64,000 bases of DNA from Cliona cf. orientalis (taxonomy: Eukaryota; Porifera; Demospongiae; Clionaida; Clionaidae): positions 7,006,001 through 7,070,000 of the forward strand of contig OZ005705.1 in assembly GCA_963930775.1 (NCBI GenBank). The letters run 5' to 3'. Numbering within the stretch: position 1 is the first letter of the stretch; each line of letters starts with the position of its first letter. This document shows positions 1-64,000 of the stretch, piece after piece. The notes beneath the pieces are model-generated. The model ran no database searches and had not been told where the DNA came from. It worked only from the letters and a program-made list of their open reading frames with translations. A program made the position numbers and the translations under genes.

Positions 1-214
1 AGAGAGAGAGAGAGTGGGGGCAGTTATTGTATATACAACTTGTATACCTCATTCTATTTACCTGTATAGATGTTAATATTGATGACACGTCATAGGTTGG
101 ACTCCAACGATTTTGTAAGATATCTAAACATATACTTCCATCTGCGTAAACTGCTCAGAAAGGAAATAAACAACATGAAACCAGAAATAAATTTCAAAAA
201 CAATGCAGCCTTAC

Positions 215-340
215 CATTAGGATGGAACATTTTAGACACAAATCGAACAACTGGGGGTTTATTGGGATACTCTTCACTGAATTGCATGGTTAGCTTAAAT
301 GTTCCATCTTCGAATGGCGTATCTTTAGGTCTGCGGTGGA

Positions 341-374
<34 letters not shown>

Positions 375-1691
375 AGAATGTCAACAAGTATACACTACAC
401 TTAAAGTGTGGAGCACTTGACAAGGTAGACACAACTTAGACACATAATACAAAGCAAAATTGTATACACCACAGTATTATTATTATAGTATGCTGCATTA
501 GACATGGTTATGAGTACGTGGTCAGGCATACCCGAATATCACCGCATTCCATAGCATTATGTTATTATCAGTGGGAGCACCACTCACTCCAGCGGGAGGG
601 TCTTCTTGAAGTCTATGAGAGTGTGTGTGTGTGAGAGAGAGTCTGTGTATACATGTACGCATTATGTTTACTAGGCATAATGGTGGATGCACAATCATAT
701 GACCTGGCATTTTTTAAAAGGAAGTGATCCAACATGAGAAGAATATTCATAGCATATTTTGTCAGCAAGAAAATCTGCCTGACAAGTAAATGTAATAGAT
801 GGTAACAACTCAGTTGACACAATCTCTGCCAATCATGCTGAATCAGCCAACCAACTATCCAAACTCAAAACAGTTAATGGTTAATATACCAGGAGAGCAC
901 ATGATTGCCTTCATTCGTATGCTCCTGATACTGTATAAACCCAGAGACACAATTCTAGGAAGCATACATATACGTAGTCTAGTCCCCAGATCCCACACTT
1001 CGAGGAAGGAAAAGGGTTTTGGTGACTTTGGGCAATATATTTGGTCCAGTTGACGACCCGTGGAGGAATTTGCGTGTCCCAATCAGATCGTAGCTTTAGC
1101 CCAGTCATATGACTTGCTAGCAGCAGGAATGTAGCAGAGCCATTGCCCGCTATACAAATTTGAATCACCTACGCAGCCTTACTGGCCAATCAGATACGAG
1201 CTTTGTTCACGTGCACCCATATCGGCACACGCCCAGAATCGGCCAAACCAAGAAAACAGCCCACAAAGTCACTCCCTCCTTTTGAGGGTGGGGTCTGGGG
1301 ATGAGACTATTAAACATACATGAGGCTGTGAGTAAAGCAATAGCCATGACATAACTCAAGCCAGAGGGGCTAGCTTATGAGGCAAGGGGCTAAAGCACTG
1401 CTGAACTAGTACAGTGACACATGTACCAACCAATGTTAATTATTTGACAAGGTCATTAAACAAATTATCCCCAATGACAAGGATTTTTCACTCTGTACTT
1501 TTTTTTCTGAGCACTATATACTTGGGGGATATCTAAATAGGCCTGTGTACCTTCAATTTCACATACAGAGTTCAATTCACAGACTCAAGTCAAATTTGAA
1601 ACGCCTTGGCAACCGAAGCATACGTACACAAAGTTCTACTCTCTCACCTTTTAAAATCTCTCATGAGTCTTCTACGCGCCGGAGTAGACAT
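215..1691 (-). CDS. UBE2A: RAD6-type ubiquitin-conjugating enzyme E2, 5' part
   Basis: This is the E2 that, with RAD18 or RNF20/40-type E3s, ubiquitinates PCNA and histone H2B in the nucleus (known for the family). Three exons are visible on the minus strand: 1648-1691 encodes [15 protein letters not shown], 532-612 encodes [13 protein letters not shown] through NAVIFG, and 215-330 encodes [18 protein letters not shown] and SKMFHPN. Splice phases join as R|LQ and FG|PKD, and each exon matches the start of human UBE2A/UBE2B almost residue for residue. The exon with the catalytic Cys (the [11 protein letters not shown] region) is not in the window, so the gene runs off the left edge. It is a co-orthologue of vertebrate UBE2A and UBE2B; the symbol does not separate them. 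Its ATG lies head to head with the JPT-like gene. Confidence 0.95.
342..372. repeat. (GT)n microsatellite next to a splice acceptor
   Basis: About 15 GT units, read as (CA)n on the coding strand of the UBE2A gene. It ends roughly ten bases before the 3' splice site at 331, so it fills the place of the usual pyrimidine tract. Confidence 0.9.
975..1309. mobile_element. Imperfect terminal-inverted-repeat element in UBE2A intron 1
   Basis: The left end (975-1045) and right end (about 1245-1309) are imperfect inverted copies, both starting AGTCTmATCCCCAGA-like and sharing GTGACTTTG further in. There is no coding potential between them. It looks like an old non-autonomous (MITE-type) insertion in the 1035-nt first intron. 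Target-site duplication is not clear. Confidence 0.55.
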
Positions 1692-1938
1692 ACTGTACGT
1701 TTAAACACGAGATAGAGCGGGGAACTTCTGAGGAAAGTCGTTGTCTAGTCTCTACTTGACTTCATGCGTGTGTACGGTCAGCGAATTCTAATATTTCTGT
1801 TGAATGATCTAATACTTCGGATATTTAGACAACATCAATTTGCACACCTGATCTGTGGTAAAGTTATCGTCCGGCGATACATTCGCAACCTAGTGTTTGA
1901 TACATTTCGGCGATTATTATTATCTCACCAGGGTGACC
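1692..1938. promoter_or_regulatory. Bidirectional promoter region UBE2A / JPT
   Basis: Only 247 bp separate the UBE2A ATG (minus) from the JPT-like ATG (plus), so both 5' UTRs and both core promoters must lie here. No clear TATA box was found. This is inferred from gene layout. Confidence 0.6.
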
Positions 1939-2367
1939 ATGGCCTATAAAATGTATAACCAAGGACTAAATGAGTCCGAGAGACCAACCTCTAGGTGAGT
2001 ATTTTTATTTATAGTAAATTATTAATAGCAACACTATTTTCCTTGTATTCGCATTAAATGTATGCATCTTGGGCGCAGAGTGACTCGTCCTCCAGGAGGC
2101 CCCAGTTCTATTTCATTTACCTCCGCCGATGCCCCACCCTGCGGGCCTAGCACTAGCACTAGCAGCGGGAGCTCGAGCGCTGCAAAGCCCAAACCTCAAC
2201 TACAGGACACCAAGCCACAACAAACGGCAGCACCTCCCCAGCAGCTGCAGCTGCCCAGTGGCCAGGAGCCATCAACTATCAATGCTGGAAAAGCTAACAA
2301 GGCAGTGCATACTTCATCAAAAGTGTTAAATCCTCCTGGAGGAAAGACTAGCATCTCATTCTTCTGA
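1939..2367 (+). CDS. JPT1: Jupiter/HN1-like microtubule-associated homologue
   Basis: Two exons, 1939-1994 and 2079-2367, encode 114 aa starting MAYKMYNQGLNESERPTSR. The family hallmark is two PPGG motifs, near the N- and C-termini. Here RVTRPPGGPSSISF spans the splice junction and KVLNPPGGKTSISFF closes the protein, as in human JPT1 (RVLRPPGG ... NPPGGKSS). The middle is low-complexity Ser/Pro/Gln. JPT proteins are small, disordered and linked to microtubules and cell-cycle control (family knowledge). It could equally be called the single orthologue of JPT1 and JPT2. The sequence between the motifs is not conserved, so assignment rests on the paired motifs, the length and the position. Confidence 0.8.
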
Positions 2368-3003
2368 GACTCTTGACACAATGAGTGAATTATTGAGTGG
2401 AAGAATCAGTGATGTACATGTATTATGGTTGTATGTCAAGGGTGATGTTGTTTTGTTCCCAAGCTAGTTTAGCCTCTGATGAAAGTGGTGATGATCAGTA
2501 ACAAATAATATTCAAGAAAGATGTTGAATGGCGTCAATTGGGTAAAATGTAATATTATTGCAGTGAGATAGCAACTGAGAGCCTGGATGGACTAGCTTGC
2601 TGTATAAATGGGGATAACCATGCTGCTGTAACTTCCTTCCTCCAAAAAATTGTTTTGCTTCAGTGACAATTCACTGAAGCTGGTATGGAAAGCAGATTGC
2701 CTGTGTAATACATCATTGCATGTATTTGAGCATTTAACTCCAGACTGTTCTTCAGACAGAACGCACTTGATACACACACAATATTATTGTCATAAGGAAT
2801 TGGCCAGCTCATGATCATAGTGGTTGTAGAGTATCAAAAATGGGCAAACCTGGGCATAATATTGATTGTACAGTATTGGCAGTTGTGGGCCATAGAAGAG
2901 TAGGCCTAGCTTGCATGCCTATGACTAAAATTAATAGAAGCAAAAAGATATTGATGAGATTGAAGAATAAATATGAAACAAGAAAAACCATTAATAATTA
3001 CGT
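2368..3003. other. Convergent 3' intergenic spacer JPT / DPH3
   Basis: The 3' ends of the JPT-like gene (+) and DPH3 (-) face each other here. Short open frames exist on both strands, but none has conserved content, splice structure or codon bias. I see nothing else in it. Confidence 0.6.
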
Positions 3004-3405
3004 TCACGATGTTGCCAGCTCCAACCGAGGTGGTTTCTTTGTAGCAGCTTCTTGCTGCAATAAGAAATCTTCCTACAAGTTTTAATATGGCAACGTATAT
3101 AAACAGCATAATTTAATATAATAATATTATTATCAAGTCGTAGAAATTATATATAATCGCTCACTGGATCATAGATTACTTTAACAATGAGTGAACAGCT
3201 GGGACACTCTGCTATCTCTTCACCATTTTCTAGTGCTTCCTGCACAGAGAGAATTCGAGTGAGCAAGAGAGTGAGACTGAGTTCAGCCTTTTCTCACCTT
3301 AGTGATCTCAAACTGGTCTCCACAGGGGCAGGGATAGTAGTAGGTCTCCGTCTCCGCATCATACTCGAAGTCTTCGATCTCTACTTCATCGTGGAACACA
3401 GACAT
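3004..3405 (-). CDS. DPH3: Diphthamide biosynthesis protein 3 (CSL zinc-finger protein)
   Basis: Three exons on the minus strand: 3298-3405, 3165-3239 and 3004-3054, giving 77 aa (human 82). Exon 1 encodes [16 protein letters not shown] and [14 protein letters not shown]; exon 2 encodes [21 protein letters not shown]. All four zinc ligands of the DPH-type finger are present (PCPCGD and CPSC). DPH3 donates electrons to the DPH1/DPH2 radical-SAM enzyme for diphthamide on eEF2 and also serves Elongator-dependent tRNA modification (family knowledge). The third exon gives a short divergent tail. If the intron at 3055-3164 is retained, the frame instead stops at 3147, eight codons further on. The start codon is 129 bp from that of TMEM185. 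Confidence 0.92.
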
Positions 3406-3534
3406 CGTCGCCAACCAAATGAACTATAGCATGCATATGATATGAGGGATTGCACAACTACAAAGAATTTAGCTGAGGTCAGCATTTTCTTCTAAATAAT
3501 GCCCACCAAGCTTGTGTGATGGGATGCTGTAAAT
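3406..3534. promoter_or_regulatory. Bidirectional promoter region DPH3 / TMEM185
   Basis: Only 129 bp lie between the two divergent start codons, the shortest such interval in the window. Inferred from gene layout; no specific factor site was recognised. Confidence 0.6.
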
Positions 3535-5238
3535 ATGCACTTCAAGGATATCGCTCAGTTCTTCAACATAAGGCGAGTTGTGTGTCTCTTATAGATATTC
3601 TCGCGCTCATATCTCAATGTGCGTCTCATAAATTCATATTTGTGAGTCAATTGACATAATTTCAATGTTTCAACCTGATAATTTACAAATAATTTACTGT
3701 AGCTAGTGACTCATAGAGGAACCATTGTTTAATTTTATAGTTGTATGCTTCTCTATGCAGTGACTTCATACTTTATTGCTGTCTCCTTGCCTTCTCTGTG
3801 CTGCTCTCCCTGCGAGTGGATCAGGTGATAACATGGAACTATGCTGTAATCTTTCTACCGATTTGGGTATGGAATGCAATCGCACTCGTTGGCACGATTG
3901 TGGGTGTGGCCTATTTCATCAAGAAGAAGAGCCTTAGGTCAGCTCTTAACAAAAATATGTTTATTAACAAATGTACACTGTGTCTTTTTTTACGCAATAC
4001 AGGCAAGATGATGCCAGCAAGCGTAACTTTGTAGCCATGTTACAATTTACCATCCTCCAGTTTCCCATCTTTCTCACTGAACTATTAATTGTCATAAACA
4101 TTGAAAGCAATGGCCGACATTCATGGACGGCCATATTCGCTCCAATGTATGTGCTCTCCTTTCTCTCCATTGCTGGCTGCATTCTGAGCTGCTGCGTCAA
4201 GAGATTCAATGTTGAGGTAAAATTGTAATCATGCGCATTGCTTTGCTTAATTGATACTGAGAATTGATATTTCATTGCAGCTTGAGGTGTTGGCTATGGT
4301 GAACTTACTACAGCTGCTCTTCCTGGGAGTTCGATTGGACGGCTTCGTTTGTTGGTCATGGGGGGTAAGTGAAGAGACACTTTTACTAGACCAGTGAATA
4401 AACTGACCTCTCTCTCTCTCTCTCCCCATTCACCTACTCAGGTTGTGCTCATTCCAACTTGGATTCTCCTCATTTTATTTCTGATTAGCATAATTGTCTA
4501 TAGTTGTGTTCGATGCTGTATGTTCAAGCTGGAGGAGAACCCGCAGGAGGTGAAAGTCAAGAGACCTCTTGTCACCGTTCTCATTGTCTGTCTCTTTGTG
4601 ATCGCCTTCTCTTTCTTACTGTTTCTTGTAAGTTCATTTCACCCCAATCCTGTACCTAGTAATCTGGGATGGGTCGGTGGAGTTGGCCAGACTGATCCCT
4701 TTAGAACTTGGAATATTGACGACCATTACCGCATGTATATCTGTAGGCTAGAGAGAAAATTAATAACCCAAACCATGAAAATTTGACCTGTAATTATGAT
4801 CTATTGTAGCCCTGAGAGGCTTAGTATAATATTATATTATCACTTATCCTTCGTATAATATAGGCTCTTCTGGCATCGCAGCTCAATGGGCTCCTCCAGG
4901 CTCCCTACTCCGCCACCTTTGTACCCTTACACATCACCATCCTCGTACTCATAGCAACCACTTTCGTCAAGAGTCCAGCCAACCCCCTCTGGTTTGGCAT
5001 ACGCAAGACGTTCACAGACTTTATCCTCGACACTTTTCCGTTTCTGCAAGAATATGCGAACATCTCTCACCAAGGGGGCGGGGAGGAGCAAGAACTGATG
5101 GACAGTGAGGATGACATGGAAGAGAGCACAGGTGTCAAGTTTAAGAAGATAAAGAGAGGAAGAGAGAAAATGATAATCGATGAATCGGCTGTTGGCGATT
5201 CAATTTATCCCTACGAGGATATTATGACACCCGATTGA
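3535..5238 (+). CDS. TMEM185A: TMEM185 family multi-pass membrane protein
   Basis: Six exons: 3535-3572, 3761-3937, 4003-4216, 4281-4364, 4442-4627 and 4864-5238. The protein starts MHFKDIAQFFNISDFILYCC, and exon 2 onward follows human TMEM185A closely (SVLLSLRVDQVITWNYAVIF, LFLGVRLDGF, then WFGIRK and FLQEYANIS near the C-terminus). Several hydrophobic segments occur in repeated FxxxLRLD-type units, followed by an acidic and basic cytoplasmic tail ending MTPD. The biochemical function of this family is not established. Intron 1 uses a GC donor (AG|GCGAGT) rather than GT. The gene is divergent from DPH3 and convergent with the SLC36 array, 285 bp from its last exon. Confidence 0.9.
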
Positions 5239-5523
5239 GTTATTAATAATAATATTATTTGTGTGTCCTCATTATTGTGTACCATCATTTTCATGATCAC
5301 TGTCAAAGGTCTCTCTCTGTCTCTCTCTCTCTCTCTAACAAATAATATTTCTGAGACTAGTTCATGTATGTTGTTTCAAACATCAATAATAATTTGTATG
5401 GGAATACTGCAATAAATTATTACACAGAATCTGATAATTATTATGTAAACATGAATAAAAACAGATGAAGCATATGATTGATAACTCAAGCTCTATTCGA
5501 TCAAAAATAAAATGAATTAATGA

Positions 5524-8330
5524 TTATCCTGGAAAGTAAGTGATATCACAGGCCTTATCCGCTGCATCTTCATCTTGAAAATACGCCACAATATTGTCTA
5601 TTGAAGCGTAGGTACCAAACACTGACCCCACGACCCCTAGGAGAGCTATGAGCACATCCTTCACCACCCAGACTGGCCATGGGAGACAGCCTAGCCACGT
5701 CGTCTCTCTGCGGATTGGCCAGAATATCATGATAGAGAGGACGGAGGGAAAGATGAGAGCAAGCGTGCTGCTGGCCACAGCTCCAATCAGAGAGATGAGG
5801 TCATCGAGGTCAGGGACCGCCATGGCAATACCCCCTGCAAACATAATCATTGCAAAACCATGCATATTATGATATTTGATTATGAAGTGATACTAAGACC
5901 ATAGCTCAGCCTGGGTGTGTAGATGATTCTGAAATTGCTTGTGAGCCAGAAATTGTGGTGAAGTTTGGCATGCAAAGCTTTATCATAAAACAGTGTTTCC
6001 ATCGGCATAATAAATCTTACCTATGAATAACACAACAGTTGATCTGAATAGGATCTGTATGAGGAACTTAACATCTTTTCGAGACTTTGGATTCAGTCGT
6101 TCAAGAATAGGAGGCTCCAGGAAGTCCATGGGAACATAGAATTGAAGCAGGAAGGAGGCGAGAGTGGCATAGGCAAAGAAGATCTTGGCAATTATGTACA
6201 TGCTATAATATGAGAGAGAACATCGACAGTGGTATAATAAGAATATGCTGAATGAATTCATCTGACATCGGACTATTAAAACGTACATGACTTCGATAAC
6301 ATTGGTGCTGATCAGGTTGAGTGTGATGCTGGCTTTGATGTCCGATCCATAGACTACAAATCCCACCACTCCAAACAGCGTGAACAGGATCGTCACTATC
6401 ATCATGCTGAAGAAAATCACTTTCAGAGCATCTTCGTGCTTCTTCATTTTGTTCTCCAAAGGCAGAATCTGACACAACACCGACTGTAAATTCATTTGCA
6501 CAACAGTGACTAACTGACTTACAATTCCAATGCCTTCGTACGCATACACTGCTTTACCAAAGAAGAGTGGCAGGGAAGTGATGGAAACAAGATCCAGTGA
6601 ACCTATGAGTGTAATGACGAATATTATTATGACGATGAGAAGGTGCTGATATTATTAGTGGATGGATGGTAGCCGCTAGCTAACCTTTGAGCACTGCAGC
6701 TTTTTCAGCATCATCATCAGTTCTATATGAATGTCAATACATTAGAACTAACATCAAATCCTATGCAAATAATATCTGCTAATATTGCCTGATCATGATC
6801 AGTTAAGACGCACTGGCATATATATTCTTGCTAACTCACATGAAGGAGTTGATTTCTTCATAGAGTATGATGACTAGAGTGATCAGTATGCAGACATTGG
6901 CCACCATGGAGAAGGACGCCAGCTCATTCAGGTTCCTGATCCAGGAGAGGAACACTATCGGCAGGATGAGGACACCTATCCAGGCACGCTCTCCGAGGTT
7001 CACATTGTAGGTCACACAAAATACCTGCACAGTGAAGGAGCAATCCAGACTATTCAATTTTGCTTCGTGCATGCACTATAACAAGGTTGTGACATTATAC
7101 AACCTGCAGTTTGATTACAGTAAAAACTATCTATATCGATACGATTTCTGAAGAGAGGCATCCAAAATCATTGTTGCCAAGAACAATATTATTATTTATA
7201 GGCATTGTTTATTTCACCTTTTATGTCCATTCTCTCACAATATTCACTCCTTAAGCAATGATATTCATACTCACCTGATCAAGGCTGTAGGCCATGAAGA
7301 CAAAGTAGGCACAGCAGAATCCAAATTGTGTAATGAGCAGAAACAAATTCACAGTAAATCTATTCCAAATAATTATTATTAAATTGTGCGACACAACCAG
7401 ATAACCTATTATGATATACCTGGCTATCTTTCCCCAAATCTGCTTCTTAGTGTACTCCAGCACAGCAAACTGAGCAACTTCAGCATAGTCAAGCGTCTGG
7501 ACATCAAGCCTGGAACAATAATTATTATTACACATCAAACCTGTGATTATAGTACAGAATCTGATAATATAGATGTTGGCTACCGTCGACAGAGCTCCTT
7601 TGCACAGGACACCAATTGCATCATACAGTGTGTTGCGATCAGTCCCATCAATAACAGACCAACAGCACCAACCTGCAAGAGACAATGCATGCATGTACAT
7701 GTGAACACTTACCAAGACTTAGATAATATCATCAAGTTTACAATGAGTCCTGCATCATAGACGGCAAGGGGCAGAGCCAACAATCCAATTCCTATGTTCC
7801 CCTTGAGAAGATGCATAGCTGTTTCAGTATTGCTGTAATGATAGGTATTCAGAGTAATTTACAATATCAGTACTATGGCTTGCATACGTTGTTGCATGTT
7901 GAGCTCTCTTGTTTCGTGAAGCTATCTTATCATATGCTTGTCCTCCTGACGCTCCTGCTGACTGCTTTCTCTCCTGAGAAGCTGAAGGACTTCGACCACC
8001 TCCATCTTCACCTCCTTCAGTCCCCTGGCCCTGGGTAATTGCCCCATAATTGGTACCTCCCCCTTCTCTAGTTCTTATGAGGCTACTGCTTGTGATTTTG
8101 CTGCTGTGGTGAGTGATAAATTCAGATTCCTCCAAAGCTGGGTGCTCTGACTCTCTTTCAGCTCTGCTTTTCCCATGCTCGCAGTTGCTGTAGCTGGAAG
8201 CTGATATGGGAATGTGTTCTGGATCGCCTTCTTGTGCGAGGTCAGCCGGTCTAGTACTGACGGGCCTTTCCGTCCGATCTGCTCCACTAGCACTGTTGGT
8301 AGTCGATGACTCTTCATACATGGCGTACAT
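5524..8330 (-). CDS. SLC36: SLC36-type proton/amino-acid transporter, copy 1
   Basis: Eleven exons in transcription order: 7888-8330, 7742-7832, 7584-7672, 7420-7509, 7275-7359, 6840-7024, 6685-6722, 6523-6602, 6287-6468, 6021-6202 and 5524-5834, giving 591 aa. A disordered Ser/Gly-rich cytosolic N-terminus of about 150 aa precedes the transporter fold. PAT/SLC36 hallmarks are [17 protein letters not shown] in TM1, [23 protein letters not shown], and DLISLIGAVASSTLALIFP near the end. SLC36 members move small neutral amino acids across plasma or lysosomal membranes (family knowledge); substrate and location cannot be read here. The start could also be the next ATG four codons on. It is one of three tandem paralogues with the same intron positions. 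Confidence 0.92.
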
Positions 8331-8531
8331 AGCTATAGTGCTGTAATTAATGCGAAATCAGTGCCACGCCCACCTCTAGACTATAAAGCCACTCCGCGTG
8401 ACATTGTGCGGTTTACAAGTGGCTAGCATGCAACTCTGTCACGAGTCAATGAATAATTTTGGGTATATACAATGAATAATAATAATTATTAACACAACGG
8501 ATGATTGATAGAACTGCTATAATTAACACAA

Positions 8532-11956
<3,425 letters not shown>

Positions 11957-12025
11957 TGTGATATAAATATTGATCCAGGGGTCAAACTGCAAGTTTTGTA
12001 AACACTCGAGCAGAGCCTCGTACAA

Positions 12026-12037
12026 TGCGCATGCGCA
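12026..12037. promoter_or_regulatory. NRF1-like palindrome TGCGCATGCGCA
   Basis: A perfect 12-bp palindrome identical to the NRF1 consensus lies 70 bp upstream of the copy-2 SLC36 start codon. A weaker TGCGCATGCTCA version is at 15957-15968 in the SLC36/THOC2 promoter. Confidence 0.5.
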
Positions 12038-12214
12038 ATGAGCTAGCATCACAATTTTATATTAAATTTTTTTTGCTTTTCACAGTCCGTACAATAATAA
12101 TTATAGGGCACAACAAAAATAACTGTGCTATGCACGTGGTGACAAAAGGGACAATTGTGGATGACAGGTGATAATATTACTATGATCAGGTTGATTTCTT
12201 TTATAGCCAAACAA

Positions 12215-15797
<3,583 letters not shown>

Positions 15798-16010
15798 TGA
15801 GAGAAGAAATACTGTTTAGCACGTAGTAAACTTTCCTTTTTATGGTTGAATTAGTACAGTCTCATAATACACGTGTAAATAATTATACTAGCTTACTAGC
15901 TATATTGTACATGCATGTACATGCGCATAATTATTGTGCAGGTACGTAAGCTGCATTGCGCATGCTCAGATCTCCACGTGGTTTCTGTGTGACCCCATTT
16001 TTCGACGGAC
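15798..16010. promoter_or_regulatory. Bidirectional promoter region SLC36 copy 3 / THOC2
   Basis: 213 bp between divergent start codons. It contains TGCGCATGCTCA (15957-15968, NRF1-like) and a CACGTG E-box at about 15975-15980. Inferred from layout and motifs. Confidence 0.6.
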
Positions 16011-19000
16011 ATGGCGACCGTTTCGTCTGTCAACACCATCCCCGAGCAGCTTCTGAAGAATTGGAGCTCTAAATGGCGCGACGAAGGGTACGTTAGGAGG
16101 CTTTATGTTGAAAGAAGACAAACTGACGTGTTTCTGTCGCTTTTTCTAGACTGAATTTGTTTCAAAAAGCCTTCAAGACCCCAGCCGGCCAGAAGCAAGG
16201 TGTCACCGCCATAGATGGAAGTGATGGTAACAATAATCCTAATCTATGAAGCTAAAAAGTCTATAAAAAATAATGTCTTTATTAATGTCTTCTTGCTACA
16301 GAATTCCAACAACTTCTCTATGACCTAGTAAGGTGTGTGGTGATGGGTGATCTAGAGGTCGACGATGCCCTTTCCTTCTTCACTGAGCTCACCTCAAGTC
16401 TGGTAAGAAGTCAATCAAGCTTCATGCTTGGGGGAAAAAGGGTCTAATGAGTGAGAACTGTGGATCGATCGTTCTTGTGTCTACCTACTACATGCATAGG
16501 GGATCGGTGAGATGTTTCCATCGCTACTGGCCGACATCTTCACAGTACTGGGTATGTGAGCCACTTACAAATACATGTGTATGATACGACTGAGTGGGTG
16601 GATGTGGAGTTTATCTGATCATGTGATTGTCATGTGATACAGATACTGAAGTGATGTGTAACGAGAACAAGGGTCATGTATCTTCCTTCAAATCCTTATT
16701 GCTAGCTTGTCAGGTATGTATACTTTCTTTTATGAAAATCAATGTTGAATTTTTTGTTGGTCATGTGATAGAAAATGCTGGGTGTTCCTTTGATGAGGGA
16801 GCGTCTGGACATGGACACTCTTGAGCTGGTTCGCCTGGTCCCCTCCAAGGTCAACTTCAACCAGAAATACGTCAAGACAAAAACTAAGTTATTGTGAGTT
16901 ATCTACACCATACATAAACGCCTACACATGCGATTTACTTGGTTATTTAAACTAGTCTCTGCTTTTCGATCACAGTGATTGACGTTGGATTTATTTTTTT
17001 ACTTTCGCCCCCAGCTACAAACAGCAGAAGTTTAACCTTTTTCGTGAAGAGAACGAGGGCTACTCCAAGCTTATCTCGGAGCTGGGCCACGAGAGGCGAC
17101 CGGGGACAGCTGCTACTGCAATGCTCGACAATATCCGTTCTCTCATCGGTATGTAAACTTGTAAATGTTATGTACTGTCGTGATCATTGAGTGCCTGTTA
17201 ATTAGAAAATATGTGAGCTATGCAACTGAACATGATTGTGCGTGTGTGTAACATTTTCACATGATATGTATGCAATAATATCATCGTTACGTATTGCATG
17301 TCTATACTGAAATTAATGTGCATGACGGTATGTACATGTATGTGTTCAGGTCGATTCTCCCTCGATCCCAACCGAGTGCTGGACATCATCTTGGAGACGT
17401 TTGAGTGTCATTTGGACGAGAGAGATTTCTTTCTCCCCCTCCTCGAGAGCTACCCCTGTCAACCAGCCACCTTTGTCAATATCCTAGGCTTCAAATTTCA
17501 CCAATATCAGGTGTGGCTTAAATAGAAACTGGTGACCAAAAGAAAATTGGTGGTGATCCTGGAATGTAGAAAATTCACCCTCTCTCTCTCTCTCTCTTTC
17601 GCAGCATTCAGAACTCTCCAGTACCCCTCCAACCCCTCCCTCCCTCTATAAACTAGCAGCTGTATTGCTTCACGAGGGTCTTGTTCAGCTTGGAGATCTC
17701 TACCCTCATGTGAGCCCAACTACACAATTGCAAAACACTCTACAACTTCAGATGTGCTGTGTCATTCTGTACTCCTGTCCACTCCATCACTCTAGCTGTC
17801 CCTAAGTGATGCCACACTAAAACAGTTCTACGACTCTGTGTTTGAGGATGCTACTACCAAGGCTAGGCAGGCCACTGTTGTATCTCTCCTTGATAAGTCG
17901 GATGAAGAAAGGGAAAAGGAGGCTCAGGCTGAGAAAGAGAAACAGGTAGATAGATAGTAATAATATTGGTGTTTTTCATCTTCATTTTAATGCTTGTAAG
18001 CTTTTTTTTTTTTCGCTTTATAGAAAAGGAAAGGGCAGGTGCTCTCCATAGACATCAACCAGAAGCTCGGCTTATGTCACGCTCTCCTTGAGTTGGGGGA
18101 TTGGGGTGGGGCCACCAATCTCATGAAACTCCTCCCACCTCTACTTCCTGTGTGGTCACTCCCAGTCACCAAGTCTATATGTTCACTTGTTCATTTATCA
18201 ATAGAGCCCATATACAGGAGGTTAGCTATCACCACCTGCACCTTCTTTTCGAAATTTCTCTCTAATAAACTGAATCTGTATTCTTTTATACACACAGCTG
18301 TTCACCTCGTGCAGCCAAAGGGGGCTCCTTACCTTCTAGCTCCTCAGCCTCTGCTTTGCTCAAGCCTTGCTCAAAACCAGAAGAGCTTCACCCAGACGTC
18401 TTTGACATGCTTTTCTGTCTTGGTCCACAAATCTACTTGGACGCTCCTCTTCTTGCCAAGATGCTTAGGGTGGGAAGGGCTTTCTTGAAAGGCCGTGCAG
18501 CCAATAAGCACAATGGAGAGTTGCCCTCGGAGGAGAAGGAAGAGGTCTACCACGGCTTTCTCACCATGCTTGATGAAGTGGTGTTTCCTGCCCTCTCTCT
18601 CATGCCTTGCAACTGTGGCATGGCTGAGGAGACCTGGGCCATGGTCAAGCAGCTGCCCTATGAGACCAGGTGGGTGACTTCTCTCCCTCCCTACCCCTTC
18701 TCTCAAATTGTATACTTTGTATGTGATCCCCTGAGTGTTGGGATAAACTCTCCTGATGTGGTACATGTATCTCATGGCTATCATACCTTGAGCACTGTTT
18801 GTTCATATGCCATTGTTAGTGCAGACTGTCCATGAATGTCTGTACTCCTTGTATATGCAGGTACACTTTCACAATGGTATTGCATGTGATATGGTGTATG
18901 CATGTGTAGTACATGTGTTGCATGCATGTTCAATTGATTAGCCTGTACTTGCTAGTGAGTGTCTACTACACATGTATGTCACACTGATTGCAGTCAATTA

Positions 19001-22000
19001 TACGTACCTTCTCAGGCAATTATATCAAATTTCTCTCTCACTGTCTCTCCCTCCTCCCCCTTTTCTCTCCTCTCCCTCTTTCTCTGTGTGCAGGTATCAG
19101 CTCTATGGTCACTGGAAGAATGACACATACGACAAGCATCCTGAGCTGATCAATGCAAAGACAGAAACCCTCTCCAGGGGGCGCTACATGATGAAGTAAG
19201 ATCGGGAAGAGAGAGCGAGAGAGAGAGAGAGATGGTAGAGTAGCTTTATCCCTTCTCTTTGTTGATTAACACAGACGATTGACCAAGGACAACATCAAGC
19301 CTTCGGGAAGACAGATTGGCAAACTCAGTCACAGTAACCCTGGAATCATCTTCGACTATGTGAGCCATATCATGTTTTTAATTATTTTATATACATGTAT
19401 GGGATGGTTATTGACGAACGATTGATATTAAAAAATTTATGATTCTCTGTACTGTAGGTCTTATCCCAAATTCAGCGTTATGATAACTTCATCATTCCTG
19501 TCGTGGATTCTCTCAAGTACCTCGTTCCTCTGGCTTACGATGTTCTAGCCTGTATCCTGACCTGGCCCTGGCATAATAATAACAATATATGGGGGGGGGG
19601 GGGGGGGGAGCGTTGCTGGGGTTAGCTTTTGTTTACTGCTGTTGGCTTCTTGACTTGAAATGCACTAGATTGCATTGTGGAGGCCCTGGGTAATCCTCAG
19701 AAGGAAAGATTAAAGCATCAAGACACGAACATCTCCGACTGGCTTCAAGGTACACAGTCCTCTTGTTCGGTGAAAGGATGACAAATTTATAATAAAATTT
19801 TTGACGTTTTTTTTTTAATAAATTATGACATTGTGTACATGTATGTAGGATTGGCCAGTTTCTGTGGTAATGTGTTCAAGAAGTACCCAATCGACTTAAA
19901 TGGTCTACTCCAGTACGTGGCCAACCAACTCAAGGCTGGGAAAAGGCAAGTATCTGCAGAGTAGAGAGAAGTCAAGGGACTAATGTCTGTCGTCTTGGTG
20001 ATTAATCTCTTTTTAGCTTTGATCTGCTCGTCTTAAAGGAGGTCACTCAGAAGATGTCTGGTATTGACATAGCCGAGGAGGTGACAGCCTCTCAGCTTGA
20101 GGCTCTCGCTGGTGGGGAACTACTCAAGGCCGAGGTAAGCCCCCCTCTCTCCTTTCCTCCCTCCCCTTCCCCTCTCTCTCCTCCTATGTCTGTTATATCT
20201 CTCTTTCATGTGATAGTGTGCATATTACTCTCAAGTTCGTAACACTAAGAAGTCGTCTCAACGTCTTCGAGAGTCGCTGGTGGATGCCCACCTCAGCCTT
20301 CCCCTCTTCATCCTGATGGCCCAGCAGAGGGACTGTATCATCTATAGGGACGGAGCCTCAAGACACCTCAAACTAGTCGGAAATCTCTTTGATAACGTAT
20401 GAGAAATTTTCCCATGTGTATACATGTATTTCCAACAAACATATATTAACTCCAGTGCTGCCATGCTAATGACACAATTTTTAATTAAGCTCAATTAAAA
20501 TCTTACTTTGTAGTTTTTGGCAGCTCTTACATAGTATTTTTTTCCCTGCAGTGTCTGAGTACGTTGGTTCAGTTTGGAGGTTTTCTGGCCACCCACCTTA
20601 GCCCTGACGAGTACAGCAGCAAGATGCCGACCCTGGACAAGCTGGGGCTGGAGTACAACGTACCTTCTGATGTGGCCTTCTTCATGCTCAGGCCGGTCAT
20701 TCACAACGCCATATCAGTGAGTGGGCACTAATTAGAAGAATAAACCCATACTTTTTTGATATTGTTCTTGTGTGTTCCATATAGAGTGCCTTCACTGAGC
20801 AGGAGAGAGCGAGCAGGACTGATGCCGATAAGCAGGACAAGAGCTCCAAGACTAGCAGGCAAGAGGTGAGGAAGTAGAGGATTGTGGTGTACATGTATGT
20901 AGGGGGGGAGCAGTTATGTTGGTGATGATCTCACCTTTTGGTCCGTGTTGCTGACGAGAAAGTGATGGAATAAGGTGCTCTGAATTGCATAACTTGCTCA
21001 CAAAGCAAACTTTCACAAATACTTGTATTCAGTGAAAATTAATAGTGAAACTTCATAAGGAACTGTACAAGTTTTCTAACCAAAGTGCCCTGGGATCCCC
21101 CAAGGTTCAAAATTTTCATGATGGAGTATTGAATTTTCATAATAATATATCATTTATATACAATAATATAGACCTCTTCTTTAGATTTCTTTACCTTCTC
21201 CCTCGCAGGCCAGCTACCTAGCTGCTTGTCAACAGGTGGTGGACCCACTGGTTGAGGCGGCAAGGCCCCTCTATCCCAGCAAGGTCTGGGACGACATCAA
21301 CTGCCGGCTCTTCACCGCCTTCTGGTCACTGTCCCTCTATGACCTCTATGTACCCACCAGGAGGTACGATGATGAGATCAGCCGTGCCAAGCAAGCCATC
21401 AAGGACCTCGACACTGACCAGGAAATGGTATCTACTCTTTTATATGTTGATATGTTCAGCATTCAGGGGTTACCGAAGCTTATGAAAACTCTTATAGGCA
21501 TTGTCTTGATATACGTAATAAACAAAAGTGATTACTCAGTCCAGGAACTAGTAGCCAAAGTGGTGTTCAGACAGTATTAGTACTTTCTTCGATTTTACTG
21601 TTGCCTTAGTATGTATTTATAATTTTATTTCGCTGTGCTGCCTTGTAGACGTCTAGCAAGAAGAAGAAGGAGCAAGAGAGGAACTCTGGGCTGATAGAGA
21701 AGCTGCAGGAGGAGAAGCAGAGGCAGGAGGACAACCACAGGCTCGTCACAAGCTGGTTCAAGAAGGAGAAAGACTCTTGGTTCAGTCCTAGTAAGTTGAT
21801 CTGGATGTGGGCATAGGTAGCCTTGTCTCAATGAGGCTAGGGTAGAGTCTTGTAAACTTTCACATCATGTGATGTTCGATGTGTATGTATGTGTGGATGA
21901 TGATGAATAAGCCTTTTGGTCCGTGTTTCTGACATGCTTCAGGCTTGACGATTCACAAGGTCTTTGTAATCTGAATCCACAATGCAAAAATACAGCCATT

Positions 22001-25000
22001 GAATGTCGAATTGTTTTCTAACAATGAGGTGCTCCAATTTGATACACCTCTCTCTCCTTTTCTCTCCCTCCCCACCTCCTCTTACTTGCAGAGGTGACCA
22101 AGAACCGTACGATCACCCAGTTCCTGCAGCTGTGTGTGTTTCCCCGCTGTCGGTTCACTGTCACCGATGCTCTCTACTGTGCCAAGTTTGTGGGCATGCT
22201 CCACTCCCTCCACACTCCCAACTTCTCAACGCTGCTATTCTATGACAGAGTAAGGGACGTGGGTTGATTTTTGTACAAAACTTCCATAATATAATTATGA
22301 ATCACACATTTATTGCTCCAAATACGTTAATCTGTCACTCATGGAATTTTTTTACCGTCCTTTCTTTGCTTACAGATTTTCTCCGACATTTCTTACACTG
22401 TGGCTTGCTGTACTGAGAATGAAGCTAGGAGATACGGTAAGCCCTAGATAGTCAGCGGTGTCTGTACAACTCATTTATTGTACCTCTTTTTCCTTCCCTT
22501 TCACAGGTCTGTGTATTGTTTGAGTATGCATTTGCACTAATGATGGACTACTTTCCTCCCTCTCTCTCTCACTCTCTCTCGCTACCTACATACGTATACT
22601 TGTATAATCCACCCATCCATCCACCCAACAGGTCGATTCCTCGGAGCTCTGCTCGAGACGGTGAGTCGCTGGCACTCCAGTGAGTCGTCGTACTCCCACG
22701 AGTGCGCCAGGACGCCTGGATTCATCTCCATGATGAGGAGCTTCACTGCCGGCAGTGAGAAGCAGTACCTCGACTACGAGAACTACCGACACATCACCTT
22801 CAAGTGGCACTTCAAGCTGACCAAGTCCCTGGTCATTCTGCTCGAGTCAAAAGACTACATGCAGGTCAGACCCTACGGTAGACCCTGAGAGTAGATCTGT
22901 ATTGTAATTGAAAGTATTGTGAGTCAACTGTCGTATTCTAGCTATCCATGCTTGAATACCATTGGTACTGTAAATTGTGAATATTTTGTATCTAGAATAT
23001 TTCATGCAATAATTTTTCGTGTTAAATAATTTCCGGACAAACGACCCTGTACCGCAATATTGCGCGTGTATTTTTGTGCGTTTAATTTTTGCACAAGCCA
23101 GGCTATCCGAATATATTTTAACAACGAAATATTCGCAATTTTACGGTAGTATATTTTGTGTGTATAATAACATAGTTTGTGAATATTATTCGTGTCTTAG
23201 GTCCGCAATGGTCTGATAGTGCTGACGAAGCTGCTTCCCCACTACCCCAAGGTCTACCATCTCAGCATCGCCCTGGAGAAGAGGATCGAGAAGATCATGG
23301 AGGAGGAGAAGGAGAAGAGGCAGGACCTCTACGCTCTGGCCATTGGGTAAGTTAAATAAATATAATATAGTCTTCTCTATGAGGAGAGAAAAAAGTTTTG
23401 GTTATTTTTTTGTCTTGCTAAAACCTTGAGAGCTTATAAGATTTAGCTTGCTAAATTATCTCCACCCCCACCCCCCCAAAATGAGGTGTGATAGTAATGT
23501 GTATTATTTTGCACTGTAGGTATGCTGGTATGTTGAAGACTCACAAGCAGAATCTCATTCCAGAGAATGAGTTCCACATTCGTGAGGAGCGTGTGAAGGC
23601 ACAGCAATCAGACGCCAAGGAGAAGGAGAAAGAGAAAGATTCAGGAAGGAGTGAAAGGCAGTCTTCCTCAGCTACTGCTGCCTCTTCATCTTCTAGCAAG
23701 GCTGAAGCTGGAAGGAGTGAGAGGGAGAGGCCGTCTGCCACAGCCAATTCTTCAGCTGGGAAAAGTGAAAAGCAGTCCTCTACCACTTCTTCGTTGCCTA
23801 AGAAAGATGAGGGAAAGTCTACTTCTGGTGGAGCGGCATCATCGTCGTCATCATCGAGCACAGCAGCTGCTACAACCAGCAGGAGCAAGGCAGAGGATGG
23901 TGGTAGTAAGACGTCTTCTGCTTCCAAAGGTAGTTCTGGATCTGGTAAGGAGAGTTCCTCCAAGGAGGGAAGTGCCTCCACGAAGGAGAAAGAGAAAGAG
24001 AAAGAAAAGGGAGATATCTCTACTGTCTCTTCTACCAAGTCTTCTCGTGAGAGCTCCAGGGAGAGAGGAGCCTCAAAGGAGAGCAAAGAAAGTGGTGAGA
24101 AATTGGAATTATGATGTCTATTGTATCTCTTTTATGTATTTATATTTTTGTTTTGTAGTATCTGGGGGAGGTGCCTCTCTGGGTAGCCCGGCTGTCCACA
24201 ATGGTCCAATGGGAGGAGCTTCTCCTAGAGCTGGTCAGAGGAGGCAACAGGCTGAGTCTCCTGATCCAGCTGCCGAGAGGGGTATGCTACACTGTACTAG
24301 TCTATTCTCCATGAATTGTGTGCTTTTTTTCCTGTGTGCATATTGTACAATATCATGTACATGTACTGTAGATCTGGAAATTTTCATAACTTTTGTATGA
24401 TAAATGTTTGTGTAAAAAAATTTCATAGGAATGACCCCTTACCGCATTAGCATTGATAATTTTCGTAGCCGCCATCGACTATGAAAATATTTTTACAACG
24501 AAAATTTCCAGATTTATGGTATATTAGGTTATGTGTGTTTTTAAATAGTAATGGTTGTTAGCTGAAAATATGTTTTTGTGGGATTGGCTCCGATGCTAAA
24601 ATACATGTACATTTTATGTGTAAGCTGTACAACGTTTCTTTCACCAGATGCCAAAAGGAGGAAGGTTGACGACAGCGCTAGCAAGGTGAGGAGATAAAGC
24701 CGTGGTGTGAGGGTGGGAGGAGTCTCCTACCCCCACCTGTACCCAAGATCGTGCTCACACTCCACCCCTTAAAGAAGCTTAAGTGCCTGGAAATTGGAGG
24801 GACTACCTCTTCATTTACCAGCTTACCTACCATGATGCTCTGTCTATTTGGAGCGTGTTTGAGCTATAGCCCCTTGCGATGACGACTGACCATCTTTCTC
24901 CTCTCTTCTCTTCCCTTCCCTTCTTGCATGTGTGCCTTGTGTTCCTGTTTGTGTGTGTGCGTGCAGTCGTCCAAGGTGGATGGAAAAGCAGGTGCCACAG

Positions 25001-25634
25001 CCTCGGCCAATGCAGCTGCTGGTTCCACTGCGAGCTCAGTAGCTGCTACTGGGGACAAAGTTAATACTCCAGCTGATAAGAAGGAGAAGCCTCGATCTGA
25101 GAGGAAAAGGGTAAGGATTTTTAGTAGTAGCAGCCAGTGTGCTTGCAATTGAGTACACAAGCAAAATTTTGTTAGTGCATGTATCTGGAGTCCACGAAAC
25201 CAGTGAATACTTCGTAATTTTGACAGGAGCGTTCGTCTGAAGAGAATGTTAATACTAAAAGGAGAAAAGAAGCACCTGAGGAATCAACCAAGGAAGCTGA
25301 AGTCAAGGTATAGTCGCAAAATTTATCATTGGGGTGGACTGCATTGCATTGTACGATATGTGTCCCGTTAGGAGAAGAAACGTGTGGTGAAAGTGGGAAA
25401 GAAAGAGGTTGCTAAGGCTTCATCAAAGGCCTCACCGAAGGCTTCCCCCAAACCATCACTTAAACCCTCTGCAGATGATGAAAAATCCAAGAAGCAGTAT
25501 CCTCAATAGTGTGATGTACTAATTAGAGTGTTACTGTGTTGACGACCCTTGCCTATTAAGTTTTATCCTTGACTTGCTCCATCTGTAGTCACAATTCTGC
25601 TCCTGCTGCAAAGACCCGTGCAGTTAAGAAGTGA
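16011..25634 (+). CDS. THOC2: THO complex subunit 2
   Basis: I can join 34 exons from 16011-16087 to 25589-25634 into an uninterrupted 1,570-aa protein (human 1,593). THOC2 is the scaffold of the THO/TREX complex that couples transcription to mRNA export. Matches run the whole length: [107 protein letters not shown] and IPENEFH. The tail from about residue 1200 is the expected charged Ser/Lys/Glu-rich domain (exon 23520-24094 onward), ending in repeated [11 protein letters not shown] motifs and KTRAVKK. Intron 17 begins with a GC donor (AG|GCAAGT at 19946). Two MITEs sit in introns after 22864 and 24281. Upstream it shares a promoter with SLC36 copy 3. Confidence 0.97.
19591..19608. repeat. 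(G)18 homopolymer in a THOC2 intron
   Basis: Eighteen G in the intron 19552-19668. It lies on the transcribed sense strand, so it could fold as an RNA quadruplex. Confidence 0.9.
22968..23146. mobile_element. TA-flanked MITE in THOC2
   Basis: Terminal inverted repeats CTGTAAATTGTGAATATTT and its near-complement CGAATATTC...CAATTTTACGG are bounded by TA on both sides, a Tc1/mariner-type target. Inside is the core GACCCTGTACCG, also found in the copies at 24366 and 46140. It is non-coding and lies in the intron 22865-23200. Confidence 0.8.
24366..24519. mobile_element. TA-flanked MITE in THOC2
   Basis: The ends CTGTAGATCTGGAAATTTTC and GAAAATTTCCAGATTTATGG are inverted copies bounded by TA. 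The internal GACCCCTTACCG matches the core of the related elements. It lies in the intron 24282-24647. Confidence 0.8.
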
Positions 25635-26823
25635 CACTGATTGCTGGATAGCAGTGCCTTTTTTGTGTGTCACAATAATAGTTCTCCTATGTTATTATAA
25701 TAATACCCTTGTAAAATGCAAGTACATGACACTATTATTTTTATTACCTGATAATTGCAAGTTTTTGCTGTTATATATAAATATTGCTTGTTATTGGTAT
25801 CTCTACCAAAATTGAAGTTCAATACTCGATATATCTATCATATAAACACGAGACTTGCAAAAGAATAGTAAGTACACGCACTCGATTAGACCAACACAGC
25901 TCGCACTGACGTTCACCAAATGCAGATTGTATGGAAAAGGTCGTTAAATTCATCATGATAAACATAATAATAATTATTTGCATTATGGAAAGGAAAAAAT
26001 AGTCCCAATCATCCCTCCCCCCGGGCCGAGGTGCCGCAGCTTCGGTGATCCGTTTGGGAGTGACACTGCGGACATTACCGCAGCTGGCATACTTCCAGGG
26101 ATGGGGGGTATTCAAGGGAGGAACCTGGGCGACCCCTAAGCCATATATGCCCAGGACCATGTGCAGTTTTCAGCTGCAGGTGCCAGAGGGGGTACCCCTG
26201 ACACCGTCTAGCCCCGTTATCGATAGTACCTCCCAGAAAATGCTATTTATTGAGCTGGGACAGGGGGTAGCAAAACGCGTATGGTTTTCACGTTGGAATG
26301 TACGGACCGTGACGTAATTAATTAAAAGCTATGAATATCATTAACTCTACACCGCGGCGTGCGCCAAAGTGTATCTCAGCAACGGAAAGAGCTATGGAGC
26401 TGGAACAAAAACCAAAATGTAGCTCTTCAGCAGATGAAAGCAGCTACCATGGTCCTGAATATGTTAGACTATGCCATAGTATACATACCAAGCTTCTTCA
26501 AAGACATATTAAGCTTACAATAGTATAACTACACATGTCATGTATAGTTATTATAATATTATTATACATAATTTTTTCGTTCCACAAGCTTAGTGCATAG
26601 AGTCTTCTTTTTTTATAAGAAAATCACAATAATAATTATTATTACATTACACACCACAACACAATAATCATAAAAACAACACATGGCCAGTAATACTCAG
26701 CGAATATGTGCATGAATACATTAGCATACTGAAAAACAGATGGTGTACCAGCAAACTGCGCAAATAAGACTTAGTAATTTCCTAAAGCTCTATCCATGTG
26801 CTCACCCCTAGGCCTGCCAGTCA
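25635..26823. other. Convergent spacer THOC2 / VPS26C
   Basis: A 1.2-kb 3'-3' interval. It is AT-rich except for the GC-rich block 26000-26290 (described separately). The open frames here (for example 26045-26317) have no recognisable content, and their composition follows the hairpins, so I do not call them genes. Confidence 0.6.
26000..26290 (-). ncRNA. Candidate structured non-coding RNA
   Basis: Five hairpins stand almost end to end in a GC-rich island: CTGCGG/CCGCAG (26066-26083), CCTGGGC/GCCCAGG with an 18-nt loop (26124-26155), TGCAG/CTGCA (26162-26178), GGTG..GGGG/CCCC..CACC (26179-26205), and TACC..TCCCAG/CTGGGA..GGTA (26227-26269). On the minus strand the block is followed by T6 (A6 at 25994-25999), a Pol III-type terminator, and preceded by an AT-rich TTAATTAATTA stretch near 26318-26330. 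Strand is inferred from these. I compared it from memory with SRP, RNase P/MRP, 7SK, U1-U6, U11/U12 and U3 and found no convincing match. Confidence 0.4.
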
Positions 26824-27711
26824 TCAGTACCTGGTGAGTTTGATGGGGAAATTTTCTGTTACCAAATGGTCGTCTTGAAAGATGATCACAACGTTCACCT
26901 CAAACTCTACCTTGAAGTTAGACGTGCTCAGGGTGGGGCACGTGAACAGCCGAGGGAACACCATGTAGATGGGGATTACTACGCCCCTGCACACGTCGCC
27001 GTCCGCCACTTGGATGTTTTGTATTTCGGTCGGATCACGCGCATAGCCCTCTGCACACCCGCACGTCTCCACTCTCACCAGCTGCAGCTCAATGGAACGT
27101 ATGGTGGCTGCGCACCGCTCCACCATCAATTCCCCTGAAAACGGTCGAGTGATGCAACAGTTGACGCTGTCGATCTTCCCCGTGACAAGAAAATCAGGAA
27201 TGTTTACACGATCTCGGGTATTTTCCAACGACTGTGGCGTAATCGTGAAGTCCACCGATTTCTCATCCGCTTTATCCCCTTCAGAGTACTCTACAATAAA
27301 CTCGGACACCTTCTGTAGATCTTTGTTGAGCAGAGAACGCTTCATGTCTGCTTTGAGTGTGTACATGATGTTCACAAACACCCCATGGTATGATTCGTAC
27401 AGCTTTTTGCTAGCTTTTGCTCGGAGAGGCAACTCAAATGGAATCTCCGTGGCCCCATTGGGGAATTTCCCCGGCTTGGCCAAATCCATGCTGTAGTGCA
27501 CGAGCTGAATGGGTTTGAGTGAGTTGTAGAACGCCTCGAACACTCCAACGCTCTTTGCACTGAGCTGCAGCGTCACAGTGCCCTCCATGGTCAGGGTGAG
27601 GCCATTGTGGCTCAGATCTCCCTTGCTGTGGACCACCACCACACCTTTCACCAGCTCCCCGTCCTTGTAGACCTTATTAGCTTTCTTTAACTTTATCTCC
27701 AGGTGCGCCAT
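26824..27711 (-). CDS. VPS26C: VPS26C (DSCR3), retriever subunit
   Basis: A single uninterrupted frame of 295 aa (human VPS26C 297 aa). VPS26C is the arrestin-fold subunit of the retriever complex with VPS35L and VPS29, which recycles SNX17 cargo from endosomes. Long identical blocks include TMEGTVTLQLSAKSVGVFEA, YHGVFVNIMYTL, DMKRSLL, RVETCGCAEGYARDPTEIQN and VFPRLFTCPTLSTSNFKVEF. The two arrestin lobes are complete, so this is a functional-looking gene. It has no intron, although every other long gene here is split and the human gene is multi-exon. An old retrocopy that replaced the parent, or simple intron loss, would explain this. The start codon is 342 bp from the divergent FHIP1 start. 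Confidence 0.96.
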   Translation of the reverse strand: MAHLEIKLKKANKVYKDGELVKGVVVVHSKGDLSHNGLTLTMEGTVTLQLSAKSVGVFEAFYNSLKPIQLVHYSMDLAKPGKFPNGATEIPFELPLRAKASKKLYESYHGVFVNIMYTLKADMKRSLLNKDLQKVSEFIVEYSEGDKADEKSVDFTITPQSLENTRDRVNIPDFLVTGKIDSVNCCITRPFSGELMVERCAATIRSIELQLVRVETCGCAEGYARDPTEIQNIQVADGDVCRGVVIPIYMVFPRLFTCPTLSTSNFKVEFEVNVVIIFQDDHLVTENFPIKLTRY

Positions 27712-28053
27712 CTCGACTTTTTTTTGTTGCAGATCGGACCACGCCTACCTTTCTTTTATCATGCATATCATGCATGCGCGTGCGCCACATGACTAATCAC
27801 GTGGTGAAAAGAGTGGGTGCACGGGGAAAAGCCCAACCCTCTGTCTTCTTTGCAGCAGAGCTGGAACAGGGCCAGGGATCTGATACAAAAGGTGTGTCCG
27901 CGTGTGTGTGAAACCTGAGCCTATGGAATCGCAATAGAATAATGATTACTGGCTTCTAGGGGTTGCATCATGTGTCTCTCTCTCCCTCCCTCTCAGATCA
28001 GAAGCCAGGACTGCTGAAATTCTGTATGGTGGGCTGAAATTCTCTCACAGAAG
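27712..28053. promoter_or_regulatory. Bidirectional promoter region VPS26C / FHIP1
   Basis: 342 bp between divergent start codons, containing CACGTG (about 27799-27804) and GC-rich GCGCGTGCGCC next to VPS26C. A probable 5' UTR intron of FHIP1 runs from a donor near 27891 (AAAAG|GTGTGT) to the acceptor at 28050, three bases before its ATG. Confidence 0.5.
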
Positions 28054-31000
28054 ATGGATGATCCTGTATACGCCCAATCAGGCCGTGACAGTGCCAGTGG
28101 GGGAAGCTTGAATCCCTTTGATGACCTAGAGGACGATGAAGAGATACTGACGATGGGTGTAGGGGAGGAGGGGGGGAAGTCGGACCTCATTCCTACTCAT
28201 CATCAGCGTGATTACAGGGATCTCCCCCTGCACGAGCGACCCCCTAACTACCAGCTGCGACACCACTGGAACGAGATGGATGGCCTCATACAGTCGGGAA
28301 GCATGGACCCCTTTGCTCTCGAAGAGCTCAGGGAACACTTTCGAGTGATGGAGAAGCTCCTCATCAAAGATAGACCTGAGCAGGCTGGACAGATTGGACC
28401 TTGCCTCAAACTGGTCCTCAATGAGAACATTGTTGAAAACTTCTACATGTTTAGCACGCAGCAGAGGGTCTACGCGAAGGAGCTACGCATCATGCTCTTA
28501 AGATTCTTCACAGAAGTTCTAGCTCGAGCGTCACAGCCACTACTCATACATCAGCAGATTCTCCGACCAATCAGCAAGCTTCTTCGAGCGTGCGAAGCCT
28601 CTGAGGACCGCGAAATCAACAGCGCTCTAGTTCCGTTTCTCCACCAGCTCTGCATCCTAATGCAGGAGAATCAGTCACTTTTGGACCTCTTCTTTGAGGC
28701 AAAGCCTAACATGAAGTCGAAATTTCTCATCTTTATCGAGCTCATCCCTCACATGCACAGTATGGGCGAGGTTGGGAATCGAGCCAGAGATGCCATTTTG
28801 TTGTGTCTGTCGCTGGCCGCTCAGCTTCCTGGCTCAAATCTGAGCCATTTCATCGCCGTGGAGAGCAACTTCTGCCAGGTGAGGGTGGAAATTTGATTTT
28901 ATCAAGGAAAAGTGCATGGCTAGGGGGAGGATGCTATAAAGAATTAATGCCAGTGTACATACTGTACGTGTTTGTTTGGACTACAAGGTTTCTAATGTTG
29001 ATGTTTCATTGTAGAAAATGCAACAGCTAGATAAAAAAATTCTTGGCCATAAAATGCATAACATGTGCATGCATGTACATGTATACGTGCCTATGCCTGT
29101 ATATGCATACATTGGTAACCTCTATCTTTGACCTGATGCCCTAATATGAGTAGCACTCTACTACTCACACCTGATTAGAATTGGATATTATCCCCCTATG
29201 TGTATATAGGTGCTGGCTACTGGGCTGAGTGGGCTTTATTCAGAGTTGCCCAGTTCTAGGGAGATCGCCGTGGACGACTGGCAGTCCCCCATTCCAGTCA
29301 TAGAGGTGGCCGTCCCCGAGCTGAGGAGGTCAACGCAGGCACTCAACTTCTGCAACTCTGTCCTTCAGGTAAATTAAAAATAATTAATTATTGTGTAAAT
29401 ATGTTAATTAATTGACTCGTCGGTTTTGTCTCTGTAGATGGCCCCCAAGGTGGTGCGTGATACAGTGCTGTCCTTGGTCAGAGAGGGCTTCCTACAGCAA
29501 GTGATGGGACCAGCTCTCCTACAGGTAATTATTGTACATTGTTTATACCAGTATAATAATTATAACATTCCATGTGAGTGTGGGCAGTGGAGGGGCTGTG
29601 AATGCTGTGTGTATGCCCTTAACTTCTTAGAATGAGCCATATCTAGCTGAGAGAGAGTAGATGTAATATTGTGTGCATCATGAGTTGACTAAGCTGTCTT
29701 TTTTTTTTGTTGTTTCCGTGCAGAAGTCAGAGGAGGCTGTGACCTTTGCCACTGGCTACCTGACCATCTTTCTCTCTCACATCACCAACATCCAGCTGAT
29801 GAGAGAGTTTCTGTTCTATCTCACTGTGGGCCAGTGTGATGGCAAGTCCATCCTCAACTACCTCATCAACAACATCTCCTCCACCAGCGTCAAGGTAGGA
29901 GGTATTAACACTTGCATCCACTGATTGGACTGAAAATTGGTGTATACGTAGTCTATCAAGTGAGACCCTTTTCACACATTATGGGGAGTAGGTGAAGGTC
30001 ATTGAGGCAAAAAGGGGGTCTAGCTTATTGGAACTTGTACTGTTTACAATTTTGTGCTTTCAACATGTTTTATGTTAATTTTGTTTCCTACATTAGTCGT
30101 TTGTTTTGCTTTTTTGGATGTCTTTGCCTCTTTCAGCTGTGTGCCGTGACACTGGAGCTGTTTCATAAATTGGTGGACTTGAACTGTGAAGACCTGATGC
30201 TGGAGCTGGTACTCAGGTCAGCCTCATAGAAGAATATTATTATTCTCAATCTTTTAAGAAGTTTGTCATTTCCAGAGATAGTTTTGTACATTAAGCTGGG
30301 GGCTGGTTTAAGTGTCCTGACTAAGGGAAATGTCCTTATTTCAGGGATGTTCACATACGATAATACACACACAAATAGCAGTAAAATAGTGCTAACTAGC
30401 TATAATATAGCAGTTATTTGCGGTATTGTTGATTTTCATCTTTCTCTCCCTCTCACCTGCAGACATCTTCTACCCGGCCAGCACATCATGCCAAACCAGC
30501 TGGCCATCATTGGAGCACCTGACCTCTATTCCCAGGCAGCGAGAAAACTACTCCAGCTCATCCCCACTTCATGCATCAATGCAGAGAAGATGTTTCTGAA
30601 CTCCATCAGACCTCAGCCGACGAATCCTTCGACCGACTCTGCCACGCCCACTGATATGACGGCGAATCGAGACGCCTCCTCCCCTCCCCCACCTCCACTC
30701 CTCACCTCCTCACCTACCCCACAGTTCAACCACCTCGAGCGACCCACGGCCATTCGTAGCTCCTCCCCCTTGAAGACTGGCTCTACGACACACTCGGGAG
30801 GAACCGGAGGGCACGGTAGCAGCACAAATCCCTTCAATCATCAGCCATTATCTAGAAGTCGGAGTGGCAGTGATGCTAGCACAAGTAGCCTAGTCAGCAT
30901 GTCTAGTGCATCATCGGCGCCGCATTCGGGAAGTCACATGACCGGCGGAATGCCGACCATGAGCTCGAGTGGAACGACAGCTGCTCATTCTCACATGCCA

Positions 31001-32445
31001 GCTTTCCCACCGCGTGGTATGGGTGGACGAGAGAGAGAGAAGAAAGTGGATTCTACAGGAGGACCTGCATTTGAGTTTGACTACATCACTCCAGAAGTTG
31101 CCTATCTTCGCAATCTTCACGCCGCTCGAGAGGCCATCCTAGAGTGTGCCAATCGATGCAGGTGCTGGTCAAATGAGTACAGCAAGTGCAAGCTCACCAA
31201 GGAGAGTTTCGAAGCGGAAGAAACGAGGACCGTTGGAATTGGAACGAAATCCCTTGAAATGGAGGATGTCTCCGTCCGTGTGCGAGTAACGAGCGAGGAT
31301 GGTAGTGAGATGGACGGCAAGAAGCAAGAAGAAGAAGATTTTTCACGATTTCGAAACAGATCCACCACCCTCTCAGGACACTCGAGAGTCACAAGAACTT
31401 CCAGCGTTCGAGTCACCAATCGACAAAGATTAGAGAGATCCACTCTGCAGGACAGGGTGGTGGCAAAAAACGAAAATGACCCTTCTTCTTCTTCTTCTTT
31501 AGCTGCCGATCTTTCCCATCTGGATTCACCAGATCACTTGAGTTCGAATTCTTACTCACCTTCCTTGAGACGGAGAGGCACTGTCAGCAGTAGCTCCCCT
31601 AGAACCTCACCAAGAAGCTCCCCCAGGCTGGGAAGAAAATTTGCCAACTCTCCCCTGCAGTTTGAAGACAAGGCGGGCCTCTTTCTGAAGGTGCTGGCAG
31701 AGAAGCTTGCCGAGATGCTGAAGCACCCACCAGCTGTGAATATTCTCCTGACCCAGGTCATCTGTCGCCTGGCTCAGTACCCACAGCCGCTCATTCGATC
31801 ATTTCTGCTGAATCATCAGCTGGTGCTCAGGCCAGGAGTACCTAATCTACTCTATGTGAGTTCGCATGAAATTTTTATACTGTACTCCTATAATTTTACA
31901 AATAATATGCTGCTATAGAGAGGGGTAACTACTAGTGCAAAATTTTAATACTATTATAGGTTATTCAGAGTATCAAGACCACAGTGGATGGCTACATGAG
32001 GACACAGGATGGTTTTGAGAAGCGGCTGGGACGTGCCCGCAAGACAATGATCTACCGAGCCAAGGTCAGAAACTCACAGATTGAGGAATCGGTGGCCCAA
32101 CAGATCGTCTCCAGGCTTCTTCGACAGAGCTCTGTCATTTCAGAAGCCGCCCTCGACGCCGTTTCTAACCACCCTGATGGAGGACATTCTCCTCCAAGAA
32201 AGAGAGCATCTCAGGCTAAGCTGGCACTGTCTTCTTCTCAAGATGAGCAGTCTGCGAAATCGAAAGTGACAGCGGAGGGTTCAAAATCATTGATTAAGAA
32301 GCCGCGGAAGAAGAAAGTCTCTACCGACACTCTGTTTGCAATTGTCATCTTTGATGAGTTTTTGCGAGAACTGGCAGCGCTTGCTCAAGAACACTCTGTG
32401 ACTAACCCTGTAATGAATTTACCCAAGGCATCATTACCTGCATGA
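28054..32445 (+). CDS. FHIP1: FHIP1 (FAM160A) family, FTS-Hook-FHIP complex adaptor
   Basis: Seven exons: 28054-28878, 29210-29368, 29438-29524, 29724-29894, 30137-30216, 30463-31855 and 31960-32445, giving 1,066 aa, close to vertebrate FHIP1A/B. FHIP proteins link FTS and Hook dynein adaptors to Rab5 endosomes (family knowledge). Conserved blocks are LKLVLNENIVENFYMFS, REINSALVPFLHQLCILM, VLATGLSGLYSELPSS, FLFYLTVGQCDGKSILNYL and, at the C-terminus, FDEFLRELAALAQEHSV. The large sixth exon carries a long Ser/Pro-rich linker (about residues 490-730) as in FHIP1 rather than the shorter FHIP2 proteins. The start at 28054 directly follows a splice acceptor. The family call is firm; the exact paralogue group is less so. 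Confidence 0.9.
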
Positions 32446-32602
32446 TGACAGGGGTGGGCCTAATAGCAGCTATATTATAGGCAACAAGTTTCTGTATCAC
32501 AATTTTACAAAATTGCATATTGAAATATTTTCGTTTTGGCTATTATATGTGTGACTATTTAAGAGGACAGTTTTTTTTTATCATAGTATGAGTTTTCAAG
32601 GG

Positions 32603-32608
32603 AATAAA
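32603..32608 (+). other. Poly(A) signal AATAAA of FHIP1
   Basis: Canonical hexamer 158 bp after the FHIP1 stop codon and just before the convergent ZCCHC10 3' end. Confidence 0.6.
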
Positions 32609-32699
32609 GGTTCACTTTTAACCAGAGAAAATGTGACAGCAAGCAAGGGGGTGTGAGAGATGAATGTACACAACATGTATTGTAATACAACATATTCTG

Positions 32700-33322
32700 T
32701 CATGATGATGAACTTGATGCATCATAATCACTCGAGTTACTATGGTCTGATTCAGACTCTGAATCCGAACTTCTGTTTGACTCCGATTCATCACTGGAAT
32801 CAGACTCTTTATCACTGTCAGATTCCGATTCCTCACTAGAGGATTTTTCACTCTCACTCTCCTCACTACTAGAGCTTGAGTGCCTATTGAAGAAAGAATT
32901 ATACATGAAATACTTATTATCCCTTACGTCTACTATCCACCTTCTCTTTTTCGACTTTCTCTTATGAGATTTCTCGGTCTTGACTTTGCTTTTCCGGGTA
33001 CTGGAGGCAGCAGTGGTCGGAGGTGGCCTCACTGCGCTGGGCTCCAGCTTCTGCTTCTTCATGATCTTTGTCCTTGACGGACGGTAGAGGTACTTTCTCT
33101 TCCCGCTACACTCGTAGGTGTAGTGCCCATACTGAAGACACTTCTGACAGCGGTAGGAACTGGCATCTAGCTTTCTGAACAGAAAAGAAGCAACCAACAG
33201 CATAAAATCGTTGCCTCTTTAGCGAAGAAGCATGGAACTGACTTTTGTCTGTCTGCCACGTAAAGTCTGGCGACGGAGCTCTGAACTGCTGACGGTGGCA
33301 GGGTCTTTCCTTGGGTGGACAT
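32700..33322 (-). CDS. ZCCHC10: Zinc finger CCHC domain-containing protein 10
   Basis: Two exons, 33243-33322 and 32700-33174, encode 184 aa. The knuckle [14 protein letters not shown] is a C-x2-C-x4-H-x4-C zinc knuckle, followed by the signature [13 protein letters not shown], nearly identical to human ZCCHC10. The rest is a basic patch (KSKKRR) and a long Ser/Glu/Asp tail, the standard layout of this small nuclear protein. The molecular role is poorly defined. The first exon ([14 protein letters not shown]) is divergent and was placed from its ATG and the AA|GTCAGT donor. Its promoter is shared with SMIM20, 144 bp away. Confidence 0.92.
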
Positions 33323-33466
33323 TTTCTTTCACTTTTCTCTATTTAATGCACACCAAGGGATGCCCTTTGACCTTTTGCACGCGCAAATTCCAAATAATGC
33401 GCACCAAGAACTTTCTCTGATCTGAACCTCTATCTTCGTCATCCAGCGTTGTGATTCAGTGGCAGC
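33323..33466. promoter_or_regulatory. Bidirectional promoter region ZCCHC10 / SMIM20
   Basis: 144 bp between divergent start codons; inferred from layout. Confidence 0.55.
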
Positions 33467-33829
33467 ATGAGACAGACTCCAATGTTCATGAAGAGCGTGA
33501 TGGTGGTGAGTGGGCTGGTGGCCCTGCTAGGCCTGGCCACATACCCCACCATCTTCTACCCAAGAGCTCACCCAGAGTACTACCGTAAGCCATCTTGGTC
33601 CACTTGCAATGTATGGTATGACTATGCTATAAATTTTCAGGTGAAAAGCAGAAAGTTATCAGAGATAAAATTCCACTGGAGGAATCACAACCTGGAGGTA
33701 TTGGTATTCAATATGCAATAATATAAGGTGCATGTCTCACTGAACTTCATTCTTGCCCATGCCATGATCGATGCAGGTATGAAGGTCTGGAGTGATCCTT
33801 TTGATAGAGACAAGAAAACTAAGCCGTAG
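33467..33829 (+). CDS. SMIM20: SMIM20 (MITRAC7), cytochrome c oxidase assembly factor
   Basis: Three exons, 33467-33584, 33641-33697 and 33777-33829, give 75 aa (human 67). There is one transmembrane segment (VMVVSGLVALLGLATYPTIF), a YPTIFYPRAHPEYYREKQ region matching human YPIYFRPLMRLEEYKKEQ, and the conserved C-terminal QPGGMKVWSDPF. In mammals this protein stabilises newly made COX1 in the inner mitochondrial membrane, and its C-terminus has also been reported as the source of the peptide phoenixin. Here WSDPF is followed by DRDKKTKP rather than GRK, so the Gly needed for C-terminal amidation is missing. Confidence 0.9.
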
Positions 33830-34188
33830 AGAATCATTATATGTATTGCAATTGCCTAAATTTATATTAGTTTTTGTACTGAGTCTGTGATATGTGTAAT
33901 CATGTGCATTATATATAAATCGTAATTTTAGCTGCAAAACGAGACTCCTCAAATTAATTTCTCATTCTGGTAACTTCCTCCACTTATATGGAATTAATAA
34001 TAATGCACAAACTTTAATAATATTTTAGCCTCATTATAACAAATGAGGTGCATGCATGAAGATATATACAAAAAATAACACTAACAACATTAATAATTAT
34101 ATATAGCAGGATCACAAAAATTTAATAATAATAATAATAATAATTTAATGCTTAATAATTATTCCATACACAAAAAGGTAGTTATTGA
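33830..34188. other. Convergent spacer SMIM20 / HERC2
   Basis: AT-rich 3' UTR sequence of both genes with an ATA/ATT-rich run near 34120-34145. No further gene seen. Confidence 0.6.
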
Positions 34189-37100
34189 TCAGACGATGTC
34201 ATCGTCCTCTTCTCCCATCATCATCCCCTCCTGGAGGTTGATGTGGGCATAGTCGTCAGTGTCTATGGACTTGCAAAAGTTGATGGCATAGCGTAGCTTC
34301 TCCTCCAGCACTGGTTTGCAGGAGTAGCGTGGGATCTTGAGCAGGAAGAAACAGGTGTAGGACTCTGGCAGGTAGTAGTCAGGAGGATGGTACTTATCAA
34401 GCACCTGGATAAAAATATTAATAATGGGAATACTATAAAATTATTATCTTATGAAGATAAAGCTAGTACTGTAAGTATGTACCTGTAGCACAAAGTCTCT
34501 TCCTCTGAAGTCAGCAGCTGTCCTGGGTAGTCTAGTGCGGCCCCACACAAACCTCAGGAACAACGATCTCTCATTCTGGTTGAAGTTCTCCATTACATCC
34601 CAGAACCACCTGGATAGAGGGGCAGTTGGCTCCACCCCCTTGTACGTCGTCACCGATTTGAGAAGTTCGATGGAAATCTCGCGACTTCCGCACACCATTG
34701 TCTCGAGCTCTGGACCGGTGAAGAGAGAGAGGAGGGGGACGGGGATGACCTTGGCCATTCCTTCCCTCATTGCTTGGATCTGCAAGTCAAACTCGTGCAG
34801 GCGCAGGTGAGTGGAGAGACGGACGTACTCTGCGCTGTTCTCCATCGTGACATGAGTCCAGGATTGATGAAGACGTACCTCCTTGCCCGATGAACTAGGA
34901 GCAGTAAACTCAATACCAACAAAAGCCTCTGCGTTATCTCTGATGTAGAGCAAGCCTTGAACATAGTCGCTGTCAATTTCTGACAGATCCGTGAGTGTGA
35001 GTGGCATTCCTACCAGCTGTTTCCAGACCGGTGGAGCTATGCTGAGATTCACGGGGGACCCACTGCGCACAGCGATTCCCATGAGGGCCCCCAAGAATCG
35101 GAACATGTTGAGATGAATGGGGGAGGTGGCGGTGGGATTGATGATGAAGCAGTCACGGTTCACTCCGGTGTCGTCCCTCCCGTTGGGTGTCTGGATCAGG
35201 AGAGGAACTGAGCCATTTTGTAGCTCATCACACATTTCGGCGATGGATTCAGAATATCCCCCTCCACAATCGTCGACAGCTTCACCGATGAATTTCACCT
35301 TCCATACCCTGTGAGGCAGTAGGAGATCGTCCTGGCTGAGGATGGTCCATTTAGAGCACATCTGCCCGAAAACAGAGTTGAGTCCGTCAGGTCCAGCAAG
35401 ACCACCTCTAGACCTTGACCTCTTGACCTGCATCCTGTTGAGCTCGATGACTGGTCCGTGCTGCTTCCCCTGGGTCATTGTTGCCTTAATCACACGCTTG
35501 AAAGCCGACTCCTGAAAGGAGACAGTCAATGAAGAATTGATACAGTATGGAAGAGTATGATCAAGAAATTGCCATAGTTAAATCATTATACTTGTTGCAT
35601 CCAGTATAGCATACACAAAGGGAAATCAGTACTACTGCAAAGATTTCTTCTCTCTTACCTTTGAGCTGGAGACAAGGAGAGACCTCAGTTGGTCAAATCC
35701 CTCGAAGGCTCCCTCGTGTGGGGTGCTAGATGGCTCATTGGCCTTGGGCTGCATACCAAACAGCGTCAGAGACTTGCAGAAAAGGTCCGAGAAGTGGTGC
35801 AACATGATTAATCTGTTTCTCAGCACGTACATCGGGACGGTCTGGAGGTGGCTGAACTCCATAGGAACTTTCTCTGGCAGCTTACAGACGAGTTTTCTCT
35901 TCACTGACGACCAGGCTATGCTGTGGGCGGAGCCACAAGTCACATGATCGATGAGGAGATCTTGAGGAAGACGCAATTCCTACAACCAAAAAAAAAAAAC
36001 CAAAATTATCACGGGTCATGTATTATGCATATAGCATCTACCCTCGTCCTAAACGTTATTCAACAATCTTTCTTCATTGAAAAAATTAGAGACAAGGCTA
36101 TTTATTTCTAGTCTAGACGGAGACTAATAATAAATATTTACATGTGCAACTTGGCAAGCTGAGGTGGAGTCGTTTCCAATCTGCCCCTCGTCATTGTCTC
36201 CCCAGGCATAGACCTTCCCGTCCTCCGTGCAGACCAGACAGTGCAGGGAGCCACAGGCCACGTCCACCACCCTCTTGGCGGCCAACACACCGAGAACCCT
36301 CTTGGGAGTTCGCTGGTGAGAGTCATCCCCGTGACCAAGGCGGAAGTAGTCACCTTTGCCCCTGTATGTAGCAGAAACAAAATCAATACAGAGGCTTGTA
36401 CATGTTACATTGTACATAAATATACAAACACATGTATCAGAAACTTTCATCTGACTATATCCAAACTGAAAACTCGGTCAATTTATTTTAATTTCTCTCT
36501 ATCTCACCATGTGTAGACGTGTCCTTGGTTTGTGAGGGCCATGGAGAACTGAGATCCACAGAGCAGCTTCACGACTCCCTTGTCCTGGAGGGTGTCGATC
36601 TTCTTTGGCACTTTGCTTCCCTCGTTGCCCCCTCGTCCCAGCTTCCCGTAGTCCCCGTCCCCCCACGAGTAGACGGTACCACTGGCCGTGGCACACAGCG
36701 TCTGGGCATCACCACTACCAAGGGCTACACACGTCACTTTTTGATCCTTCAGTGCCATCACCTAAAACGGAAAGAAAAAAATAACATTTTTTCATCTCAT
36801 ATATATAGCTATTAGCTAGGAAATTTGGTACCAGGCTGGGAATGGACCTATATTATAGGGAGGCGGCTACTAATCATTTCTTCAATAATATCTTGATCGA
36901 ACAGGACAGCTTACTTGTTTTGGCTTGTACTGTGGGTCGTGGTCATTATGCCCGAGCCTGCCGTAGCGACCTTTGCCCCATGTGTAGAGGCTTCCGTCGT
37001 CAAGGATACAGGCACTGTGGGAGGAGCCACAGGCTGCGTCAACAACTATCTTTCCTTTCAAACTCTCCACCAACTGAGGAGTATCCATGCTTCTGCAGAG

Positions 37101-40100
37101 TGAAAGATATAAAAAATTTAATGATACTAGACCTTGATTTGAGACTTAATATTATGACAAAATATTGTGGAGCAGAGATTACACAAACTACTAATAATTT
37201 TTATCTGATCATGACACTTCTCAAAGATCATAGACTTAACCTCATCCCCAGGCCACTCCCACGTTTTCAATGTTGCACGCGTGCAACATTGAAAACGTGG
37301 AAGTGGCCTGAGGACGAGGCTACATAGACTCACAGCCTCATCCCTAAGTACCTTCGTGCATTGCTTCCTCACATGATCATGTATACAGTATTCAAAATTC
37401 AACAGGATCACATGAAATTCATACACTACACATGTACATTAACTTACGTTGTGCTTCCGAGTCCCAGCTTTCCGTCATCTCCCTCTCCCCATGCGTAGAG
37501 CTCCCCCGTGGTGGTCACGGCCAGGCAGTGCTTTCCCCCGGAGTGAACAACCAGCTTCTTCACCATCACTCCTCTAGTGGCCAGTGAAGAGATGACAGTC
37601 GGGGTGGACATATTCTCAGACCCTCCCGTGCCTAGACGGCCATAGGCTCCATAGCCCGAGGCATACACCTGTTCACAAGCATAAATCAGTACCATAATTG
37701 TATGAAATTACAGACACACAGTTAAATAGATAAGTTATATGTGCATGTGATGCTGCATGGATGCACTACTGACCTTTCCATCTTCAGTGATGGCGAAGAG
37801 AGTTTGTTCTCCCCCGACGATCTGGACAGGGTTGAGTTCAGAGAAGTTCTCGCAGAGCCGAGGCAGCTTGACCTTGTTGCCCTCCACCCCTCCCAGCTGA
37901 CCGCGGTGGTTGTGGCCCCAGCCGTAGATGGAGAAGTTGTTCCCAAGGGGAATTATCCACTCTTTTGGATACCTAGAGACAATCTTGTGATAAATTAAAC
38001 GCCACTATCACCAAGCTGCACCCCATGCTATACACACTTATGTTGTACCAGAAGGCACTTCAAAATTGGTAAATTTATACATGTAGTCTTCACATAATTA
38101 CAGGGATTTTTTGAAGGGGAGGGGGGAGAAGATCGACCGAAAGCCTAGAAAAAGACCCTGCTTAATATATGTACCTCTGAGTCCACAGTAGCAGCTGCTC
38201 ATCGTACTCTTGCTGAAAGAGGGTGTGGTCATCATACTTCTGCTCGTCCGTCTCCCCCGGCTGCTTCAGGGTCTCAATACGATCATTCACATCTTTTAGG
38301 CACCTATGTAACATGTAGCACATGTACGGTAAAATTGGTAAAATTAATGCTAAATGTACAATACATGGACTATCGGCAATGTAAAATCACTCTAGGTCCA
38401 GAATAAAGGAAGCATGCTCATTAATTTTAGTTTGAGGTAACTTCATTATTGGCAGGCAAGATTTGTACTTCAAACCAATTCAGTGATGAATTGCATGCGT
38501 ATGGTTTTCCTAAGGTGATATACATGTACCACTATATTTCACATGAAATTAGCTTTCTGAGTTTACTTTGGTTTGATTGGTACTCTGTTCTGCAGTGCCT
38601 TGGCCATGGATGCTGCCATACAGTACTGTGTGAACCAGTTCCATTTGGTACCCTCACCACAGCACTCAAACGTGTCCAGCTCAAAGTCCGAGGCCAGAGC
38701 CACCATCGACTGGAAGAAGGGGCTGTGAAGAAGCTGTGAGCCACCAGCCACGTGAGTCACTTCGTAGTTGTACTGCTTGAGGAGACTGTCTGGTAGAGAG
38801 CGAACCAGTGAGCACAGGGAGGACATATTTCCACCAGTCTGTGGAGGGAGGGAGGGGGGGGGGGGTGGGGGAGAGAATGAAGAGAGGGGGAGTATAAGTT
38901 TGTGCAGCAAAAATGTTAAAGACTACTTAACTTGTCAAGAGGCTCCTTAATCATGCCCACTGCATTCTTACCTGTTTTAGAGGGCAGCATGTGCCCATGG
39001 CTCCACTAACAAGGCTATTGCTCCAAACGGAATTGATGAGTTTTCTGAGATGCTGGATGGCCCACGTTCGCTGCACAGGATCCAGTGCGTTGATCTGTGC
39101 ACAGGAGGCCAGTGCAGCCCCTAGGCGACTGACAGAGTCCCTACTCGGGCTTCGACCTAGCTGGAAGTCGAGGAGACAGGTGACAAGATCAATGGAGGGA
39201 CGGGACTGGAGGACACGGTCCGAGACTAGCATGGAGCCGGACGATTTCTTTGGCATAAGTGGTTGAACGGTGAACTTGAAGCCCCACCCATTGACTGAGG
39301 CATCACTCTTAAACGTCCAAGTCAACTCGTCTCCCAAGACTCGGATGTCCTGCGCCCAATCGGCTGTGTCCCGCCCAGATCTCACAGCAATCACGGCCCC
39401 GCCCCCATCCTTGATGACGAGAACATCATGTCTTCGCTCTGTCGAGCACTTGGGGTCAAAGTGCACCATGAGTGCCTCAGCTCCGGGCATTCGTACGGTG
39501 TTTGAGATGGCATAGTCATCGGGGTAGGGGTGGGGGCACTCCTGCATCACTGGCTGGGGGTTCTCGTTGAGGTGAGGCTCGTGAGAAACATCCTCTAACT
39601 CACTGATACACAGCTCCATCAACATGGTAGCTACCTGCGGAAAGAAAGATAGAAAGGAAAAAGAAGGATTAAAATAGCAATTTTTATGACATAAGAAGGG
39701 AAGATACATAGCTACAATCCTTAAAACTACATTTCTCTCCTTCTCACCTTTCATCTGCCAACCAATCATTTATACCACTTTTATGACAATTCCAATGAAA
39801 ATTTCAATGAAATTACATGCATTCTACCTCAGCATTAGCTTTTCCCATTGCAGTGAGCACAGCTCCTAGTGTTTCCTTTCCTTTGGGACCGACCCTCTTT
39901 GCCACCGCCAGCTTCAGCAGGTCCACCAGCACACGTGCATCCTCGACCGTCAGCAGGCTAGTGAAATCATCCAAACCTGACGGAATACAAGATCCCATCG
40001 TCTTACTCAGTACACCAGCTGTCTCATCCTCTTCTGGTCTCCCGCCAAAACTGGGTGGGCGTGCACTAATTGAGGTGGTAGGAGAGGGAGGTATGATGCC

Positions 40101-43100
40101 AGTTATCTCCACAGAGACACCTTGTTGGCTCTCCATGTCTTCTTTTCTCTCTTGAGCGGCCAAAGCCACACCCCCGAGGGAGTTGACGATGGCGTCCCTG
40201 GCATAGGCAATCTGTAGGGCTGTCTGAATGTGACCAAGAGCTTCTTGCTGTTTGGCTGGAGTCGGTAGAGAAAGGACGACTTTCGTCAGCGAGGGGCGTT
40301 TGGTGTCCTCGTGACCGAAGGGATCGTCGCCGGCTTTACCCGAAGTTAGTGCAGTTCCTAGTGGGTCTAGAGCGACCGTGAACGATACAGGAGTGAATTC
40401 TCCCGTCGAAGCTGGTGTTCCCGTGGCAAAGGCTATGCTGTGGGAGGAGCCACAGGCGATGCGTGTGATGCGATGGTCCTTCAGTGACAGCACTTGCTGT
40501 GGCTTTCTGTTTGAGATGGTGTTCCCATTGCCCTGCTGTCCATGCTCATTGTCACCCCACGAGTACACCTGTATAGAATGAATTATTATGCATAATCTCT
40601 AATTATAGGAGTTGTTTCAATTTTTCTGACCTCTCCATTGTCGGTGAGTGCGAGGCAGTGGAGGGAGCCGACTGCAATCTGGACGACCTTCTTGGTGAGA
40701 GCTTCCACCTGCTGGGGCTCCTTCACTGGAGCACTGCTGTCAGTGCCTAGTCTGTAATAATCACCTTTGCCCCTGTAATTAGATAAAGCACAGAAATAAT
40801 AAAATTTGAAAGAAGCATTCTTTGAGCAAAAATTCGGTACCTCTTCACTGAATTACATTATTTTCAGCAAAAAGCATTATAATATTTGAGTATGTCGCAT
40901 ACCAAGTGTAGACTTTTCCAGTCTTTGTGAGCAGAATAGAGAACTGTGCTCCACACTCGATCTGGTTGATTCCGTCCTTCCCAAAGTCCTTGACCAGCAC
41001 TGGACTGACAGAGCTCACCATGTCTATCCTCCCCAGCTTTCCATGGCTGCCGTCCCCCCAAGCCCACAGCTGACCGTTCTCTGTCGCCGCCAGGGTCTGA
41101 GCATCACGACTACCACAAGCCACGTACACAACACGCAGCTTTTCAAGGTCTCGAACCTGACCAAAAAAGAGAACTCAGTGTTTCATTGCTTATAGACAGT
41201 TGGGCCAAACATTTCACTACATACGTACGTACATGTACGAGAAAGTGATGATTGGTAAACCCCTTTAATTTCCTCTGCTAGGGCAGTATCTTATTTGCAC
41301 GATTAAAAAATGTTGGTCATCTACAATGTACCTATAACAGTTAATATGCACATATGTGTACCTGTTTTGGTTTTGGTTGGCTGACAGTGTCGCCATGGCC
41401 CAGTCGACCGTGGTCCCCCTGACCCCAAGTGTACAGCTCCCCGTTGGTGGTGATGGCAGCGCTGTGACCAGTGCCACATGCTATCTCTCTCACGTGCTTA
41501 CCCTGAAGACTCTCTACCATCTTCGGGTAGTCATAGCTCCTGCAAAATAGCGAGATTATACAAGCTGATTTTCACAAACTCCAAAGAAATGCTGCTATTA
41601 TCATAGACTTATGATTCTATAATACACCTCTGATCTATACTTGCTAGTCTACTGTGCACGCAGAATTTCAGTGAGATAAAACATAATCAACTCACTTATT
41701 GTCTCCGTGTCCCAGTTGCCCGTACTCTCCGTCTCCCCATGAGAACAGCTTCCCATCAGCAGTGATGGCCATGGCGTGTCTCCCTCCACCGTTCACAGCC
41801 ACCTTCCTCACCACGTACATGCTCAGGTCGTTGAGGACACGAGGCGTGGGGACATTCCCCAGTCCCCTCACCCCCAGGCGGCCGTTGGTCCCCTCACCAC
41901 AAGCGTAGACTTTACCGTCTTGGGACACAATGAAGAGAGTCTTGGAGCCGCCAACGAGTTGGATTGGGCGGAGCTTTCCCAGAGCTTTACTGTCAAAGGG
42001 AGTCTTCACCTAGGGAGGGAAGAAACAAGAAATGCTTCAAAGTTAACTAAATTATCGCATAAAAGACATAGAATCACACAATCGAGTTATCTGATTATTT
42101 CTAGCCAACAATCAAACCTTCAATTAATACTCAATATCATATACATGCACTACCGTATAACCATGGGAATTAAATTTGGCAGTTGTAATATGGACCACCA
42201 AACCGCCAAATTTTCTGGCTCTATGGTATAGTATTCATACCTAACAACAACATTTTAACAATATCTTACTTTGGTCTCAGATATTTCGCTCCCCAGCTGG
42301 CCTCGGTCGTTGAGCCCCCACACAAAGACCTTGTTGTGTGTATCCAGAGCTCCTTCCGTCTTGCTGCGGTGTTTCCGGACCAGCCCCGAGTCTTTGGAGG
42401 AGCTCTCGTCCATCGCAAGGAAGGAGAAATTGGCAGCTACCTCATCCTCATTCATGTCCACTCGACCAATGACTGCGATGCCATGAACCTTGGTGTCTAT
42501 GCCTCCGTTCTTACAGGCACGGATTGATATCTCAACAATCGGGAAATACTGAAGAGAGAGAGAGAGAGAGAGCAGGAGAAGAGGGGAGGGGGGGGGAGAG
42601 AGAGAGAGAGATTGAGTTACATGGGAGTGTTACATGTAACTTGTGCATACATTTACTCTAACAATATCAATGCTGACTGCAGCAAGATTGAAGCTTGCAA
42701 GGAAGACAAACTGAAACTCTACACTAGAAACTAAATACATAGTGATACCATACAATACAACAGATCACATGTACACACACACCACATACGCTGACATCAG
42801 CACCCACCTGTGTGAGTCCACTGATGAGTACAAACTCCCTCTGTCCCGATGGTATGGATGTCTGCTTGAGTTCCTTGAGACCTCCGATAGTGTTACCAGC
42901 CAGCACAGCCACCACACTCGGCATGTAGCTGGCGTCGGACTGCTCCACGTGAATCGATAGTTGCTCTATCAGGATGTTACGCTGAATCTCAAGACGAATC
43001 CAGTGCTAAAAATCACACACAAAAGGGATAGGTTGATGCAACAAGACCAAAGAAAACAAAAAAAAATGACTAAGTTTCAAATTTAAGGCAAATCACAATG

Positions 43101-46100
43101 AATCTAGAGTAAATAATTACACTTAATGCAATTTCAAGTTTTGCTCAGCCACTGATGAAAATTTTCAGGATATTGCTCTACTTTTTGTTAGCCTGCTTAC
43201 CTTTCCCTGTGGTCCGCTGGACTGCCAGTAGGTTGAGTGTATACCATCAGTGAGTCTGTTGGCCTGGCTCTCGTTGCTTGAGACAGAGAGGTGGCGGACG
43301 ATCTGGTCCCAGTCCATCACTATCATACCACCTCGCATCTTCCTCTTCTTACGCCTAACAGGGCAAAGAAAATCACCAGGTCATGTAGCCATAAGAATCT
43401 CAATACGGCTTATGGTAATTATGTATGGCTATTAAATTGCCACTTTCAGTCTTCTTAATAAGACAAAGCTTAATGCAGATTTGTTATAGTACACGTACAC
43501 ATAACATGAGTGATGCATTATACTTTTGTGAAATCTCAGTACTATTTAAGTTTGAGCAAAATGCCTCATTTCATGACTACTGCAGGATTTTGGGTATGCA
43601 TACTCTTGTAGGGAATAATTCCTTACATACCTTAGAGCTCTTCTTCTCGACCTCGGTGAGCCCACGAAGACGGCAGGTTGCCCCTGGTCGTCAATCCTCT
43701 CGAAGGCGTGGTTATGAGACTGACCCTTGTCAAAGCAGGCCTGACAGAAGTCAAAGTCAGCACAGACCTGGCAGTGGTAGCGAGGTCCCTCCAGGGGAAA
43801 CATGTTGCAGCCGTTACACCTGGGGTGGAAGGGAATAATATAATAATATTATTATATCATAATTATGGAAACAATTAATTATTATACGATTCAGCAATAT
43901 TGTATAAAGATGAGGCCAAGAGACAAAAGTCCTTTATCTTGGTGAGACACACCACTGGTGGAAATCATCATAAAGAGCACAACCGCAACAATATACACAA
44001 AGTGTTGTACTACGTTGTGCACGACTTACATCACTAATATAAGTGGCTATACAAGTACACTCTTGTAACAGTACATGTAGGTCATCCATACTTGGGGGAT
44101 ACACCTGGGAAGTACCCTCTTCCTAATGGAAGGCCTTTATAAGCGCCTGCTTGGTCGACACGTCAGTAAGGATTAGAAAATACACACAACTATGAATTGC
44201 CTACCAGTACTCGTGGTTCTACTTTTGACTGTGACTGCTCAGGTCGCTGGAGACTGCAGTGTGTACGACACCCCACAGTCAAGCTCTACTGATCGATGCC
44301 GTCAGGTGCAAGAATGCATTGACGATGCCTTTTTCGTGAATGAAAACAATCGATACTATCTCAATAGGATTTTTCGAAGTACTCAGTCACGTACTCCAGT
44401 TGCTCTGATTGTTAACTATCATGTGATAGGTCCACAAAATGGCAAAGCCAATGACAGTGACCTTGGTGTGAGTGCCAATGGCAGTGGAAGTGGCAGTGGA
44501 TTTGGCAGCACAGACGAAAGCAACGAGATGCCTATGAAAACTGAAGTGAATACAAGCTCATTCGAAACAGCTAATTATACAGAAGAAATTGGATGGAGCA
44601 CGACTGGCATATACAAAGCCATTAGACCTGAGGTTCTAATAGCTCTGCAGCCTGCATGGTACTGGTACACGCTAGGATTCGCTATTGATAATTACAGCTT
44701 TCCAAGATCACTTGACCTTGTAATAGATGTCACAAAATGTACCAACTCATTGGCTGATATCACTCGCTCTGAAGTCAGAGAAGCTCTGGAGCATCTTACC
44801 ATGAGAGTAAGTAGTCATGGCAATAAAATAATAATATATTTATTATTATACACATGTAGCTGAACTACAACGTTACGGGAGAATTGGCATATATTTGCAA
44901 TACGGACACCAATTCACTTCAGAAAGAAGAAATAAACCTATTTATGATCATATTACTGCTGGGTATCTTCCTATTTGTGCCATTGACACTTTTACTCCCC
45001 AAGTTATACCGTACACACAGCAAAATGCTCAAAAATTCTTGGGCTGCCGGAATCTTTTATCTAATATTTGAAGGAATTTTCCATTATAATTTCCGAAAAC
45101 ATTATTTAGAGAGAGATCTTTATTCAAATATACAGATAACATTAGAATGTGTAATAATTGTGGTCGGCTTGTTTGGTGTATTGTATGGCCTCGCAATAGC
45201 ACGCTACCATGGCAAACATCTGGGCTGGTGTCTAAACTTTTGTTCCCTCTACATATTTGTCGTATTCTTTGCAGCATACCCACTTCCAATGTTGATTGAA
45301 GCATTCATTTACCCAACAGAAATCATATCAGCCATAGGCTTCATTATGATTCTTATTGCCATCTTCTCTGCTATTTGCACTATACAAATAATACGTTATA
45401 CAAGATTAATTGGTTCAAACAGCAAGTCCATAACCATATTAAGCACCTGGAGCCATCTACAATTGCTACTCTTGGTGATCTGTCTTTATCACTCATATTC
45501 TATAGTGTATGCCTTACTTGTACTCTACTTGTCATTACTGAAACTGCTTCTAGAGTCCCCAATCAGTCAATTATTCCAATTAATACTCATCATACTTCCC
45601 ATCATAGTTGGAATCGGCAGTTTTATTTTACGAAATAAACTGGGAAGTAAAATGAAGCCCAAACAACCGAAGGAAAACACTGATTCAAAATTAAACAGAG
45701 ATAATAGTGAACGGATTAATGAGGAAGACGATCAGACACAGGATTCCATAAACACCCGTGAGCAAAACCAGCCAGAGAGCAGACAGCTACAGAAAAGAGT
45801 ACGAGTGGCTACTCAGCTACGTGACAGACAACAGACGCCACAAGAGAGCTCTCGGGAAATACGAGTGCAAGTTGAAGTTGAACCAAATCAGGAGGACACT
45901 GATAATATGGATGAATCCATCGTGTAGTTACATGTATCTCACAAAATACATGAATACACACATGCATGTTCATAAGCTACACACAGTGCTGTATACAAAT
46001 ACTTTTATTCCCCAATTTGAGTGCTTTACTGCTATATTAATTTTGTAATGTGCAATGTGTAAAAATCTTGTGCAATACCCAGCTATTTTTCATATCTCAC

Positions 46101-49100
46101 AAAGGCAAGGGGGAATTTTTGGAATGGAATTCATACATACCGTAGGTTTTAATTGTGTAGTTTAATAATTGCGTTCTAGTCAAGTCAGGCCAAATTGCGA
46201 ATCCAATAATTGCGATGGACGACCCCGTACCGTACAGTAGTATACATGCACGTTTATGTTTGCGAATCTATTAATTGCGAAATGTAGAAAAACTCGCAAT
46301 TCGCAATTAATAGATACTCGCAATTAAAACCCGACCTACGGTACTCATCAGCACTGACACTAATTGATCATAAATATCACAATCAGCAAATGGGGTGTGT
46401 CAATTGTATAGCAGCAGTAATAATTATTCTGCCATACACTCGCAAAAGAGGGCAAACTCCATCCACCACCTAGTTTAGCCTTGATTTCCTCCCGAGATCC
46501 AAAATTTGAAAGGGTGTCTACCGAACACCAAGTGTACACAATTATTAAATGCTATACAATGTTGGTATCTAAAGTCACTCAACATGTATAATACAAGGTT
46601 CATGCACGAAATAGCTCAGTATTCAATACAGCATGAGTCTAATTATTTTGATCTATCTCAATCATGTCAAAAGATGACCGTGTGTACACCAGTGCATTTT
46701 TGCAAGGCGTCTCTTCGTTTCTCCCGAGCATTGTACTTAAGGTGATCAGCTATTTCGCCAAAAACAAGCTCACCGCAAATAGAAGAGCAAAATATGAGAA
46801 GAAATTAAGTTCCTCAAGCACTGATAGCGAAAATGAATCAGCCTAATTTCTACTTTAAGTTAAAACATCGGAAGTATAAACATCGTACAGCACATCATCA
46901 AAGTGCACATACAGCAAATTAGATTCCTTCATGCATTCTATATTATGAGCTTTTGAAATAGGTGAATATGCCATTAATTGTTGAAATATTTTCGTATAGC
47001 ATGGCCAGTGTAAACCAAACCCTTGTCGAAGCAGGCCTGACAGAAGTCAAAGTCAGCACAGACCTGGCAGTGGTAGCGAGGTCCCTCTAGGGGAAACATG
47101 TTGCAGCCGTTACACCTGGGGAAATAATTACCGGGTATGGCTTGGCCAGCTATGGTATGCAGTATGATAAGCAGTAATAATATAATCAGGAATTATTGTA
47201 TATTCATAAGTTGCTGTCTGGTATCCATTAATGGATACTGTGACGGTGTACAGGATTGAAATATTTCGCAAGAGTTGAGAAAAGGCATGAATACCAATTT
47301 GATCACTACAAAGACAACACCTCACATGAATCTCATTAAGACTGCACAGTCAGAAAATTTTTTACACCCACACAACTATGATAGTTACTACTACTGATGA
47401 GATTTATCATGGGAAAACACCTGGGGCAACCCCTTCCTTGCTGAATAGTAAGGTGCTGGGGTTACCATGAATTCAAGAGACTGGAGTTTGATAAACAAGT
47501 ATATAATATGTTTTTGGACCCTTAGCTATTGTATAAGCAGTCATGAAGAAGGCAAGCAAGTATCATCATCTTGCAGTGATTGCGGTGTTTCTGCTATTAT
47601 TGCAATCAGTTCAAGATGTACCTGAATGTAGAGTAAGCATGTCCCATCTGTTTATAAATCCTGAAACTATATTGAGATGCATCGAAATTGAAGATTTATT
47701 TGAAGGAGCTCTTTTAGAAGGGAAAGTTAATTCCTATACTTTAAGAAAGACATTTCTTTCAAGTTTACACCCTTCACCACAACTACTCAATGTGAGGTAT
47801 TACGTTTTTGACACATCATCACACTTTCTTAGCATCATTGAAGCTGTATGGAGTAGCTCACAAGTTTTCACCATCATTGATCCCACAATTCTTCATGATT
47901 TTCAATCAGGGATCATGACACTGGTGTACCATATGGAGGGAATTTTACTTCCTAAAAGAATTCCCATTTACTTGAATCTTACCAGTCACCCTGGTTTGAC
48001 TGAAAATGAAATTAACCATGGGATCATATCAATTACGGAAAAGGTAAATCATATACTGATATCATGATAGCATAATATTATTAATTTTTAATCATGCAGT
48101 TGAAGGCATATGCAATCCATCAAGACAAGTTGAAAAATTGGAATGGACAAGATAAGGGCTATGTCATCATAAGTACAACTCCACATGCATTCAGTGTAGC
48201 TGTTCTGATTCCTATTGCAACTGTATTATTCCTTATCGTTGGAACAGCTTTTTCCTGGAGAATGGTACGAAAATTAAGCAAATTAGACGAAAGTTATGAA
48301 ACGGATGTCAAAATTAGCCTTTTCTGGTCCTTTGTACGCATGATAGCCATCACAAACACACTTGATATTATAGTCCTTCTTGTTTTATCTCTGTTCAGAG
48401 TGATAGAATCTAGAACATCTTATATTGTGATAAAGATAGTGTCCGGTATAATTACAGCCACAGCAGGAGCAGCACTTGGGTTTTGTTCCAGTGAAGAGAA
48501 TTTTCCAAAAAGTCTTAGTCTCACCTCTGACCCATTCTGTTGCTGCTCACTTTCAGTAGCAAAGAGAATGGACCGAGCTATCACTGTTTGTAGTATTTTT
48601 GTTTTTGTTTATTTGATTGGAATCAGCATAATATCAACAACAGCTCTAATGGCAGTTTATCCAATTCTTGTGCTTTCAACGGTTACATACATCGTGACTT
48701 CAATATTTAGCATGGTTTCTCTATTGGCCATACCCAATTCACTTGGATTGGTAATGTACAGGTGGAGGACAAGTCGAAATGATGCTGAATTAAGGAAACA
48801 TCGCTTGCGTCTTTGTGATAGCTGTTTGTACATCACCAGCATAATCGCCTTGAACTTATTGAACTTGATATATCTATTGATCCTTTCAAAGGTAGACAAT
48901 ACCAGTGATCTTCTAAATGATCTCGCTTCCTTTCTCCCTAGCTTTATATTTGGGGTGGTAGGCTACATAGCCAAAAAGAAACTGACAGCAAACAAGAGAA
49001 AAAATTTTAAGGAACAGCTAAGTATCGATAGTGAATACATGCCATCATCATCAAGACGCAAGGAAAAAATTGAAATGTCCCCCTTAGTACTCGAAGAAGA

Positions 49101-52100
49101 ACAGATGCCAACTAGCTCTGATAATGAAAATGAAACCACCAAACTCCTTACCAATACTGAAGAAACGGAATTATGATACCAATAAATACTGTAGAATCCC
49201 GCGATTACGCCCCCCCTCGCACATAAGCCCCCCCCCCCCCCTGTATTTATGGTAATAATAGCACGCCAACCAACTTATTATTATATTGGTGAAAGAAGTT
49301 GATTTGTTGGTAGGTTGGAGTATGGTCAGATTGTGCAATGTAGTAGCTGTTGCGCAATGTGCCACAAAAGAGTTGTCTTACAATTATTTGTAAAAATGAT
49401 CCAGTCCATAAACAATTGATGTTGATATTCAATGCAGGGTTAGTGCATTCACACAATTTGAATTGCTGTATATGCATAATATAATATTATAGCCCACGTT
49501 CAGGCAACAAGTATAGGGTATTTCCCTGGGAAACTACCTAGCCCTCAATCTTACTACATATACTACTGCCTCCAGATGTTGGGCACTTCTTTCCAAAAAC
49601 GTCAACAATGCAGTACCTGCTGCAAGTGGTCTCGCTGTGCATTCTATTTGGATACAGTCAGAGCCAGTGTGAAGTACTAGGCATTGATAGAAATGATGTG
49701 TCTGACATACGCGACTGCCATAAGATTTATACTGTTCTTGAGGAGGCGCTGATCAGTGACGCAGATAACCTCTACACTCTACAAGAGGTCTTCTTTTCAA
49801 GTGAATACCGTCCTCCATCCATGTTGAAAATCGACTATCACATTGAAACAGCAGTCAACAATGGATCTGTATACATAGGTGCAATGATTTGGAGCAGATC
49901 AAGCCTCTTCAAATATGTTAGCCCTTTTGTTTTCTTCATCTGTGAGCCTGCTATTATTGCATTAGCCTTTGAAGCCATCCATGTACAATTGATACCAGTT
50001 GAAATTGATCTGTTTCTGTCAGTCAATACAACCTTGCTACCACAAAATATCAGCAATATAGACAAAGAAGCTATACATGCCTTGTCTACTATCACATCAA
50101 GGGTAAGAGGAACTGTATGTATAATGAATCAAAGAAAATAGCCAATTATATAGTTTTAATACTAGTATGTGACTTTTTCCATTTTAGATAAAGGCATATG
50201 CCATATCTCAAGATAGACTCTCAACAAGATGGGACGGAAGCAATAATGGCTACACAATATATCCCAATGCTAACATGATAGAATCATTGGCCCCTCTGGT
50301 CTTATCAACAGCTCTATTGCTTATCTCTTCACTAGTGATGGCAAAATTTATAGACAGAAAATTTCATAGTCAAAGTGAATCAATACAGAAGCATCTACAT
50401 TCACTCTCGCTGTTCTATTCAGTAGGGACAGTAATGTTGGGTTTAAATGTTACTGAACTAGTTTGCAGCATATTCATTTTTTATGTATTTACGGGAAAGG
50501 AATTTTCATTGCTTCTTTCAACAAAAGGTATATACATAATGACTTATGTGATCATGACAATTTCTTTTGCAATTATTGGCTGGAAGAAAGCAAAGGTGTT
50601 TCCAATCTTTTCGTGTTGCTGCTGCTGTTGCTGTCTTCATTCTAAAGTACGGCACAAATTGATTCACTCGCTGATATTCGTAAGTGTCTCCAGTTTTGCC
50701 CTCTCACTTTTGATAAGCATTTGTCCAACACTTCTCTTAATCTTTGTCTACCCAATTGAGATAATCTCACTACTACTGTTCATTGGAACCTCTTTATTTT
50801 GTACAATATTTATTTTTGCTATCCTCATCTCGTTGGATATGATCAATGAAAGAGTAAAAGCTACATCAAAAGTACCATCCCAAGTAAATAAATTGATGAA
50901 ACCTCATGCTCTAAGATTTTTAAGGAGGCTACTTTACATGCTCCCATGCTTTGCCTTTATCATTCTCATGTTTGTCTACATGAAATTATTGACCAAAACT
51001 GACTACACTGGTTCAAGCAAGATTTTGCAAGCTATTTCATCACTATCCCCTTCACTGGGACTTGGAGCTGTGGGGTACTATGCCAGAAGATGGTTAAAGT
51101 ATTTTCACGAGCAGCACAGTGAAGAACTGACTTCAACAGTGGAGACGGATGATACCAAAGACACTGAACTAACACTGGTTGGTGACACTCAGTCTGAGGA
51201 TAAGAAGCAAGGAAATGCTGAAACTGAACTGAGTGCTAACAATAGTAAAGACGATGATGGCGAATCCACCCAGCTACTGGTGACAGTTGAAGTAGAAGAG
51301 AGTAATGTATGATTATTATTATTATAATGCTCTTGACGTATTAATTTTGGTATACACTGTCTGTATGCATGCACCTGGTACTTTCATAGACTAATAATTA
51401 TTATTCATTACATGGGAGTATGAATTGGTTGTAGGGGACTATACCTGGGGAATACCCTCTCAAAATTTTGCACTATATCTTTGCGCAAATTCGACTCCAC
51501 CTATAGTACCCCAAAATTATGGATCTAGCTACAGTTACGCTAATTTTTTCAAATCTGACATTGTCAACATTTGGCGATAGTGTTGGAGACTGTAATGTAT
51601 ATGATACTTTGCAACCAAGCTTCATAGATCGGTGTCGTCGGGTTCAAGACTGCGTCAACGAAGCCTTGTACAGTGACAAGAACAACTTGTATATCCTCGA
51701 TAAGATATTTTGGCACACTCAGTCACAGTCACCGATTGCACTAATCATTAACTATCATGTGACCACTAGCAACATCACCAGTGGCCACGATGGAGCCAGT
51801 GCTAGCAGTGGTGTATACTTTGATGACGGGAGTGCAGGGAGTTCAGAAATGACTGAAGAAGTCACCTACATAGAGCAAATTGGGTGGAGCACCACTGGTA
51901 TATACAGAGTGATAAGGCCTGTAGTTCTGGTAGCTCTTCAACCAGCATGGTACTGGTGGACTTTGGGATTTACTATCAATAATTATAGCCTTCCAAACTC
52001 AATACGCCTCAAATTGAATATTACTGAATGTGATTTGAGAGACACCACTCGACTGGAAGTAAAAGAAGCTCTAGAGTACCTCACAGTAAAGGTAACAATA

Positions 52101-55100
52101 TGCACAATATACCTTGTTACAGTACTGACCACAAATTATTTTAAAAATTTCCCATTATATATACGAAAGTTTTAAATGTGCCAGAACAACCTGCATGTTG
52201 AATATCTTGCTTTCTTCTTTGCAGCTAAGCTTTAATACCACAGGGAGATCAGCGTATACTTGGAATACAAATGTTTCCTCATATCAACCTCTTGAAATGT
52301 TACTGTTCATCATCATAGTATCCCTGGCTATATTTGCACTGCTACCAACTGTAATCATTCTGCTAACATTACAAGCTTATTATAACACAAGATACACTTG
52401 GGATACACGTTGCTTACAAATGCTTATCTGTACCACACTGGTTATTGAAACAGCTGCTCATTTTTTGTTAAAGGAGTATATAATGATAGATGTCTATGCC
52501 TATATACGAAATATAATTGCATATGGAATGATTGCCATTGGCACATTAGGCTTCATCTGTGGATTTCTAAGATCTGTATACTCCAGCTGTGACTGTATAA
52601 AAAAGGCCAGCTGTGACTGTATATTATTATGTATAGAAAAGGCGTTTATATTTGGAAATATTCTACTCACTGTCATATTAATTGCAACACACTCCTTTCC
52701 GGTACTGATCGAAGCCTTCATCTACCCAACTGAGGTCATAACAACAACAGCATTTATCATAATTGGTATTGCCAGCACCATAACGGGATATACTCTGCTA
52801 AAATGGTTCATCAGCGAGAATTTCGACAAATCTACCAGCAAGAAGAAAAAGAATATTAAGGGAAAATGCTGTTACTGTCTACAAATGTTAGTGATAGCAG
52901 TTTGCACCTATATCATTGTTCCTGTGTCAGTCTACCTGCTGCTTTTATTCTATTCAATACTACTAAAATTTCGTTCAGAGTCACCATCTAGCCAACTAAT
53001 CCAGATTCTGCTATCTTTTGTTCCACCATTCCTGGCTGGACTTGGAACATTTATGGTAAGAAAAAGGCTGGGAGGTCAACACATGATCAGAGTTGACAAG
53101 AAAAATAAGAAGAAAGATGATGATAACCAGCCGGAGCAGAATTGCCAATCCACAAGTACCCCAATCGACCCACCAAGTGACTCTGCTGATGATCAAGAAG
53201 AGGAGCAAACGGAAAATGAACGAGAAGAATCTAAAATTCAGCAACAAAGGCGAGTGAGCATCAATAGCTCCCAAGAAATGCAAGCAGCTGTGGTTGAAGT
53301 AGATATGCATCAGGAAAATGCACCAGAAACAACTGTTTAGTTATTATGTTATACGTAATGCTATCCCAAGTTAGCAGTGCCACAATATTAGTATACTAGT
53401 TAATTAGTCAAGTATACCCTGCTGTGATATTACTTAGGCCAGTTTGTTGTTGCTCAGATTTTCTGATCAAAACATTGGGTCGAGCGACCGAAAAAAAGAA
53501 AAAAGTAATTAAGTGGGAGTGGCTAGAAACTATATTTGAATTACTTCATGGTTTCATTGATAGACAGTGTCACGGTGTATTTTGTAAGTGACAGAAAAGA
53601 AAAGATCCTGGTCATTATTATCATTCCCTAGCCTTATATATTTATTTGGCTTAGAGTCTGTTTAACTTACAGACAGTATACATGGACTGTGCATGAGCCA
53701 TATAAAAAGGCTAGGAATTTTACTTCACATAAAAGTTTAGTGAGCAAGAAATTGAGTGATAGAAGATAAAAGATGGGCTAATAATATAATAAGCAAGCAC
53801 TTGCCATTAGACTAAGTGTCCCAGTCAACTTGTTTTTTTTTTCAGCTGCATGTGGCAAGGTCCAAGTTCTACAGTATTTGTTAACGGGTCGACACTGCGC
53901 ATGCGCATTAAATTATTTGCAGTAGATATACAGGTGCATGATCTGACAAATTTGGCAACAGCAATAAAATTATATTCATAGCCACGAGCATGCATGTATT
54001 CCCAATTATGAATCAGCTTTTGGTACTATCTTTACTTCGGGTATATCCCTGGGAAGTACCCAGACTTGCCAATGGATACCTTTTATAACTAGCATGGTGA
54101 CCTTATAACCGCCTGCTTGGTTAAGAAGTATTAAAAGGTACACAATTACTATGAATTGCCTACCAGTATTCGTGGTTCTACTTTTGACTGTGACTGCTCA
54201 GGTCGCTGGAGACTGCAGTGTGTATGACACCCCACAATCCAAGTCTACTGATCGATGCCGTCAGGTGCAAGAATGCATTGACGAAGCCTTTTTCATGAAT
54301 GAAAACAATCGATACTATCTCAATAGGGTCTTTCGAAGTACTCAATTACGTACTCCAGTTGCTCTGATTGTTAACTATCATGTGATAATTCCACAAAATG
54401 GCAAAGCCAACGACAGTGACCTTGGTGTGAGTGCCAATGGCAGTGGCAGTGGCAGTGGCAGTGGATTTGGCAGCGCAGACAAAAGCAATGGGATAATTGT
54501 GGAAGCTGAAGTGAATACAAGCTCATTTGAAACAGTAGAGTATACAGAAGAGATGGGCTGGAGCACCACTGGCATATACAAAGCCATCAGACCTGATGTT
54601 CTAGTAGCTCTGCAGCCTGCATGGTACTGGTGGAATATAGGACGTGCTATTGACAATTACAGCTTTCCAAGATTACTTCACCTTGTAATAAATGTCACTA
54701 AATGCAACTCATTGGGTGGTATCACTTGCTCTGAAATCAGAGAAGCTCTAAAGCATCTTACCATGAACGTAAGTAGTCATGACAATAAAGATAACAATAA
54801 TATAATATTATATCGCATTATTACAGCTGAACTATAATGTTACAGGAGAAATGGCATATATTTGGAACACTGACACAAATTCACTTCAGCAGGAAGAAAA
54901 ACTGCTATTTATCACCATAATAATACTGGGTATCTTCCTACTTGTGCCACTGACACTTGTACTTCCCAAATTATACAATACATACAGCCAAATGTTCAAC
55001 TGGTACAGTGGCGGCCTTGAAGTCCTTCTTTCCATCATAGTATTTATTGAAGTCCAATATTATTTTGCTTTCCCACTAGAGAGAGATCTTTATTCAAATA

Positions 55101-58100
55101 TACAAAGCAAGCTGGAATTTGTAATGATTGTGGTCATCTTGTTTGGTGGAATATATGGCTTCATAGTGGCATGCTACTATGGCAAATGTTCAACATGCAT
55201 ATTACGGAGCACTGAAAATTTTTGTTCCATCTACACATTTGTCACATGCTTTGCAGCATATTCACTTCCAGTATTGATTGAAGCATTTATTTACCCAACA
55301 GAAGTTGTATCAACCATAGGCTTTATTATGATTGTCATTGCCATCATCTCTGCTGGGCACACTATACTAAAACGTCGCACAAGATCTGGTTCAAATAGCA
55401 AGTCCACAAGCAAATCGACAAAATGCCAGTACCATCTACAAATGGGACTCCTCTGTGCCTGTCTCTATTTCATCATCCCCGCTGCAGTCTATGTACTACT
55501 CGTATTGTACTTATCACTGCTGAAACTGCTTCTAGAGTCCCCAACCAGTCAACTATTCCAACTGATACTCACCTTGGTGCCTGTTATAGTTGGAATTTGC
55601 AGTCTTTTAATACAAAAGAAACTGGGAAGCAAAAAGAAAGCCAACCAACCGGATGAAAACACTGATTCAGAATTTAGTGGTGATAATAGCACCCGTGAAC
55701 AAAACCAGCCGGAGAGTAGACAGCTACGGAGATGGGTTGAAGCAGCTACTCCGCCATGTGAGAGACAACAGACACCACAAGAGAGCTCTCAGGAAGCACA
55801 AGTGCCAATTGAAACTGAACCAAATCAGGATAACACTGATAATATGGATGAATCCACCATAATATAGTTATCTCACAAATACATGAATACACACATGCAC
55901 ATTCATAAACTACACACAATGCTGTATACAAATACTTTTCCCCCCAATTTGGGTACTTTGTGCTGTCCAGTGTACCCTTCACCCCCACCCCTCATTTTGG
56001 ATGAAAATTATTCCATGCTATATTAATTTGTAATGTATAAAAAATCTTGTGCAATACCCAGCTATTTTTCATATCTCACAAAGGCGAGGGGGAATTTTTG
56101 GAATGGAATTCATACATACTCATCATGCAGCACTGACACTAATTGATCATAAATATCACAACCAACAAATGGGGTGCGTCAATTGTATACCATCAGTAAT
56201 AATTATTCCACCATACACTCGCAAAAGAGGGCAAACTCTGTCCACCACCTAGTTTAGCCTTGATTTCCTCCCAAGATCCAAAATTTGAAAGGGTGCCTAC
56301 CCAACACCAAGTGTACACAATCAATACAATGTTGGTATCTAAAGTCACTCAAATGAGCATATAATATTATTATAATGTTCATGCATGAAATAGCTCAGTA
56401 TTCAATACAGTGATACAATAATCCGTTCAGGCACCTATTCTCGAAAATCACCTGACCCAACTATAGTGCATTCATGATATTACAAGAAAATCTACAGTAA
56501 CTCTGGTGACAGTATTTTTTTAAAACAAGGTGCAGTCAAGATGGAAACAGGTTACTGCCTGCTGATAATATATTTCCTACTATTATCGCTATCAACCCGA
56601 GGTTTCACATCTACCTGTGGGGCTTACAATGAGAGACTAAATAGTACCGATATTGAGAGATGCAGAAAAGTGGAGAAAATATTTGAAGATGCTCTCCTGA
56701 ACAATGAAAACAACCTCTACATCTTGAGAACTGCATTTCTCTCCAGCTCAAATCCGTCACCACACATGCTTAACGTGAACTACAGTTTCAACGATGCAAG
56801 CTGTGATATTGCTTTGTGGAGTAGCTCACGAGTCTACACAGTTATGGATCCAGCTATTCTTCACAATCTACAGTCTGGAATCATGGCATTTATCTACTAC
56901 TTGAATGGAATTTTGTTTCCCCAAACTATTCACCTTTACTTGAATATTTCAAAGAATCTTCTTCCTGACCAGGAAGAATATGATTATGGCATCCTGACAA
57001 TCACAGAAAAGGTAGACCAGAGCTGTGTATTCCCATAATTTTATATATAATACTTTTATGTCCATTTTTGTAGCTGAAACCATATGCCATCTATCAGGGC
57101 AAGCTAAGCAACTGGAATAGACAAGATAAGGGCTACGTACTTTTACCAAAGAGTACTAGATCACAACTACAAGTAATAGTGGTATTCCTTGCATTTGCAG
57201 CAACAGTGTTAATTATCATTGCATATGCATAGAAGTTGACAAGGTGGCTAAGTAGGATAAAGGAAGGTTATGATTCAGATATCAAACTGACTCTGTTTTG
57301 GTCCTTCATGTATGTGCTATTTGTTACAAATGCTAGCGACACAATTTTCTCATGGTATATGATGAACTTAATGGAACCAAGCAAACTATATATCATACCT
57401 AAGATGGTATTTTCTATGATCATTGCAGTATTTGGGACAGCTATTGGTTTGTTTACAGCTGAAAAGAACATCCCAAAATTTCCCACACTACCTGAACCTC
57501 AAGAAGAATGCTGCCTCCCATTGTGGTGCAGAAAGAAGGTGGACTATACCTGTGCAATGTGCAACACCTTCCTATTTGTATACTTGACTGGCATCAGTGT
57601 CATATCAACTTCAGCTTTGATGGTGGTGCATCCAATACTTGTGCTGTCAACAGTTGCATACGTCATAACTTCACTGTTTAGTATAGTTGCACTGTTGGCC
57701 TTAACAGGACTCACAATAAAATGGTTGTCGATACCCAGAGATTGTGCCGACTCTCAACAAATTAACTACTCTCAACTTTATAATGGCTGTTTACAAATCA
57801 CTGGAATAATTGCCATGAGCCTAATAATTTTGATCTATCTCATAATCATGTCAAAAGACGACCGTGTGTACACCAGTGCATTTTTGCAAGGCGTCTCTTC
57901 ATTTCTCCCGAGCATTGTACTTACGGTCATCAGCTATTACGCCAAAAACAAGCTCACCGCAAATAGAAGAGCAAAATATGATTAAGAAAAAGAAGTTCCT
58001 CAAGCACTGATAGTGAAAATGAATCAGCCAAATTTCTACGTAAAATTGATAGTTAAACATCGGAAGTATATATAAACATCGTATAGAACGTCATCAAAGC

Positions 58101-61100
58101 ACACATATTATAGCAAATTAGATTCCTTCATGCATTCTATAATATTATGAGCCTTTGAAATAGGTGAATATGCCATTAATTGTTGAAATATTTTCGTATA
58201 GCATGGCCAGTATAAATCAAAAGAGTGTGTAGCATATCCCATTAAAAGCACAATAATACAAATACTCCCCATAATTACACTTCCTATATCGTAGCTGGAT
58301 TCAGAATCCCTATATGCATAATAGAAACCTGCATGGAAGCAAGTCAAGCACAATGATGCATTATATCACAGCTAGAAGCATGTAGTAGAGAAACAGGGAG
58401 TACTACGAATTGGATAGTATTTAGGTGCATTGAAGCTCTTATACTTTGTCCCTTCACGAGATGGGGTATGAATATCATCAAATTGTCCAAGGGACTCACC
58501 CAGGGAAATTCCCAGGATGGTCTGCTAGGTGGGAGGAATTGCATTTTAAAAGTGTTCCACTCCCAAGCATCAAACTCAAAAATAGTCTAATACCATGAAA
58601 GTACAACTGTCCATACTAGTGCTATGCTTTACAACATGCCCTGTGGTCACAGGGACATGTGATGTGTATCATAGTACAGAAACAAAACTTCAACGATGTT
58701 TCGAGATTCAAAAGTGTGTGAACCAGGCTCTCGTCAGTGACGAAAGAAATATATATGTGCTCGATAAAGTATTTAGAAGCTCCAAACCACGCCCAGACAT
58801 TGCAGTGATTTTCAACTACCATCTGAGGTGGACTGAAATCACTACACAAACTAGCAGATTGATCAACAATGGAGAGATTCAACCAGAAAATTCTGGTTTT
58901 GGTTCCGGAAGTGCAGAAAACTTAATTAAGCAGACTGAAAGTGTAGATGATAATATGGACAGCGTGACTCAAACACCTACTATTAAGAAAAGATCTCATA
59001 AGCTAATTAAGGTGCCGATTGGATGGAGCAGTTCTGGTGTATACACGGTTATTCGGCCAGCAATTCTCTTATCGTTGCAGCCAGCATTATTGCTATGGAC
59101 AGTGTCATTTGCCATAGATAACTACGGATACCCAAAGACAACAGATTTGTATATAAACTTAAACCAGTGTAATCTATCATCGCGCACAAATATGCATGAA
59201 CTGAAAGAAGCTCTTGAGCATCTCACCATGAAGGTAGGTCTATTATACTCTACATTCATAATTATCTGCATAATATTATTATCATGGTTCATACCCCTGG
59301 TATAATATTTCTCCCCTTACTACAGCTTGATTATAATTCCACACGACAACTTGCATATATCTGGGAAACAGCAACCACTCCAATTCTTAGTACGGAACTA
59401 TCACTGTTTATAATCATTCCAATACTGGTTATTTTCTCAGCGGTGTTGCTCGCTATTGGCCTTCCAACTGTGTTTGAATTAGATCTTACATGGGATTTTA
59501 TTGGTCTATTTTCCATTCTCGGCATCATTGGAAGTTGGGAACTGAACAGAAATCAGATACTAATCCAAACAATCAAAATTCCCCTTCAATTTAACATACG
59601 ATTAACTGTATTATTGGTGACACTCGGAATCAGCATAGTCATAGGAATCATTCCAGCAGTGAAAATGAATTCTTCAATCTCAAAGTGTACATGCAGCATA
59701 ACCTCCATAATCTTGGTCGCAATCTTTTTCACTGATACTTACTTCCTTCCAATAACTTTATCAGCTTCCTTCCTTCCACTGGTAATGTTTACTATCATAT
59801 ACCCAGTTGAAATTATATCAACTATAAGCTTTATCACTGCCATTATTGCTGGTATAATCACTGCAAAAAGATTTCTGAGTTGGCTTATTCGCAAAAACAG
59901 CTCTTATAAGTCAGGCAACAAATCAAGAAAGGCAAAGTGCTACTACTACACTTACTGTACAATTGCAGCCGTACTTTGTTATGTACTAGTTCCCTTTGCA
60001 TTCTATTTGCTGCTGATTCTATATCTGGAGATGCTAAATTCATTATCCGAGTCCCCAACCAGTCAACTTTTCAAGCTACTACTTTCCTTTGTCCCACCTG
60101 TTTTAACCACCATCATTGGCATCATGCTAACCAAGAAGCTGGGACAAGTAAAGAAGCCAAACACTTCAACTAAAGAGTCCGACATTGAGCTAAAAACTAT
60201 AGACAATCTAAAGAGAGCTGAAGAAGGAGAAGCAAGAAGGAGACCAGCATCAAACTCAAGAATGAGTAACAAGTAACTAAAGACAATGTAGTAGATACAG
60301 AGAAAGCACACACACACACATCACACACATAACATACATGTACGTATTTCAATGTCAAAAAATATGTACAGGACATGGTAACTGCATGGTACCATGCCCG
60401 ATTGGCTGTTATTGATTTTATAACAATCCTTTTATATTGTATTCATAGCCACAAGCATGCATTCCCAACTCTGAGTCAGCTTTCGATATTTTGCAGCAAG
60501 AGCAATTAAATATTCATAGCCATAAGCATGCATTCCCAATAACCCAGAGTCAGCTTTTGGTACTAACTTTGGTAGATTCATTACTCACCTATGCCGTGGG
60601 TGTATCCCTGGTACGAGCTCCATCTCTGATATGAGTCCAGTCCAGTTGTTCTGCTCAGGGAAGTCCACACACACATCAGTGCCGTTCCTGTTGATGGAGC
60701 GCACCACACCAACACTCTGGTGCGTCACAGAGCCCCACTTGTACCTGATGAGAAATTATGCACATGAAGTGCAAATGAAACATAGCTCCATAGATACATC
60801 CTTGCAATTAGTACCACATAGAATCTAGATCAATTTTCATGTAGATACAGAAAATTTCAAGCCAGCTACACATACATGTACTGGTATATAGGCAAAAAGA
60901 TGGACCCTTACAAAGCTTTTCTAAACACACACTCTGTGTAATTATATTTATCTCTGTAGCTTACTTTGGAGTGGTGACAGCCCTCTTGACTCTGATCTTG
61001 TCCCCTGGTTTGAAGGCCATCACTCCAGCTGTCTCAACGTCTCCGAGCATCTCACAGTGGCAGAACCTGACCCAGTAGGTCCCTCCCTTCTGCTGCCAGT

Positions 61101-64000
61101 TGGCCTGCACATTCAGATCATGCAGACCATCGTTGTCAACCTGTATGTAGTTCAAACAACACAAAATTATTAATACACGTTTATGCACACACAAAAAGGG
61201 GCTCATAAATCTTCCATACTGACATACAGCCATAAGTGTATGTACAATGTCAAGCTATAGCGGGGGAAATCAAATTTAGGTGGTTTCTGAAAGATTGTCA
61301 ATCTATGTATTATGATAATATACAACAGCAGGCACCCTTGAAATAGATAGGCTGTATACACCTAGGATAAAGCATACATACAGGTAGTGATTTCAGATTT
61401 ATTTCGGTGCTGACCTTCATGACCCTTCCAATGTCTCCATGCCTGACCTCCTCGTAAGCCTCACAGCACTTGACCATCATCCCAACCTTGATGTTCTCCT
61501 TCACATAGCGAGCATAATCATCGATGCTCAGAAAGTCATCTCGATTCTTGAATGTCTTGTATTCTGAAGAATTGAATGAATATATTATGTGGAGCTTCTT
61601 AGAAATATTCAGGTGCCCATAAGGGAGAAATTATTAAATCCCCCCCCCCCCTCCCTATCTCTCTCTCTCTCTCTCACCATCTCCATCATCGTCATCTTCT
61701 CCTTCATCATCAGAGTAATCACTGGAGTCAGATGAGCTATCACTGCCGCCAGTCATCACTACAACTGTCCTTGAAGCTGCCGCCTCCCTCCCTGGCTGTC
61801 TGTTCACAGCAGGAGAGCCACTACCACTGGGTGCAGGTGGGGTAGGAGCAGGCACGGGGGCAGCTGGGGGTGACGCCAGCTCCGGTACTTCAAGGTTGGC
61901 GTGATCGAGCAGCCAACTAACGAGTCTCTCGAGGTTGTTACTCTGAGTGGTCTGCATGGCGTATTCAATGTGTCTCCTTGGGAAGCCCATCTCCATGATC
62001 TGTGAGACTAGAGGGGTGGGGGCAGGAGCTGTGCTGGTGCTAGTGGTGGATGAGGAGGCTGGTTGCTGAGGTTGGGAAGAGGGGGCGGTGCTAGGGGCGG
62101 AGGAAGGGGCGGAGCTAGATGAGGAGGCGACTGTGGCTGGTGCTGAGGTGGCGGTATTAGCGGTGACTAGCTTCTTGGTGACTCTCCTCTTGATGACTTT
62201 GGTGGTAGGGTCAGGAGTGGTCACTTCACCGTCGGGAATGGCTAGGACAGGTTTGTGCACTTCTGAGACTAGATACTGACACACAGACACTGCTGCAGCC
62301 TAAAAAAATAGGAGAAAATATACCCCGATCGAAAAAATTGTCAAAAAGGTCTCAAAAAGTAATCTTTCTTGGCTTACCTCTAGTTCATCTCTGTTGAACA
62401 TGACTTTGATGGGTGATGGTCTAGTGGCCGCGCTGAGCAGCTGCTGGAAAAGGCTGAACTGGTCTCCCTCAGAGGAGGCGGGGCGGGCCATGATCTGACG
62501 AAGGTTCTCCTGTTGACTGAAGAGGACTCGGGCAGCCTTCAGGAGACCAAGACGAATCTGCTGCTGACGGAGCAGGGGCACATCAATTGGCTCTTCTGTA
62601 GTAACAAAGAGTAGCAAAATCATTGGCATGAAATAGATAATATCAATATCACAAATTTAATGCTCTACAATAATATACACACATGGTTGTAACCCTGTGC
62701 ATGATTTAAGACTTACGTTCTGTCTCTGGCTTTGAGGCGAGTGACTTTGCTGGTTTTTGTGTGAGAGAGGGAGGTTGGAAGAGTCCGCCAGGAAGGGCAG
62801 CTGAAGAGGAGCCAGCAGCTGTTCCCGCCAGCCTCACTAGGCTGCTCCAGATACCCATCACCGTCTCACTCATTGGCAGCTGGTCCACTCGGAAACTAAG
62901 ACCTGGCAGCTGCAGGAAAATTACACTTAGACTCTAGTTGTCATAAATACTGTGATTTGATTGGTTAAAACAAGGGTTCTAAGTTACTTAAAACCCCTCT
63001 ACTTAGAAAGCTAGTTCTTTAGGCAACAACATACAAAAAGTTACTAAGCAACAGCATGCTAGAGTCTAAATAAGTTAGACACTTCAGCCAATGGGATCTA
63101 CAGTCTTTAGAATACTTCAGACACTTATAAAACCCTCAGGCTTCACCTTCGGGATTTTATATCAGTGTCTTCAGTATTCTAAATCCTATAGATCCCTTGG
63201 CTTCAGTGTCTAACTATTATTTAAAAATTGACCCCTGCACATATGCGTAGCAGTAGCAGATAAATTATCATCCCATAAACTTTGTCGTCAAGCATACAAT
63301 TTGCAAATGGAGCCAAAAAGCTTAACATTAGTTTCACTAATGGCTACAGTGTATACATACATTACAAACTACACTATAGGATGTACTGGCTTAATGGTGA
63401 TGAGAGGGCACATTTTGGCAGTCTTCATTCCGTGAAAGAGCACTACCACCTTTGACTTGCTCTCAATCTTGGCTATGGTTCCCATTCCCAGTTCCTCATG
63501 CTGGACGAGACCTCCAAGGCGGGGCCTCGTGTCCAGCCCACCAATCACGGTGAGGACAGCAAGCACCGGTCCATGGGTCATCACATCCCTTTCAAGCTGA
63601 ATAAGGCATAATACATGTACATGATATTGTACACGTACATACATATCAAATGGATACATGTACAATGTACAAGGGGTTAATTTCTACTCATGTACATGTA
63701 CATGTGCTAAGCCAATATTAACCAAAGAACCTGAAGTTTATCATTAATTTTAGACCAACATCAGTCACAAAAAACGTAAGGTGTACATGTACCTGTTGTT
63801 CCCTCCTGGTGCTGAGCGAGGTGGTGTCCCCCGTTGTCATGGTGATGAGCTTTGGAATGGTCTGGAGACTGCGGCTGATGAACTGGTTGATGAGGGGGTT
63901 CCAGGCAGGAAGTGGGTGGAGCCTACGCAGCAGGACGACAATCTCCTCGGCGATCGTGCTACTTTCGGAGGCAGTCTGAGAAGCATGCAGCTTAAACCTC
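34189..64000 (-). CDS. HERC2: HERC2 giant E3 ubiquitin ligase, central and C-terminal part
   Basis: Twenty-eight exons, about 8.1 kb of coding sequence, run from beyond 64000 to the stop at 34189. Domains in protein order: a UBA-like segment ([17 protein letters not shown], exon 61678-62299), CPH (61415-61563, 60965-61140), the [14 protein letters not shown] stretch (60589-60744), ZZ finger with its Cys pairs (43631-43819), DOC (43201-43354, 42808-43005, 42270-42548), RCC1 propeller 2 (42009 to 39828), the [11 protein letters not shown] beta-sandwich (38972-39634), RCC1 propeller 3 (37972 to 35659), and HECT (34483-35511, 34189-34404) with catalytic Cys in SYTCFFLLK. Other exons: 63793 on, 63387-63596, 62717-62909, 62378-62595, 41696-42009, 41362-41539, 40903-41156, 40631-40772, 38567-38838, 38175-38303, 37774-37972, 37448-37668, 36915-37092, 36508-36761, 36142-36361. 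The acidic tail is shorter than in human. One intron is 16.8 kb and holds other genes. Confidence 0.97.
37240..37319. repeat. 80-bp near-perfect palindrome
   Basis: Two 40-nt arms meet at 37279/37280 with only about three mismatches (centre GTTGCACG/CGTGCAAC). It lies in the HERC2 intron 37093-37447. The outer CTCATCCCCAG resembles the ends of the element at 975-1309, so it may be a collapsed MITE of that family. Confidence 0.8.
42153..42226. mobile_element. Short TA-flanked MITE in HERC2
   Basis: Inverted ends CCGTATAACCATGGGAA... and ...CTGGCTCTATGG, with inner TTTGGCAG/CCGCCAAA, bounded by TA on each side. About 74 bp; end structure matches the TA-flanked family but it lacks the GACCC core. 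Confidence 0.6.
44104..44117 (+). promoter_or_regulatory. Shared array promoter motif CCTGGGAAGTACCC
   Basis: Lies 74 bp before the ATG of array gene 1 and is preceded by GGGGGATACA. A TATA-like TTTATAAG follows at about 44137. It matches motifs upstream of five other array genes. Confidence 0.6.
44192..45927 (+). CDS. Array gene 1: secreted-ectodomain 7TM-like protein (type A)
   Basis: Exons 44192-44806 and 44860-45927 encode 560 aa; family not recognised. Visible: signal peptide (to about residue 20), then DCSVYDTP, an [13 protein letters not shown] motif, a Ser-Gly spacer with several N-x-S/T sites (about 90-125), and the [13 protein letters not shown] / LQPAWYW block before the exon end. 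Exon 2 has about seven hydrophobic segments: near residues 230-252, 263-283, 297-318, 332-350, 355-375, 395-425 and 440-458. FIYPTEIIS lies between TM4 and TM5, and [18 protein letters not shown] marks TM7. An acidic/basic tail of about 100 aa follows. The layout suggests a cell-surface receptor or channel with an outside N-terminus; that is inference. It is closest to array gene 5, with exon 1 nearly identical. Confidence 0.85.
46140..46341. mobile_element. TA-flanked MITE with paralogous empty site
   Basis: The ends CCGTAGGTTTTAATTG and CAATTAAAACCCGACCTACGG are inverted, with TA on both sides. The duplicated copy of this locus near 56117 reads CATACATACTCATCA with no insert, so removing the 202-bp element and one TA restores the empty site. 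Core GACCCCGTACCG matches the MITEs in THOC2. Confidence 0.88.
46631..46846 (+). pseudogene. 3' fragment of an array gene (type B)
   Basis: From about 46640 the sequence matches 57820-58030 of array gene 6 at over 90 percent by eye: [20 protein letters not shown], then [19 protein letters not shown]. Only TM6-TM7 and the tail (to [11 protein letters not shown]) remain. The flank before it (46500-46630) matches the upstream flank of gene 6 (56285-56410), so the body of the gene was removed by an internal deletion. Confidence 0.88.
47019..47121 (-). pseudogene. Partial duplicate of the HERC2 ZZ exon
   Basis: 103 bp match 43723-43825 with two differences, both synonymous (Phe TTT/TTC, Leu CTG/CTA). 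The copy includes the splice acceptor (CCCAG|G) and codes for [19 protein letters not shown] through QACFDKG, about half of the ZZ finger. It has no copy of the original donor; a weak GT follows at once. It lies on the host-gene strand inside the host intron, joined directly to the edge of segmental-duplication copy A. Confidence 0.93.
47420..47433 (+). promoter_or_regulatory. Shared array promoter motif CCTGGGGCAACCCC
   Basis: Lies 109 bp before the ATG of array gene 2; a variant of the shared motif, preceded by GGGAAAACA. Confidence 0.5.
47543..49176 (+). CDS. Array gene 2: secreted-ectodomain 7TM-like protein (type B)
   Basis: Exons 47543-48043 and 48100-49176 encode 525 aa; family not recognised. 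Signal peptide to about residue 26, then a short ectodomain with [38 protein letters not shown] and LQSG-like blocks, without the Ser-Gly spacer of type A. Exon 2 starts [14 protein letters not shown] and has seven hydrophobic segments: [20 protein letters not shown], then [76 protein letters not shown] and [18 protein letters not shown]. The tail is charged and Glu/Ser-rich. It shares the phase-0 intron position and the TM4/5 YP motif with the whole array. Confidence 0.85.
49177..49607. other. Spacer between array genes 2 and 3
   Basis: Holds the 3' UTR of gene 2, a (C)14 tract (49228-49241) and the promoter of gene 3. A weak CTGTA...TATGGTA inverted pair around 49188-49253 may be another decayed MITE. 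Confidence 0.45.
49525..49538 (+). promoter_or_regulatory. Shared array promoter motif CCTGGGAAACTACC
   Basis: Lies 69 bp before the ATG of array gene 3. With the preceding bases it reads TTTCCCTGGGAAAC, a near-perfect palindrome. Confidence 0.6.
49608..51312 (+). CDS. Array gene 3: secreted-ectodomain 7TM-like protein (type C)
   Basis: Exons 49608-50102 and 50188-51312 encode 539 aa; family not recognised. A signal peptide (to about residue 20) precedes a compact ectodomain with [26 protein letters not shown] and MIWSRSSLF, homologous to the other array proteins. Exon 2 starts [17 protein letters not shown] and carries seven hydrophobic segments; between TM4 and TM5 is FVYPIEIIS, and TM7 is [18 protein letters not shown] run of seven Cys (CCCCCCC, from an imperfect TGC repeat near 50615-50635) lies at a predicted membrane edge, where such clusters are often acylated. 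The tail is acidic and Thr-rich. Confidence 0.85.
51444..51457 (+). promoter_or_regulatory. Shared array promoter motif CCTGGGGAATACCC
   Basis: Lies 61 bp before the ATG of array gene 4, preceded by GGGGACTATA. Confidence 0.6.
51519..53340 (+). CDS. Array gene 4: secreted-ectodomain 7TM-like protein (type A)
   Basis: Exons 51519-52091 and 52225-53340 encode 562 aa; family not recognised. Hydrophobic leader, then [32 protein letters not shown], an acidic Gly/Ser spacer, [14 protein letters not shown] and LQPAWYW. Exon 2 begins [15 protein letters not shown] and has about seven membrane segments with FIYPTEVIT between TM4 and TM5 and [19 protein letters not shown] as TM7. A duplicated [14 protein letters not shown] stretch gives a Cys-rich loop between TM3 and TM4. 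The tail of about 100 aa is rich in Asp, Glu, Gln and Ser. Confidence 0.85.
53896..53907. promoter_or_regulatory. NRF1-like palindrome TGCGCATGCGCA
   Basis: Perfect 12-bp palindrome 243 bp upstream of array gene 5, identical to the one upstream of SLC36 copy 2. Confidence 0.4.
54048..54061 (+). promoter_or_regulatory. Shared array promoter motif CCTGGGAAGTACCC
   Basis: Identical to the motif of array gene 1; lies 89 bp before the ATG and is preceded by CGGGTATAT. TATA-like TTTATAAC follows at about 54082. Confidence 0.6.
54151..55867 (+). CDS. Array gene 5: secreted-ectodomain 7TM-like protein (type A)
   Basis: Exons 54151-54768 and 54827-55867 encode 552 aa; family not recognised. It is the duplication partner of array gene 1: signal peptide and first ectodomain half are nearly identical, and the Ser-Gly spacer is longer by one GGCAGT unit. 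The [13 protein letters not shown] and LQPAWYW blocks are kept. In exon 2 the TM3-TM7 region and tail are similar to gene 1 ([45 protein letters not shown]). The TM1-TM2 loop and TM2 ([20 protein letters not shown]) are almost unrelated to gene 1. Confidence 0.85.
56541..57985 (+). pseudogene. Array gene 6: type B 7TM-like gene with in-frame stop
   Basis: Exons 56541-57011 and 57074-57985. Exon 1 is intact: signal peptide, [40 protein letters not shown]. Exon 2 starts [14 protein letters not shown], but an in-frame TAG at 57230-57232 falls right after TM1; the aligned residue in array gene 2 is Trp, so TGG to TAG is likely. Downstream the frame stays open through TM2-TM7 ([27 protein letters not shown]) to 57985, where it stops early compared with the fragment at 46631, whose tail runs 12 codons further. 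It is also the only array gene without the upstream motif. It could be a young pseudogene, a null allele, or a secreted ectodomain with one TM. Confidence 0.75.
57986..58594. other. Spacer between array genes 6 and 7
   Basis: The remnant tail of gene 6 (to about 58030), its 3' flank, the right edge of duplication copy B (58222) and the promoter of gene 7. No other gene seen. Confidence 0.6.
58500..58513 (+). promoter_or_regulatory. Shared array promoter motif CCAGGGAAATTCCC
   Basis: Lies 81 bp before the ATG of array gene 7. The core GGGAAATTCCC is also a perfect palindromic kappa-B-type sequence. Confidence 0.55.
58595..60276 (+). CDS. Array gene 7: secreted-ectodomain 7TM-like protein (type A)
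   Basis: Exons 58595-59233 and 59326-60276 encode 529 aa; family not recognised. Signal peptide to about residue 20, then [34 protein letters not shown], a spacer with [24 protein letters not shown] and LQPALLLWT. Exon 2 begins [15 protein letters not shown] and has about seven membrane segments with IIYPVEIIS between TM4 and TM5 and [19 protein letters not shown] as TM7. The tail is short and basic (about 45 aa), unlike the acidic tails of genes 1, 4 and 5. It is the array gene nearest the upstream HERC2 exon, 312 bp away. Confidence 0.85.
60425..60575. repeat. Diverged tandem block shared with the gene 5 upstream region
   Basis: A unit with TATTCATAGCCA, AAGCATGCATTCCCAA and GAGTCAGCTTT occurs twice (about 60441-60490 and 60512-60570) and again upstream of array gene 5 (53978-54030). 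It looks like promoter-proximal sequence left from array duplications. Confidence 0.7.
63074..63214. repeat. 141-bp fold-back hairpin
   Basis: The arms start GTTAGACACTTCAG and end CTTCAGTGTCTAAC. They pair along most of their length (inner GGGATCTA with TAGATCCC, and TATAAAACCC with GGGATTTTATA), with a small loop near 63145. It lies in the HERC2 intron 62910-63386, outside exons, on the sense strand of neither known RNA. Confidence 0.75.

Follow-up and report, generated by a model that had tools for sequence, protein, structure and literature searches.

An expanded family of two-exon genes for putative seven-helix surface receptors in the sponge Cliona cf. orientalis, with one array inside a HERC2 intron

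Sponges lack neurons yet perceive and respond to stimuli, and little is known of the proteins by which they do so. Among the described systems that resemble the genes analyzed here, class C GPCRs (7tm_3) are N-out seven-helix proteins with an outer domain, the layout predicted for the sponge family, and form large arrays in the same genome. However, of the 150 7tm_3 matches listed (all over the cut-off, among 413 candidates in this genome, as a positive control), most lie in open frames of 600 to 970 codons and lack the arrangement of two exons and a small outer domain. GOST (PF06814) and Hi-GOLD proteins resemble the predicted layout of the sponge family, with a leader followed by a small outer domain immediately before seven helices; the sponge family lacks a PF06814 match, and Hi-GOLD was compared by description only. 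According to one report, Hi-GOLD proteins carry a GOLD domain directly N-terminal to the 7TM region and have homologues in sponges (PMC12716839). The catalogue of GPCRs from Amphimedon also contains seven-helix families, many of them in sponge-specific clusters; it was built on matches to the Pfam GPCR_A clan and would therefore be closed to a family without a Pfam match (PMC4302439).

In this study, we examined a stretch of 64,000 nucleotides (here called the window) that belongs to chromosome 17 in Cliona cf. orientalis, a bioeroding demosponge. Seven related two-exon genes (G1 to G7) occupy positions 44192 to 60276 of its plus strand, antisense to the host gene HERC2 and within a single intron. 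The features are as follows.

43820-60588, minus strand: HERC2 host intron, 16,769 bp by splice-site reading, with the array antisense within it
44192-44806 and 44860-45927, plus strand: G1, type A, exon 1 (ectodomain) and exon 2 (TM domain and tail), 560 aa, open
about 46652-46846, plus strand: 3' fragment (relic) of a type B gene, matching the 3' end of G6
47019-47121, minus strand: partial copy of the HERC2 ZZ exon, 103 nt, 98% identity, inside the intron and adjoining the type B relic
47543-48043 and 48100-49176, plus strand: G2, type B, 525 aa
49608-50102 and 50188-51312, plus strand: G3, type C, 539 aa
51519-52091 and 52225-53340, plus strand: G4, type A, 562 aa
54151-54768 and 54827-55867, plus strand: G5, type A, 552 aa, segmental-duplicate partner of G1
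56541-57011 and 57074-57985, plus strand: G6, type B pseudogene, in-frame TAG at codon 210, short tail
58595-59233 and 59326-60276, plus strand: G7, type A-like, 529 aa

On the minus strand, the host intron runs from the donor GCATAG/GTGAGTAA at 60588 to the acceptor CACCCCAG/GTGTAACG at 43820. The flanking exons were identified as HERC2 by a Cul7/CPH domain (Pfam E 3.4e-14; E 9.5e-21 against the HERC2 entry 9l8y in PDB) and a ZZ finger (Pfam E 1.5e-10), and HECT (E 7.4e-50) and UBA (E 3.7e-7) domains follow further along the gene. The analysis confirms what a sequence-only reading had proposed, namely seven plus-strand genes and a fragment antisense in one HERC2 intron. Its division of the genes into three deep sequence types (A, B, and C) holds as well, with an exon-2 identity of 15 to 21% between type A and type B or C and of 15 to 28% between types overall.

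All seven window genes have GT-AG splice sites and a phase-0 intron of 53 to 133 nt, located at the junction of the outer domain and the stalk. The same phase-0 two-exon design was found in 15 of the 16 loci outside the window for which both borders could be named, with seven further loci of the same reading left unscored; the one exception, L044, uses a nonhomologous donor. The conserved phase-0 intron that had been predicted is thus borne out. The hydrophobic leader and the small outer domain, together about 140 to 235 residues, are encoded by exon 1. Exon 2 supplies a short stalk, followed by about seven hydrophobic segments and then a charged tail. At a hydropathy cut of 1.4, a leader was detected in five of the seven window genes, G3 and G4 having a shorter hydrophobic core only; G3 and G7 also contain one hydrophobic stretch within the ectodomain. 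Counted at the same cut, exon 2 has seven segments in three window genes, six in three (including the pseudogene), and eight in one. The 16 complete frames outside the window gave seven segments in 10 cases, six in 5, and eight in 1. Hydropathy therefore supports the roughly seven-helix design suggested earlier, with counts ranging from six to eight.

The density of lysine and arginine per residue is 0.181 in loops predicted to be inner and 0.084 in those predicted to be outer, in a set of 14 proteins (4 from the window) with at most seven segments each. Together, hydropathy and the positive-inside rule lean to an outer N terminus, seven helices, and an inner C terminus, given segment counts of six to eight. 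A point against the receptor reading is the short loop between TM4 and TM5 (2 to 27 residues), as rhodopsin and class C receptors have a long second outer loop.

The sequence-only reading had treated the family as a matter of one HERC2 intron, which did not stand. Ectodomain queries returned 83 matches (E of 0.001 or better, counting fragments), which form 31 clusters spread over 14 chromosomes, the majority in this sponge, and are mostly arranged head to tail. A multisegment hydrophobic frame followed the ectodomain in 25 of the 26 loci read outside the window. The window array is thus one array of a genome-wide superfamily of two-exon genes that share a homologous ectodomain exon, a phase-0 border intron, and a multihelix exon 2. 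Profile comparison linked the ectodomains of the window to the rest (99.2%, E 2.3e-19) and the TM domains of the window to those of the C3/C6/C8 branch (98.3%, E 1.2e-14), and a search with the TM exon of G4 alone reached TM exons of both C8 and C6, the lowest E value being 1.7e-6. In the branch comprising C8:8.29 Mb, C1, and C13, the ectodomain is shared, but the TM profile matched neither the window nor the C3/C6/C8 branch (11%, 4.7%, and 0.3%). As judged from these profiles, TM-domain homology with the window can be stated for the C3/C6/C8 branch only. The tree gave no support for a single clade of the seven window genes separate from the remaining arrays, and its G3 branch is long.

Searches of Pfam and PDB sequences with the window genes yielded no match of weight, in line with the earlier statement that the design fits no named family; a strong profile match to a well-known family was not found. 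Even at E values up to 10, no Pfam 7TM family appeared for the seven ectodomains and seven TM exons of the window (G6 partial) or for ten exons of six loci outside it. Since 7tm_1, 7tm_2, and Frizzled were absent from these scans, they gave no basis for an assignment to the adhesion, rhodopsin, or frizzled receptors. Likewise, 7tm_3 was found in none of the seven window TM exons or the relatives outside the window, and hhalign comparison with four class C GPCR loci of the same genome gave 0.3% and 0.4%. A Venus-flytrap outer domain had no Pfam match, and exon 1 comprises only 157 to 213 codons, leader included. Thus, Pfam, PDB sequences, and the class C profile comparison revealed no sequence link to a known receptor class. 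Weak Pfam matches to Chi-conotoxin (in the leader), Sec20, DUF4834, and DUF4079 were rejected as composition effects, as was Serglycin, which matched two of the seven ectodomains (best E 0.0014, across a Ser-Gly stretch of G1); every printed score lay below the curated cut-off, none being printed for this Serglycin row or for DUF4079. A match to a GABA-B receptor (E 0.025) obtained with the truncated profile A4 was gone with the full-length profile A7 and is attributed to chance. Furthermore, none of 117 pattern matches obtained with the ectodomain profile in IMG/VR was confirmed. We found no description of such a family in open-licence papers, which is no proof of absence in print. Similar uncharacterized proteins with LTQR-LKxYA-like borders may occur in other sponges.

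We favor, with a probability of about 0.6, the reading that the genes belong to a family of orphan surface receptors with seven helices that has expanded in the sponge; receptor function is our inference. It seems unlikely that the genes are instead a strongly diverged branch of known seven-helix receptors with small outer domains, above all GOST (GPR107/108, TMEM87, TMEM145, and GPR180) or Hi-GOLD. The predicted layout of leader, small outer domain, seven helices, and inner tail agrees with that of these groups, and Hi-GOLD is a recently named group with reported sponge homologues (PMC12716839). Against such a branch stand the Pfam scans without any 7TM family inside or outside the window and the behavior of GOST_TM (PF06814), which matched neither window genes nor relatives and found a single other locus in the genome, on C4.

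As orphan receptors, the proteins would span the plasma membrane, exposing the outer domain to the exterior and the tail to the cell interior, and members are probably sensors of something extracellular. Ligands bound to either the outer domain or the bundle of helices would alter the latter, and the signal would pass through the inner loops and the tail to G proteins or PDZ-domain scaffold proteins. Candidate cues may be food chemicals, microbes, or neighbors, our first guess being environmental or microbial ones. The arrays would have grown by tandem duplication and unequal exchange, and the HERC2 intron may be the place where one array landed and then stayed. More tentatively, the family may form a separate seven-helix receptor lineage with its own outer domain and scores of genes, invisible to Pfam-based GPCR counts, with arrays for different environmental, microbial, or self cues and variety arising from mosaic exchange between copies.

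Class-I PDZ-ligand-like C-terminal ends occur in five of the six open window genes and in 3/16 proteins outside the window, a frequency of 8/22 versus 2.9% at internal tail positions, in a post hoc test of a motif spotted beforehand; one of two further full tails also has such an end. An acidic dileucine-like sorting motif was rejected, as 148 of 1,000 shuffles scored as high as the 3/22 tails observed. Its presence in two of the six open window tails would suit a nonsignaling seven-helix membrane family (a transporter, channel, or sorting protein), as would a sequence without GPCR signature. We regard this explanation as less likely still, as surface recognition families typically show such copy numbers, growth in arrays, and an outer domain. 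Plasma membrane receptors would be expected to have the basic inner loops and the PDZ-like ends, but these suit many channels too.

With 83 ectodomain matches and no Pfam model, the family would make up a large share of one animal's surface repertoire and would escape the usual receptor counts. It offers objects for direct tests: the conserved outer domain, the tails, which may carry a PDZ ligand, and the arrays, in which any variation between individuals would bear on a role in allorecognition. The HERC2 array is also an example of how genes within genes may go unnoticed; in PMC10282587, annotation programs that forbid nested genes are described as strongly reducing the nested-gene count.

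Tandem birth and death of genes, as proposed from the window, is borne out by the segmental duplication of G1 and G5, the pseudogene G6, and the fragment, whose positions 46660 to 46797 are 96% identical to the 3' end of G6 (57844 to 57981). The count of six intact genes also agrees with our six open frames, G6 being regarded as a pseudogene because of its in-frame stop and short tail. G1 counts as intact by its open frame only, because its alignment with G5 contains non-triplet gaps that compensate, one set of them over TM2. Genome-wide, 15 of the 83 ectodomain matches contain a stop, so either some members are broken or the match overruns the exon. That the genes are mostly decaying, functionless duplicates, open through chance and recent origin, is very improbable: the G6 stop, the relic, the compensated frameshifts of G1, a dN/dS of 0.57 to 0.61 for the G1/G5 pair, and the genome-wide stops fit such decay, but the six frames that stay open over more than 500 codons and keep their splice sites intact, despite 15 to 28% exon-2 identity between types, and a dN/dS of about 0.2 in the C8 array argue against it. 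In this sister array, the ectodomain is under purifying, not diversifying, selection (median dN/dS 0.20; 35 of 36 pairs).

The seven plus-strand genes (G1 to G7) that lie antisense within one intron of the minus-strand gene HERC2 represent a real, coding and conserved family of surface proteins with roughly seven helices and an outer domain of their own, and its members are probably receptors. In all seven, exon 1 (471 to 639 nt) codes for a small ectodomain behind a hydrophobic leader; after a phase-0 GT-AG intron of 53 to 133 nt, exon 2 supplies the stalk, the hydrophobic segments and the charged tail. In five genes the mean hydropathy of the leader over 19 residues is at least 1.4. In G3 and G4 this mean is 1.14 and 1.13, and the 11-residue core scores 2.65 and 1.73, respectively. 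Residues invariant across all seven ectodomains include two cysteines, N53, Y55, L57, F61 and a WS pair. At a hydropathy cut of 1.4, exon 2 of G2, G4 and G5 has seven hydrophobic segments, that of G1, G3 and G6 has six and that of G7 has eight; the ectodomains of G3 and G7 each contain one further stretch reaching this cut. G6 is a pseudogene: its reading frame is interrupted by a TAG codon and its tail is shortened. The frame of G1 is open, and judging from the sequence its function is doubtful because exon 2 shows mutually cancelling non-triplet gaps relative to G5, one set of them over TM2. Exon-2 identity is 29 to 63% inside type A (G1, G4, G5, G7), 42% inside type B (G2 versus G6), 28% and 24% between type C (G3) and type B, and 15 to 21% between type A and types B or C.

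The leader in front and a bias in charged residues predict an N-out, C-in topology: the K+R fraction of near-membrane residues is 0.181 on the presumed inner side versus 0.084 on the outer side in 14 proteins (G2 to G5 plus ten relatives, maximum seven segments each). The C-termini of G1 to G5 (SIV, TEL, SNV, TTV and TII) fit the class-I PDZ ligand pattern; that of G7 does not. Against a background of 2.9% at positions inside the tails, such ends occur in 5 of the 6 open genes of the window (binomial P = 1.2e-7), in 3 of the 16 others (P = 0.011) and in 8 of all 22 (P = 1.2e-7), and in 4 of 5 window genes with G1 left out (P = 3.6e-6), all values from a post hoc test, the pattern having been spotted first, on non-independent paralogs. 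In a later sample of three stretches, two contained a full tail and one of these fitted, and the tails of the broken copies L016 and L019 showed no PDZ-like fit. The tail of a further relative, L092 (C8:7151200-7152100), extends 12 residues beyond the PDZ-like end point of its relative L091, as if the stop had been lost.

The sequence-only reading had restricted the family to the single HERC2 intron, whereas the family is much larger. Ectodomain queries against the genome yielded, as a union at E <= 0.001 with pieces at most 600 bases apart merged, 83 places (7 in the window, 76 elsewhere), which fall into 31 locations spread over 14 contigs; this count is a lower bound by search yet also includes short fragments. 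At E 0.01 the union rose to 84 places, and 15 of the 83 have an internal stop within the match. Within arrays, members mostly point in the same direction. The larger arrays are:

C8:7.08-7.17 Mb, 9 places
C13:8.08-8.22 Mb, 7 places
C17 (the window), 7 places
C3, 6 places
C14:4.59-4.70 Mb, 6 places
C8:8.28-8.30 Mb, 5 places

A multi-segment hydrophobic frame follows the ectodomain in 25 of the 26 off-window loci examined; for the exception, L032, the examined stretch ended before any TM frame. Three copies (L016, L019 and L027) are apparently broken. GT-AG borders and phase 0 were found in all 16 off-window loci with both borders named (15 clean; the L044 donor is non-homologous), with seven more loci unscored. 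Among 16 complete off-window exon-2 frames, the 1.4 cut gave seven segments in ten, six in five and eight in one, excluding for L089 the stretch upstream of the exon start. The ectodomain proteins of L024 (C8:7076828-7077163) and L025 (C8:7142701-7143036), 66 kb apart, are identical (dN 0, dS 0.007), reflecting recent duplication or conversion.

Profile comparison matched window and off-window ectodomains at 99.2% (E 2.3e-19). The window TM profile matched the C3/C6/C8 branch at 98.3% (E 1.2e-14, aligned over TM4-TM7) and a pair at C6:8.6 Mb, a profile of two sequences only, at 94.8%; a class C GPCR control from the same genome (four loci) scored 0.3% and 0.4% against the family profiles. As sole query, the G4 TM exon recovered five TM exons on C8 and C6 (E 1.7e-6 to 6.3e-4), window types B and C being absent from its matches at E up to 1. 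The type B TM exon found five places at E <= 0.1, all inside the window. One branch (C8:8.29 Mb, C1 and C13) has its ectodomain in common with the family, but its TM profile remained unmatched (11% and 4.7% versus window-containing profiles, 0.3% versus the C3/C6/C8 branch); because of these low scores despite the shared ectodomain, the membrane half of this branch may have diverged strongly or may have a different origin. A tree built from 23 ectodomains leaves types A, B and C, together with the C6:8.6 Mb pair, in one fan without branching order, and branch lengths suggest that the window array consists of old lineages rather than a single recent burst.

Among Pfam matches with a printed score (E up to 1 or up to 10), none exceeded the curated cut-off, and no PDB chain was matched below E 0.025 by sequence or by profile. 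Serglycin, the best Pfam candidate (E 0.0014, in two of seven ectodomains), was rejected as a compositional match. As a positive control, the 7tm_3 matches listed for this genome, at least 150, were all over the cut-off; GOST_TM occurs at one locus, on C4. The Amphimedon GPCR catalogue was built from Pfam GPCR_A matches (PMC4302439), so a family without a Pfam match could never appear there. A choanoflagellate survey names new GPCR groups, including Hi-GOLD, which is also present in sponges and is described with the same layout as the Cliona family (PMC12716839). In the main text of the structure-based Spongilla annotation (PMC10176882), "GPCR" and "transmembrane" are absent. Class C GPCR genes are hugely expanded in Cliona: among 413 candidates there are at least 150 scored 7tm_3 matches, the majority of which lie in open frames of 600 to 970 codons, with loci including C7:7.1-7.3 Mb, C15:5.4-5.7 Mb, C8:1.5 Mb, C10:8.5 Mb and C17:0.5 and 1.2 Mb.

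In the C8:7.1 Mb array (nine members, one partial; near-identical pair excluded), ectodomain dN/dS had a median of 0.20 (range 0.07 to 0.32, 35 of 36 pairs), and one pair gave 0.36 for stalk plus TM and 0.91 for the tail. G1/G5 gave 0.57 and 0.61; in the remaining window pairs dS is saturated or almost so, making the ratio unsafe.

The G1 region (44.19-46.55 kb) is a copy of the G5 region (54.15-56.33 kb) at an offset of 9.78-9.98 kb. Further on, a type B relic (46660-46797) matches the end of G6 at 96%, and 46940-47019 matches 58142-58221 at 96%, both at an offset of 11.2 kb. Duplication of an A-plus-B unit, followed by loss of most of one type B gene, would explain this change in offset. How closely the G1 and G5 copies (44192-46547 versus 54151-56326) agree changes from stretch to stretch. 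Identity is highest where exon 1 begins (44200-44499, 94-97%) and 3' of the gene (92-98%); the remainder of exon 1 is 85-90% identical, the membrane exon 76-88% and the 300 bases upstream of the gene 76-87%. At synonymous sites the two copies have diverged by about 0.09 over the first 100 codons of exon 1 and by 0.25-0.55 in the exon-2 pieces (a four-codon end piece omitted). Sequence exchange between copies is likely, since selection alone would not raise synonymous change. Recent conversion may have homogenised two stretches, or the membrane exon may have been swapped with another copy; the data fit either.

The window (C17:7006001-7070000), on chromosome 17 of the demosponge Cliona cf. orientalis, belongs to a genome of 216.8 Mb (assembly odCliOrie1.1; genome note PMC12639293). 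The following HERC2 features were located:

61655-62299, minus strand, UBA
60961-61254, minus strand, Cul7/CPH domain exon, flanking the array
43546-43848, minus strand, ZZ finger exon, flanking the array
34444-35577, minus strand, HECT

The CPH exon matches a HERC2 structure in the PDB (9l8y, E 9.5e-21). The intron runs from the GT donor of the exon preceding the array, at 60588, to the AG acceptor of the ZZ exon, at 43820; it is 16,769 bp long, and its borders are exactly those given in the sequence-only reading. Sponges have many nested genes (Aphrocallistes 2432, Amphimedon 3358; PMC10282587), so the nesting by itself is unsurprising. Inside the same intron lies a 103-nt copy, 98% identical, of part of the ZZ exon including its acceptor side (47019-47121, minus strand), possibly a cryptic exon or a templated insertion. 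Neighbouring genes comprise a frame with DUF5917 (30230-31918, plus strand) and a zinc-knuckle protein with a tail rich in Ser, Asp and Glu (32700-33218, minus strand).
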